Of a DNA stretch of 64,000 nucleotides, positions 1-64,000 are shown one piece after another. The notes below the pieces were generated by a model. That model did no database searches and had not been told where the DNA came from. It saw only the letters and a list, made by a program, of their open reading frames with translations. How positions within the stretch are numbered: the stretch's first letter is position 1; each line of letters begins with the position of its first letter. Made by a program: the position numbers and the translations under genes. Where the stretch lies: the NCBI GenBank assembly GCA_918026815.1, contig CAKJVC010000006.1:1426001-1490000 (forward strand), read 5' to 3'. This DNA is from Chalara sp. BL73. Taxonomy: Eukaryota; Ascomycota; Leotiomycetes; Helotiales.

Positions 1-1960
1 TCGGAATTAGCTATTCCGTTAACTCGACTTACTCGGAAAAACGTGGTTTTCGAGTAAACAACAAAAGTACAAAAAGCGTTCGACAAGTTAAAGCAAGCTT
101 TTACTACCGCTTCTGTACTTCTCGCTTTCGATACAGAAAAAAAAATTAAAATAAAAACGGATGCATTAAACTACGTTTTAAAAGCTGTACTTAGTTAACT
201 TAACGCAAAAAAGAAATAGCAATTAACAGCTTATTATTCACAGAAATTTACATTAGCAAAACTCAACTATAAAATATACGACAAAAAACTACTCGCTATC
301 GTTAATGCATTCCGCGAATAAAGAAAGTACTTAAAAGAATCTAAATACTAAGTACAAATACTAACAAACTACAAAAATCTTATTGTTTTTACTACTACGA
401 AAAAGTTGAACCGACGCTAAGTCAAGTAAGCAAAAAAACTCGTTTTATACAACTTCAGAATTTCATATGTTAAAAAAACAGAAAATGCTAAAGCAAATGC
501 GTTTAGCAAAAAACCCGAATACTTCTTTAACAAAACATATATTTTGCACGCGGTGCTACAACAAAAAAAAAACTCGTTAGTATTCAACAAAAAAAAACTT
601 TTTATAGCAACCAAAATAAAACATCGAATAAAAGACTCAGGGTTCATTTAAGCTTACAAAAAAGATTTTATAACTACTAAAGCTTTTAACAAACAAAAGC
701 AAGAATTTACTATAAACAGCTTAAGAATCTTTTGTTATTACAGGAAAATCTATGTTTTATTTACGCTAAAAACGACTTTTGTAATAAAACAACACGAACT
801 ACTCGCTTATAAGCATTAAAGGATCGCTAAAACAATAAACAAAATTTCTAAGAAATACTATTTTCTAAAAATAAAGAAACTAGTTACTAAAATAGTTACC
901 GAATGCGACACGTGTATCCGGAACAAAGCTTTACGCTATGCTTTTTATAAACTAATACAATCGCCGACTATTCCAAACAAACTATAAAAGTCTATCGCAT
1001 AAAACTTCGTAGTAAAACTACTACTTTTTAAACAACCGGTCTCGGAAAAATAGTACGATTCAATATTTGTTATTGTAGAAAAAACCACTAAATACTGCTA
1101 CTTAAAGCTATATTTAAAAAGCAGCACAGCAGAAAATTTAGCCTATACATTTCTTAGAGTCGTAGTTGCGAATTATAGCACTTTTACAAAAATCATATTA
1201 AACAGAAACAAGCTTTTTACATTCAAGTTCTAAACAACGCTTACTGCGCTTATAGGAATAAAAAAAAAGCTATTAACAAGCTTTTATTTACAAACTAATA
1301 AACAAACAAAAAGACTTAACTAAACAATAAAAGCATACTTTAAATGCTATGTGAACTACAAGCAAAACAACTGAGTCGAGCTTTTGTTGCTTGCACAGTT
1401 CGCATACAACAGCGCAATTAATAAAACAACAAAAGTATCGCTATTCTATGCTAACTATAACTACAAGCCAGAAGTATACTATAAACTAAACAAAAATAAA
1501 GCACACTTACAGCTTGCAATAGTCAAAGTCGAACAATTACAAGCACTGCACTCGCAGCTAGCCGAAAACATAGAATTCCTTAACTAAAAATCTGCGGAGT
1601 ACTACAACCGTAAACATAGTAAAACACTACACTTTAAAAAAAAAAATAAAGTCTATTTTGTCAAAAAGAACATTAAAACAAAAAAACCAAGCGACAAACT
1701 GAATTACAAAAAGCTAAAACCGTTCAAAATCAAACGAGTTGCAAAACTAAATGCATTCGAACTTCACTTTTTTAGAACTATAAATATACACTTAGTATTT
1801 CTCGCTTTACTTTTTGAACTAGCACTAGAAAAAGCACTACTAGCTTCACGCACAGAAATTAAACCAATTAACCCAAAAGCTGAATACGAAGTCGAAAAAA
1901 TTTTAGACTGCAAGTATATTAAAAAAAAACTAAAGTATTTGATTAAGTAAATTAATTACT
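1..1960 (+). pseudogene. Element A pol remnant: RNase H, integrase, chromodomain
   Basis: Read on the plus strand with stops ignored, this is a Gypsy polyprotein C-terminus. RNase H keeps the first Asp (KTDALNY) but the DKExLAI signature reads DKKLLAI, a Glu-to-Lys change. The integrase zinc module keeps CDTC near 910. Its catalytic acids are all altered: the first Asp reads Asn (NFVVKL, near 990), the second reads Asn (LNRNKLFT, near 1200), and the Glu of the QTERxN box reads Lys (near 1310). The GPY/F-type end and a chromodomain-like stretch follow. The longest open piece is only 67 codons (1384-1587). Each change is what G-to-A or C-to-T mutation would give, so this is a dead coding region. 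Confidence 0.9.
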
Positions 1961-2014
1961 CAGATTCGGAAAACATATAAAAACCAAAAAAAAACTTTAA
2001 CTGCTTTAAAATGC

Positions 2015-2530
2015 TTAAAAAGTTCTACTGTCAATATTTAAAAGCTTCAAGTAAAAAGCCCAGAAAACGTTCCTAGAAAAAAAAAAATCGTAATCCAAAA
2101 ACAGCACGCTTTCGAATAAAACTTTAGTAAAATTGTTTTTCTGACTACTTAAACTAACTTTTTTTGCCAATTTTTCCTTTTTTTTTAGAGCATCGAGCTT
2201 ATCCAAAAATGCGAAACTACGTCGCAATATCTCTTTTTTACGATCACGCAAAAAACGGCGCTAAAGCTGCAAACGCTTTACTCGAGCTATAGCCGCCGAC
2301 AGTTCGTTTTCAGCTTGACTTATTTTATTCTCGATTTTTTCTTTTGCTTTGTCCAAAAACCTTTAGTTTTTAAAAGCAAGACTATTAGCATTACACTCAG
2401 AAAAACCACGACGTACACACTCAGCACAACGAGTTGACTTTTCTGCTTTTATACATTTTATAGGATGTCGATTCCGAGTATGTTTCTTTTCGCAAGCGGT
2501 ACACGGAATCATTTTTTCGCTAGTTAAAAT
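2015..2530 (-). pseudogene. Antisense Cys-rich plus coiled-coil ORF inside element A
   Basis: Opposite to pol, between the chromodomain and the 3' LTR, the minus strand encodes a Cys cluster (starting IPCTACEKKH near 2510, then RCAECVRRGFSEC near 2430-2395) followed by a Lys/Arg/Glu-rich coiled-coil-like stretch; the open 78-codon piece is 2015-2251. A few stops break it. The spacing (C-x2-C, then a further Cys, then C-x2-C-x5-C) suggests a small zinc-binding module. From general knowledge, similar short proteins are common among fungal hypothetical proteins. Element B carries a comparable frame at the same relative place (22061-22234), so this is probably a genuine accessory gene of this retrotransposon lineage. 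Its function is unknown. Confidence 0.55.
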
Positions 2531-2706
2531 TATTCGTTTTTTCAGATCTTTTTTTTCAATATCTTTTTTCGACAGATTTTCGGACTTAAAACAATCGGCA
2601 GAACGCTTAATTGTTATAATGAAAAAGAAAAGCGGCTATGCGGCCTTCCACGATATTTTTTTAGCATACTTAAGCATGTAGACACGCTAGCCTAGGAAAG
2701 AAATAG

Positions 2707-3057
2707 TGTTACGCGCATCGCTAACAGGCTTATGCTTTAAAGGCTTAAAGCTCGGTAAACTCGGTTTACACAAAAAACCTCTAGAGTAAAAATCACGTGA
2801 TGGATCATAGATTATAAGTAATTTATAATTCCGACTGGATCATAGTTATGCAATAATCCAATCTACGATGGATCCATATAAGTAAATAGCTTTTCTTTAG
2901 TTAAGAGCTTCGTGCTCAACTCAACATAGTATTTTAACACTATACTGTTATCGGGATTTTACTCCTTATATGTGATATACCTGCTTCTTCCCAGACTAAC
3001 AACCCCCGGACCCAGATCTTCTATCTATATCAGTTGTAGGCTGATAGGACCGTAACA
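2707..3057 (+). repeat. 3' LTR of element A
   Basis: A 351-bp segment begins TGTTACG and ends CGTAACA, the TG...CA terminal inverted repeat expected of an LTR. A purine-rich tract (AGGAAAGAAATAG) lies immediately upstream and fits the plus-strand primer site next to a 3' LTR. The partner LTR is outside the window, so the target duplication cannot be checked. Confidence 0.75.
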
Positions 3058-3309
3058 CTGAAGTCTACAATTTAGCGCTTAGAAATTGTTTGTTTTATTA
3101 ACCTTACAATGAAACCTCGGTTTTAAAAACAAGTAGTGAGAACTTTGCGTATATCAAAATTTTGTAAACTTACAACTTAAAGAGATAACGCTTAAGTAAG
3201 AAGATATAAATGCTTTTTCTAGGTTCAAAATTTTTATTCAATCTAACAATATATAATGTTATCAATAATAACTCTTTTGGGGTTATTATAAGGTTTTTAC
3301 AGACTTCAG

Positions 3310-4970
3310 TCAATTGAAGGTCGTATTGTAATTAGTTGCCGGAACTGGTGTTGAGATGTTAGGATCTAGCTCTTTATTGCGGGCATCTTCGGCACTATCA
3401 TTGCCCTCTACACCAGTAAAATTTCTGCCTTGGACATCTTTGCCAATCACCCAATCTTTCTTCCACAACGGCGTTATGTTTTGAGTAACAATTGCAGGAG
3501 GCGGGTCATGATAGGCTTCCAATGTAGCCCGGGGGACATTACCATTTGCATAGTATTTGTCGTCCGTTAATAAGGCGAAGCCCGGATCATTCGGGGCGAG
3601 TATTTTCGGCCAGCATGGATTAATGTTTAACCCGTCCCCTGGCGAATTGTGTTAAATCGTGCGGCACTTTCAACGTTACAGGAGAGATTAGCCACATACC
3701 ATTAGCCAAGCCATCCCAATGCTTGAACTCAAATACGCCATAAGTCACCGTGACATGAACACTAGTGATTGTCGCTGTGAAATTAGTCAGAGTTTTGGAG
3801 ATTGAACTTATGAACTTACTAGTTGTTCCCATAGCAGTAATAACTTTGGTTTGCGACGTGGCCGTCTTATGACGCTTTGTATTCTTCGTCGTCTTCCCTT
3901 TTCTCATATCGTCACCATATTTGGCGCAAAATCCTTTCCACATTTGGTTATCTCTTCCTGCATCCTGGTTTTGCTTTGCTGGGAGATACCGGATTCTTTG
4001 GCCAGGTGGAAACGGGTGCGGGCTCACTTTTTTGCTTGGGTTGAAATATCGTGGCGGCCATTCATCTCTATCGCATTCTTTTTCTTTTGTATATCCCTTC
4101 AGCCATTGATAATGATGCTGTGATCCCTTGGGAACTGTACCTCCTGCGATAGTGGTTGAATATGCATATGTTGCTGTTCCATCATAACCCATATCGTATG
4201 CACCACACGTAAAACGGGCCATAGCTGGATATGCCTGCATCACGGATCTGGCTTATTATGAGTATATGCTGCGTTTACTATTTCAAGAGGCAAAGGAATA
4301 GGGACCCTAAGTAGGCTTACCTATAATGATAACATGCTTGAGTATAGGCAGCCTTGCAGGTAATGTCGGGTGTCGTATATTCTGTCTCAATTTTCGTAGT
4401 TATAGTTTGATGGTCAATTTTACGTTTACATTTCGTAGCTTTGCCTCTCTTAACAAGCTCACAAAGCTCTCCATCACTATTTTCAGATTGAATAGGCTTC
4501 TGAGTGACTGTAGATCTTGTAGCGGTTTGCCCACCTGCTACATGAGTCCGCGAAGGTTTGTCATCCACTGGCATCTTGGTCGGTGCAGCCTTTATAGCCG
4601 GCGAGGGAAGTGAAACAGATTTATCTGGACTGCTATTCGGCTTTTTTCCCCCACCAAAAAAACTCTTGATGAAGTCAAAAAGTCCACCACCCCCGCTGGA
4701 GGGCGAAGCTGGAAGGTTAGTGGGTGATATTTTTTGGGACTGTGAGATCGAACCTGAAGGTTCATCACTAGGCTTCTTCGCTCTTGAGCTTGAGCTAAAT
4801 AATTTTCCGACAGTACCAAAGAGACCACGTTTGTGAAAATTTTGCGCTGCTTCTACTCCTCGTACTTGATCTGTAACTTGAACTCGTTCCCGAAGAGCAC
4901 GAGCGTCTACAATCCCGATTTCCATGATCAAGGCGAGAACCAGAGCCGATATAATGGTGGATAGCTGCAT
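3310..4970 (-). pseudogene. Secreted NucA/NucB-like domain protein, frameshifted
   Basis: The ATG at 4970 opens a signal-peptide-like stretch (MQLSTIISALVLALI), then a Ser/Pro/Gly/Lys-rich linker of about 150 residues. Exon 1 ends at 4321; an intron at 4248-4320 has a GTAAGC donor and CAG acceptor, and exon 2 continues in phase. Exon 2 carries ECDRDEWPPRYF and GQRIRYLP, resembling the Cys-Asp-Glu core of the NucA/NucB deoxyribonuclease family as found in fungal secreted proteins. Around the CCCC run at 3636-3639 (GGGG on the coding strand) the frame shifts. The original frame stops soon after, while clear coding continues in another frame down to 3310. One G fewer would join them. This may be a true indel or a homopolymer sequencing error. 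The nuclease assignment rests on motif resemblance only. Confidence 0.55.
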
Positions 4971-5664
4971 TATCAAAAAGGAATGGAACCCAAGTAAAGA
5001 GAAAGAAAAGTAGCCTCAGGAAACACCAAAAGGAAATGCTTGAAATTTAGAAGCAAATGAAAAGAGTCTATCGACCTCTAAAGGTTTGATTTATATCATT
5101 TGAGCATTACTAGCATTGTCAGATCTTTCAAAAGAAAAACATCTATATCAGAATAATCTTAGAATTTAACAAGGCTTAGGCACGGGATATGATTTAAGAG
5201 AAGTGTGAAGGACCATTATAGCCACCTTTTTCAGAGTACAGCCACCAGCCGTTTCTTTCCTCTATCTCACGAGATGGATTCATAGACACGAGGCTCAAGT
5301 CACACAAGCTACACAGGTTGCACAAGAAGGAGTCAGTGGGATCTATAGGATCAACTATTCCCAGTTTCAAATTAGGCTCAGGTCTAGATATACAACTAAT
5401 ATAGGAAGGCCTTATCTTTTCCCTCGAGCTGGGAGTTTAAATAGGCTAATAGTAGAACAAGCTGAAAATGGCCAGGGGTTGACTCAAAGATTGGGCAGCT
5501 AATAGCAGTCAGGTTATTGCATTATCTGAATCAGTATACCGTTTTATGACTTGCCGATACAATTTAGTTTTCCAGGGTGCCAAGAATGATATTGCATTAC
5601 GGCATCACACAACTAAGCCCTGTTTGTCATTGTAGAGTGCCATGCTAATATTTAATGTTCTTAT
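4971..5664. other. Intergenic, nothing recognised
   Basis: About 700 bp between the start of the secreted-protein gene and the decayed ankyrin-type gene. No reading frame, RNA or repeat was recognised. The first 200 bp presumably hold the promoter of the leftward secreted-protein gene. Confidence 0.5.
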
Positions 5665-7385
5665 TTACGAATTGTCTAAGTATCGGTATGCGTTATTTTC
5701 GAACCCCACGAACAGGGCGTTCGGGCTTAGCCAGCGGCGGGCGGCCTGCATATGTATGCCAAGCTTCTCAGGATCCATAACTTTCCGATCCAGTGTAAGC
5801 AATTCATTGAGTGAGATAAAAAAGATTGGCGAGCTGAGATGTAACCTAATCACGAAAGTCACCAAGTGGGCGAAGCATTAAATTAAAATGTTGGGCCGTG
5901 TTGAGAATGGCGGGCACAAATTCTCGCGAGCGGAAGAATGGGAACTGCGCCAAGAAAGGCAGTGGCCCTAAGCTGGACTCGTTTCGATGGCTCCAAAGCT
6001 GTCCGGGATCTAAGCCGTGACCAACCATCATCTTGAAAAGATTATAGAGATCTTGCAATTTCTTCAAGGCAGTTTCGGGGTCTTTTCGCATAGGGAGGAG
6101 AACCATTCGTTCTAATATAACATCAAGAAGAGATCGTTTGCCTCTCAGTTGGTCAAATGGCGATGCTTGGCCCTTTGAAAAGAGCTTTTGTATTTGTTGA
6201 ATGTTTGCAGATTCGCAAGCCTGGATCATTGGTGCCGTTTTATCGACGTTGTTGTATACTTGCAGTTTCATGTCGGGGCTGGGTCGGTTACAACTAATTC
6301 TTCTCAGAATTATTGCACAAAAAAGCCAAATTCGTAACATACACGGCGTGATAACCACGTTTAAGTTTGTTTGCGTAGTTTTTGCAGCCCCCACGTAGAC
6401 CTTTAGGCCGTAGTGATCGACGGTCTCTTGAGTTTTTAAACTAGTGAAATGAATGAAGACAGTGCCAAACCAAGTTTGGAATACCATTCTGCCTCGCTTC
6501 TGTTTCAGAATTCTCCGACCTAGACCGCCGTTACAATCTGGTATCTGTATCGCGTTTGTTTTGGCACGGGTACCACCGATACGTTCTTGTCAATTGCCAC
6601 CGGAGCCTAAAGGAGCCTCCAGTCTGGCGGAATTCTTGTAGAACTCCTAGAGAACTTTCCGCAGCGTGTCTTCAAACATTTTGTTGATACCCACCGGGAG
6701 ATGCACGACTTGCTGGGAAATGGTGGCGCTCAATTTTGCCACGGCTATTCTTGTTTCGAGAGCCGTATGGTTAACACTTTGAATTCTATCCGGAATAGCC
6801 GACACAGTTTTCGCAGCTGCTCTGAACTTTGAATTCAGAGTTGAAATAGCATGACGCATCTCTCGCGCATCGTAAGCCAAGCCGGACCGCTCTAGCTCTT
6901 GATCGCTGGGTATTATCAGCCTTTGGTCATAACGGCTCTCTAAGCAAATCCAAGAGGACTTACAAAGCTATATTAGTCCCTGCGATAAGGATATATCCCT
7001 TCGCCTTCTCCAATCTCCCTAGGTATTTTACAAATTTATCCTTCCTCAGTACAGCTATAACATCTTTCTATCTACTCTGCTTATCGCTCCTATACTCCAC
7101 TAGTTTCTGCAACCCAGTAACAGCTTCATCACTATAGTCCAACGCCAGTCTTGCTATACCCCATCGCTCTGGCTCGACCGATTCATCAACTTATGCAAGT
7201 GTAGCTCGGTAGGACTCCAGCAAAGAGCAGAACATCTTCACCTCTGTTCGAAAGAGCCTAAGGTCATGTGGCGCGTCGTTGAATGAATCCAGGAATGTAC
7301 ATACGATATGACAGCCTTGCAAGATCTGGCCCGCAAAGCCAACAATACTCAATGCAGATGCAACAATACCCAAAGCTTCGGCCAT
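5665..7385 (-). pseudogene. Decayed fungal STAND/ankyrin-type protein gene
   Basis: The N-terminus (MAEALGIVASALSIVGFAG, ATG at 7385) is the hydrophobic leader-like domain common at the start of large fungal STAND and ankyrin proteins. Downstream on the same strand come DEAVTGLQKLVEY and YLGRLEKAKGYIL (about 7130-6980), a probable GTAAGT intron near 6960, a heptad-like segment (6880-6647), and a stretch with APMIQACESANIQQIQKLF and ASPFDQLRGKRSLLD (about 6240-6120), which resembles the segment before ankyrin repeats in such proteins. Reading is broken by an in-frame TAG after KQSR (about 7070) and frame changes near 6487-6647 and 5850. Ankyrin repeats proper are missing. The family match is from memory of the pattern, not from a search. 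Confidence 0.6.
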
Positions 7386-7430
7386 TGTGGCATCAACGTT
7401 ACTATATGCGGCAAACAATACCTCTTGCAT

Positions 7431-8330
7431 GAAACAGAAGGGGAAAATAGAGTAATTGAAATACGGGCAACGAGTTAATATCCCATCTATTGGTGAAAAG
7501 GATGCAGAATAACTCAGGCACTACAACCGTGAGGCCCCACATATTAATCGCTTAACATGTCAGGCAAAAATGACTGAAAGGGAAGGATGGGGCTGTTAGG
7601 CTTGTCGCTCATTGGATTAATTCCCTAGATAAACCCTCGGCTGCCTTGCGGAAGCCAAGGTTTTGCTTTATCGAACTTTTCATAGTGGAAACTGAATCGC
7701 TCTAGCTGACATATGCTGCATGTGCCGTTGCATTGGCCTCCCGATGAAGTATTGGGGGCGGGGCTTATTTTGCCGTACACCTGATGCCATGTCACATCAC
7801 ACCGTGTCGGGAGTCGGCTCATGTAAGTAGGCCAAGGGAGCTAGAGAATCTCTTCTCCATATATTTACCGCCTAGTACTGTATGACACCTGTGCATGCCT
7901 CCCACGGCCCCACTGTCGATCATTATGACCACTCGGCTCGGCCCTTCTTGCGCTACCTCCAGCAGGCAGTGCCAATATCTTACACCCACATTCACCTCAT
8001 CTAGAAGAAGCTGCAACAGGAGCAGGGTTATCAAAGGAACCTACTAAAACTTCTCTTTAGACCATCTAAGAGAACCTGCTCTTGTGGGAGGTATATGTGG
8101 TTGAAGTGCGACTTGTCACAATACGCGCATTTCCCTTCGGCCTGCATCCATAGCAGGCTGAAGAAGCAGTATTGATCAATGATAGCGAGGCAGTGAAGGT
8201 GGGTATACCACTTGCTGCAGGAAGGCATGCATGCCGCAGAAAAGTGATCAACGGTGTAAATGACATGGGGCTTAGCAAGACCCGCCGAGCCCAGTGCCCA
8301 TACTGCCTTCTTCGGGCACTCCTCGAGCTC
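7431..8330. other. Unassigned region with short minus-strand ORFs
   Basis: Several overlapping minus-strand frames of 65-71 codons lie here (7625-7822, 7819-8034, 8031-8228). One contains paired cysteines (CSICQ and CAYCDK), but no frame continues long enough or matches a family I recognise. They may be relics of one decayed gene. Confidence 0.35.
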
Positions 8331-8339
8331 CTAAGTGAC

Positions 8340-10160
8340 TAGAACAACGCTGAAGACAGCAAATTTGGCTGGAGTCCCATTACCTTTGCCTTTGCCGTTC
8401 CAATAGGCATCTTTGCAACAGCTTTTACTCTTGTCACATTCTTTCTGGCCGTCCTAGTTGCAGGTCCCAGTCGTCGCAAATCCAACAGCTATACGATAGG
8501 CAAATTGTCTAAGGAAACAACAAGAAAGTGGAGCTAGTAAGACCTCGGGATCCTGTCTACTGCCCGCACTCCAATCTTGAAGACGAGCAATGTCCTAGCG
8601 ACACTTAAGGATCTCCCCAAAAGCCAGGAAAGCGAGGCTCTGGCGGGGACTAATGAGGCTTGGGGATAATCTATCGGCAGCTTCATGGCTCGCTTTTCTA
8701 AAAAGAACTTGAGCTAGAACGCCTTCCTATCAACGGCGGTAATCTAAGAACCGCCAGGGCGGACTATCTTCCAGACGATCTACTGGCCGTCCCCGCGTAT
8801 GGCAAGGTAGGATTTATCATCGCTACAATGGCCACAGCCGGGGGCCACTCATGGCAACTTGACTTCTAATCTGCGTACCCAGATAGTTTAGGCCCAAGGT
8901 TTCAGTTCGACCTTCGACAACATTCAACCTAGGGCCCATGGAGGCGTTTTCGAAATACGACCACGGCGCTGTGAGCCAACAGACTTCTCAAGGGAGAAGC
9001 TTGCTTTTGGCTATTCGACATGCTCGAGGAGAAGTGGGAGTTGGGAAATTTTTGCACCTATTTTGAGTCACTGGGATCGATGGCCTACTTGATAGCGGTA
9101 CATTCATGGGCGATATAAGTTCTGGGATTGACACGGGTAGAATTTTGAGGAACATCTATCATAATTGTAATTATCAACAAGCCTCGATCTGTAATGCCTG
9201 CTTGTTTTAAAATAGAGAAGATACACATCATCATCTATGGCTTCTTAGAGCCAATACGCCAACGTTCGTCCCGTCTATCTTCCAATTGCACAACTTCCAA
9301 TTCTCAGGTGTACTCACGATTCTTGCCTTGAATAGCAAATTCTGGGCAGCAATTACAAGAGTCGATAAGATGCTGTTGGTCAATATATGTGCCTTCAACT
9401 TGCTGCTCGGCAATCTTGAACCGAGGAATACCCAGTGCGTACTTAAAAATCAGAGGACTGGGGAATATGAAAAATGCGCAGGCAGGGATGTCTTTGAAGC
9501 ATGTCTAAGGTTGCCACACGGTTCCAGAGGCTTTCAAGCTTTGTTCGGTGCTTTTACCCAAGCTAAAAGGCTGATTTTTCGCGAGAACGTGCTGCGACGG
9601 ATCCAATGGGTAGATCAGTGGCTGAAACAAGCACCGGATGATAGAGTGATTAGGTATCGGATAGCTTCTCTTTACCTTATCGCAGTGGCAGTTTTGGACG
9701 CGAAAAAGGCGATTGCTGATGGTTCGCTCGAATTTCCTGCGCATTCCTGCGCAGGACAATCACCTACCACCCAATGGTTGTCGTCTCTTGCATACCACGA
9801 TTCGAGGGGCGATATTCCTGGCCGCCGTATTGAGATGCTAGTGATCTTACGACCGTTCATCGAAAGCTTCCCACTAAGCATGACTGATGAGACAAAGCCT
9901 ATTGATGACATTAAGAAGTTTCGGAACATTCCCTTCTATATTGGGGATCGGCTAGTTATGGCGTCCATTGGGATAATATGGATCACCTCTTGCGAATTAT
10001 TCAGGAGCTTTTAAGATCATGCTTTGAGATCATAAAGGACGACGGCCTAGAGTCGCTGATAGAAGGAGAAGACCCTAACAAAAAGCTTGATGACGTTCCG
10101 ATTTGGAGATCTATGTTGATGGCGCTTTGTTCTGGACGGCGCCAGATAACAGCACTGTGA
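8340..10160 (+). pseudogene. Decayed conserved fungal protein (family of unknown function)
   Basis: The plus strand reads as one large fungal protein broken into pieces. A hydrophobic N-terminus (FAFAVPIGIFATAFTLVTFF, about 8380-8440) is followed by VAGPSRRKSNSYTIGKLS, then VPAYGKVGFIIATMATAG (about 8790), and RFQFDLRQH with MEAFSKYDHGAV (about 8900-8970). The 242-codon open frame at 9286-10014 follows, with WLKQAPDDRVIRYRIASLYL and KPIDDIKKFRNIPFYIGDRL. Stops interrupt at about 8535, 8668 and 9210, and the frame shifts near 9990 into the piece 9978-10160. I recognise this as a fungal family with an N-terminal membrane segment, but I know no function for it. Many indels and stops make it a pseudogene. 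Confidence 0.6.
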
Positions 10161-10281
10161 GATCTTCTGGTGTTTGGGAACATATAATTCCTATTACCTA
10201 GCTTTGCTCTACAGGATATTTTTGAAACCTACATTAAGAGTTTTTTCACTTATGCAAAATAGTACCAAGACCACAAGAACT

Positions 10282-12010
10282 CTAGTCACCTCTATTCCAC
10301 CGCCTCCGCCTCCGCCATTGCTCCTCATCCTCATCCTCATCTTCTTCTTCTTCCTCATCTTCATCTTCTTCCTCATCCTCATCTTCATCTTCTTCCTCTT
10401 CCTCATCTTCATCCTCTTCCTCATCCTCATCCCCATCCTCGTCCCCATCGTCAGAATCACTAATGTTGTCGTGATCACCATCTTCGTCTGTCGTTTCTCC
10501 ACCCGTTTCATCGGAGCTTGTAGAGCTTTCCCAACCAGAACAAAGATCCGCAAATTTACTTATACAGGGCCTGTTATGTTTCTCGGAGGCTTGTCTCCAG
10601 ATATCTAGACAATTTGACACCCACGGTCGAAAGTGCCTTACAATCCAATAATGGAGATGTTCAATAATACGACAAAGTTGCACGTTGTCCCAGGTCTCAC
10701 GCAAGTCTCCCTTCCAGATGCATTGCATTTGCTGTATCGATTAGAAGCGGTAACTAGAGCAGACCTTGAAAACAGCATCAATGAAAACTCACATATTCAC
10801 AAGTAATCTTCTCATATTCAACTTCACGATATGAGACGAAAGATATCCAAACCCTAACCTTCCAACCGATGAAAGTGAATGCAACTACTGGCCGAAGTTC
10901 AGCGGTGCGAATTTGGCGATTTGCAAGGAGGTGCAATCGACACAACATTGACAAGGCAGTCGCCGAAGCATTGGCAGCTTGGCAGTAGCACTTGGTTCTT
11001 TGTGCCTTTGATACCCCGTGGTGCTTTATTTCGATGACCACAGACGGGAAGCATACCAGATGTTCCTCCTCACTGTCTTTGCACCGGTTCAGCTCTTTGA
11101 TAGGGTTTGAGATGAGATTTCCGTGGTTTTCTTCTTCGAGCTTTACCAAGTTGTTAATATGAAAGTTTTGAATCGTATCATCCCTGTGGAATCCTAGACA
11201 ATTGATAGTTCGGCGAACAATAGGAAAAGCTATATAGAGATCCACCTTAGGAGACGAAAGAATAGGTGCATCATCAGGTGTTGTTCGTTGTAGGGATACT
11301 CGACCGTGTTTCCAAGTATCTTCAGCCTCACTGTGCTTGTGTGCACCTAATAAGCTTCTAATAAGAGGGGTAATAGGTGCAAGAGGGAGTTATACTGTAC
11401 GTACACTCTAATTCTGTCCACTAGCTGCACTGCTTTAGACATTGTTGCCCCTTCTGCTTCTCGCGCCAAATCCCTTAGTTTTCCGAAGACGTCATTTTTC
11501 ACTATCTCAGACCAATTACACTCCTTGCGACTAACAATATTGATAGCTTTCGTGGTAATGTTCTCAGCAAGCTCAAACCTCTTATCATGCTCAGCAATTG
11601 AATAACGAGCTTCATATGTGCTTGCCGAGGAGCATGTAGTTTTGGCTGGAATCCTGAACTTTTCGTCTACTTCTTCCTGGCTTTGAAGGCTCAGCCGGCC
11701 CTGTTGATTGTTTAGCATTTCAGAGTTGAACTCTAATTCTCACTCTGCGACTTACGAAGCTGTATGGCGAGAGTATATGGTCGAAATCTAACAGCCCTTC
11801 GGTAACTATGGAAGCTTGAGCAGATTGCTCAAGCAACTCTTGCTTGCTCTCTTGGCTAACAGGCTCCTTCGTATAGTATATCCCGTTGCATCCAAGAGCC
11901 TTGTCAGTCAGTTCCACCTTCATCTCCGGCGTTTTTTGTAAAGGACCTGCTATTGCGAAGAAAAGGCTTGGGGGTGAGCAATTTAACCAGTTGTGCAGGG
12001 CGCGCAACAC
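10282..12010 (-). CDS. Fungal protein with endonuclease-like ExK motif and acidic tail
   Basis: Exons: 12010-11756, 11700 to about 11401, about 11346-10793, and 10731-10282. Two introns are clear: 11701-11755 (GTAAGT donor, branch CTAAA, CAG acceptor) and 10732-10792 (GTGAGT donor, branch CTAAT, CAG acceptor); both keep phase. The join near 11350-11400 is unclear: either a very short intron or a 1-nt frameshift. The core has FPSVVIEIKHHGV followed by KCYCQAANASATAL, then a beta-rich segment. The E-x-K after a hydrophobic strand resembles a PD-(D/E)XK nuclease core, seen in a group of fungal hypothetical proteins. The C-terminus is a run of about 45 Asp/Glu residues ending in Arg/Trp. Length is about 520 residues. 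The nuclease link is inference. Confidence 0.55.
10321..10450. repeat. Polypyrimidine TCATCC/TCTTCC low-complexity tract
   Basis: About 130 bp of interrupted CTCATC, CTTCTT and CTCCTC triplets on the plus strand. On the minus strand it encodes the Asp/Glu tail of the preceding gene, with no strict repeat unit. Such tracts expand and contract easily, so tail length may vary between strains. Confidence 0.85.
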
Positions 12011-12853
12011 TAATCGATGCGAGATAAGCAGGAACTAAATCAGCAACCAAGCTAAGAGTTTTATCTAAAATGAAAGCCCTTCAAGTGAGGACGGTTGAAA
12101 CTGAAGTATATAGAACAGTTACGCAGCTTAAAGCGAACGCTAGGCCAGACAGCATAACTCATGTTCCAAGCGCTGTTGGAAGTTATGTAAAGGATATTGC
12201 AATATGCGGGTGCTTCGGTGGCCGGGGTGTTAATCCCACTCTGTCCAATCTATCCCCTGGCCTAAAAGCTGCGTGCGACTGGCAACGAGCTGTTTCTGGC
12301 GGAAGCTAGGGTTGTGCAGGTCCTGTTGTACATGGGGCTTAGTACTGGGCGCCGAGCAGAACCGCGGCGTAATATCTAGGATAGGAGATTTAATTTCGCT
12401 TTATCAATCTAAAGCGCCATTTAGTACGCCATTTAGTACCTATTTTAGCAGACCGAGAGGTGAAGGGCGGGGGGAACGGAGCCAGGGTCGCTACACCATG
12501 AGCTGCCTCAGGCACCCATGCCATAGCCCTGTAGCTATATACCTTTCGCACTTTCTCCTTGCTTTTAGGTTTTTAACCGATTTTGACAATGGACACTCGC
12601 TTCTGGAACTGGCATACAGAGGGTTAAGAAAAGATACCTGTATTATAAAAGCTCTCAGAAATATTTATAACTGTGATATAAAGTAGTCAAGTGATGTTTT
12701 TTAATCTCCCGGAAGTCCAACACGCATGCTTATAAGAAATCGAACGGGGTATCGAATCTACTAAAGAGTAAAGCTCAACTGTTCAACCGAGCATCTCAGA
12801 ATTTTGCTCCTGCAGAAGCACTTCCTTGATGACTAGCGTTTGAAAGAAATTAG
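12011..12853. other. Unassigned region
   Basis: Two plus-strand frames (12070-12309 and 12273-12686, 79 and 137 codons) have no recognisable motif and no coding-like continuity; I do not call them genes. No RNA gene is convincing. The ExK-motif gene's promoter should lie at the left edge. Confidence 0.4.
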
Positions 12854-13026
12854 TGTCACGTCCCGACCCTGGTCGAGCACATGCCCTGCTGCCGAGCCAC
12901 TAGAGGCTCCCTCGTGTATATATAACTTGCTCTCCTCGAGCTCCTTCTTCCTTCCTCAGCTATAGATTCTCATATAATACCACCGTTGCCCTCTGTATCT
13001 GTAGATCCACAGCACGTATCGTGACA
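12854..13026 (+). repeat. Solo LTR copy 1 of an inverted pair (173 bp)
   Basis: The segment runs from TGTCACG to CGTGACA. A second 173-bp copy lies inverted at 13237-13409. The 5 bp on the left are ATTAG and on the right TTTCC, so this copy alone shows no target duplication. The matching halves sit at the other copy in reverse complement, as explained in the findings. Confidence 0.9.
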
Positions 13027-13236
13027 TTTCCAGATTATATATTGCAATATCAACTCTGAAACCCCCTCCCTCCCCTTTCCTACTCGCACTGGCGCTGCAT
13101 TACATGTTATTGCTTTAATTTCTTGTTATGTTATATTTGGATGCTTTGCTTTCAAGCGATCTTAAGCTTGCTTCCAGACGTAGGTTGGCCATACCAAAAT
13201 TCCATTGGGAATATTGGACTAAATTTGTCGACTAAT

Positions 13237-13409
13237 TGTCACGACACGCGCTGTGGATCTACAGATACAGAGGGCAACGGTGGTATCATATGAGAATCTA
13301 TAGCTAAGGAAGGAAGAAGGAGGTCGAGGAGAGCAAGTTATATATACACGGGGGAGCCTCTAGTGGCTCGGCAGCAGGGCATGTGCTCGACCAGGGTCGG
13401 GACGTGACA
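13237..13409 (-). repeat. Solo LTR copy 2 of an inverted pair (173 bp)
   Basis: Nearly identical to the reverse complement of 12854-13026 and of the same length. It is flanked by CTAAT on the left and GGAAA on the right. These are the reverse complements of the 5-mers beside copy 1 (ATTAG and TTTCC), placed as expected if the spacer flipped by recombination between the two LTRs. Confidence 0.9.
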
Positions 13410-13447
13410 GGAAAAAGCTTTAATAATATCTGCAATTTCTACTAAAT

Positions 13448-13643
13448 TGTCACGGAGTAAATCAGAGCTATAGAATGGTCAATCGGGTGAGCGAGGTGAT
13501 ATAATACTGTTGTGGAATACACGCTTATAGAATACAAAAAAGAAGGGAAGGCTCAGGTCCAGTACAACTAAAACCCGCGCCAAGCGCGCCTAGCTACATA
13601 AGGAAATCTAAGCGAGCTTCGCCTGATCGCATCCCCCGTGACA
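13448..13643 (+). repeat. Probable third solo LTR (196 bp)
   Basis: Begins TGTCACGG and ends CCCGTGACA, the same style of terminus as the neighbouring pair, but with a different body sequence. Flanks are TAAAT on the left and TATAT on the right, a target duplication with one mismatch. Orientation is arbitrary because the ends are symmetrical. Confidence 0.55.
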
Positions 13644-14700
13644 TATATCATATACAAATTGGCTTGCTTCGTAATTGATATTTGACGCTTTATTATTACC
13701 TTCTTAGCGACGTAAAAATCGAGGATTTGTTGGACGTTTAGAAAGCTAGAGATATTGGTAACTAAGCTGTCCTCCCTCTCTTTTCCCTGTATGCATGTGA
13801 CGGCGGCTGGGCATCACAATGCATGGATGAGGCTGACAAAAAGGTTCGCGTGCTTCCCCACTCCTCCTGCTTTTCCATCTCCTTTTTCATCTCTCTTTCC
13901 ATCTCCACCTTTATCTTTATTTCTATCTCTACTTCCCTTGCTATCTACTGTATGATCCAAACTAGCATTTTGGTCATTTAGTCAGCGCAGAAAAAGCAAG
14001 CCTGAACTAAGCGCTCGAGCTCTATCCCGGGTAATTACACCAATGTTACGTCCTCGGCAAAGCCTGTCAGCTTTTCCCAAATAGGGAAGGTGTGACTCTC
14101 TGAATCCACCTCGTTAACCGTGTTGATTGGCTACCCTAAACTTCCGCCATATATCCTTTGCAGCGCCACCCTCACCCTCACTATTCTGAACGTCGAAGTG
14201 CCTCTCATCAGCTGGCAGTGTTCAGCTCCTTCGACTGACTGCTGTCCTGCACAAAGCCTAGATGGCCTTGTCAAAAATAACGTGCTAATTTCCCGGCATT
14301 TCTTATTTCGACGTTGCTACACCTTTCCGATTTCGTACTAAAATGTGACGATTATTTCTCTGTTGCTGGTGATTGTTCCTTAGGCTTGCACTCTGAGGTA
14401 CTGTTCTGCTACACTCACCAATATATTTATTCACCAGTACAACGGCTAAGTGACCCATAACTTGTCGTTAAATCAGCTTTTCGTATTAGTGGAATGTCAT
14501 ATATACTCTAATCCTCCTCTTGTAGTCTCTGTGGGGAAAAAAAAAGATGCAAGCTATACGAGCTAAGCCTAATTTGGCATGGATCATTTTGGCGAGCCCA
14601 GAGTTTCCACCTGGAGGCAACAACAGTGGTTTTCGCCCCTGTCTCTCTGTGCCTGTGCTTTGGGGTCACCGTTTTGGATATGACTGTTTACCGTTGACAG
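13644..14700. other. Intergenic, upstream of the HET gene
   Basis: About 1 kb without a recognisable gene. Frames at 13755-13955 and 14120-14341 are compositionally biased (the first by a TCTCTTTCC-rich tract) and show no motif. The right end presumably carries the promoter of the HET gene that starts at 14701. Confidence 0.45.
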
Positions 14701-16765
14701 ATGGATGCACTAAGCCTTAGAATAGGCCTCATGTACGTATCTTTACCCTTACTTAAAATCGAATTGCCCTAGGCAAATTTCCCGTATCTTGTGCTCAAAA
14801 TGATCCAGCCCAGACGGACGATGCGCGCTCTGCAAGAAGATCAACGTTGACCGTGACTATGAGTTCTTTCATTACAACGAGAGAACATTGAAAGCTTCGG
14901 CTTCTCGCAAGTGCCCTGTTTGTGCATTCTTTTACGATGACATAGTTTTGCGATCCAATCAAACATACAAGCGACGCAATCCACATTCTCAACTGAAAAT
15001 CGCGTGTCGAGGCGAAAAAGTTGAGGTCTTCGACTTTGCGTCTCAATTGATAATATATGACTTCTATCGCATGCGAGGTAACCTTAGGCGTCCTAAAACA
15101 TCTCGAAAGCTAAGGGCCTGCTGATATTCTGAGAAAGGGACGCTACTACCTCATAATGGAGGAACATCACTCCGGGACGTCCACCCAAATCCAGCATCAC
15201 CAGCTTGCTTTCGAATAATTTCTGAATGGATTACCGCTTGTGTCGCGAGTCATGTCATGTGTAATCAGGATATGCCTAATGCCCCTTTACCAACCCGTCT
15301 CATTGACATAAGCCAGCAGCGACCTGTCCTTATCCTTGACACTTCAAGGGTGCAGGCTCGCTACACTGCCCTCAGTTACTGTTGGGGTGCTGGGACAGTT
15401 ATGACAACGACTACCGCGACACTTCAGGCTCGATGTCGTGGGATTGCCATGTACAGCTTGCCTAAAACATTACAAGATGCAGTGAGCATCACAAGGAGGC
15501 TCAAGATAGACTACATATGGATTGACTCGTTATGCATATTGCAGGATTCGCCGGAAGACTGGCAAAAGGAGGCTTCTAACGTGGGAGAGTACTACCACAA
15601 CGCTTTTTTGACCCTCTCAGCTCTCGACTCTTCTGACGCCAATTCCGGAATGCTGCATCCAAGGCATAGCGTACCCTCAGTACATCTAGAGGGCGATCTA
15701 TATTTACGCCCAACAACTAGAAGCTGGCAAGATGTGTTTAGAGAAGCACCGTTGAGTAGCCGAGCCTGGGTTTTACAGGAGAGAATGATCTCTAGGCGAG
15801 TGCTTCATTACGGGATCGATGAGCTTTTTTGGGAATGCTTGACAAGTTCTAAAAGGGAGAGTAGTACAGTCGAATACACGCATAGCGGAAATTTTACGGA
15901 AACGCAAGACGAAGAGTTCAAGCGTTTGCTGTTTCCTCCTCGTGATCATCCGGTTTCCTGCCAGGATGGCCTCGACAAGTGGTATCAAATTGTTCGTCAG
16001 TATTCTGGCTTAAAGTTAACCCGCCAAGGGGATAAACTACCGGGACTATCGGGGATAGCATCTAGGGTAGAGGAGTTGACCAATGACTCTTACCTTGCTG
16101 GTTTGTGGAAGGCAGATCTTCACAATGGTTTACTGTGGTTTAGGGATGGCCCTGCCGAAGTTGCCATGGAATACCGAGCGCCATCTTGGTCATGGGCCTA
16201 CTTAGATAGTTCCGTTGATCAGCTGTTTGATTCGACAACGGAACGTACTTATTCCACATACGATGCCGACATTATTGAGACTTGGGTCACCTGCACTGGG
16301 CAAGATCGATTTGGAATGGTGAAAGAGGCAGGGATCACAATGAGAGTCTTGATGAAGGATATTCTCTACCGAGGATCCCGGGGTAGCGGGCCTTATAATG
16401 ACGACGAGCTTGATCTTCTTGTTGATATACTTGATAAATATGGTTTGCCAATTGGTACTGGTTATCTTGACTACCTCGACGAGCGGCCAACTTCACAGGA
16501 TCATCTAATATTATCGAACTCAAAGGAAAAGAGCACTACACAAGGCAAAGCAATATGGATAAGTGAGAGGAGAGAGAAAGATAACATTGAAGCACCGGGG
16601 ATTGTCTATTTCTTACTAGTTGTCCCAAAACTTCCTCTTAAGGGATCTCGACGGAGCATTTTCAAGCGAGTGGGCGTTGGGCATACTCAAGATCTCCTTT
16701 CCAAAGTGAATCTGGGAGACGGGGCATTCTATGATTGCGAATCACATGAGATAGACCTCATATAG
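14701..16765 (+). CDS. HET-domain (heterokaryon incompatibility) protein, intact
   Basis: Exons 14701-14732, 14809-15077 and 15138-16765 give 642 residues; introns are 14733-14808 (GTACGT donor) and 15078-15137 (GTAACC donor), and both keep phase. The N-terminus carries paired cysteines (RCALCKKIN, then KCPVCAFF), a pattern often placed before fungal HET domains. The HET domain shows its three blocks: YTALSYCWG (about 176-184), YIWIDSLCILQD (about 226-237) with YYHNAFLTLSA after it, and RAWVLQER (about 309-316) followed by LHYGIDELFWEC. Further on are LPGLSGIA and APSWSWA, typical of the family's C-terminal half. HET proteins act in the cytoplasm and trigger cell death after fusion of unlike individuals. 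No internal stop is seen. The first short exon is the least certain part. Confidence 0.85.
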
Positions 16766-18388
16766 TTTCTGGTCCGTTCCTATAATCAAGAGTGGTTCTT
16801 GCCTCTACGCTCGCTGTACTTGGAATCGTAACAGCACGAGTACTTGGTCTTGCAAGCTTTCGCTGATGCTTTCTTTCGCACCCAAAGTAATCCTGTTACA
16901 GGTAGCCTTGAAATGTTCTTCTAACGATCCTTTCTCCTGAGCTGCAATAGTGGGGGGGAAGTCGAATAAAAGCGCTCGTTGAGCATAACAATCGAAAAAT
17001 AAAAAGCTTGCTTTGTAATACTATTAATTATATAAATTATCACTTTTTATATAATGGCCAGCTTCTAAAGTTTTATATTTCGCTACCTTTAAATGCTTTA
17101 CAAATAACATTCGGCTTGTAATAATTTAAAACCTACGCTGCTGTCACAGTGACCACGTGATTATCTCGGATATATTTTCCTATTCAGGGCCAATGGTGCA
17201 CGTTTCCCATGCTTGAACTAGTTGGCGATTTTTTTCAAGGCATACTACAAGACAGTACGCTTTTTTTAGTTTTTAGTCTGCGCTAAAGCAGAAGCGGCCG
17301 CACCTGCGGCAATACACGCTGCGAGGTAACAGAAACGCGTCAAAGACCATAGTCACATTGGATTGTAAGACTAGTTGCAAAATGTTAATCCAATCAAGCA
17401 GTTTGCTGTTTAAACTCACTACATAATAAAAACCCTTTTGATACTATGAACACGCCCTATGATTTAGCTTATCAAGCAGAAGAGGGTTTTTTCGAAGGTC
17501 TTTTCGACGCATTGCCACATAGAAGAAGATCCTAGAATGTGTTGAGTCTGGTTCAGGTTGGAAGACGCTATTCCTTGTTTGGATGGGATGTGGTCCTTTT
17601 ATATTTCGCGGGGTACAATGTGTATTGCTACAATGCATGTTGCAACGGTATGTGTCGCTATGGCGTATGTTGTATTACTACAGCGCGAGTATATGCATAT
17701 TGTATATTGTATATTGCGTGAGTTATATTGCTATAGCGTGTATAACTACAGAATACATAAATAGTATATGTTGCTGCATGCCTTATTTAATATGCTACTT
17801 GTTTTCAGCCGAATATCTTATATACCACTTTTAAAAGAGTATAGTATATCAGATATATAGTCACTTTTTTGTGGTATATGAGATATTTGCCGTTGTGTAT
17901 ATAAAAACGGAAAATTTTATGCGGTCGCTTCCAGAAGCCGTTCCCGCCAACAAACGCCACAGGCATCGTACCAATCATCAACAGACTTACCCCTCCTTTT
18001 CGCCTGGAATATTCCGTAGTGTCACTGGAGTCCAGAAGCAGGTTTATATACCATTGTGGTATATTGGGTCTCACTTTCCAGCTCCTTATTTCCCAATGCA
18101 TTACTATTTTAACAAATACACAGCGTGTTCCACTTCCATCTCACTTTCCTACCAACCTGCCCACTCTCCCATGCTCCTTCAAGTTCTAGTATATCGATCC
18201 CTTTAAACCTCTTGCCACATTGTAGCTAGTAACGGAGAGACATCTTAGCCAATTAAGTAGCCGTTATTTTTAGACTTTTCAGCTCAGACTCGTCTACTGT
18301 TCTTCTCTCTATATGCCGTGGAGTCTGCCCTTCTTCCCTTACAACCCGCTATCTGTATATCACGATCTTACATTGCTCATTGCATAAA
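16766..18388. other. Intergenic, then promoter of the interrupted membrane-protein gene
   Basis: About 1.6 kb. The stretch 17550-17870 is AT-rich with alternating TAT and TGT runs that create Cys/Tyr-rich frames without meaning. Short matching stretches (TATACCA/TGGTATA) near 17830 and 18050-18065 hint at a small mobile element, but ends could not be set. The last 200 bp before 18389 are CT-rich (CTTCTCTCT, CCCTTCTTCCC) as in fungal promoters and 5' leaders. Confidence 0.4.
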
Positions 18389-18448
18389 ATGGCTTGCGGG
18401 CTTGTACTGCTCGGCCTCGCCGCCATCACACACGCTTACACAAAGTTC

Positions 18449-18456
18449 GACACAAC
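18449..18456. repeat. hAT target-site duplication, left copy (GACACAAC)
   Basis: Identical 8-mers occur at 18449-18456 and 36462-36469, directly abutting the CAGTG and CACTG termini. Eight bp is the length made by hAT transposases. Confidence 0.95.
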
Positions 18457-19011
18457 CAGTGAACGAGTTAGTATCGTAGTATTTAGTAATATCGAGTCTC
18501 GAGACATATGAGATCGACTTTTTGATACTACGCTAGTATTAGTATGAGATATCTTGTAGAGCACTAGTATTAGTATGGAAATCGGATCTCATATCATATT
18601 GGCAATAATACTAAATACCGTGCCAAGGCTAGTTAGTCAGCTGAAATGCGGCTCTGCGGCTAAAACGTACCTAAATTATCGAGAATTTTCTGCTACCTGT
18701 CATCACCAACCTCCTTTTTTTCATCACAACACTATCACCAATATTTCTTTTTCTCTCCTTAAACGCCACTACGAAAGTTCCTGATACAATTAGAAACAAA
18801 AACCATGCTATAAAAAGGGTTATACAAAGTAGCCGGCTCGCGGAAAGGCTTCCTAAGCAATAGAGTTGTTAAGCTACTATGGTTCTTGAAGCGCCAACGA
18901 CTTTACGGAAATGAAAATCGACAATATTACCAAGTCCTGAACCTTTCGGCGTCTTAGGAATTCGGAAATATGTCGATTTTGAGTGTGAAATAGCTTATAT
19001 TTGGAAATATT

Positions 19012-19465
19012 TGTAACGTACGGGGTAGCCTTGGGCCTAGGTAGCTGGGCTTGTGGCTCGTTGGTTGGTATGGTGTATATGAAATAGACTAGGCACTGCT
19101 TCTCACGTAGGAGTGAGACGTTACAAGTATAACAAAGACTGTATTGCTAAACTATAAAGTAAGGTTGAGCACGAAGCTCCTAAACTATGAAACTACGACT
19201 ACTTATATACTATGGTGGCCCTGGAGTCTTCTGGAGTCTTTGGAGTCCATATGGACTCCCAAGACTCCTCCGGACTCCATCACGTGACGTGGTCGCGGTT
19301 TCCAGGGGTCAATAAGCCGTCTGCTCTTTTACCCACTTAAAGTCCTAGGACACTGGCTGATCCCGGGACCCACGTCCCTGGGATCCCCATTGGTCCTGGG
19401 ACGCCGGAGCGTCCTGGGGCTCTCCTCCTGGGGCCTCAGCAGGTCCCAGGATTCGGTTCGTGACA
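19012..19465. repeat. Solo LTR inside the hAT element (454 bp)
   Basis: Begins TGTAACG and ends CGTGACA, with identical ATATT duplications at 19007-19011 and 19466-19470. The body is more GC-rich than the surrounding hAT DNA and carries GGTCCTGGGA-type and GGAGTC/GACTCC short inverted repeats. No internal retrotransposon sequence remains, so it is a solo LTR left by LTR-LTR recombination. It lies in the hAT 5' region, before the transposase gene. It differs from the LTRs of elements B and C. Confidence 0.9.
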
Positions 19466-20166
19466 ATATTATGCCGTCGACGAGTCGAAGTAGAAATGAG
19501 GCTGTTACAGTGCATTTTGCTATAAGCATCAAGCTTGCAACTATTGCCTTTTTTGGTGCGAATAAACGATTTTAAGCAGTTGGAAACCCGGGCGATAATA
19601 ATAGATTCTTGGAGTAACGCGCGGCATAGCTGATTCGAGTTTCAAGAAGTAAAAGATTCTCGTAGCCTTGTAAATTGGCTTTGTTTTTAGTGATTTTAAG
19701 AAACGCGAGCTAATTCTGTTAAGTATAAAACCTCGACTTTTCCTTTTTCTCAATTCAGTATTGCACTTTTTGTATTATCGAATATTCTTCAGTATGTCGT
19801 TTTCAGAATTATCACTTAATTGCCTTTTCGATCATGCTCGAATTGAGCAAATCGAGAAAAATAAAGCGTTAGCAAAAGACTTTCAAAAAAATCAGGCTTC
19901 ATAGAATAAAACGATGTCAATCGCTTTTAGTAAAGAACTTACAAAAGATATTACTCCTGACCCATTTGCAGCTTTTTTTACTACTAATAGTAAACTGGAG
20001 GTAAAAGAATCTGCGACATTAATCGCAACTTCTTTTGCCAGCTTTCAGTCAGCTTTTGCAACCGACGATTGTGAACTTGATAATAAACGCAGTTTTAACG
20101 TATACAATCATCAACTTAATCCAAATCCTCAATTTGTACACCGCGACGACAAAAGCAAAAAAGTGT

Positions 20167-20455
20167 AGTTGTGTATACTGTTGCGGGGAACATGCTGAGA
20201 GCAAGAACAGCAACAGGATCTAGCACAAAACTCATAGGCGTGATAGCGGTGGCTGTAGCATACTGGAGAGAGCACCGGCGAGCCTAAGCTCTATATAATA
20301 GATAAACGTCAATAGCTTATAAAGGTGTAAAATATAGAAGGGTGGAAAAGTGTGTTGTATTGATGATGATGCGCCTCCCTACCGGAAGCGCAGGTTATAT
20401 ACAACTCATGCTCCTCAGGTCACATGACTGACCACTCATGAGTATCACGTGACAG
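20167..20455. repeat. LTR-like insertion upstream of the BED finger of the hAT
   Basis: About 289 bp of distinct composition separate the N-terminal part of the transposase frame from the BED finger. The direct repeat AGTGT flanks it (20162-20166 and 20456-20460). Inside are TGTTGCGGGG near the left end and CACGTGACA near the right end, LTR-like motifs, but the duplication does not abut a clean TG...CA. Exact borders are therefore uncertain. No coding sequence is present. Confidence 0.5.
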
Positions 20456-21495
20456 AGTGTGAAAGGAAAGAAAATCGTCCCCACCACAATACATTGCAAA
20501 AAAGCGTACAAAGTGACAGGAGGCACTAAAATCATTCGGTCGCACCTTTTGATCGCTCACGACATCCACAGCGATTCTATGCGCCAAACAAAGCTGAAAA
20601 AAGTTCGAGGAGCAATTAAAGATGCGATAAAAAAAGCTGCGAACTCAAGTAACGTTATTGCAATTGTATTTTATTTGTTTTAGTGTTGTAGTTGATTGAA
20701 TTAACTAAATCGAACTAACGATAGCAAAGTAAATCGAAATGTTTTGCCAAAACTTTACTCCGCACTAGTCTTATTTCGTCACGAAAACCACTTCAACACT
20801 ACATACTAATTCTTTTACAATTGACTATGCTAATTTGTACTTTATTATAGAAGCTTATAAACGACGTCGAATTGCTTTAAAATCCGAAATTCCTTCAAAC
20901 GAACCTCGAATCGATCTTTATGTTCTAGAAATACTAGTTGTTAAATAGGTAGCGGCTGCATCGATATTTTTGAATATAGTGGAAAGCAACGAATTCCGAT
21001 CGATTTTACAATACTTCAATCTTCATGCGACAGCTTATCTCTCTACTACGGGCTATACAATAAAAAAATAAGTTGATCGCATGTTAAAAAAGCAACAAAA
21101 GGCTTAATTAGAAAGAATTGCTAGTTGTCAGTCAAAAATCCATATTACAACTGACGCGTAGTCGTTATCTAACGGCATACTTACTTTAGTCATTATTTGC
21201 TACGGTATTTTCGACGGCAAATACGACCGCATTCTTTTTAGTTTAAATAAGATAATTAGTGCTTATACAAGCCGGAATCTTGCTTTACACGTTGTTAAAC
21301 GTTTAAAAAATTGGAAAGTATTTAATAGTCCTTATAGGCTCGGTTTTGTAGTAACTGACAACGCTTTATCGATAAATGTTATAATGCGCGAAATAAGCGA
21401 AAGTAAAGTTTTTTCAACGCTTCTTTTTTTCTGTAAAATAATAAGCTTTCCTACTGACTTTTGCAGTTATTCATAAGAAATACAGTGTAACAACT

Positions 21496-21698
21496 TGTAA
21501 GGTGCTGGAGTAGGGTGGCACAAGTCAACTGCAATTGATACGAAGACTAATCTCTACCTTCTCTACTACGTCCCGAGTCCCCTACTTATACCCTCCGAAC
21601 CTCTGGCGACTCTCTACGTGCCTATACGTGCCAAGCCTCAGTGCTTTTACCGAGCCCCCTTCAGTTCCTTTTAGCACGTGACTTCCTGGCGCCTGACA
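21496..21698 (-). repeat. 3' LTR of element B (203 bp)
   Basis: Pairs with 28118-28320. Of 11 differences between them, all transitions, the seven where this copy carries T lie in its right half, the side facing the element interior. Confidence 0.95.
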
Positions 21699-22060
21699 TT
21701 GCCCCTTTCTCTAGAACGTCGTCTCGACGTTCATGTTGGTATTGGAAACATTAAATGCTGGTATTATATCTTAGTATTATAGCCAGCTCGTAAAACAATC
21801 GAAAGTGAGCCGGAAAAAGCTTGTAGCGAGCAACAACTGGAGTACAATAAAAAGCGGAAACTGAGTACAATAAGAACAATCAACAACGCTTTTTAAGTAA
21901 ATAAGTAACAACAACAATAGCTTCCAGTTATAAACAGAAATAAGTAATAGTCGAATTTCAGCCTATAAATAAGCGTTTCTTTTCCGCTTAGCTGCGTTTT
22001 TTTTTTTTTTGCAACATTATCACTAACACTATTACTACTACTATTACTACTACTACTACT

Positions 22061-22234
22061 ATGTCTGCTTCGCGTTTTGCTTCCGTTTCGGCTTCAGCTA
22101 CTTTCGTTTGCTTTCGCTGCGCGAAAATTGCGAGCTTTAAGCTCGAAGTCTGCTGCTTTTTCGATAAAAAAAGCAGTATCAAGTGCTTTCGCTGCCGCGG
22201 CTTTAAAGCTAAATGTTTTTCTGTAAGTACTTTG
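22061..22234 (+). pseudogene. Antisense Cys-rich ORF inside element B
   Basis: The ATG at 22061, just after an ACT triplet run (22022-22060), opens a plus-strand frame opposite to pol. It reads FVCFRCAKI, then VCCFFDKKSS, then KCFRCRGFKAKC: C-x2-C, a central Cys pair, and C-x2-C-x5-C. After it, in several broken pieces to about 22800, comes a Lys/Arg-rich coiled-coil-like stretch. This matches the layout of the antisense frame in element A (2530-2015), including its place between the integrase end and the 3' LTR. Element C has no such frame. Function is unknown; a DNA- or RNA-binding accessory protein is a guess. Confidence 0.5.
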
Positions 22235-23168
22235 TAGCTTCGATACTTTTTCGATCTAACTTCGGCTAGCTGCCGGCTGCTTTTCGTCGCTGTAGTAGTC
22301 GCTTCGCACGCTGGTCGCGTTTGCTTCGGAAGCGTTTCGGCTCCGACGACCGCAAAAAGCGCTTCCGTGAAGCTATCGCCCGGATTTTTTCGGAGATCAA
22401 AAATTGTTCGGAAGCTTTGTTTTGCTAACAAGCTTACCTCAAAAAAGTAAAAGCGGTTTTTTTGGCCTTTTTTACGAAAGCCAAAAAAACCAATTTTCTT
22501 TTGCGAAAGTTAGTTAGATTGCAGCGAATGGCGGTAAGTAATCGAACTTTTTTCGACTTGTAGCCGATTTAATTTAGCTAAACCGGCATTAACGAAAACG
22601 AGAACGAGAATAAAAACAATAAAAATAACGATAAGAAAAAGATTGCTTCCGAAAAAAAGAAAAAAAGGAATAATAAAATAAAAAAAAAAAAATAAAAAAG
22701 AAAGAAAAAAAACGAAAGAAAAGAAGAAAAAAGTAGAAAAAAAGAAAAGAAAAAAAAAAGTCGGGAAAAAATCGGAATAGTAGAAAAAGTAGTAGCGGCT
22801 GCTTTAGCGACGAGTGGTTTTCTGGATGTTTAGCTTCGCCTGCGAGCACCCATCGTTTCGCCTCCGGGCTTTTGCTGTTTGCCTTCGGGCATAAATTGAC
22901 TACTTTGCTTTTTTCCGTTTTTTTTTTTCGACTTTCTTGCTATTTCAAACGTAGTTTTCCGGTAATACTCTTGTACTATTTCGCCGGCGCTTCGAAAGTT
23001 CTTCGCGGGCTTTTATAAGTTTTTCGCAGAAAAATACTTTTTCCAGCGTACTAAATACTTTATTCTCTTTTTTATAGTTCGGTAAACTTAAATAACTTTC
23101 ACTTCGTACTTTTTTTTTCTTTGTATTAAAATCAGCGCCGGTTCTTCGACGGCTTTTTTACGTTTATG

Positions 23169-26000
23169 CTACGGCTTTAATAAAAATACATAAAACACAT
23201 TGTAAATTTTGTAAAATAGCGGTAGCTTTAATTTGTAAGTTTGCCCGTAATTTTTTATAACTTCTACAACTTTAAATAGCTTTAAATATTTGTTTGCAAG
23301 CTTGCGGCTAAGCTTAAATTGTCGAATATTTTTCGAAGCAAGCATTACTTTCTTTTTTACGCGGAAACGAGTTGGCTTGTGTTTTGCGTCGTAGTACTTC
23401 TTGTATTTTTTGTAAGCTTTTCGAAAGTTACTCGAAAACTTTTTTTGTTTTTTTATTAAAAGCTTAATTCTTTTTTCAGCTGCCGGCACTTTTTTTTCGG
23501 GAACGTTGTTTCCGATGTTCAAGCTTAGCTTAAAATCGAAACCGTAAAGTAGTCTAAACGGAGTACTACTAGTACTTGCGTAAACAGAATTGTTGTGTGT
23601 GAATTCCGCTAAAACCAGTTTCGAAACTTAGTTATTTTGTCTGTAATTGCAATACGTTCTTAAATAAAATTCCAAAGTTTAATTCTGTTGTTCCGTTTAG
23701 CCGTTCGTTTACGGATAAAAAGCAGTAAAAAGTCGGCGGCGAATCTTAAAGTAATACATAAAGTTTTTTCAGAATTTGCTTGTAAAAACAAACTTTTTGT
23801 CGGTAGTAATTCTTTTTAAAAATCCGAAATTTTTATAAATATAATTCATAAACAGTTTCGCAAACTTATAAGCTTAAATACTTTTTCGTACAGTTATATA
23901 GTGTGCTAGTTTAGTGTATTTGTTAACTATAACTAGTATAAAGTTATATATTTAGTTGTGCTTTTTGCTAAGCGGTAAATCTGTAATAAAATCTATAGTT
24001 ATTTTTTTTTAAAGTTTTAAAAAAATAAGAATCGAAGCTAACTCGCTGTAAGTTCGGTGCTTTTTCGGTTTGCTCTTTTAGCATTTCGTGCACGTTTTAA
24101 CATATTTTTTAATATTATTTTTCAAGCTAAACTAATAGTACTTTCGGCTTATTAGCTCGCGCGTTTTACGCACGCCAAAGTGGCCGGCAAGCTCTTTATT
24201 ATAATGTACGTGAATTATTTCTGCGCGTATTAATTTCTTGTTAAAGACATATACAGCTTTCTTATAACGAAGTAAGCTATTTTTGTAATTTATGCTTTAT
24301 AGCTTTTTCGCCCCGGTTTGGCTTCGCTTCGTAGTTTTTTTAGTAATTTTTCGGACTAAAAAAAAATCAGTTTTTTGCAGTTTTGTTAAAACGTTTCGAA
24401 TCGGCTTCGTTACTTTACTATATACCGTTTCGGTCGATAACGACATAATCGCTACTTTCTGTAGCACGCGCTGTTTGCAACTAGTTATACTAGCAGCAAG
24501 CTTAAATTCAACTTTTCGGATTACGCCGCAGTACTTTCTGGCTTATAACTTTGTTATGTTTGTTTTTAGCTCCGGCATTTTACCGGTTCGAAAGCGCTTA
24601 CTCTCCGGAGTAAACGCGACTTTACACGAGCGCGCTTAACTTGTGCTATTTAAAAGCACACTTTTTAAATAGTTTTTTAAAGCATAAAACAACTCTGCTA
24701 TACGCAGTTTGTTATACAAAGTCGAGAAAAACGTTTTTGCCTTTTTTTCGTTTCGCTTTCGATTCGGCGTCGACTCTTTATAGTCCGGCTTTCGTAAAAG
24801 TCCGTTTGCGGAATTAGTTTTGCTTAGTTTAAACTTAATCACAAAATTAAACTCGTTTAAGCTTTCGGCTTATTTCGCTTAGCGGCCTGTAAGTTTCTTT
24901 TTTGTTATAAAATATTTTAAATTGTTGTAGTCGGTGCGAACTGTAACGGTATCGGCACTGCTTCGAAAGTATTGCTTTTATTGTCGAAAAGCATAAACTA
25001 TAACTATTAATTTTATGTCGTGAATGTTATATCGAAACTTAACAGAAGTAAGCTTTTTTAAGTAGAAAGCGATAGGGTACTATTTAGCTTTTTTTTCTTT
25101 TCCGAACAGCTGCGAAAAAATCCCGGCTATAGCCTATTTAAAGCTATTTGTTTTTACTTTAATTTTACGTTACAAATCAAAATGTTTAAACAGAAGTGTT
25201 TTTCGGAATTTTAATTTCAGAACTTTAAAGCTCGCTAGCGCTTCGGGCTTTATTCGAAAAGAAGCTATAAACTTTTTCATTTTCTTAAAAAAGTCTGTTA
25301 ACAGCACACAAATGCAAGCGTATTTTTTAATAAATCGTTTGTAAAAGTTAGTAAACCTTAAAAACACTTGAATATTTTTATAGCATATAAGTATAAGCTA
25401 TTTTTTTACGGTTTCTACGCAAAAAAGATTTATTTCTATACTTTTAAGCTTTACAATAAAGCTTAGAAACTTAACAGTATTCGTATTAAAACAGTATTTA
25501 GAAAAGTTTGCGTATAACTTGTACTTTCGTAGCTTTTCGAGAACTTTATAAACCGCTTTCGTATGGTTTTCGATTTTTTCCGAAAAAATAAGTATGTTAT
25601 TAAAGTAAACTACACAAATTACATCGACAAAGCCGATTAGCGCTTAGTTAATGTAAGCTTGAAATGTAGTTGAAGCGTTCGAAAGCTTAAAAAAAAAAAC
25701 CAAATATTCGAAGTAGCCGTATCGAGTACAAAACGCCGTTTTCTACTTATCGTTTTTTTTAATACGTATTCGGTAATAAGCATTAGTAAAATCTATTTTT
25801 GTGAATCGTTTTAAGCGACGAAGCTTATCCAGCGTTTCACTAATTAAAAACAACAGCGTTCTATTTTTAATCGTAACTTTATTTAATTTTCTGTAGTTTA
25901 CGCATAGCTTAAAAAAACTGTCTTTCTTAAGTACGAATAGAATCGGCGCTTTTACAAAGCTAGTAAATCGGCGAATTCATTTTTTTAATAAAAAAAATTC
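23169..26000 (-). pseudogene. Element B pol remnant: reverse transcriptase, RNase H, integrase
   Basis: The minus strand, ignoring stops, gives a Gypsy polyprotein. The reverse transcriptase active site, normally YxDD, reads YFNNILIFSE (about 25580), so both catalytic Asp codons became Asn. RNase H-like sequence lies about 25170-24880, the integrase region follows, and the open piece 23522-23169 is the integrase C-terminal GPY/F module (KYYDAKHKPTRF, then NIRQFKLSRKLANKYLKLF). Open pieces of 60-117 codons survive between stops. All seen changes fit RIP. It is not functional. Confidence 0.85.
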
Positions 26001-27565
26001 GAAATATTTTTTCAGTATTGTTAATTTTTTTTTTAAAAACGAGTAAACGAAGCTTTACAGCAGTACTGTTCTCGGCTTAAAGTTAATTCGATGCTTTATC
26101 GAATAATGCTTTAGTAAAATGCTTGCAGAAACGTTGTTAAATATATTAGCATAGTTTGTATGCTTAAAAAAAAGCAATATTAAGCTTTTTTTTACTCGCC
26201 GTAAAACTAAACAATAAATTACTTGGTTTTTGCTGGCTTTGCAAAAGTTTTTAACGTTAAACATTTTAATCTAAAACGTTTCGAAAAAGTATCGCTAGCT
26301 TTTCGTAAAAAAACGTATAACTAAGTCGATCTGCTTCAGCTAAAAGTATTTTAATATAAAAAAAACATTTAGTATATTAAAGTCGCACGCTACGAAGTCG
26401 TGTCGGTAAAGTTTTGTAGTGCTTTCGGAATCAGTAATTGCTAGCTCGATATTGTTGATTTCGTAAGTAACAACTTTTTTTTTTTTTACTGTAGCCAGTT
26501 GGAACTAGGCGTTTTTCGATTTTTAATTATGTCGCATAGCCAAAGACTGTTTTACGCAGCTTTGCTTCGTACTGCTGTCAATAAGCGCTTGTACTTTCTT
26601 TGTTTTTTCTTTAGCACTAAATACTTGTACCGAAATAACTATTTGTTTTTTTTCTGCGTTTTTGCTCGTTTTTTTTAGCAGAAAAAATATTAAAAACGAG
26701 CTTTTTCGTTTTTCTGCTTAAGCTTTAAGCAATTAGTAGAAATGTGACTTTTCTTTTTGCAATTGTAGCATTTTATATTAAAGCATTTAAAGAATAGATA
26801 ACTTTTTTTACTGCACCGATAGCATCGAATAGTACTACGTTTACTTTTTGTGCCGGTACCGATAAAAGTGCGATTCGCTTTACTTAAAGTGCTTTTTGTG
26901 TTTTTTTGAGTATTTTCTGCTATAAAGCGTTAAGCCGGCGTTTCTGATTCGGCCGTAAACGTAGAAGTATCGGCGCTTTTTCGCAGGTTTTTTGTGGCTC
27001 TTTTACTTAAACTACTAAAGTTGCTAATGATTTTTTTTGCACTTTTTATTTTTCGAGCCAAAAATATTAGCACTTTCCGGCTTTTAAAGAAATTCCTATA
27101 GCGCAATATGCTTGTTTTCAGGTTATTTTTAAGCTTTCCGAATAGCGTACGTTAACGATGTGCATTATTTACGATTCCCAGCTTTTTTTCGAGCGTTTTT
27201 AAGTGTATTGCAAAAGCTTTTACCGACTGGTTTTTTCGCTGTTTAGTGTTTTTTAGCTTGCTAGCTGCGTCTAGTTCTCGATTGTTTTTATCCGTAAAGC
27301 AATTATAAAAAAAAGCCACAAACTCTTTTTATGTAGTATTGCCGACTTTTACTTTCGACTTATAGCCGTTCTACTTTTGTTCCGTTATTACATCGAAAGC
27401 GGGGACACAATAGTTTATTTTTTGCGTGTTATTAAAAAAGTAGTAATTTTCGTTTGCCCTGAAACAGCGTTTCGCGGCTAACACAAAAAACTGCACTTTT
27501 AATAAAGTTTTTTTTTTAAAATCAAGTAAATCTTTAGGTTTTAGTACCGGTTGCTGAAAGAATAG

Positions 27566-28051
27566 CTAGCGTTCAGGCTTTTTTTTAAATTTTGTTCTGT
27601 TCGGAAACGTTTTACCGGTTCGCCGGCGGCGTTTCGCTTTAGTTTCTTTTTCGGCCAGTTTCTGGCTTTTTTCGAAATTATTCAAGCTACGCAACTGCTT
27701 TTTTAATATCTTTTTCTGTTTTTTGACTTTTTCAAGTTTTTTAGCAGTGTTGTTTGCTTTTGTAAGTCTTTGCTTTTTGCGTTGCTTTGTTTGACGTATT
27801 TCTTTTTGAAGTTCTGCTACAATAAATAGCTCGCAGGCCAATGTATTTTGTGTGTTTATAACAACGTCGTTTTTTTGCCGTTCTTGAAGCGTTTTGTTTT
27901 CGATTTTTTCCGAGTGTTGACTTTTTTCTGATTCTTTGCGCACACGGGTTGTACCAGGTGAGTCAAGACTCAGGTTTTTTGTAGAAGACCGAGTAATAGA
28001 TCGACGAACTGTAAAAGCAAATCCAGCTGCTTTCTTTTTTCTTTTCGACAC
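27566..28051 (-). pseudogene. Element B Gag-like N-terminal ORF
   Basis: A 161-codon open frame immediately inside the 5' LTR of element B. It is basic and rich in Lys, Arg, Glu and Gln, with a coiled-coil-like central part (KLEKVKKQKKILKKQL). Further down the same strand a zinc knuckle reads CYNCKKKSHISTNC (about 26780), the C-x2-C-x4-H-x4-C pattern of Gag nucleocapsids. The frame between them is broken by stops. Position and composition identify it as the start of Gag, although no capsid motif is visible in this piece. Confidence 0.6.
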
Positions 28052-28117
28052 TATGGCGTTTTGGGTGCGATACTCTTTTGACTCGTGCCGAACTACACTT
28101 CGTGAAAAAGATTAGAA

Positions 28118-28320
28118 TGTAAAGTGCTGGAGTAGAGTGGCACAAGTCAACTGCAATTGATACAAAGACTAATCTTTACCTTCTCTACTACGTCCCGAGT
28201 CCCCTACTTATACCCTCCGAACCCCTGGCGACTCCCTACGTGCCCATACGTGCCAAGCCTCAGTGCCTTTACCGAGCCCCCCTCAGTTCCCCTTAGCACG
28301 TGACTTCCTGGCGCCTGACA
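28118..28320 (-). repeat. 5' LTR of element B (203 bp)
   Basis: Partner of 21496-21698. The four positions where this copy has A or T against G or C in the partner lie in its left 60 bp, again the side facing the interior. Confidence 0.95.
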
Positions 28321-28325
28321 CAACT

Positions 28326-28603
28326 CAAGCTGCACAGGGATCTCGATCCGTGGATCTAGGTAGAAGGATGCAAAGGTATGAACAACTATCAATTGTTATA
28401 ACTAAGAGAACAAACTACAGGCAGAAAAAGGGGAGGAAAGCAGTGCTTTATATACAGGATGCTGGCCGGGGGCCAGTGTAAGCGAGCTTTGTAGTGTTAG
28501 TTGCCAAGCTTTAAAGTGCCGAGCCCTGTAGTAACAAGGGCTAAGCTCTACCGAGCTCCGCAGTGCTTGGCGCTAAGCTCGAGATAGGGCCAGGGCCGTG
28601 ACA
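28326..28603 (-). repeat. 3' LTR of element C, main part (split by element B)
   Basis: With 21486-21495 it makes 288 bp, matching 34628-34915. Its C-to-T and G-to-A differences cluster in the right half, next to the element interior. Confidence 0.93.
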
Positions 28604-29674
28604 TTACCTTCTCCTTCAGTGTAGCTTGCTTTCAAGCTACGGCGGATCAAAAATAGAATGTAACAATCAAAAATCAAAAATCAAAATCAAAAAAATCCAC
28701 TTTCCCGGCTTCCGTAGCATGCTTTACTTATTGTTATTTAAGCGATCAGCCGGTTTCTTGCTCTGCAAGTAGCAATTAAGCCAGTATTGTAAATTTGCCG
28801 GAGGACTTTTAGCTTTAAAGTACTCGTTGTAAAAAGCTTTCAGCTTGTATAGCGCCTTTTTGAATCTTTCGGCATTATAAAATACAAAGTCGTAATTTAT
28901 GCTTACTTATTTTATTTGGTACTAAAGTTTTCGGCGGTACTTTCGGCTTTGCAAAACTTGTTCGATTTCTTATTCCGGTTGTTGGTTGTAAACTACAAGT
29001 ACTAAAAGCTTTTAATGCTGGCTTGGTAGCGAGTCACCAGGGTTTTTCCGCAAAAGTTCCGGTGCAAAAACGTTATGAAACTGATTGCTTTCTGGAAGCT
29101 TTAAGCAATACGAGTAACTTACTTGTTTAGTGATTTCGTATAGGCCTTTATTCTGGTAGCTTAGTTTTCGGCTTGGCCGTTTGCTAGTCTAGTTTTTTGT
29201 CGAAACTTACACTTTGTTTTTGACTTTAAAGTCGACTGGTCGTCGGTGCTTGTTAGCTTGTATTGTTTGTTGCTTTTAAGCTTTGGCTATTTTAGTTTTT
29301 GTTTATTCTTAAGTTTCGTGAATTTTTTTAATATAAGCTTAAGCATTTTTCCGAGCTTTTTTAACATGCTGTGAAACTGAAACAAAGTTTTTAAGACGGA
29401 CCTAGTTTATGTCTATTCGGAGCTAATAGCTTAGCTCGACTATAAAAAAAAACAACTTTGTAAAGTAATATAGCAAACTAGCTGCTGCGTAGTTTATCGC
29501 ATGAATTAAAGTAAACCAGTTATTTTGAAAAGCATTAGCAAAAAGACAGAAGCGTTGATCGATTTATTAATTTGCGTTTTCAGTTTAACTGTTTGTTTAA
29601 AAGTAGTATACTGTCGAAAGTTTAAGCTTTGTGCTTAAAAGCCGGCAAAACTTATTTTAAAACGCAGAAATAAA

Positions 29675-32017
29675 CTAAAGTCTTCGATTCGACACGATAG
29701 TTGTAGCAAAACTATAGTATTTATAAACATGCACTAAATACAGCTGAGCTATAGTTTTAGCGTTGACTGTTTTGTTGCAAAAAATCGAAATAAAGCGTTT
29801 GCCGAGCCTGTTTATAAACACGCATACTATATTTATGCTTTTTTTGTCGAAAAGCATATTTTTGAAATCAACTAATATATACTGCCAAGAACGGTCCGGT
29901 ATTAGCAGTAAGTGCAACAGCTCTAGAGTTTTGTTTTTAGAAACTTTAAACTTACGGCAAGCGTAACAATTGTTTACGAAACGCTTAATATCGTTATTTA
30001 TTCCGAGCTAGTAGTACTGTTCTTTAATCAGCTTTTTTGTTTTGTTTTGGCCTGGGTAAGCTGTAGCTAAACTACAGTGTGATGCTGTAATTAAAGCAGT
30101 TTGTACTAATTCGGCTACTACAAGCCGGCTTTTTTTTTTTAGCAACTCGTTTTTTAAGCTGTAGTTTTTTTTGCTTTTTTGACTTAGCTTTTTTGCAAGA
30201 TTTAAGTTTTGAGCAGTTCGGTTAGCTTGCAGAATTTCGTCGATTAAATCGAGCTGTTTTTCAATTAGCGACAACAACAAAGCTACCCGGTTCACTTCGA
30301 GCTTTGCAGTGTTTAACGCTAAGCTTGTATCGAGTTTTACAGTGCTTAACGCTGAGCTTATATCGAGCTTTACAGTGTTTAACGCTGAGCTTATATCGAG
30401 CTTTACAGTGCTTAACGTTGAGCTTATAGCGAGTTCTTGAAGAATTTAAGGATCAAGCTGTACTAAAAATAAAAAAGCCTGATTTCGGTTTTTTCGCTTT
30501 GTTTAGTCCAAGCTTTTTGTCTGGTTTTGTCGTGTCAACGAGTCGGCTTTGTTGTGCTTGCCGGGCTTGTAAAATATTTTGAAATAGTACCGAGAAAAAA
30601 TCTTAGCTTAACGGGCTTGTTTAGCTGATAGCAGCTTGCTCGATATAAAGTATTTTAAAGCTTTGTGATTTGTAATTACTTTAATGTGATTTTTAGTGCT
30701 TTCGAGCTCGGCACGCTAATATTGCAACGCTTTAACAATAGCTAGCATTTTTTTGTCGTGAATTGAGTAATTGGTTTCCGCGAGAACTATAGTTTTAAAG
30801 AAATACTCTATAGAATGCTATTTACTGTTAAAGCTTTTTTGAAAAAACACAGCTGCTACTACAATGTTCGAAACGTTCGTTTCTAATATGCACTAACTGT
30901 CTAAATTGTAGTAAGCCAGCAAAAAAGCACTTATTAGCATAGTTTTAAGCTTGTTGAATGCTTAAGTACACTTGTTGTCGAAAACAAACTTATAATCAGC
31001 ACGAGTCAACTGAATTAGCAGTGTCGCAATCTGGCTGTAGCTTCGAATAAACTTTCTGTAAAAATTGCAAAAACCTAGAAAAAATTAAACTTTTTTAACT
31101 GTTTTCGGAAGTTCCTAGTTTGCAATTACTTGTATTTTGTCTGGATTTACTTAAATGCCGTTAGTCGAAACAATGAATTTTAAGTACTTTGTTCGCTTTA
31201 CACTAAATTCACACTTTTTGATATCGGCTTGTAAGCCGGCAGTTTGCAATTTGTCGATTACTTGCTTTACGTGTGCTTTGTGCTGTAGCTCGTTTTCAGA
31301 GTAAATAAAAATGTTATTAAAATATACTGTGCAAACTACATTTAACAAGTCTCGAAAAGTGTCGTTAATGTAGCTTTAAAACGTTGCCGGCTTATTAGTA
31401 AAGCCAAAAAGTAGAACTTTGTACTAAAACAAGCTATAGCAAATGCAGAATGCTGTAAGCTTTTCAGATTCTGGAAAAATCCGGATCCGGTGAAATGTTT
31501 AGCAAATATTTAGTTTTGTAAAAACTTTAGCTTTGCTTAGCTTAGCTAGCGTTTCGTTAATTAACAGCAAAAAATACCGGTTTTTTTTAGTTAACGAATT
31601 CAGTTTTCGGTAGTCGACACAAAAACGAAGTAAACCGTCCGACTTTCGCGCAAACAAAACAAGTAATGCAAAAAAAGCTTTGCTAGTAACAACAAAACTT
31701 TTTTTTAAATTAGCTGTTAAGTAGTTTCGCATAGTTTCAAGCTTTTCGATTAAATGCTTGTTTAAATAGCAAAACTTTAAAGTATTGTTTTCTGTAAGCT
31801 CAATTTTGTAGTCGATACTTCGGTGTAAAGCTAAAGTGTTTAATTTTTGCTTCGAGAAAAAAGCTAAGCGACTATAGTAAGTGCTCGGAATTTGGTTTTG
31901 TAAAAATTCTTTTAATTTAACAAACTGCTGTTTTTGCTTTCGATTTTCAATTATCCGGTTTAAGCCGTTTAACGTAATTGAAAATAGCTCGATTCTTTGT
32001 TGCCGAGCGTTTAGCAT
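29675..32017 (-). pseudogene. Element C pol remnant: reverse transcriptase to integrase
   Basis: Reverse transcriptase: HRSIDYKIELTENN, FARKSDGLLRFCVDYRKLN and AKVFTKLNIC in the open frame 32017-31499, then YFNNIFIYSE in 31348-31151. The catalytic YxDD reads YFNN and the first catalytic Asp region reads KLNI, both Asp-to-Asn. RNase H is broken. The integrase zinc region (30295-30008) keeps HCSLATAYPGQNKT and ends KEQYY; the catalytic region (29917-29675) keeps the first Asp (VDFKN) but the second, in TIVSNRR, is Asn. A 33-bp tandem repeat interrupts upstream of the integrase zinc region. Not functional. Confidence 0.85.
30298..30429 (-). repeat. 33-bp tandem repeat, four units, in element C pol
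   Basis: Four 33-bp units (each opening CGAGYTTT and containing CAGTGYTTAACG) lie head to tail. The period is a multiple of three and adds 11 residues per unit in the pol frame between RNase H and integrase. Units differ at a few positions, mainly C/T and G/A. Confidence 0.9.
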
Positions 32018-32246
32018 AAACCCGTTACTAGAAATTATTTTAATATTTAAGTATGTACGCCGGCCAGGCTTGTCAGGCCGACTATTTCCTTCTGCTTTAG
32101 CGAAGCTTTTTAGCTGAAGTTCTGGCTTGGCTTTAAGCTGGTAGTCGTAAAAGCGAAAAAGCTTACTAGCTATGATTTTCAGGCTTTTGCTGGTTTCTCG
32201 AGCCTAGGTTGGCCCGTAAGCGCTAGCTCGGGTAAGCTTCCGGCTG

Positions 32247-32340
32247 GCTGTAGCAAAGCTCGATTTCTGGGGCACGAGCTTCTAGCTAGCTGTAGCAAAG
32301 CTCGATTTCTGGAAAACGAGCTTCTAGCTAGCTGTAGCTT
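32247..32340 (-). repeat. 42-bp tandem repeat in element C
   Basis: Two full 42-bp units starting GCTGTAGCAAAGCTCG (32247, 32289) and the start of a third (32331). The period is divisible by three. It lies upstream of the reverse transcriptase on the coding strand, in the Gag-protease region. Confidence 0.8.
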
Positions 32341-34145
32341 CTCGAACAGTATAAACCGCCTAAACAGCTTAAACAGCTAGCTGTAAAGCCTGAACAACCG
32401 GCTGCCGAACAGCCTGTACAGCCTAAACGTGCAAATAGTCTTTCGCTAGCAAAGCCTAAACTAAGCTTACTGTCAAAGCTTTGATCTGAATGCCGTTCAA
32501 GCGTTTTTTGTCGTTTTTAGCGATTGCTTTGTTTCGGCGTAGCATATTCTGCTAGTATTGTATTTGAACTTGCTGAAGTCGAATATTGTTTTTTAAGTAA
32601 GTAGTTATAGTTCTGGAATAAGTGTATATTAGTAGAAATTCTAAAAGCTACTGTAGCTGTCGATAATAAACATTAATTAAAATCCGAAAATCATATTATA
32701 AAAGCTTAGCTTTAAAATAAGTAAAAGAAAGTTGTAAATCCGGCGGCTATCAATTTTAATGTTGAACAAAAAATACTAAGAAATAAAAAATCTTTTTTTA
32801 CTATCGTATTTTTTCGAATAAATAAAATAAAAAAGCCGTTTAAGCTTCAACTCAAAAATGCGACAAAAGTTTAATGCAAAACGAGTATTAATAAAAACAT
32901 AACTACTAGTTCCGGTATTACTTAAAGCTTTAGCTTGCACTGTAATTTCGTTTTTGTAAAAAGTGTATATTACAGTAAAAGAATTGCCGGCTATTAGTAA
33001 ACTTAGATCGATTTGTTAAAAATCGAACACGTAAGCTTTAAAAAAAAAGCTTTGGCTTAAAACTGTTCGTTTTCCGATTTATTTGCGTCGGCTTTATTTT
33101 GTGCTTTATTACTTGAAACTTTTTTTTGCTTAATTTCTTGAATTCTAAGTGTTGCTTAAGAATTTAAGCAAAAGCTTGTAAAATGCTTTTTTTCACTGTA
33201 TTTGAAGCAAGTGCTTTAAAAATAATCCGGAGCTAAGCTACGAGCTGAGCTAAAAGTGCTGTTACGGCTTATAGCTGGGCCTGAAATAGCACGCTAGAGT
33301 GCTGGCGAAAAAGCTCGGTAAACTTTCGGAGCCGAAAAAAGTCTTTAACGTTTAAAAGCCGAAACAGCATTTAGCTTAGCTTGACGCGCTAATGTAAAAA
33401 GAAATTGTCGATAGAATTCTTGTAAATTAATACTTAGCCGTTAATATTCGTGTACTAGTTTTTAGTACGTAAAGTGCTAATAGTGTATAGCTAAAAGTCG
33501 GTTCTGGAATTCTTTATTTAGCTTTTTTTACAAATAGCTTTTTTAGGTCGAAGAAAAAACTCGTTTTACAGCAGCTAAACGAGCAAACTCGGTATAAAAA
33601 TCATTGAAGTTTTGTGCAGTTTGTTGTTTTAAAGCGTAAAACTGGTTTTCGGCTTTTTCGGCTTCAAAATAGTTTCGAAAAATTGTGTTTAAGTAAGCTA
33701 GCATTTCGTCGACAGAAAGCTAAAGTTTTAAGCTATTTTCGTTATACCGAAGCGAAAAATAACGCTGTGCTTTACTTATAGTACAGCCGAACACGTAATC
33801 GATTCGTTTTTGTTCTGTAAGCTACTAGTCTGCATTTGCTTTAAACTTTTTTCGTAATAAGGATTTTTAAGCAATGTACGTAAGCGAAATGCCGTTGTTT
33901 AAAAAGTCTAAGTTTCGGTGCTTCGAAAAAAGCTTTTTTAAGTATAGCCGAAACTTATGCCGCTTACTAAACTTAAGCTTATAGTTGCTATCAGAAAATA
34001 AGCTGTCTAATAGTAACGCGTTTAAGTCATTTTCTTGTTTTTGAAGTAATCGAAAAGTCGAAAGTTTTTTTACTAAAAAAACTAAGTTGCTTAGTTTTGT
34101 GGCCGCTAACTGTTCTAGTAATACACGAAACTAGCTGTTTGAAAG

Positions 34146-34379
34146 CTAAACAGAAGTTTTTAAAACATCAGCTACTTGCTGATTCAATTGATTGCGTACG
34201 TTTTTTTCAGGTTTTTTGCTAACTGACGACCGGCTTATTTCTTTAAAAGTAGCAGCTGACAACGTTGCTTCAAAAGTAGTACAGTCGTTTAGTTGAACTA
34301 AAAAAGTACTTTTTATCGAAAAGAGTTTAAAGGGCGTTTTTTGTCTTTTTTCGACAAGCTTCTTTTTTGTCGTAAGCAT
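34146..34379 (-). pseudogene. Element C Gag-like N-terminal ORF
   Basis: A 77-codon open frame just inside the 5' LTR of element C, rich in Lys, Ser and Thr, with no recognisable domain. Position alone suggests the start of Gag. The following 2 kb on the same strand are Gag/protease-like but broken by many stops. Confidence 0.5.
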
Positions 34380-34627
34380 ATTGCTGTAAAATAAATTCGA
34401 AAATAAAAAAAAGTAGTAGTAATAGCTTAACTCGACTAATTAAAAAAAGCGGCTTAACCAGTATGTGCTAAAAGCTAGAGTTAGTGTATACAGGCTTTAA
34501 CTTTAGCTTATATTTCTACAGACTTCGTTTGTAGCGTCGTAGAATAGTCTTTACGGTTCTGATTCAATACAAAAAAAAAAGATATTATTAAGCTCCGTCT
34601 CCGGAAAGTTTGTAAAGTTTGTTTTAA

Positions 34628-34915
34628 TGTAACAATTCAAGCTGCACAAAAATCTCGATCCGTGGATTTAAGTAAAAAAATGCAAAAATATAAACAACTA
34701 TCAATTGTTATAACTAAGAAAACAAACTACAGGCAGAAGAAAAAGAGGAGAGCAGTGCTTTATATACAGGATGCTGGCCGGGGGCCAGTGTAAGCGAGCC
34801 CTGTAGTGTTGGTTGCCAAGCTCTGGAGTGCCGAGCCCTGTGGTAACAGGGGCCAAGCTCTACCGAGCTCCGCAGTGCTTGGCGCCAAGCTCGAGATAGG
34901 GCCAGGGCCGTGACA
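34628..34915 (-). repeat. 5' LTR of element C (288 bp)
   Basis: Intact copy beginning TGTAACAATTC and ending GGCCGTGACA, followed by the TACAG duplication. G-to-A changes relative to the other copy are concentrated in its left half, facing the interior; its right half is the less mutated of the two copies. Confidence 0.95.
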
Positions 34916-36461
34916 TACAGCAAAAATTAAAACCCTAAAATTCATCGAATTCGCTGCCAGAGTCATATTATTAACCTGGCTAGTCAGTTTTTCCTTCATA
35001 CCGCCGCTGAAGATTCTATCGACGATATTTTTGCTCCAGCCAACAACGCTTGTTAAAATGCTCTTAAAAAAAAAGAATTGAAAAAATAAAAAAAATTTAA
35101 GCCTATTAGTAAAGCTCATAATAACGCTAATTTCATTGCGCGTTCTCCAGAACGTTTACAACAATTCAAAGCGATTTCTGGAAAGTAAGTAATTCGTCGC
35201 GATAACGTAACAAAATAAGTTAAAACTGATCAAGTACAATAGTTACTAATTGTTCCTATCTTCAATTAAGTAGCATTCTTTTTTAAGAACGATCAAATCA
35301 ATTTTATTACTTTGTATTCGTGAAGCTTTACTCAAATTCTACAAAAAGCACCCTAGCGCAATTCTTTTTCCTGATCGAATTACCAGCGACGATTACATTA
35401 AGCTAAAACGTATTGTAAAGTTCTTTCAGCTTCTCGAAAATGCTACTTTATTTACGGAATCACACAAAAGTACTATTAAGAAATAATTACCGAATTTGAA
35501 GTTCGTAATAGAGTGTTTTAAGAAAAGCAAAGAGCGCTATAAAGATCACGCTTTCCTTTCAGCGTCGATCAATTCAGGATAAAAAAAGCTTAATAAGTAT
35601 TATATCTTTACAAATGAATCTCTAGCTTACGCTTTTAGTGTTGTATTAAATCCTACTCAGAAATAGGCTTATTTTGAAAAAGCTTGGGCCGATTACTTAC
35701 AGTAGTTAATTTCAATTAAGAAAAAAGTCGAGGATTATTAGAATGAAAAGTACAAAAATAAAAGTAAGTAGTTAAAGATTCCGGCGTTCATTACTAACTA
35801 ATCCGTAATTAGAGTCTCTCGTACTACGACAGCTCTTTCTAATTCTCTCGACGTTCAAGAAATCTCTTAAAATGCGTACTTTGCTCATTTACAAAAGCGT
35901 CGGCGTTCACGCTCTCTAGCGCCAAAAGATAAGCTACAGGAATACCTTTCTTTCCCTACAACTCAAATAGCTCTTAGCGATTCTTTCGACTTTCGTATTT
36001 GGTGGTTATCACAGCAAAAAAGATAGCCAAATCTATTCTAAATAGCTATTAATATTTTGGGGATACCTTCTATATCGACCGACGCTGAAAAGGCGTTCTC
36101 TAGCGCAAAATTGACTATTACGGATCGTCGTAATCGTTTTTCTATGGCTACTGTAAGTGCTTTGGAAAAGATTAAACAGTGGATGAGCGTAGATCACTTT
36201 ATCTACGAAGATCTTCTAAAGGATCAAAAGCTTGTAATAGAGCAAATTTAGGTGAGTGCTCGTAGTGGTTTAAAACGTGATACTAATTAGGAATAGCGTC
36301 ATTTAGAGTTGGTGTCATAGTATATCGCAGTATAGTATGATACAATATAAGATTGCAGATTTTGCTGTGATACGTATGCAAATTTCAAATCTCATATTGC
36401 GTGGTGTATGGTATTGTATTTTAGAGGTCGATATATCACGAGAATACTAACTCGATCACTG

Positions 36462-36469
36462 GACACAAC
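36462..36469. repeat. hAT target-site duplication, right copy (GACACAAC)
   Basis: Matches 18449-18456 exactly and follows the CACTG end of the hAT. Confidence 0.95.
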
Positions 36470-37961
36470 ATGTACCGTGCCTTCGGTTCCCTCTAATTTC
36501 GTCTCGTCCCCAGACTCTCGAGGGACACTCGACATTCTTTGGAGCTGTCTCTTCACGATAATCGCATGCACTTGGACAGTTCAACACCTCAATGTTCCCG
36601 AACAGCGAGAGGGCAGCGATCCCGGCTTTTGGGGTGATATCAAATGGATGTTAAAGCGTGCTTGGACTGGGACGAAATGGATGTTGGCGACGATTCTTGC
36701 GCCTGAGTTACTGCTTGCCAAGGCATGGGGAGATCTAGGGGACGCGAAGTACGACCTAGACAAGCTCAAGGACCTTGCTTCTGAAGATGGGGTTCCATGG
36801 ACTTTGACTCATTGCCTATTTGCCAATATGGGGGGTTTTGTAATCAGGGGTTACAGTGATCGACCCGAGGCGAAAAAAACACAAGCGACAGATCTTCCTC
36901 CAGCAGTGCTACAGAGCGACGTCATACCTCAGCCTCGAGTTAGTGGGCCTACGGAACCTGAGGTGACGTCTGTCCCATGTAGCAACTCGAAGACAGAAAA
37001 TACCAATACGAAGAACGGAACTCCAGAAGAAGAAGGGAATATTCTTGTGCCAGGACACAAAAATCTTTTCCACCTCACAGCCCCAGATATCATTGAACTG
37101 AGGACAGTCAAGTTGCTATCCAAGCTACCATATGTGACCATCGACGAAATTAACGACAAAAGCAAAAGCGACGCGTTCGTGCGCACGATTTCTATCGTAC
37201 AGATTATCTGGGTTGTCATTTTGATTCTCACTCGGGTGTTGCGGCATCTTGCGGTCTCTCAGCTGGAGATCGGGGTCCTTGCGTTTTCGGCTTGTGCTGT
37301 CATTATATATATTCTCAACTGGGAAAAGCCAAAGGGCGTTCAAACCCCGATTACGATAGCCTGCTATTCCAGAGAGATTCCAAACAACATACTGGAGAAG
37401 CTCAAGACGCTGAAGGAGCCTGAACACACAAGCACGGGCAATATCGCCGGCAACGTAAGAAGATTCAAGAATCCCGCCTCTATATTGGGATCACGCAATC
37501 CATCCAGTGCCTTGGGCTCGCCAATTCCTAACTATTACACCCGTAATCAGAGGGGGGGTGAAATGTATGGACTGATTCTGGGCAGCTTGGTGTTTGGAGG
37601 TATACACATTGCTGCCTGGAAATTCGAATTCCCTTCGAGGATAGAACAGATAATGTGGCAAGTGGCAAGCTTATTGTGTACAGCTATTTCTATAGTGTGC
37701 ATTCTATGGGCTTGTCTTATGTTTGGTACAGGGCTGCTTATAGTGCCGATCTCTGCGTATATTGGGCTAATATCAGGAGAATCGACATTTTTGCTAGCAG
37801 CGATGGTATTTGTATTCTCAGGAGTTGGAATGGGCTTTCCTTTAGTGCTCTATGTACTGGCAAGGCTATTCTTGTTGGTTGAAATATTTCGTACCTTGTG
37901 CTTTCTCCCTCCTGACGCATACACATCAACGTGGGCGTCTAGTATTCCTCATGTATCCTGA

Positions 37962-38292
37962 AGTCACAATGGAAGGGTGAGATAACAAGATGCCAATAAT
38001 TTTATATGTGTAGGAGATATTAACTAGAGCCAAAACTGATTTCTGCTGATCATTTTTCGATTACTGTATACTTGTTTCTAGTATTAGTAAACACTCAATT
38101 CTATGTTTATTTGAGTACTGTAACTAGGGCTCCTCGGAATTACTCCAGCAGCCTTGTCCTGAGGATCACCTTTACTGCTTGTACCGCCATTGGAGATTCA
38201 CAGAAAATACGTTTGATGTCGGCATATAGTTGGCGGGGTTTTCGAACTTATAAAGTCAGAATTTGAGGTGTCAATCTGTGTGTCTGCTTTGA
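37962..38292. other. Short convergent intergenic region
   Basis: About 330 bp between the 3' ends of the membrane-protein gene and the leftward HET gene. No gene is seen; it should hold both 3' untranslated regions. Confidence 0.5.
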
Positions 38293-40417
38293 TCAAATCA
38301 GATCAAAATCCTTCTTCGTCAACTTTCCATCCCCAGCCCACTGACTTGCGAGTCCATCCATGAATCCATGAGCATACGCGGTACCAATAACCTCCCACTT
38401 TACTCCGCCATTTCCATGATGGCCGACACTCTTCCTCTCCCGAAGAACAAGGGGAACCTTCCCACCATCAACTGCAGCCACTAAATCACCAATTTTAGAT
38501 ATATTATTGTCCCCAGATAATCCCCCCCAAGGAACCATGGCATACGGTCCGCCACCCAACTCAGCGAACTGCCATTCGCTCGTTAAAGAAGAGATCCCAG
38601 TCCCACTAGCTACCCTACCCATCTCGTACAACAAGTCCTTATCCCCATCATATTTATCATACTGTCCAAGTTTTGGATCGCTTAATGGCAGCTGAGAGGT
38701 CTTTTGGCGCCATTCATTGAAGATCTCTGTGTACTTCTTCAAATCGCCTTGATTCAGCCTCCGAGACGGATGAGCTAGGCAGTCAGTCATCAAAGTTCTC
38801 CAATAGGCCGCGAATGCATTCCCGCCAGTGACGTAGGATATATCTTCCGAATTGGGATCTGCAATACCATCGGGCATCTAGTCTCGTGCCCACGGTGAGA
38901 AGTAGTGGCCACCAGAGTATGCCATTTTCCGAGTCGGTTTCATTGTTTTTATGGCTCCAAGGACAATACCCGTGACAGAAAGCGCGCCATCGGGGCCGAT
39001 TTTAACGGGAGATTTGCATTTCTCTGCTCCAGTAGAAAAGATCGAACGTTGAGCAAAGAGAATCTTTTTAGCTATTGTGCAGGAGAAATTTGGAAGCCAA
39101 GAAGGAAGGTTCTCAACCAGCGAAGACGGATTGTCGGAATACCTCCACTCTGCATGCAGAGCAGTGGAGGACGTATGTCCGAGTGGCCAGAGACTCTGAG
39201 TGACTATATCGAGATTTTGAGCCGAATTTATCTGAGCCCGTGCTACGTCAATGTAGACTTCTTGGGGAGTCTCTTTGTAGTCGGGGATGATGTCGAGATT
39301 GTCTGTTGCTAGACCCAGGAGTCCATAGGTTTTATCTCGAGGATCGGTGCCTAAGTGTATTCAAATCAGAAAAAAATACGCGTATCTCAAACAAGAGAGA
39401 ATATTTCAACGGTTTAATGTTGTTTGGGAGTAGAAAACTATGAATCACAGCTTTCTCTTATCCCGCTTATCCCGGATGCAACAATATATCCCATCAACCA
39501 CTTGGGGGCAAGTCTTCCTAACCACAGATTGAATTAGCCTTACTGTAAGTAGCTCGAAAGCGTGACAAGACATCCAAAAGCGTTGAATTGATCGGAACAG
39601 TCAAATTGAGAGCCTCTCTCTGATGCTCGATGACCTGAACCTTCGAGAAAGCATCCCAAATATCTTTGTCATACATCTGATGGCTAAACGCCAGATGATA
39701 TCGGTCGGAGGTACCTGAATGATCCAATATACCGCTTAAGGTTTCCCAAGGCAGTGTTAATTTCCCAACAACTAATACTGCTCGAGGACAGCACGCGATT
39801 TCCTGCATCACCCAGACTCGCTCCCATAGAGTAGGGTATTCTAAGAGCTCTGGGAGACTCCGAGAGCCTATGTCATCGAGACCCAATTTAGAGAGCGAAA
39901 CGAGCTTATCTGATCCTATAATTCCAAAATCCTTCGCACCCCGATCAGTAAGACGTTGAAGATTCAGACTTTTCATGCGCTTGACAGCGTCGATTACAAG
40001 TTGGGTACACTCATCAGACTCGCCAATCCCCACCAAATCTACAGCACAAGAACTATAGATACCCTTCATAAGTCTGACTTGCTGATTTCGTTCTTCGATA
40101 TTGCTCTGGTCAATACAGATGGCGTCAACCCAGACTATACGTGGCTTATCAGGCAGGCGCAGGTACCGAAGAGCAAGTTCAAGGTTGGTAGTGACTTTGA
40201 GGCTTGCGCCATCTATCTGCAAAATTGCCTGAATCTTAGGATCTCCCCATGCATATAAGAGTGTTTCATAAATGGGATGGTCGTCGAGTGTAACCTCCAC
40301 GAGATTGCACGTAATGGGTGCGGGAAAGTAGGCTGATGGTTGTAATATGGCAAGTCGAAAGCCTCTAGAACTTGAGTCCACTAATCGGTAGGAATATGAA
40401 GGAGATAAAGTTTCCAT
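38293..40417 (-). pseudogene. HET-domain protein gene with one in-frame nonsense codon
   Basis: Exon 1 (40417-39544) carries the HET blocks: YETLLYAWGD (residues 50-59), IVWVDAICIDQ (about 94-104) and ERVWVMQEIA (about 199-208). An intron at 39351-39543 (GTAAGG donor, TTCTGATTTG branch region, TTAG acceptor) joins in phase to DPRDKTYGLLGLA, the usual next motif. The frame then runs to 38881, where a TAG (38880-38878) stands as codon 449. It continues open for 194 codons to 38293 with YVTGGNAFAAYWRTLMTDC, YAMVPWGG and AYAHGFMDG, the typical C-terminal part. Without the stop the protein would be 643 residues. A TGG-to-TAG change would explain it. The HET domain itself precedes the stop, so a truncated protein is conceivable. 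Confidence 0.85.
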
Positions 40418-41538
40418 GTTGGACTGTCTTATGCAACTTATGAGATCGAAATTCGGTGATATTGCTGAGAGATGTTGGAGAAGTAGGTGAGAGGGAGGGG
40501 ACGAGGAAGCTGAAAAGTCTGAAGAAATGCATAATATAGCGAGGCGCCTAATGAGCCTCCAGCGAAGACAACATTCGCTAAAAAAATAAAAAAAACATTT
40601 TAATGATTGAAAACGTCAACATGAATAAAAACGGCTTAAAAAGAAAACAAGGACAGAAGGGAGATCGTTGTAACGGCTGTGGTAAACGAGGGTGGTCATC
40701 GTGAGACGAGTAAAACGGCTTGGACGATTTTGGGATCTTGAAGCAGACGGCAGTAATGAGGTTGAGAAGATAGGGATTCCCGATTCGTAGTCTTTTGGGG
40801 GAGAACTGGATAGCTTGCACTGCGATCTATTCACAAACTGATCTCTACTCTTGTAGCCAAGCCGCTAATAATTCGGAAATGGTTCGGAGCCTCGGCGGCC
40901 TTGACATAAGTCTATGACTTTGGATATGGACTTTAGCCAGGTGCTATAGTTCACTAGTTACACGGCGCATATGAGGAAGCTTATCAAAAGTAAAGGTTGC
41001 TACCGGGTTAGCTAGGATAGCAAAACAGCTGACCACCTAATTGAATCTCTATAGTAGCTAGTTATAATTAAATAAAGAACCAAATCGGATCCCGGCTTCT
41101 ATAAAGGTAGGTGACTAGAGGCAAAGACAAAAGGGAAAGATAGAATATGCTTTAATTTATTGATGTGGTAATACTGTTTACTGTTGGACATATTTAAATA
41201 CCAACTATACTGTTTTTGTATGCTATATACTCAGACCACAAAATTCCTAAAGATTATACTATGGCTCTATCGGCAATCAAATCCAAGTATCTGGTGACGT
41301 ATTCGAGATCCTTTCTCATAGATCTGGTCAAGCCACTTCCACGGCGAATAAGGCGGAGTAGAGAACCCATCCATGCGCGAATATCCTTTGCATGATAGGT
41401 ACTATAGCAGGGAATCAACCATAAAGCAAATGCATACATCACGTCTCCAAGCCTAATTTCGTTCAGTATCGCGCTCTATTCCGACCTAACCCCAGGGTTG
41501 GCTAATTAACTACATATCCGTCCTCATCTTGTTCTTGC
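40418..41538. other. Unassigned region
   Basis: About 1.1 kb. The left part should contain the promoter of the HET gene. A 62-codon minus-strand frame (41254-41442) has a hydrophobic start and a basic end but no recognised motif. Frames at 40578-40834 are AT-rich shadows. Confidence 0.4.
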
Positions 41539-42187
41539 TTAATCTTCAAGTTTCACTTTACATAGACTCAACTCCACTTCCATGTCGTTCACATAATCTT
41601 CTACTAACACGTATAGCCTACGCCTTACTTTGGAGCTGAGCTGTATATCGTAACCTTTAAGTAGATTTATTACTCTTGTGGCAAGCTCGTTTTCGTCATC
41701 TGGAGTGGGAGGACGAAGCGAGAACCGATCCGCCTGAGTGGAAGTTGGTGCTGCTTGTTGACTACTTCGAAGCACTCGATCAGATGCAGCACTGTTCGAA
41801 TTTCTCAGAAGCGTATTATTTATGCCTGTCGAACGGCCTAACTGCGAACGCGATTCGATACTAATTTGGCGTGGCCGAGATGGGGTTTGGGGTTCAGGTG
41901 ACATAGAAGCGGCCAAGCGCCTGCGGGCTTCAGGTTCATGTTCTACCCAGAGCCAAAATCCGCACTTTCCGTCCAGGTCGCATTTGTAAACTGCCAATAA
42001 TCAGATTTGCTCCTATACAGGTGAAACGGAATATTCTCATTCACATACAATCTTGCCCTTTGTTTCCTCCTTTCCCGGTTTGAACGCGCTTCGCCTTTTC
42101 GTTGCACAGGCAATACCATTGGCTATTCCTATACGTGCCTTCTAAGAATTTGCTGTATCTATTTGTTCCAGGCGTATGAATGGACAT
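41539..42187 (-). CDS. Small GRF-type zinc-finger protein
   Basis: Exon 1 is 42187-42049 and exon 2 is 41990-41539; the intron 41991-42048 has a GTATGT donor and CAG acceptor and splits a Phe codon. The product is 196 residues. The N-terminal half has WYCLCNEKA, then a Gly/Lys-rich stretch (GKGGNKGQDF) and YKCDLDGKCGFWLW, with Cys at 26, 28, 50 and 56. This is the GRF zinc-finger layout, a nucleic-acid-binding module found in several DNA repair and topoisomerase proteins and in many short fungal proteins. The rest is a Ser/Pro/Arg-rich linker and a predicted helical C-terminus (about 155-196). The function of these short fungal versions is not known to me. Confidence 0.75.
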
Positions 42188-42353
42188 GTTGGATGCAAGG
42201 TACGCTATCAAATGCCGCTCTTAGTGGGAAAATAGATCAATTGCAAGTGAGGTTATCGGAGTTATAAGCTTAACAGCCAAGAACATTCAGGTGTAGAAGA
42301 TCGCAATTTGTGCACTGCTCCTTTCCTTTATTATAACCCTTTTCGTTGTTATT

Positions 42354-43076
42354 GCCTTAGCCTAAGTTTGGTCCCCGAATGAAAATACGCGCCCACTCGC
42401 AGCCACATTGCAAGGCTGAAACAAGCCTTTTGGCAACGATCACCGCATGCTACTAGCTGGAGCCATCTCATCAACTTACGAGGCCAAACATAGCCGTCGC
42501 GAGGTCTTGAGATCAATCAATAGCGGTAATACGTCACCATTTCGCTTCAATATTCCTGATTAGTACTTTCCTGCGCTTCGATCGGAAGGCAAATGGCGCA
42601 GCTCCAACATGTCTTGGAGAAGCCGAAACCAGATCAACCTCTTTGACGCCAGATTACGCAAACCGATTCACAGCGCCTCGTTGTCCTGACCAGTCAAACA
42701 TGCCATCTAACTTCCTTCATGCAGATATGAGGCCTAGTCCACATGGCGCCAAACCAACCCAAGGATAGAGAAAAATGGCTCGCGACACCTGCAATCCAGT
42801 TCTTATTCCTGCCCGACGGATGGAAGATAACCAGGACAAACAATAGCTCTGAAAATTTAGGTGATTGATCGTCCAGCCGGACCCCGTGAGATGGCTCCAT
42901 GAAACCTCTCTGTGCGAATCAGTAATTGCGCTCGATTCTGTAGCCTGATGCCGCAAATCCGATAATAAATGTGCCCCCCCACCCCTTACAGCTTGCTCAC
43001 ATGCTTCCTCAGAAAGGGGTCTACTCAAAGAACCGGAAGTTGCATACGAGGCAACCCTCTTATTCAATGTCAGGGA
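42354..43076. repeat. Dispersed repeat R, copy 1 (about 720 bp)
   Basis: Aligns along its whole length with 48257-48983, in the same orientation, with a third partial copy at 56247-56500. Shared blocks include GATCAATCAATAGCGG, CAATCCAGTTCTTATT and CTACTCAAAGAACC. No LTR-like or TIR-like ends were found. This copy is GC-richer than copy 2 and looks the least mutated. Its right end touches the 3' end of the secreted-protein gene at 43060-43623. Confidence 0.85.
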
Positions 43077-43623
43077 CGGATTCCCCAGACAGACGAAGGA
43101 TCACGGGAGGGGGTATTCGAGCATTCAAAATGAAGAAGACGCACCTTGCATGTGCTATCCTTGCCCCATGGAACTGTCCCTTTTCGTCCAATGCCTTCCA
43201 TCCAGAAAGCCCCGGCCCGCTTTTGAGAGTCATATACGATTTCAACGCAGGATCAACATCCAGCTCAGCCAACAGAGCTGCAGCCTGGGCTATCTGATCC
43301 GTGATCTTCAGTAAAGGGGGAGGCATCTCCTCATCCCGCTTTGACGCCTTGGTACCCGGTTTCAGGTTGAAATTGTTCTTGAACGGCATAGCAAGGCGTG
43401 CTTTGTTAAGCTCGGTCATTTTGGAAATAGCATCTGTAACAACCTGTCGCGCCACTTCGACGTCATTCGAAGATGCATTCTGGGCAGATACAAAGAGGGT
43501 GAGTGTATCCTGCCGCTTGACCAATACAGCACGATCCGAGAGAGTGACAGAGCCGAAGAGCCTAGCAAGAGAGTGAAAAAAGAGACTCGCCCATACAAGG
43601 GCAGTACAAGGAGTCAGCCGCAT
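43060..43623 (-). CDS. Putative secreted protein of unknown family, 3' end uncertain
   Basis: The ATG at 43623 gives MRLTPCTALVWASLFFHSLA, a signal-peptide-like start, and then a Kex2-type KR site (LVKRQ, about residue 36). The mature part is helical in character (ARQVVTDAISKMTELNKARL, ITDQIAQAAALLAELDVD), with no Cys-rich pattern. An upstream in-frame start at 43704 is less likely. After about residue 160 the frame passes a GTGCGT donor-like site at 43144 and ends within or at the edge of repeat R (copy 1). The original C-terminal part may have been replaced by the repeat or may lie in an unrecognised exon. I do not recognise the family. Confidence 0.45.
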   Translation of the reverse strand: MRLTPCTALVWASLFFHSLARLFGSVTLSDRAVLVKRQDTLTLFVSAQNASSNDVEVARQVVTDAISKMTELNKARLAMPFKNNFNLKPGTKASKRDEEMPPPLLKITDQIAQAAALLAELDVDPALKSYMTLKSGPGLSGWKALDEKGQFHGARIAHARCVFFILNARIPPPVILRLSGESVPDIE

Positions 43624-43704
43624 CTTGTTGGAGGAAAAAAGGAGAAGGCTAGTATTAAGCGAGCTTAAGGGCAGAGATGAATTCTGAGTGCATGAAGCCA
43701 CCAT

Positions 43705-45397
43705 CTATATATAAAAGTATATCACTGCACAAAAGCGGGTAGAGGGGTAGAGTTTGCCTACAACATAAGTCACCTCTCATCTAGATCCAATGATATGGAT
43801 CCTTAATTCAATCACCGTTCACACGTATAGTTTCTAGAGATTCGGATCCTTAATCCAATCTCCGGCTCCACCTTGCAGTCAGCCCTAAGAATGCGTACAT
43901 ATTGCAATAATCTCTCCTTGCTCTTTCCCTATACGTCTAAACTTAGCCACAATATATTTTCCTCCCTGCAACATGCACGCCAAGTAGGAGATGGTAGGGC
44001 TCTAGTCCAGTCACAGAGTCCGTATCAACGGTCGGGAGATCGTGCGGGTCTGAGCCTCTCCCCTGAGGCCCTCTAGAAGCTTTGGCGGTGCTGTTTCCAA
44101 ACTAATATAATTGGCGTACTACCGCCTTATATTTAGTCGCAATCTCAAAGCCTTTCTTGTGCTGCCAGTCGTCAAGTGGGGTTGTATTTGGTTCTATAAT
44201 GTATGCAAAGAAGGAGGGCGGTAAGGGAAATTAGGGTATGCAAGTCGCTAAAAACACCAACAACCAACAGCTTCTGTAGCAACAATTTTCCCAAGTGTTG
44301 GTTTCTCAAGTGTTGGTTGCCAAGGATTAAAACGCCATGAGGCCGCATTTTAGGACTTGCCACTAACATATATACTAGATGGGCCCTCTAGGATTGCTCC
44401 GGATCCTTTCCTTGGTAAGGAAGCTAGGGTAATTATCCAGTGACTTTACCGCTTGAGAATCCCGCTTTCGCGCAGCAGATGGGCTACTATCGTTTTCATC
44501 TTTTCTTAGAGGTAATATCGGCATCTGTGAGGCTACGAGTATCATTGGTGAGCATAATCGATCCTGTTGTTACGATTGAAGAAAGGATGGATTTGTTAGG
44601 GGATACAAAAAAGTTCATCGCAAGAACAGCGGAAAGGGATTTCCGGCTTCCGTAATCACATTGTCATTTTGCTTACTATAAAATAGCAAGTTACATTAGT
44701 TCAAGTTCATGAATCGTTCGATCGTTTTATGCAGCACGTAATTATCCTCGGTCTAAAGGCGGCTGTTAGTTTCCGAGATTTTTTTACTACCCCCAACCCT
44801 CCCTCTAAACGCTTGTTAGCGTGACAAGGGGATTACCGGGTGATTGGTATGGGTGAAATATCTGTGCCGGCCCTGGCACATTAACAAACATTTAGGGATA
44901 CTCTCTCGCTATTTTTTACAGAAGCCTGAGCTTACTCTCTCCCCTTCCTCATTGTATCCTATTGGTCACCCTTAACATAAATGTCTTAACTAATATAACA
45001 AACCTAGGAAAGGAAGCTGCTAAGCAACTTGGCATAAGGCGTATACCATTTCAAAATAAGATATACGATGTATCAACCGTTCTGCAGCACAGTTCACTAC
45101 TTCGGATCACATATGTCTAAACACTGGTTTATTACTGGTTTAATTGCTGGTACCTGGTTCTAAACTTTCAAAATCCTAAGGTAGTTATTCCTCCGTAACT
45201 GAAAACTTTCTTGTATATACTTTCTATATTGTGGCCTGCTGTCTCGGCTACATAGTAACCTTGTTAATGGTTTGCCAAGGCGATAGGAAAGTTGTGGGCA
45301 ACTCTCGGGCAAGTCACTCGCTCAGAAAGTTTGAGAAACATTTCGCCATTCTTATAATAGCTTCACCCCCGGGCAAAACCAACGTCTATCTAACACA
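43705..45397. other. Intergenic, nothing recognised
   Basis: About 1.7 kb without motif-bearing frames. The 71-codon frame at 44440-44655 and others here look random. A short direct repeat, CAAGTGTTGGTT, occurs twice near 44290-44325. The right end should contain the promoter of the gene starting at 45398. Confidence 0.45.
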
Positions 45398-46326
45398 ATG
45401 AATTCCAGTACTACTTCCCCAACGACATCTACAGCGCGCACATCACTGCTGGCGCTCACCACGTCATTTGTCCCCCCAACACCGAGTTGCGCCAACATCT
45501 TCACGACAACTAGCACAGTAACAAGCTACTATTGGAACAACTTCACAACAACCACCCTCAAAGTGGTATATTCCGATCCCAGCAACGCCCGATTTACACA
45601 ATGTCAGCCTCGAGGGTGGGATGAAGTCGTCCAGGAGAGCCGCTTCCACTTCAGCCCAGCCGTATGCCCCGACCAATGGACTGCCTACGCCCTCAAAGAT
45701 GTTTATGTGAATATAGAGACATCTTCGCTCTCCAGGCGAGCCACTACAGCATACTGTTGCGCAAGGTGGGAATAGCGGCCTCAGCTTACGTCGATGCTTT
45801 CGCGCTGACAATGCCTGGCAGCGGCCATACTCTAAACGGCCCGGCCGTTAGTCTGCAGAGCCTTGATACACTGGCGTGCATCAGTGTGATCGGTGTCGAA
45901 GCAACGGTGACATCATCAACAGTGTCAGCGAGCCAGGCGCCCGCGTTTCCAAATGGCATACAGATTCATAATGCCTACCAGATCTCATGGGATGAAACCG
46001 ACAAGGCGACCCTGTCACCGACGCCGCCGGACTTCAGCTTCGGGTGTAGCGCAACGTTGAGTATGTGGGTTCCTGGTGAGTCGGTCGGGCCGCTGCCGTG
46101 TAACAACGGACCAGGCGATGGCGGTGGCTCGAAGAAAGGTGTTGCGATGGGTTTCGTGATGGTGGGGATTCCTATCATCGTTGTGGCATTGATCGCTACT
46201 TGCTGTGGTGTTCATTTTCGCAATGCGCGCAGGAGACGAAGAGCCATAGATCAAGTTGTGAGGGATGTTTCTGAGAGGGAACCAGTGGCAAACCCAGGTG
46301 TACAACTGGAGAATGTTAAAACGTAG
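45398..46326 (+). CDS. Single-pass cell-surface protein, possibly frameshifted
   Basis: The first frame (from 45398) is Ser/Thr-rich, then has SYYWNNFTTTTLKVVYSDP and TAYCCARW, a Cys-pair motif seen in a fungal family of extracellular membrane-anchored proteins. At about 45745-45775 the frame ends and the matching continuation is in another frame (to 46326): IQIHNAYQISWDETDKATLSP, MWVPGES, a Gly-rich linker, a membrane segment (VAMGFVMVGIPIIVVALIA) and a basic stop-transfer run (RRRRR). No intron of plausible length links the frames, so a 1-2 nt indel is likely. Topology would be ectodomain outside, about 50 residues inside. It may be a sensor-like surface protein; its ligand is unknown. Confidence 0.5.
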
Positions 46327-48256
46327 CTGTGTAGTGGGCAGTGTGATATATAGACTTGCAGACGATATCAGGGGACCGCGAAACCCATATAATGCCCTTC
46401 AACAACGTAAAACAATATTAAATGTCAGGCGAAAAAATTCCAAAAACGAATCCCAGTTGAAAGATATGTAAATCCAAATTTGCTAAAGCGCTTAAAGACA
46501 AGGATGGGGTATGATTGGAATGGCAACCTCCTGTATAACTCTACAGCCACATAAGGTGGGCTATCACGGGTCAATGCCGCCCCTCACCCATCCATTCTAT
46601 CCCTCTATCTGCTGGCGCTTGCGAACATCTCTGCAAAGTTCAACCCACAAAAACGCCGCCAAGGCACAGCTATTCTTGAACCCAGCCTGCCGTGTGCCAT
46701 GTCACCTTCCTCCTACAACGCACCGTCTCGACGATCTTTAGGCAATGCTCTATCAGGACCGCGGAAGTAGAGTATCTGAGGTCAAACAGCTTTGCTTGTC
46801 TGCATCGCCCCTGTCTCTGCTGCTCAGAATTCCTCGGTCACCCCGGCGATCGAGATATGGTTCCGTAATCAGCCAATTTGTACGCACAGTCGGCTATCAT
46901 CGTCGTCGAGGGGGAGCAGCGCTTGAGCTAAGGTAGATGGCGAGAAAGCCTCGTGGACAGCCATAAAAGCTATGTGCCGATCTGCAGCAGCTCGCCGTCA
47001 AGGATCCTCGTGCAGCCCTCCATCGTCACAGACCGCATCCTTCCAATGTACAAGGGACTCCGGATCGAGCTCCTTCCGACATTACACAATCTGCCAGTCT
47101 GCAATCGCCTACGTCTTTATGCCCACTTGTCCCAATTTGCTCATCGTCTGTGTTTCGTGTCCGGTCCGCGACATGACACGGCCACGTAGCCAGTATCAGT
47201 CCTTCTTCTCACAAATCAGCCTAGATCGAGACCCATGGCGTATAGATCGTCTCCGCGGGAAGAGAGTGCTCACCGAGATCTTTCTATAATGCATTCGGGG
47301 CGTGCCAGACAGCAGCCAGCTGTGTCGTGGTGAGGCACAGGTCGCAATGCACGAGAGCAATTCCACGGCGCTGCCTTGTTTCAATCACCGAGGAGCATGG
47401 CAGTAAGGGTTGCGACAGTGCAGTGGCGAGGAGATATGGTCGAGCTGCTGCCCAGGCTCGTATCTCAATCAATCCAACCAACTCAAGCGGGAAAATGGCC
47501 GTCGCAGATACTCGAGAGCATCGAATCCAGAGCGGGAGATCGGAGATTCTGCATTATCGTTCTCAGCTGCAGCGACCCCGAGGGGTCATTCAGCGTGGGT
47601 CCGTGTAGGCAGGGGTCGTCGGCGCATAACGGGATCAAACGAGCGCGCGAGGGTAGTGTTGGAAGGGAGTTAAAGAGGGAGAAGGTCGAGCAGCGGGGAG
47701 CGCGAGCTTTATAGACGCTGAAAGCGGCGCTCGCTAAACCTCCCCAGGAGAGAGCAGGAGTGACGTAACGTCCGTCTCTGGGCAAGAGACGCACCCCTGT
47801 TATGAGACAAACCATAGGTGCTTCGAATTCAAGCGGCTCTGAATCTGTGAACGCATCAAAATTTCTACTTTTTTTCATTTTAGTTATGATGTGTGCCTCT
47901 CCTGAGGACTCCTGACCTATTAATCCCGAAAATTCCGATTGCGTCGTCGCCGCCCCCTCCCCCCCCTGAATTATAGGAGCCTCGACATTACATGACTTTG
48001 CGATACACGGATTTTCGACTCGAGCCTGAGCCTTGCGCAACCTGATAGGCTCGCTTAAGCCGGCAAATGACATCGCAGCGCGGGAAGTCACGTGTCTTTA
48101 TCTAGCAGATGGTATTTAGTCATAGTCTGAATTGTCTTGCCTTCATGAGCATTTTGCATAGAATGCCCTTGAAGCTCGTCTCACACGATCGCAACAATTA
48201 CGGCAGCGGCTTTAGGTAACACCTCAGTCGACCAATTCCTATATAATTCCTAATGT
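46327..48256. other. Unassigned, GC-richer region
   Basis: Overlapping frames on both strands (for example 47483-48091 minus, 202 codons, and 47376-47714 plus) arise from low stop density in GC-rich DNA. None shows a motif, membrane segment or consistent splice signals. A gene may exist here but I cannot support one. Confidence 0.4.
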
Positions 48257-48983
48257 CATAGCCTTGACCGAAGTTTGGCCCCGAATGTACGCACGCCCAC
48301 TCGCAGCCACACTGCAAGGCTGGAACAAGCCGCATGCCACTAGCTGGATACGTCTCGTCACCCTACCAGACTGAGTATAGCTGCTGTGAGGCACTGAGAT
48401 CAATCAATAGCGGCGGCAATGTGCTAGTTTTTCGCTTCAATCTTCCTGATTAGTTCTTTTTCTGCATTTCGATCGGCTACACTAAGTAGTTGAATGGAAA
48501 GAAAAATGGCGTAATTTTAATATGTCTTGAAAAAGCTGAAATAAGATCAGCCGTTTTTACCAGATTACACAAACCGATTTATAACGCTATGTTGCCCTGA
48601 CTGGTCAAACATGCCGGCGAACTTTCTTTATGCAATTATTAGCCCTAGTCTATCTTGCGCCAAGCCAACTTAATAATAGTGAAAAATGGCTCGGAACATT
48701 TGCAATCCAGTTCTTATTGCTGCGCGACGAATAAAAGATAACCAGGACAAACTATAGCTTTGAAAAATTAAATAATCAGTTTTTCGGCCGGACTTCGTAA
48801 GACGGCTCCGTGAAACCTCTCTGCGTGAATCAGTAATTGCACTTGATCCTTTAACCCAGTGCTGCATATCTGACAATCAATGTAGGCCCCTCCTTGCAAC
48901 CTGCTCGCATGCTTCCTCGGAAAGCGTCTACTCAAAGAACCCGAAGCCGCATATGATGCAACCCTCTCACGCAAGGTCAGAGG
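48257..48983. repeat. Dispersed repeat R, copy 2, locally RIP-like
   Basis: Matches copy 1 at 42354-43076. Its central 300 bp (about 48480-48780) differ from copy 1 mainly by C-to-T and G-to-A changes, for example CAGCTCCAACATG against TAATTTTAATATG, while the ends are better preserved. This is the signature of RIP acting on a duplicated sequence. Confidence 0.85.
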
Positions 48984-49526
48984 CGAATTAACGCAGGACC
49001 AGGGAAGGGGTAATGCGAACATTACGACACATTGTGGGTGCCATAGTAAGTCACTGAAGTTGCTATCTTGATTCTAAGTGGAACTACGATTTCGCGTTAT
49101 GGTGTATTCGGCCCGCGCGTAGGCAATTCTGACAGACACTGGTGCATGCAGCAAAGGGAGGTTGATGTTGGCCATGATTGGTAATGTTGCCAAGAGGCAT
49201 CTCTAGGCCAGCCTTTCGAAGCGGCATAGACACGTCGGCGCCTGGATAACCACGGTGAATTGGAGGAGACTGCCTCAGTTGTCCCTATAGTTAAAATAGA
49301 ATTAAATCAGCTATACACAATGGACACCAACCTCCATATGATAAACCAAAGACCCGATCTTATAGACGTGCCTTCCGTGAGCCCAGGCATCAACTTGCAA
49401 GAGGCTGAAACGGAAAGCGTATGGTATTCAAATACATCATGCTGCCGCTTTCATCAGCCAATCTAGCGTACTCAAATCTCAAGTTGTTAGGATTGCCGTT
49501 CTTTCCCTTCCTCCGGCTCTTGCACC
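48984..49526. other. Intergenic, 3' of the synthetase gene
   Basis: About 540 bp between repeat R copy 2 and the end of the arginyl-tRNA synthetase gene. The 68-codon frame at 49260-49466 has no recognisable motif. Presumably contains the synthetase's 3' untranslated region. Confidence 0.45.
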
Positions 49527-51529
49527 TTAAATTCTAGACAGATGTCAGTATACGGGCACAATAGAAGAAAGAAAAAGGGCACACTTTGCAGCCGGCGTGA
49601 TCCCAAGTAACGTCATTCCATTTTCCAGCACTCTCCGCGTGGCCGCGTACAACATGGCTTGAGCTGGGGTGGGACTAGTTCCGACTTCGCTCTCCCGGAA
49701 GCACAAGGATAGCTGCCCAGTGACATTAACAAGATAGGTCATAACCGTAGCCGACTCCAGGGACTTGTACGCAGAAAGAGTAACGTCGGGGTATTGGACC
49801 AGGAGACGAAGAAGGTTAGTATGATCCTCGTCCTTGAGGGAGGCAAATTCCTCATCCGAAAGATCCGTCTGGGCCGGATTGGTTTTGAGGACGGAACACA
49901 GCTTTGCGTACCAGTATTGTAGATCCGGGCCCGTACCGGGCTCAAAGGAGGTCATCTGGCTGATGTCAAAAGTGTGATCATTTGCCCTTCTAGCAGACAG
50001 TTCCTGGGCCAGAAGAGCAGTGATCCCAATCGACGCCACTGCCCCTTCCGTATCGCCGAGGAGGCCAGCTTTTTCCGGGTTTGCACTCAGCGAGCCCTGC
50101 ATTGCGCTTTGGCACTGGTCGAGAATCTCGCCCAGCATATGCCCGTGGCCCAGCTTCTTCGACATTTGGGAGACTTCGCTGAAGTGGACATGCTGCAGTT
50201 TGCTCGCTAGATCGGACATGTCCATAAGCTCCAAGATCTTGAAGAGTCGCGAGAAGTGAGTAGTATGTTGATCTGCGGCAGTCACGTATATCATCTTGTC
50301 AAACGAGTGCTTCCTGGCACGGTCCAAGACAGCTGCAAGGTCTCTAAGCAGGTAAGTGCTGCTTCCTGTGCGATCTCGAATAATTACCGCGCCGGATTTC
50401 CCTGTGTGTTTCTTCAAGTCAATTATCCAGGATCCTCCGCTTTCCTCAGAGAGACCTTTGCTCTTCAGGGTTTCCTCAACCTCGGCCATAGTCTCTGGGT
50501 TGACCTGCGATTCTCCGGAGTACTCGTCAAAATTGACATTCAGCCGAGCGTAGAGCTCAGTATAGTTCTCAACATTGACGTCGCGTACCCGCTTCCAAAA
50601 TGCCATGGCAGTCTCATCACCATCTTCCATTCTCTTAAAAAATGCGTTCCGTTCAGCGAACAGTCCTTGGGTTTCAATTTCAGCCGGATCTTTTCCATCA
50701 TCTCGAGCCTTCTTGCTGGCCAATTGCTCAGGTATAAACAGGTCGTTTATTTTGTGGTAGACATTAAAGAGATGTCCAGCGGGGTCAGTCAGGAACAGTT
50801 CCTCTGACCCAAATTTCTCCCATCCCACACCCAACAGCCCTATCGGCTTGCCCCAGTCGCCAAGGTAGTTGATTTTGACGACGTCCCAGCCCATGGTTGC
50901 GTATAGGTTGCTAATATAGGCACCGAGGATGGTACTCCGGAGATGCTTGCCCTGAAACTCGCTGGCTATATTCGGGGATGAGAACTCGACTACCAACTTC
51001 TTGCGGCCGAGCTCAGGCGAAGAGGTATCACGAAGACCAAGTGAGACATCTTGGCCGTATGAGTCTTTGCGATCACTGATGTAAGGAAATAAAAGACGTC
51101 CAAGCATCTGCGGCATAAACATGATCCGAAGATGGACGCCTTCTGGAAAAGGAAGGGCAAAAAGTGGGCATGCTGGGAACTAAGGCAGATTGTCAGATTA
51201 GTTTGAAACGATATAAGTTTATGATAAAAGAAAAGCGCACAAACCCTTTGCATGAGATCAAAGGCAAGGACGTTGGGGTCGGCGCCGTGTTGTAGCCTCG
51301 GTAATATTACCGCTAAATCTCCGTTGTAGATGTCGGCAGGCAATGTTACAGAGCCATAAGCGTTCACGGCATCGGATTCGACAAGGCTGCAGAGGACATC
51401 AGCCAGGTAGGAGCGGCCGATGTCTAGAGGTTTGTTCAAAATGTCAGCTGCTGGAAAGTGCGGGGTGGGAATCTTCAGCCCCAAACTTCCAAGAAGCGCC
51501 TCAAGGCCATCAATGGTCAGAGTCGCCAT
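49527..51529 (-). CDS. Arginyl-tRNA synthetase
   Basis: Charges tRNA-Arg with arginine using ATP (class I synthetase). Exons 51529-51245, 51179-49585 and 49533-49527; introns 51180-51244 (GTTTGT donor) and 49534-49584 (GTGTGC donor, CTGAC branch, TAG acceptor). The last exon adds only Ile and the stop, giving 628 residues. Family blocks are in order: EFSSPNIASEFQGKHLRST (HIGH region, about 161-178), GWDVVKINYLGDWGKPIGLL, FDEYSGESQV, DKMIYVTAADQ, MSKKLGHGHML (KMSKS region, about 434) and ENGMTLLGITPAAK at the end. HIGH reads QGKH instead of HxGH, and the KMSKS region is unusual; I believe a QGKH form is found in other filamentous fungi. No mitochondrial presequence is evident. Confidence 0.9.
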
Positions 51530-52176
51530 GCCTTCAGAGTGACTGCTTGCTGTTGGTGGTGTTTAGGTTGAAGAGCTCTCTTAAATAATGTGAGCCATGT
51601 GGATGAGCGCGCAACTGTACTGGATGTCTAAAACGATGGCAATGTTTACCAACATTTATTAAAGTTCAAATGTTGGGCCTCGCCCGATTTGGGCAGCCAG
51701 CCTCGTGGTTGTTGCGGATTGGCATGTTGTTCTGCAAGCGAAAAGGCGGCTTCCAATGAGGATGATAGCTCTCCTGCCTTCTTATGCATCTCTCAGATTT
51801 AGCCGACTTGGTTGGATGCGGTGGGATAGTCCGCAGCCTCACGATATCTGATAAACTTCCAAGACGGAAGAAATATGCTGACGTCAAAGCTTATTATGCG
51901 TCTTTGCAATCCTGCCCAAGCGAGTTTGCATGTGGAGTCAAATTCACTCGCCATTGAACCCCTTTGGCAAGAGTATCCAGAAATCTCATTGTTATAAATA
52001 ATCCCAGACACTGAGACCCATATAGAAATTGGCTGGGGGCTTACTGTAGAATAGATTAACTAGCCAAGAGGTATCTCTGTACAACCTGCCAACCCCTGCT
52101 AAATGCCCGTGACAGCAAAATATACAATAGCCCAGTATTGACACCAATGCCGCCCAAAATGCTATGCTAATGACCT
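51530..52176. other. Intergenic between two leftward genes
   Basis: About 650 bp containing the synthetase promoter and the 3' end of the CorA-like gene. Frames here (51666-51887, 51799-52011, 51992-52327) are incidental. Confidence 0.5.
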
Positions 52177-54271
52177 TTACAGTCCGAGGGTCATTTCCAT
52201 GTCCTCCGTGGTTCTTATATCGATGGTATTGTCGGGATAATTGTGACCTCTTCTGAAGGCAAGCCAACTGTGACTCACTCCACCCAGCCGCAATTTCTTT
52301 ATCCATGCAATGACTTTCTTCCACCACCAGGGCCGACGTGGCATGGCACAGAGAATGACAAACAACAACTTCACCAAAACCATAATGAACAAAATGACAA
52401 CGGTGAAGTATTTGGGATCCAGCTTGACAGGGACTGCGGCCTGTGGCATGGAATAAAAGGCGATAGCAAGCGCAACAGGGGAGATGATCTGAAGGACGTT
52501 AGCTACCGAAAAGATGCGGTATTCACAATAAACGAACCGAAACTGTAAATTCCGTGGTGACTCCATTGCGCTGCACTGCTTCATTGTTTTCGACGGTTAA
52601 GCGAAGTTGAAGCTGCATCGGTTAGCAGTGAATTTGCAAATAAAAGAAAATGGTTGCAGCTCACAGCTTCGGCTGAATTGCGGCAAGACTTGTCCAGAAG
52701 AAGCAATTTTTGTTGAAGGCCCTCTATTGTCTCCATTGTCTCCTTGATGGCGCGAAGCGACAGGCGAGTACGAGACTGCTGGGCATCCTGGGAGGAGTAA
52801 ATATCAGAGAAGTAGTTAATATCCCCGTTGGAAGAGTTGAATATTTCCCAAGCTCTGATTGTTTCCGAAAGAACATCCAGCAGCTGGCTTAGGAGATCCA
52901 TAGTTTGGTGCGTCCAGTCGAAAGACTTCTTTACATCTTCGGCTTGATCTCCTTCCTTTCCGGGCTGCGGTGATAAGGTAAAAGAATGCTCAGTTCTCTG
53001 CTCAATTTATTAGTGGTCCCAGATTCCGTTGAAGACATCAATTAGAGGGAGAGAAAAGGTCAAAATACATATCGTTTGATACTGCGCTCTACTGTTCTAA
53101 CTAGAAATTCCCACTCTTTACGCACTTGATCTATCCGGATCTCAAATATGGACAGAAAGTACTCCCTCGGATTCCAAAGCGGGAGGTTTGCATCGATGCG
53201 ACCGTAATCCGAGGCGATTGGGTCCTCAAGAATGCCCTCCTCTTGCGCTTCTCCCAAATCTTCATCATTGAATTGGGTGTCGACAAAACCGTACCCAACC
53301 CACCGCCGATCGTCCGAGCCACATATGACAAACGAGATCTGCGCTTCATACATGCCATACACTCCTTGGTCCTGTAACTTGGATGACTGTATGGCTAGGA
53401 ATGACAGATCTGTCCATTGCCTTGGTGGATTACAGTTAACTTTTTTTAGGGAAGGGACCTTTGGCGGACCTGGTCTCAATGCAAGGTAGGGGATATGCAG
53501 CTCCAATTGGAAGATAGAATATCCTATATGCTAGAACGAATGGTAAGTATGCGGTCAGATAGCAATACCAGTCTATCAACTTAATAGCCCAGGAATCTAA
53601 GTACTTACAGGAATCTTAACCCTAATTGATGTTTGAAGTGCCAAGTGCTTCCAAATGGCATCCCTGAGCACGGCGACTTGGTGAAACGATGCTGTTTCTG
53701 CAAGAGCCAGAATGTAGTAAGGGTCCAAATTCGGGATGTAGCTGCAGAGTATGATCAGCGAGGGCTATCAATCCAAGGAGGCTGCACTCACATCAAGCGC
53801 CTGTTTGCATCTGGCATATCTGGAAGGTCATATCGCTAGTACATGCTCGGTAAGCTTTGAATTCTTCTCAAGATGAAGTCATGGTTTACTCCATACCGGT
53901 AGTTTCAAGAACCGGTAGAGCGCAGTTGCAGTTAGCCGATGTTCGTATTCCCTTACGCATCGGGCGGCCGTCGAGCAGGGAGAACTCCTGTCGTCAAGCC
54001 ATGCGCCACGCCTTTGCCCAGCCGTACCTGCGCCTGATTTGAGATCATCTAAACATGCACCCTGAACAAATTCTTCTACTTCCCCAATCTTACTAGAGGG
54101 AACTGCATCTTCAGAGTCTTGTAAGAAGATACCGAAGTCATCGCCCTCTGCATTGATTCCCAGTTTTAACTCGACGTAAGACATATCCTCCTTGAAATTC
54201 CGGTCCTCCGAGAACTCTGGGTCCCACACTTTAGCGTAGCAGTCGGAGGGATGTCCCTTTTGACCACTCAT
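52177..54271 (-). CDS. Large fungal CorA-like protein with two C-terminal membrane segments
   Basis: Seven exons give 566 residues: 54271-53897, 53835-53792, 53741-53609, 53530-53069, 52964-52665, 52612-52538 and 52488-52177; six introns of 49-104 nt all have GT/AG ends and keep phase. The middle part carries YIPNLDPYYILALAETA, LRDAIWKHLAL, PYLALRPGPP, EAQISFVICGSDDRRWVGYGF and WNPREYFLSIFEIRIDQV. The C-terminal part has a helical stretch (RAWEIFNSSNGDI) and then LQLRLTVENNEAVQRNG before two hydrophobic segments (starting IISPVALAIAFY and YFTVVILFIMVLVKLL). This layout, long cytosolic helices and then two helices near the end, resembles CorA-type transporters and is a recurrent fungal family. 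The GMN signature of magnesium channels is absent. The exon 1 start is the least certain part. Confidence 0.75.
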
Positions 54272-56246
54272 TGCTCCCTACTGCGATGGACGTAAGCAAT
54301 ACAGAATCCCTAATACCTGGTTCTCGTCCTTATAATCTATCCCCGCTCAAGCCGCGTACTAGGCAATGCTTATGTTTCTGGCCACAGGCACAATCTCGCT
54401 GACTATGTTGTTCAGAGGTAATGGATGATCTGGCTAGCTACGATTAGAACCTACCACGCAGAGAACGGTTTGCTTGTATTAGTTAGGATTGCCGCGTTTA
54501 TCAAAGCCATGGTAAGTTTTGCGTTCGTAGGTTGGCAATTGAAGCAGGCATGCTAAAGGTGAGGTATCCGAAGAGGGGTAGTTTCCGTATTACGAGGACA
54601 CGGAGATTCATTATTGGAGTTTTGGTGAGGGAAATAATTATTGATTATGGTGGGAGAGGAGAAACTCGAACACGTACGCTGTATTTTTCCCCCCGACCAA
54701 CCGGCAACTTTTGAGATCTCGAGATTGTATCCAAATTGCCTCTTCCATAACCATCGACCACGTCGTCAACCGCATCTTCCCTCCTGCCCAACCCATTTAC
54801 CAAGCCTTCATTATCCGGCGGTGTGTTCATCTTGCGGTGTCGCACTCGTGGTCCTTCCAGCCTATCCGATCTACCAGTCCCCGAACCTGAACCTTTGTGG
54901 TCTGGCAGTACGCACATCGTGCAGCCTCGCAGCCAGGACATGTGTTGACCATTATGTTTATACCCGAATGCCCACATGTACACTACTCGGCGTCATTAGG
55001 TCCCGGTAGAGTTTGCCTTCCTAAGATCCACGTACACATTGCCAGATATAGGTATATTTTTTCTTCGGTGGCTAAACCAGGGTTAGCACGATAAGTCCAG
55101 TAGCTCTTGAGAGTCAAGGTAGGGCTTACCAATTCCCATATCGGAACTATTGGGACACCAGTAGAGAGGAAGAAAGCGCGGTTGGGCGCGCATGCATCAT
55201 CCGCCTGACCAGAAGTCGCTCTAACAATGCCCGAAGGCTGGAGGACCATTGATTAGCACAGTAGGGAGGAACCCCAGATTATCGTCTGAAGAGAGTTTGA
55301 AGGCTGGAAGAACAAACCGAGCGAATGCCCTCAGTGCCGTTCCCAGGCAATTTAACCTCGATCTCTGTTACGTGGTAACATTACATCTGCAGGGCCTGAG
55401 GCATGTAATGGATCCCGATCCCCACCGACTTTAAGATTTAAAAACATTATTGAATGGCTTAATGCCAGTTTTGGGACACAAACGCGGATCGGCAGAACCA
55501 CTTGCAAACCTCTGCGGATACCATTGCTCAGGAATGCTTTATTTTATACCCTCGACCAAGCCAGCCTTAACGCGGTGGCTGCCCCGACAGCAGATTAACC
55601 GGCTTAGGTAAGGCGCGTCGTGGCGGACCCAGCATCGCGGGATTTTGTGGCTTTTGCAGCCTCTCAGGCGGAGTGGTTCCCGGTTGGTGGTCTTAAGAAG
55701 CTTTGAACTTCTCACCATCCGCTGAGTCAATTATTGGTTGACAACGCCACCCTCAACATGAGATCATTGTAATATGTAAAAAAAGGGGGAGGCAGCTACC
55801 TGTCATACGTCGAAAACTTTATGTGTTGGGAAGCGGGGAACCATGATGCCACGCTGGAGACGGCAACGACGACGGAAACTATATTAAACGGGACGCATCT
55901 GAGCCTCGGTTGGTTAGAAGCAGCAAGGGTCTGCTCTTCATATCAACCGAAATTGAGTTTCCCTAAACTATCAGCGATGCCAGTTGTCCTGCTTTTCGAT
56001 AATTGCGGCCTGTGAGCCGAGACTGTTCGTGAAAAGTATGTTCGCCTGCTAACTGGCTGTGGGAAAGCTCGTGTAGCGAGACGAGCAGAGCGCCACTTAT
56101 TTAATCGTCCAGTAGATAGAAACTGTCTCAAAAAGACGACCCGAAAATCCTTTGGAGGCGGAAGGCTTAGGCTTGGCTCCAAGGACCCGACGAATGTACC
56201 TTAATGACAGGGCCAGGATGTCGTCTAGAACGCAAATTTAAGCGCC
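54272..56246. other. Unassigned region with one possible small ORF
   Basis: About 2 kb. A minus-strand frame of 88 codons (54983-55249, ATG at 55249) looks more coherent than its neighbours but has no family I recognise. On the same strand a TATA-like GGTATAAAATA lies near 55545, about 290 bp upstream. Other frames (54532-55009, 55821-56015) appear random. Confidence 0.35.
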
Positions 56247-56500
56247 ACTTCACTTGGCGCCGAACAAATCAATGATAGCCCAAGGCACCTGCAAACGTAA
56301 TCCAGTTCTTATTCTTACTCCCCTGAATCGAAGATAATCAAGTGGCTTTGAAATCTGGGTGGTCAATCTCTCGGCCAGACCGCGTAAAATAGTTTCATCA
56401 AACCTCCTTGCGTGGATCAATAATTCTACCGAGTTTTAAGCGGAACACCACAATTTATACCGTCAATATATTGCTTATTTTGCAGTTTGCGTATGTGTTT
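56247..56500. repeat. Dispersed repeat R, copy 3 (partial)
   Basis: About 250 bp align to the central-right part of copies 1 and 2, sharing TGGCGCC, ATCCAGTTCTTATT, GAAGATAA and CGGCCAGAC-type blocks, in the same orientation. It is more diverged and lacks the outer parts. Confidence 0.65.
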
Positions 56501-57004
56501 CTTTAGGGAAAAAAAAAACTCGAAGTTGTATACCAAACATCTTTTTACACGATATTAAAACCGAAATTTTAAAACAAACAAAGTATCCTATCCGCCCCCC
56601 ACGCCGCCGTCTCTAACTCTATCGAACATGTCAGAACGCGCACCTCTGTATCAGCCTCGTCACCCCACCCGTGATCAGATATGCCTTCTGACAGTCAAAC
56701 TGTCCGAAAATAGCCGGACCGAATGTAGTTTAGAGATTGTCTCGCTCATAGACAACCCAAAGTTTTGCTGGTTTGTGTTATGTCTGAGGATAATCCAATG
56801 CCACAGAGGAGATCGCCATAGACAACTGGCCCGTCAAGGTGGGCACAAACTCAGCTGCCGCCTTGCGTTGTACACACCGCAGGCTTGGTCAGAGGGCTTT
56901 CCAGTGAAGGCGTCGAGACATTTCGGCTTTGGGCCGATGCGCTGTACACATCAATCGGCAGGACTGGCTGAAATATTGGGACAGTGATGGCTGAGATATA
57001 CGCG

Positions 57005-57237
57005 GGGTTACAGTTGGGCCAGGTTAGAAAATTCCTTGGCAAAAAAAAACTTGGCAAGAAATCGTATCTTTGAGAGCTCAGCCAGGCCAGAAATCTCACC
57101 CGGGCCAAGCATAGAATAAGCCATGCCAAGAAAACGTGCTTCGCGTTTTCTATTGCGACGCGTACAATATAACTTTTAAACTTTGGAATAAAAACGTTGC
57201 AACTTTATGCTTTTCTAGCCTGGCCCAACTGGAACCC
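57005..57237. mobile_element. Putative MITE (233 bp) with 25-bp terminal inverted repeats
   Basis: The left end and the reverse complement of the right end share 23 of 25 positions, with the core CAGTTGGGCCAGG followed by TAGAAAA. There is no coding capacity. Flanking sequence shows no clear target duplication, so the superfamily is not assigned. The interior also contains TTGGCAAG and CTTGGC-type short inverted repeats. Confidence 0.6.
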
Positions 57238-58489
57238 GGATATTGGCTCAGGCGTCTGTTGTTTTCGGATGCGTATGGTTAGGGAATCTAGATAGTTGTG
57301 ATATCTTATTGGCTTTCCAGACCGTTGAGATGATCTACGGCAGTCTTGCTGAGGGCAGCATCTCCTCCTTTCTTCTTTCTCAGTCCTAACCCTCCTTATT
57401 CAGCCGCTCAGAACTATTGTTAAGATATCTGCAAAGACCAACTTAGGAAAGCGCGGCGATGCTGCACCTACCGCTCAGGCAAACAATGATGTGAGTAAGG
57501 CTCAGAAAACTGCGAGCGTGAACCTTAGGTCGAGGAGATCGATGAGGCTCGAAAGCCTCAGAAGAACAGTTTCCGCAGATGGAGGTAGCGGTCAAGAAAT
57601 TCTGGACCCTTGCGCCGGATTCGTCACGGAACGACAGCCCCGGATCCTGGATGGTTGATGGCCGATTCAAGGTTAGCGTCGACAGCACAGACTTTAGACA
57701 TACTGTTGGTGAGGGCGAATTGACAAGCAACCTCTTGCATGTTAGTAGCGAAGAAGAGGAGAAACAAATAAGAGAGAGAATAGATCAGGGGATCAAGGCT
57801 TTTTTGCAGCCTTGCCCACAAGCATTCCCCGCTGGACGTCCGCTTGGAAAACGAAGTCCCTACTTCGACAAGCTCAGTCAGAGGATGTGACCGTTTTTGA
57901 TGGCTAGGGCGAAGTCACCAAGTCACCGTTGGTAACATGATCATATGGACGAAGATGTACGGAGGAAGCAGCTTGACAAACTCGGAGGACAGAGGAGCCC
58001 ACTGATTCATCACTGTACTGTAGATTTTTTTATTCGATCTATTCTTACTCAATTTCTACGAAAGGTAGGGCGACTGCGCCGGTCAAGCTCAGGATTTGCG
58101 AAGCTCTGGAGTTCAGCGACCGTAGTCGAGATGCTACAACTCTACATTATGTTCGGTGCTTCGAACCTGGTTTCTGAACTTTATTGATCCTGCCCTGGCT
58201 CTGAGATCGCCGAAATGCTACATTGGAGGTTGTCGATATTGTCAACTGTTGATATAGGATATTGCTCTCCATGTCGTCTATTGCATTGTAGTTAGTAGCT
58301 AGTTGCAGTTCGTCATCTTCAACGTAAGAAGTCTCCCACCTCTCGGATAAGCTCTTGGAGTGGGCGCTTCTAAATCAGTTCCTGCTTGTGCGAAGGCACT
58401 CTTTCCACCATCACCTTCTGTCACAATATATAAGGCGCAATAGTACTTCAGCAAGAAGAGTTCTCTTTTTGCAACAACTTCATAATAGC
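57238..58489. other. Unassigned region with a possible short ORF
   Basis: The plus-strand frame 57579-57890 (103 codons) has an ordinary, hydrophilic composition with a Glu-rich helix-like middle, and could be a real fragment. No family was recognised and no splice partners were found. The rest shows nothing. Confidence 0.35.
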
Positions 58490-58853
58490 AGTCGAGTGGC
58501 TCGAAACGAATATACTTCGCGAATGCAATCAGGAAGCGTACCACCAATCCGATCATGTGGTAAATACAGCTCGAACTTCTTGCAGAAGACTTTCATCAGA
58601 TTCTCCATCCGGAACATATCCGCGAAAGCACATACCTGTGGGTGTTTGAGTAACTCGAGGTCACTACCTGTATGCTGTTAGTCTTCTTATCTCGAACTGA
58701 GAGGAAGCAGACTTTCAGAGTCAAGACTTTTAGATGCTCATCAGAATAATCCTCCACGTGTATGTAGCGAAGCACTCGCTAAAAGGCAGGTGGGCTATCC
58801 TTTTCGAAATTGATCTCATGCGTTATGCCTTCCATGAATCCGCTTTGTAATGC
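58490..58853 (-). pseudogene. BTB/POZ-domain gene remnant
   Basis: The minus strand reads SGFMEGITHEINFEKDSPPAF, a TAG stop (58781-58779), then RVLRYIHVEDYSD, a BTB/POZ pattern in which the stop stands where a sense codon is expected. After a probable splice acceptor (ATACAG near 58673) it continues LELLKHPQVCAFADMFRM, then MKVFCKKFELYL and CIREVYSF, the usual second half of fungal BTB proteins. The N-terminal beta strand is not found upstream and the frame is broken after about 58490. BTB domains mediate dimerisation. Decay is supported by the internal stop and missing start. Confidence 0.6.
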
Positions 58854-60700
58854 GTCGTCAAAATACGGGCTACCGATGCCCAAATAGTTTATTTGCTAAA
58901 AAAGAGATCTTTGTCTGGCTGAGGTACATCGCCGCGTTGGAGGAATTGTGGCTATTAAATAAGCTAGACAGTCAGCATCATCTTCCAGAAACTGTTATTG
59001 GTCTTTCTCACCTACCAAATGCTATTCCAAAATCTGATTCAGCTTTCCACAACAAGGGCCGCAAGGCTAGTGGCATTGTGATGAACTCTAAAGATACAGG
59101 CGGGTTGGGAATGTGAGCTGCGAATCAGTATATATCGAGCTACAGATATATTGCGCGAGCACTCGCGTTAATCGTTCGATTATTCGAGCTTATTGTAATA
59201 GTTCTCGTTCATGTCTTGCCCAGTTTCGTGCAGATTGCCCACATCTGCGACGTAGTTCATGGTCTTTGAGCTACTGTTCCTGCCGACGCCGTAATTCCGC
59301 TCGGCTGGCAGTCCGAGTGCTCTTTACTATTCACCTGGAATCTCAAACCCGCAGCAGGAAACTCGTGTATACGAAGTACGGTTCGTGTTTCACGAAGAAC
59401 AGATTTGTGGAAATAGCTCAGGAACAGGTGGGCATTTAGCCAGCAACTGAAGGCTCAGGCGCGTATTGAACCAATTAGAGCATCACTTCATAGAATATTT
59501 TCACCCGCCAAGCTAAACCAATGATCTTTCATGGTTTTAGAAGATATTCTACTAAGTCGCATCTTGATTGGCCATGTTAAATAGTATACTTTCTTCTTAC
59601 ATTTTTTTTTTCCGCTACGCATCTTGTGCAGATCATCCGTCTCGTCACGTCACACTTTTCCTCCTGTGCAATGTGCAGAGATACTCCAAGGCTATGCCTT
59701 CTTATGCAGTGTACTAAGATGGGAGAGGCGCCAAAGCCTGCTCGCTAGGCATCTCGGGGTTGTAAGGTATTGGGGCAGAAGTAGAAAGCAGCTTTGGGCG
59801 TGTCACTTCTTGTGCTGCTCTTACGAGCGCATCACGAGAGACTGGGTATCTTCGAGGTATGGAGTTATGTTCTTATCTCGTGGCCAGCGGACTACATATT
59901 CGATTGCCTGCTATGCCATCACAGGTGCTACGCCACAAGGAAGGGAGGGAAGGTTATAATGCTAGACCTTATCTACCTCTGCGATGTTCAGAATATTCAA
60001 CTTTGAATCCGTGCCTAAATCGGGAAAGGTTGTCTCCATTTGAGACTGCTCTCTTGTATTTGTTAAATCTGTTTTTTCAAAGATTGTGCAGTTTCAGCAT
60101 GTTCGCGGGATTTTGAGAGGTTGCAAAGTTATAACCAACAAAAATGGTTAAGAATTTGGTCCCTGCAGGAACTCAGCCTGCAGAGCATTTTTTTTGCGGA
60201 ATAATGTGACCCTATGACACAGTACCCTTGTGTCAGAAGGACTTGTTAACGTAACTGACAAGCTATCCGTGTTTGTATGTGTCCTGTGTTTTGATTTTAC
60301 CCGCGGTATGAACAAGCGTCTTTGTAGGAGAAAACACCTAGAACGGCCCATCAACGCAGTATTGCGGGCGGTAATTTAAGGTAGACTCATGGTAGCTGCA
60401 TTACCTAAAAACAGCGGACTATGCGCTCTTACACCAGGGTGGCCAAGTATACACTGGTATAGGAAGTCATGTATGGTCCCACGGTTTTCCTCGTAATGCT
60501 TGGCAAGAGTTCAGCGGATGAGTCATCAAGCTTTTGGGGGTTGTTTTGTGAGTGGCTGATGGTCCTAAACTATAACTTTAGGTGTTTTGACGAGCATTTT
60601 GGGGCATCAATCCGTCCAAAACACCCCACTAATCTCAAATCCAACGTTTCACACTACTCGTTTTCTAACACCAGCACGGCTCGTGTTAACTTGGTTAAAT
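58854..60700. other. Unassigned region upstream of the histidine ammonia-lyase gene
   Basis: About 1.8 kb. Frames of 60-111 codons occur on the plus strand (59113-59439, 59624-60116) without motifs or agreement between frames. The last 200 bp should include the promoter of the lyase gene. Confidence 0.4.
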
Positions 60701-62230
60701 ATGACGCAAATAGATATAGGTACAAATGTGAGTGATCTTGGCGTTTGGATGCAATGCTATTCGGCGCCAGTTACCATCCATTTGTCTAGGCCGGCAATCG
60801 AGGCGATCAAATCTTCCCGCAATGCCATTGAGGCTATTATCGCCTCAGACAAGCCTGTTTATGGCATCAACACTGGTTTCGGCAGACTCTCCAACCAGTC
60901 TGTACGTTCAGAGGACCTACATCAACTGCAGGAAAACCTCGTCCTGTCGCATACCGTCGGGGCTGGTGACCCATTGCCCACAAAGATTGTCAGGTTGGCA
61001 ATGGCCTTGAAGATCGCGTCGTTCGCGAAGGGTTTCTCGGGAATCAGACTAGAAGTAGTACAGAGACTGCAGCTCTTTGTGGAGAATGAAATCTACCCCA
61101 TCATTCCGGAGAAAGGCTCTGTGGGTGCCTCAGGTGACCTTGCCCCTCTGGCTCATATGAGCGCTGCACTCATAGGTGCTGGAGACGTCGAATTCAAAGG
61201 GAAAATTATCTCTGCCGAATCGGTACACAAGAGTTTTGGACTAACGCCTCTTCGATTAGAGGCAAAGGAAGGACTGGCACTCCTTAATGGCACACAGATA
61301 TCCACCGCTCTGGCTTTAGCAGGTCTATTCGAGGCCGAGCGGTGCTTTGCAACAGCCATTGTGGTAGGAGCCATCACCACTGAAGCTGTCCTTGGCTTGG
61401 AAGAGGCTTTTGACAGTCGTATTCATGCGCTGCGTCGGCAGAAGGGTCAGATTGAGGTCGCCACTACTATTAGGGAGCTTATTGCTAACAGCGGGTTTCG
61501 TGCGCCTTCCTTGAAAACAGGGCGTCGGCAAGATCCCTACTCTATCCGCTGCCAACCGCAAGTCCTTGGAGCATGCCGTGACCTACTGTCGCAGGTTGCA
61601 GAGGTACTTACACGAGAAGCTGATGCCGTCACGGACAATCCTCTTGTTTTCGCTGATAGCCTGGAAGTACTCTCTGGAGGAAACTTTCATGCGGAACCCG
61701 TTGCATTTGCCGCGGATATTCTTGCGATGGCTATCTGTGAAATTGGCTCACTCTCTGAAAGACGCCTTGCTCTGATGACGGATTCGTCATTATCTGGGCT
61801 ACCACCTTTCCTAACGAGTGAGCCGGGGCTGAATTCCGGCTTCATGAGCGCTCAAATTGCTGCAGCTGCCATGGTGGCCGAAAATCGACAGCGCGCCTAC
61901 CCGGCGTCTGTGGACAATGTCCCAACAGTTGCAAACCAGGAGGACCTTGTGTCGATGGCGACTCATGGAGCCAGACGTGTCCTTACGATGATAGATACAC
62001 TCGACAATATTTTAGCATCTGAATTATTGGCTGCGGTCGAGGGGTGTGACCATCGTGGTTTTGTACTAAACCCTGCCCTTGAAGCGGTGCGTTCGATGCT
62101 CCGTGCATCTGTACCACGAATGAATAGAGATCGCTATTTTGCTCCAGCTCACAGTCAATCACGGCTGCTGGTAAGACAGTCGTCAGTTTTAGAAGCCGCT
62201 GGGTGGGGATCCCTCTCGTCACGAAAGTAG
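60701..62230 (+). CDS. hutH: Histidine ammonia-lyase (bacterial HutH type)
   Basis: Converts L-histidine to urocanate and ammonia, the first step of histidine catabolism. The gene is intronless. I chose the ATG at 60701, 38 codons into a longer frame starting at 60587, because it gives 509 residues, about the length of Pseudomonas HutH, and brings key residues into register: YGINTGFG (about 54-61), ASG forming the MIO prosthetic group within GSVGASGDLAPLAHM (about 143-145), QDPYSIRCQP with Gln277, Tyr280 and Arg283, and NQED with Glu414. The sequence lacks the long C-terminal extension of fungal phenylalanine ammonia-lyases. One difference is NQEDLVSM where HutH usually has NQEDHVSM, near the substrate site, so specificity could differ. 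No other histidine-pathway gene is nearby. Horizontal transfer from bacteria is possible but unproved. Confidence 0.88.
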   Translation: MTQIDIGTNVSDLGVWMQCYSAPVTIHLSRPAIEAIKSSRNAIEAIIASDKPVYGINTGFGRLSNQSVRSEDLHQLQENLVLSHTVGAGDPLPTKIVRLAMALKIASFAKGFSGIRLEVVQRLQLFVENEIYPIIPEKGSVGASGDLAPLAHMSAALIGAGDVEFKGKIISAESVHKSFGLTPLRLEAKEGLALLNGTQISTALALAGLFEAERCFATAIVVGAITTEAVLGLEEAFDSRIHALRRQKGQIEVATTIRELIANSGFRAPSLKTGRRQDPYSIRCQPQVLGACRDLLSQVAEVLTREADAVTDNPLVFADSLEVLSGGNFHAEPVAFAADILAMAICEIGSLSERRLALMTDSSLSGLPPFLTSEPGLNSGFMSAQIAAAAMVAENRQRAYPASVDNVPTVANQEDLVSMATHGARRVLTMIDTLDNILASELLAAVEGCDHRGFVLNPALEAVRSMLRASVPRMNRDRYFAPAHSQSRLLVRQSSVLEAAGWGSLSSRK

Positions 62231-63121
62231 CTCTTAGACAGTGCTATGGAATAAAAGAGTCAGACGTAGTATATGTTATTATACGGCTCTAGTTTTGATT
62301 ACGCTATAAATTCGGAAGGTGTAAATTTTGATGACTCAAAGCACTGAACATCTCGATATAATGAAGTTCCGTGGGATGTTCATCGTTTTGAGTGCGAATA
62401 ATATTACCACCGCGTGTCTATTACTGACTATCTTCTCTAAGTTGTATAGAGGGTATATTGATCGGTGGGTTGTTGTGTTTTACTTACTCTTCTTCATCCA
62501 CTGCAAAACGGTCTTTCACTCTCCTAAAACTGGTAAGAAAGCATCTCGAAGTGTGGTTAAGCGTTAACGGATTACTTCCATGTGTATTTAATGGCCGGAA
62601 TCTAAACACTTTTAACAAATGGAGTGAATCTCACGGCACATGTAGGAGCGGAAACTTAGGGCCATATCTAGAAAGGCACCGGCAAGCCTTTCTTATGGCC
62701 TTCTGATGATGCAGTAGAGACAGCGTTCAAGGCGAAGGAATCATTCAAATTATTTTTTCGCTCCTACTCCAAAAGATTGACAAGTACAGACCGCTGTGTG
62801 CCCTGCTTAAGCCGAGCCACACATTTCCGTAGGATATTGGTCCTGTCCATCTCGTTCGCATATGCAAGTTGGCCGAGCTGGCTCCTCACAATAACTTTTC
62901 CCCCCAATCCTAGTAAAGAGCTTTCGCCTCATTGCCCTCCGTCATGTTCAAAAATAACATCGAGCTCGCTGTGAAGTCCACGCTCTTTGGGCTGCCATCG
63001 ATAAATGCTGCTTCCGGTGCAGCTCTCCCGATGGTTGCACCTCATGCCTATCGTGCTATCGGTTGGCCGAACAACGCCAAAGCTGTTGGAGTGGGCTTCC
63101 GTGCCCTCGTATTAGTATATT
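62231..63121. other. Unassigned region
   Basis: Frames at 62328-62567, 62777-62974 and 62932-63159 show no motif. The final 100 bp before 63122 may be the upstream part of the ankyrin remnant, but I could not align them to a repeat. Confidence 0.4.
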
Positions 63122-63383
63122 CTCGAAGATGCAGGACAACTTTTATTCGAATGCGTTAATAACGATTATCTTGTATGTAAACACATGCTTGAGACTTCAA
63201 AACAACTAGAGACACTTATTAAAGGGAAGGATTCTTGCAATGCCCTGACAGCGCTATCTCTTGCAAGCGATCAAGGTCGCCTAGAAATCGCCAAGTTGCT
63301 ATGTGAGCATGGCGCTAAGCTAGACAGTGTCGATAATAATGGATAAACTCTACTGATGCTCGCTACCTTGAATGGTTATGGCT
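63122..63383 (+). pseudogene. Ankyrin-repeat fragment
   Basis: One clear ankyrin unit is readable, TALSLASDQGRLEIAKLLCEHGAKL, with its DxxG turn and the next unit starting TLLMLATLNGYG. An in-frame TAA (63344-63346) stands where the usual residue before TLL (often Gln or Tyr) is expected, and a second stop follows. The preceding residues (DAGQLLFECVNNDYLVCKHML) look like the end of an earlier unit. No start codon or continuing frame is found, so this is a relic. Confidence 0.6.
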
Positions 63384-63437
63384 AAACCAAATCTAATCTA
63401 GCATGGCTTGGTGCTTCATTATTTGTCAATGACAACA

Positions 63438-63545
63438 ATGGCCCGGAACGAGAGGAAAGACCTGATTATGGATCTCAAACTTAGTGGGTTTTTATACGAG
63501 GAGATTGCAAAGACTATCAAGAACCAAGATTTTCAACCCTCGTAA
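63438..63545 (+). pseudogene. Short helix-turn-helix fragment, Tc1/mariner-transposase-like
   Basis: The ATG at 63438 opens 35 codons with KDLIMDLKLSGFLYEEIAKTI, resembling the first helix-turn-helix of Tc1/mariner transposases. The frame ends at a TAA overlapping a GTAAGT donor-like site (63541), so a spliced continuation cannot be excluded, but none was found. Too short for confidence. Confidence 0.3.
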
Positions 63546-64000
63546 GTCTTGTTTAGTCTATTTCAATATACTATGCCAACCGGCAAGCCTTAAACCCAGT
63601 CACCTAGGCCCAAGGCCGTCCCAAATGTTACAGAAAACCACCAACAGGGGGTGCACGAATTCTGTGCACACCCGCAAAATTTGGCCCAAAACACACCAAA
63701 AATGGCCTACTTTACACAATTATAACCCTTCGTCCCATTAAAGTTATTCTTTTAATAATGAAAACAAAAGTAAATATAGATTAGAAGATTGAATATATCA
63801 ATTTAGATTTGTAGCGTGGTTTTAGTATAGGTTCTATTACTTAATCCCGTATTTTAGTGAAGGTTTTTGTTAACGTAGCTCACAAGCGAGTCGTCAAAAC
63901 AAGCTTGCCCGTTATTTTTTTCTTGGCATCGTACAAAAACACCATTAACCACAGAACCTTTTCGTTCCACCCTTCGTGAATTCAACATGGAGGCAATCTT
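63546..64000. other. AT-rich end of window, possible transposon end
   Basis: Near 63645-63675 the sequence CAGGGGGTGCACG is followed after 6 nt by GTGCACACCC, an imperfect palindrome of the kind found at DNA-transposon ends. The last 12 bases open an ATG (63988) whose frame runs off the window. Not enough is visible to decide. Confidence 0.3.

What the first reader, a model, noticed from the sequence alone, without database searches (positions are those of the whole stretch)
18389..37961. A membrane-protein gene cleanly split by an 18-kb transposon nest, restorable by precise excision
Seen directly: a signal-peptide start at 18389 is cut at 18456, and the rest of the coding frame resumes at 36462. 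The two edges carry the same 8-mer (GACACAAC). Counting it once, codon 21 continues in frame into 499 further residues without a stop. The gene parts show no RIP damage although the intervening 18 kb is heavily mutated. Gene predictors would call a false start at 36408 inside the transposon end.
Basis: partly seen in the sequence, partly recalled or inferred. Interest (0 to 1): 0.88.

Follow-up and report, generated by a model that had tools for sequence, protein, structure and literature searches.

The report
Fungal gene split by jumping DNA
A fungal membrane-protein gene has been cut in two by a cut-and-paste transposon that later collected four more mobile elements; the cut is clean, but it is one of several made by the same transposon family, and nothing shows that the gene can be restored.

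Summary
A hAT transposon (18457-36461) sits in codons 21-23 of a membrane-protein gene, with CAGTG...CACTG ends, an 8-bp target duplication (GACACAAC), and BED and hAT domains in a sister copy. Unnested copies measure about 3.79 kb. This one grew to 18.0 kb through two solo-LTR-like inserts and an LTR retrotransposon that itself holds another. The gene frame is open on both sides in the same phase. The hAT copy carries 202 private C>T/G>A changes, while the gene part has ordinary composition.

Two additions. First, the family splits genes repeatedly: 10 of 11 copies with both ends have perfect 8-bp duplications. One copy splits a second member of the same protein family, and a close uninterrupted relative in the genome gives a natural empty site for it. 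Second, the C>T changes in the hAT need a pyrimidine before the C and mostly avoid G after it, and two identical hypermutated copies sit at unrelated sites.

"Restorable by precise excision" is not shown. No continuous transposase frame was seen in the copies scanned, and no other strain could be examined. The open frame is expected for a young insertion. It is a new case of a known kind.

The parts
18389..18456 (+). 5' part of the split gene: start codon and leader, ending in the first target-site copy
   Evidence: translation; chance test
18449..18456 (.). target-site duplication GACACAAC, left copy
18457..36461 (+). hAT transposon with everything nested in it (18,005 bp; own parts 18457-19011, 19471-20178, 20493-21485, 34921-36461)
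   Evidence: alignment to three unnested copies of 3790-3794 bp; domains in sister copy C1
19012..19465 (.). 454-bp solo-LTR-like insert X (TG...CA), duplication ATATT at 19007-19011 and 19466-19470; repeated elsewhere in the genome
20179..20488 (.). 310-bp solo-LTR-like insert (TG...CA), duplication ATAC at 20175-20178 and 20489-20492
21486..34915 (-). LTR retrotransposon B, duplication TACAG (21481-21485, 34916-34920); its 5' LTR is split by element A; 3' LTR about 34628-34915; strand from its open frames
21496..28320 (-). LTR retrotransposon A, inserted 10 bp inside the left LTR of B, duplication CAACT (21491-21495, 28321-28325); LTRs 203 bp, 94.6% alike; strand from its open frames
   Evidence: SH3_Tf2-1 match in ORF 23169-23627
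36408..36461 (+). ATG and 17 further codons inside the hAT end, open into the gene frame: a spurious start
36462..36469 (.). target-site duplication GACACAAC, right copy
36462..37961 (+). 3' part of the split gene: 499 codons and stop; five hydrophobic segments by a hydropathy cut-off; no Pfam match at E 0.01

Best explanation
A hAT element jumped into codons 21-23 of a membrane-protein gene and duplicated 8 bp (shown by anatomy). Afterwards three elements landed in the hAT and a fourth in one of those (order shown by nesting and duplications). The repeats were hypermutated C to T (shown for the hAT), while the single-copy gene was spared (inferred from its composition and open frame). As it stands the gene should be a loss-of-function allele (inferred). 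It is one of several gene hits by a hAT family that was active not long ago. Whether this copy can still leave is open.
For: hAT ends and 8-bp duplication; unnested sister copies of 3790-3794 bp that align in four blocks in order; zf-BED, Dimer_Tnp_hAT and a sub-threshold hAT RNase-H match in sister copy C1; 10 of 11 perfect duplications; open frame and same phase on both sides; paralogues with a leader at the same place. A second case in the same protein family is C9:1712427-1734165, duplication ATCGTATC. The uninterrupted relative at C100 matches the N side up to residue 207 and the C side from residue 206 on (83%, 91% and 87% identical over three stretches), and its DNA has the target 8-mer once, with one base different.
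Against: Free global alignment of the leader to two paralogues' leaders is not significant, and the anchored test was chosen after that. The C106 copy lacks a duplication.
Confidence: 0.94

Rival explanations
1. The insertion is a reversible switch: the hAT is still excised by an enzyme made elsewhere, and some strains or nuclei carry the restored gene.
For: Outer ends are intact. Copies C62 and C77 are alike (0 mismatches, 8 gap columns of 3800) although C>T/G>A-changed at 504 and 505 counted sites. They sit at sites with different duplications and no flank match, so a hypermutated copy has moved or been converted. More distant hAT relatives (26-37% identical) have open frames up to 411 codons.
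Against: No open stretch over 235 codons in the three full-length copies scanned (introns not modelled); over the queried 173 residues the window copy has four stops; 18-kb length; hAT excision mostly leaves footprints (recalled). The open gene frame needs no such allele: at 0.4-0.55% divergence the chance of no stop and no frameshift is 0.45-0.33 (assuming 0.1 indel per substitution).
Confidence: 0.06
2. The 3' part is still expressed from the ATG at 36408 as a protein with a transposon-made N-terminus.
For: The ATG is in frame and the frame of 517 codons is open.
Against: It replaces the hydrophobic leader by an arginine-bearing stretch; no expression data were available; the open frame is expected from youth alone.
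Confidence: 0.1
3. The leader at 18389 is an unrelated chance frame and the gene begins elsewhere.
For: The leader fails the global shuffle test against two paralogues.
Against: Same phase across the duplication; a leader of this kind lies before 0.65% of random cuts, and the anchored match to both paralogues is reached by 0.14% of random 20-mers.
Confidence: 0.03

Closest known systems
Fungal hAT elements (Restless, Crypt1, Tfo1, Drifter, VdHAT1)
   Same: CAGNG ends (PMC3441728, passages); BED finger and a usual length of 2.5-5 kb for hAT (PMC2874221, passages; unnested copies here 3.79 kb); hAT dimerisation domain; 8-bp duplications (the hAT rule itself recalled)
   Different: The window copy is inflated to 18 kb by nesting; no continuous transposase frame seen in the copies scanned. 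No sequence comparison with the named elements was made
Repeat-induced point mutation (RIP)
   Same: C to T changes in repeats; CpA together with CpT is reported for Botrytis, Sclerotinia and Magnaporthe (PMC4352252, passages)
   Different: In the hAT CpC is hit nearly as often, CpG is spared, and a 5' pyrimidine is needed: 41% (C) and 21% (T) of sites against 3% (A, G) in the window copy
Transposon-disrupted fungal genes
   Same: Loss of function by insertion into a coding exon, as in transposon traps (recalled)
   Different: Two members of one uncharacterised membrane-protein family are hit by one hAT family in one genome

Membership tests
hAT superfamily | 8-bp target-site duplication | tested here: met
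   10 of 11 copies with both ends; C106 fails
hAT superfamily | short terminal inverted repeats starting CAGNG | tested here: met
   CAGTG in 14 of 14 left ends read, CACTG in 16 of 16 right ends read; the C67 row that starts inside the query, and C9:1577358 and about 21 short right-end rows, were not read
hAT superfamily | transposase with BED finger and hAT C-terminal dimerisation region | tested here: met
   pieces of sister copy C1: zf-BED 24.7 bits (cut-off 20.6), Dimer_Tnp_hAT 71 bits (21.4); hAT-like_RNase-H 20.6 bits, below its cut-off of 27; two further pieces no match
hAT superfamily | complete transposase reading frame | tested here: inconclusive
   longest open stretch 235, 235 and 234 codons in C1, C88 and C178; introns not modelled
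RIP | C>T in repeats, not in single-copy DNA | tested here: met
   202 of 218 private changes in the window hAT; gene part has ordinary dinucleotide indices, though no orthologue was there to compare
RIP | CpA preference | tested here: not met
   window hAT: CpA 18.7%, CpT 18.3%, CpC 14.2%, CpG 3.3% of sites changed
RIP | RID-type methyltransferase | tested here: inconclusive
   DNA_methylase domain at 3 loci, 4 matches, one locus with two stops; class not assigned
RIP | premeiotic action on duplicated DNA | not testable with these tools
   needs crosses

The most novel reading that the evidence does not exclude
Hypermutated hAT copies stay mobile with an enzyme made elsewhere and fall preferentially into one family of membrane-protein genes, making presence/absence alleles that can revert; and the mutator that marks them is a RIP variant that reads both neighbours of the cytosine (YpCpH).
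Probability: 0.08. Interest if true: 0.7.

Novelty: new member of a known kind. Interest (0 to 1): 0.42.

Why it matters
It is a clean case of gene loss by a DNA transposon in a fungus with strong repeat hypermutation, and it warns annotators: the gene could be called from a start inside the transposon. The genome also offers a natural empty site for a sister case, a hypermutated copy that seems to have moved afterwards, and an unusual C>T context that can be tested genome-wide.

Tried and rejected

Global alignment of the leader against two paralogues gave no significance. I then used an alignment anchored at the conserved Phe, chosen after the first result, so its 0.14% is optimistic. Pfam gave nothing for the 499-residue part.

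That the GACACAAC at 28317 belongs to the insertion: rejected, an accidental junction. That retrotransposons A and B are two side-by-side insertions: rejected, A lies in B's left LTR.

Preference of the hAT for this gene family: 2 of 14 left-end sites fall in a family of about 15 loci (my count over). By hand arithmetic (15 x 1.6 kb of 58.7 Mb, 14 sites) chance is about 1.5e-5, but this is after the fact, uncorrected for the number of families, and the family size is a lower bound. No structure prediction was run.

Full report
What was checked. The 8-mers flank CAGTGAACGAG... and ...CTCGATCACTG, inverted ends of the hAT type.

The transposon. The window lies in an unnamed assembly of 58.66 Mb in 199 contigs; that it is fungal is inferred from its genes (HET domains). 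Searching it with the two hAT ends found a family (40 of 245 and 40 of 103 candidates scored). I read the 14 left ends that match from query base 1, and all 14 start CAGTG. I read 16 right ends, and all 16 end CACTG. Eleven copies have both ends, and 10 of the 11 have perfect 8-bp duplications, ten different ones; C106 has none. Three unnested copies measure 3794, 3794 and 3790 bp and align to the window in four blocks. Pieces of the C1 copy carry zf-BED, Dimer_Tnp_hAT and a sub-threshold hAT RNase-H match; two further pieces match nothing.

The nest. From the junctions (with the unnested sequence) the order is as follows. The hAT went into the gene (GACACAAC). A 454-bp solo-LTR-like element (ATATT), a 310-bp one (ATAC) and LTR retrotransposon B (TACAG) went into the hAT. 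LTR retrotransposon A went into B's left LTR, 10 bp from its edge (CAACT). Both LTRs are repeated in the genome (40 of 207 and 40 of 478 candidates scored). Of five retrotransposon ORFs scanned with Pfam one matched (SH3_Tf2-1, 30.4 bits against a cut-off of 30).

The gene. The 499-residue part has five hydrophobic segments by a hydropathy cut-off and no Pfam match at E 0.01. By my count searches point to about 15 related loci. Nine sequences aligned over one block keep D, Q, R, E and K invariant. Paralogues C159 and C168 have a leader before the conserved Cys. Statistics for the leader are mixed: global shuffles are not significant (402 and 1241 of 2000), and the anchored match is reached by 0.25% (C159), 10% (C168) and 0.14% (both) of random 20-mers.

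A second case. At C9:1712427-1734165 a hAT copy with perfect duplication ATCGTATC splits another member of the same family on the other strand. The close relative at C100 is uninterrupted (566 codons). It matches the N side up to residue 207 and the C side from residue 206 on (83%, 91% and 87% identical over three stretches), and its DNA has the target 8-mer once, with one base different. The C9 gene also has a stop and a change of frame.

Other sites. I scanned selected flank pieces with Pfam, each flank alone (10 pieces, 5). An aldehyde dehydrogenase gene lies on both sides of C1:105836. One-sided matches are an FMN oxidoreductase (C106), a SAT domain (C88), a Ulp1-type protease (C1:238805) and, in a frame that ends 171 bp off, DUF7928 (C62). 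The right-hand pieces of C88 and C62 gave no match. With the two family genes, 3 of 14 left-end sites have gene evidence on both sides and 4 on one side. Of the other 7, two (C178, C3:777) were scanned without a match and five (C59:407, C59:122, C169, C77, C196) were not scanned with Pfam.

Hypermutation. Against three sister copies the window hAT has 218 private changes, of which 202 are C>T or G>A (62 and 140). Per site: CpA 18.7%, CpT 18.3%, CpC 14.2%, CpG 3.3%. By 5' neighbour, against four copies: C 41%, T 21%, A 3%, G 3% in the window copy, and 74, 51, 9 and 7% in C62 and C77. Other repeats bear this out only in part. LTR B (n=8) agrees on both sides. LTR A (n=6) shows the 5' effect, but its CpA is as low as its CpG (2/156, 1/102). 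Solo LTR X (n=9) shows the 5' effect clearly and the 3' effect weakly. The 179-bp hAT end (n=11) has its highest rate at CpG (10/143). Two internal retrotransposon stretches had too few copies. CpA together with CpT is reported for Botrytis, Sclerotinia and Magnaporthe (PMC4352252, passages). I saw no report of a 5' pyrimidine rule in searches (listings) or in passages of PMC4352252, PMC13297926, PMC12543289 and PMC10294615; most subscription journals are missing from that library. A TpCpG context is reported for the basidiomycete Microbotryum, so a 5' preference as such is not new.

Age and selection. Private changes of other kinds in the window hAT are 16 in 3796 columns, and 12 of 2171 A/T sites (0.55%); against four copies by majority the other changes are 35 in 3710 columns. 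At 0.4-0.55% divergence the gene part would stay open by luck with probability 0.45-0.33, assuming 0.1 indel per substitution; at 1% it would be 0.14. Had the gene part been hypermutated at 20% of its YCH sites, its 32 stop-making sites would leave a chance of 0.0008, so the gene was spared that. Neither selection nor an excised allele is needed to explain the open frame.

Excision. C62 and C77 are alike over 3800 alignment columns but for 8 gap columns, carry 504 and 505 counted C>T/G>A changes, have different duplications and no flank match. The simplest reading is that a hypermutated copy moved with an enzyme made elsewhere; gene conversion is the alternative. More distant hAT relatives with open frames up to 411 codons exist in the genome. 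Later excision of other copies is therefore possible in principle, but for the window copy nothing shows it.

Noticed in passing
window 18457-36461; L011, L012, L028, L029: C>T hypermutation of hAT copies needs a 5' pyrimidine and avoids 3' G (YpCpH), unlike CpA-biased RIP; other repeats agree only in part.
   Followed up: partly
G000 C62:1590388-1594183 and C77:206044-209839 (L011, L029, L012, L028): Two hypermutated hAT copies without a single mismatch between them at sites with different perfect duplications: apparent movement after hypermutation, or gene conversion.
   Followed up: partly
L030 and L004 (C9:1712427-1734165): A second member of the same membrane-protein family split by the same hAT family; C100 (L056) holds an uninterrupted close relative.
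   Followed up: yes
window 36283-36461: The last ~180 bp of the hAT recur in about 21 short rows at 81-94%, probably short non-autonomous relatives.
   Followed up: no
window 38293-40615: HET-domain gene on the - strand with one in-frame stop between ORFs 38878-39360 and 38293-38877 (an intron is not excluded); another HET gene at 15125-16765 on the other side of the split gene.
   Followed up: no
window 12854-13029 / 13234-13409: 176-bp inverted repeat, 96% alike, 204 bp apart.
   Followed up: no
window 42347-43082 / 48254-48989: Diverged direct repeat of about 740 bp, 73% alike.
   Followed up: no
L032 and L033 (C137, C80): hAT copies with the same bases after the right end and 99.4% identical right flanks over 1.5 kb: segmental duplication rather than separate insertions.
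   Followed up: partly
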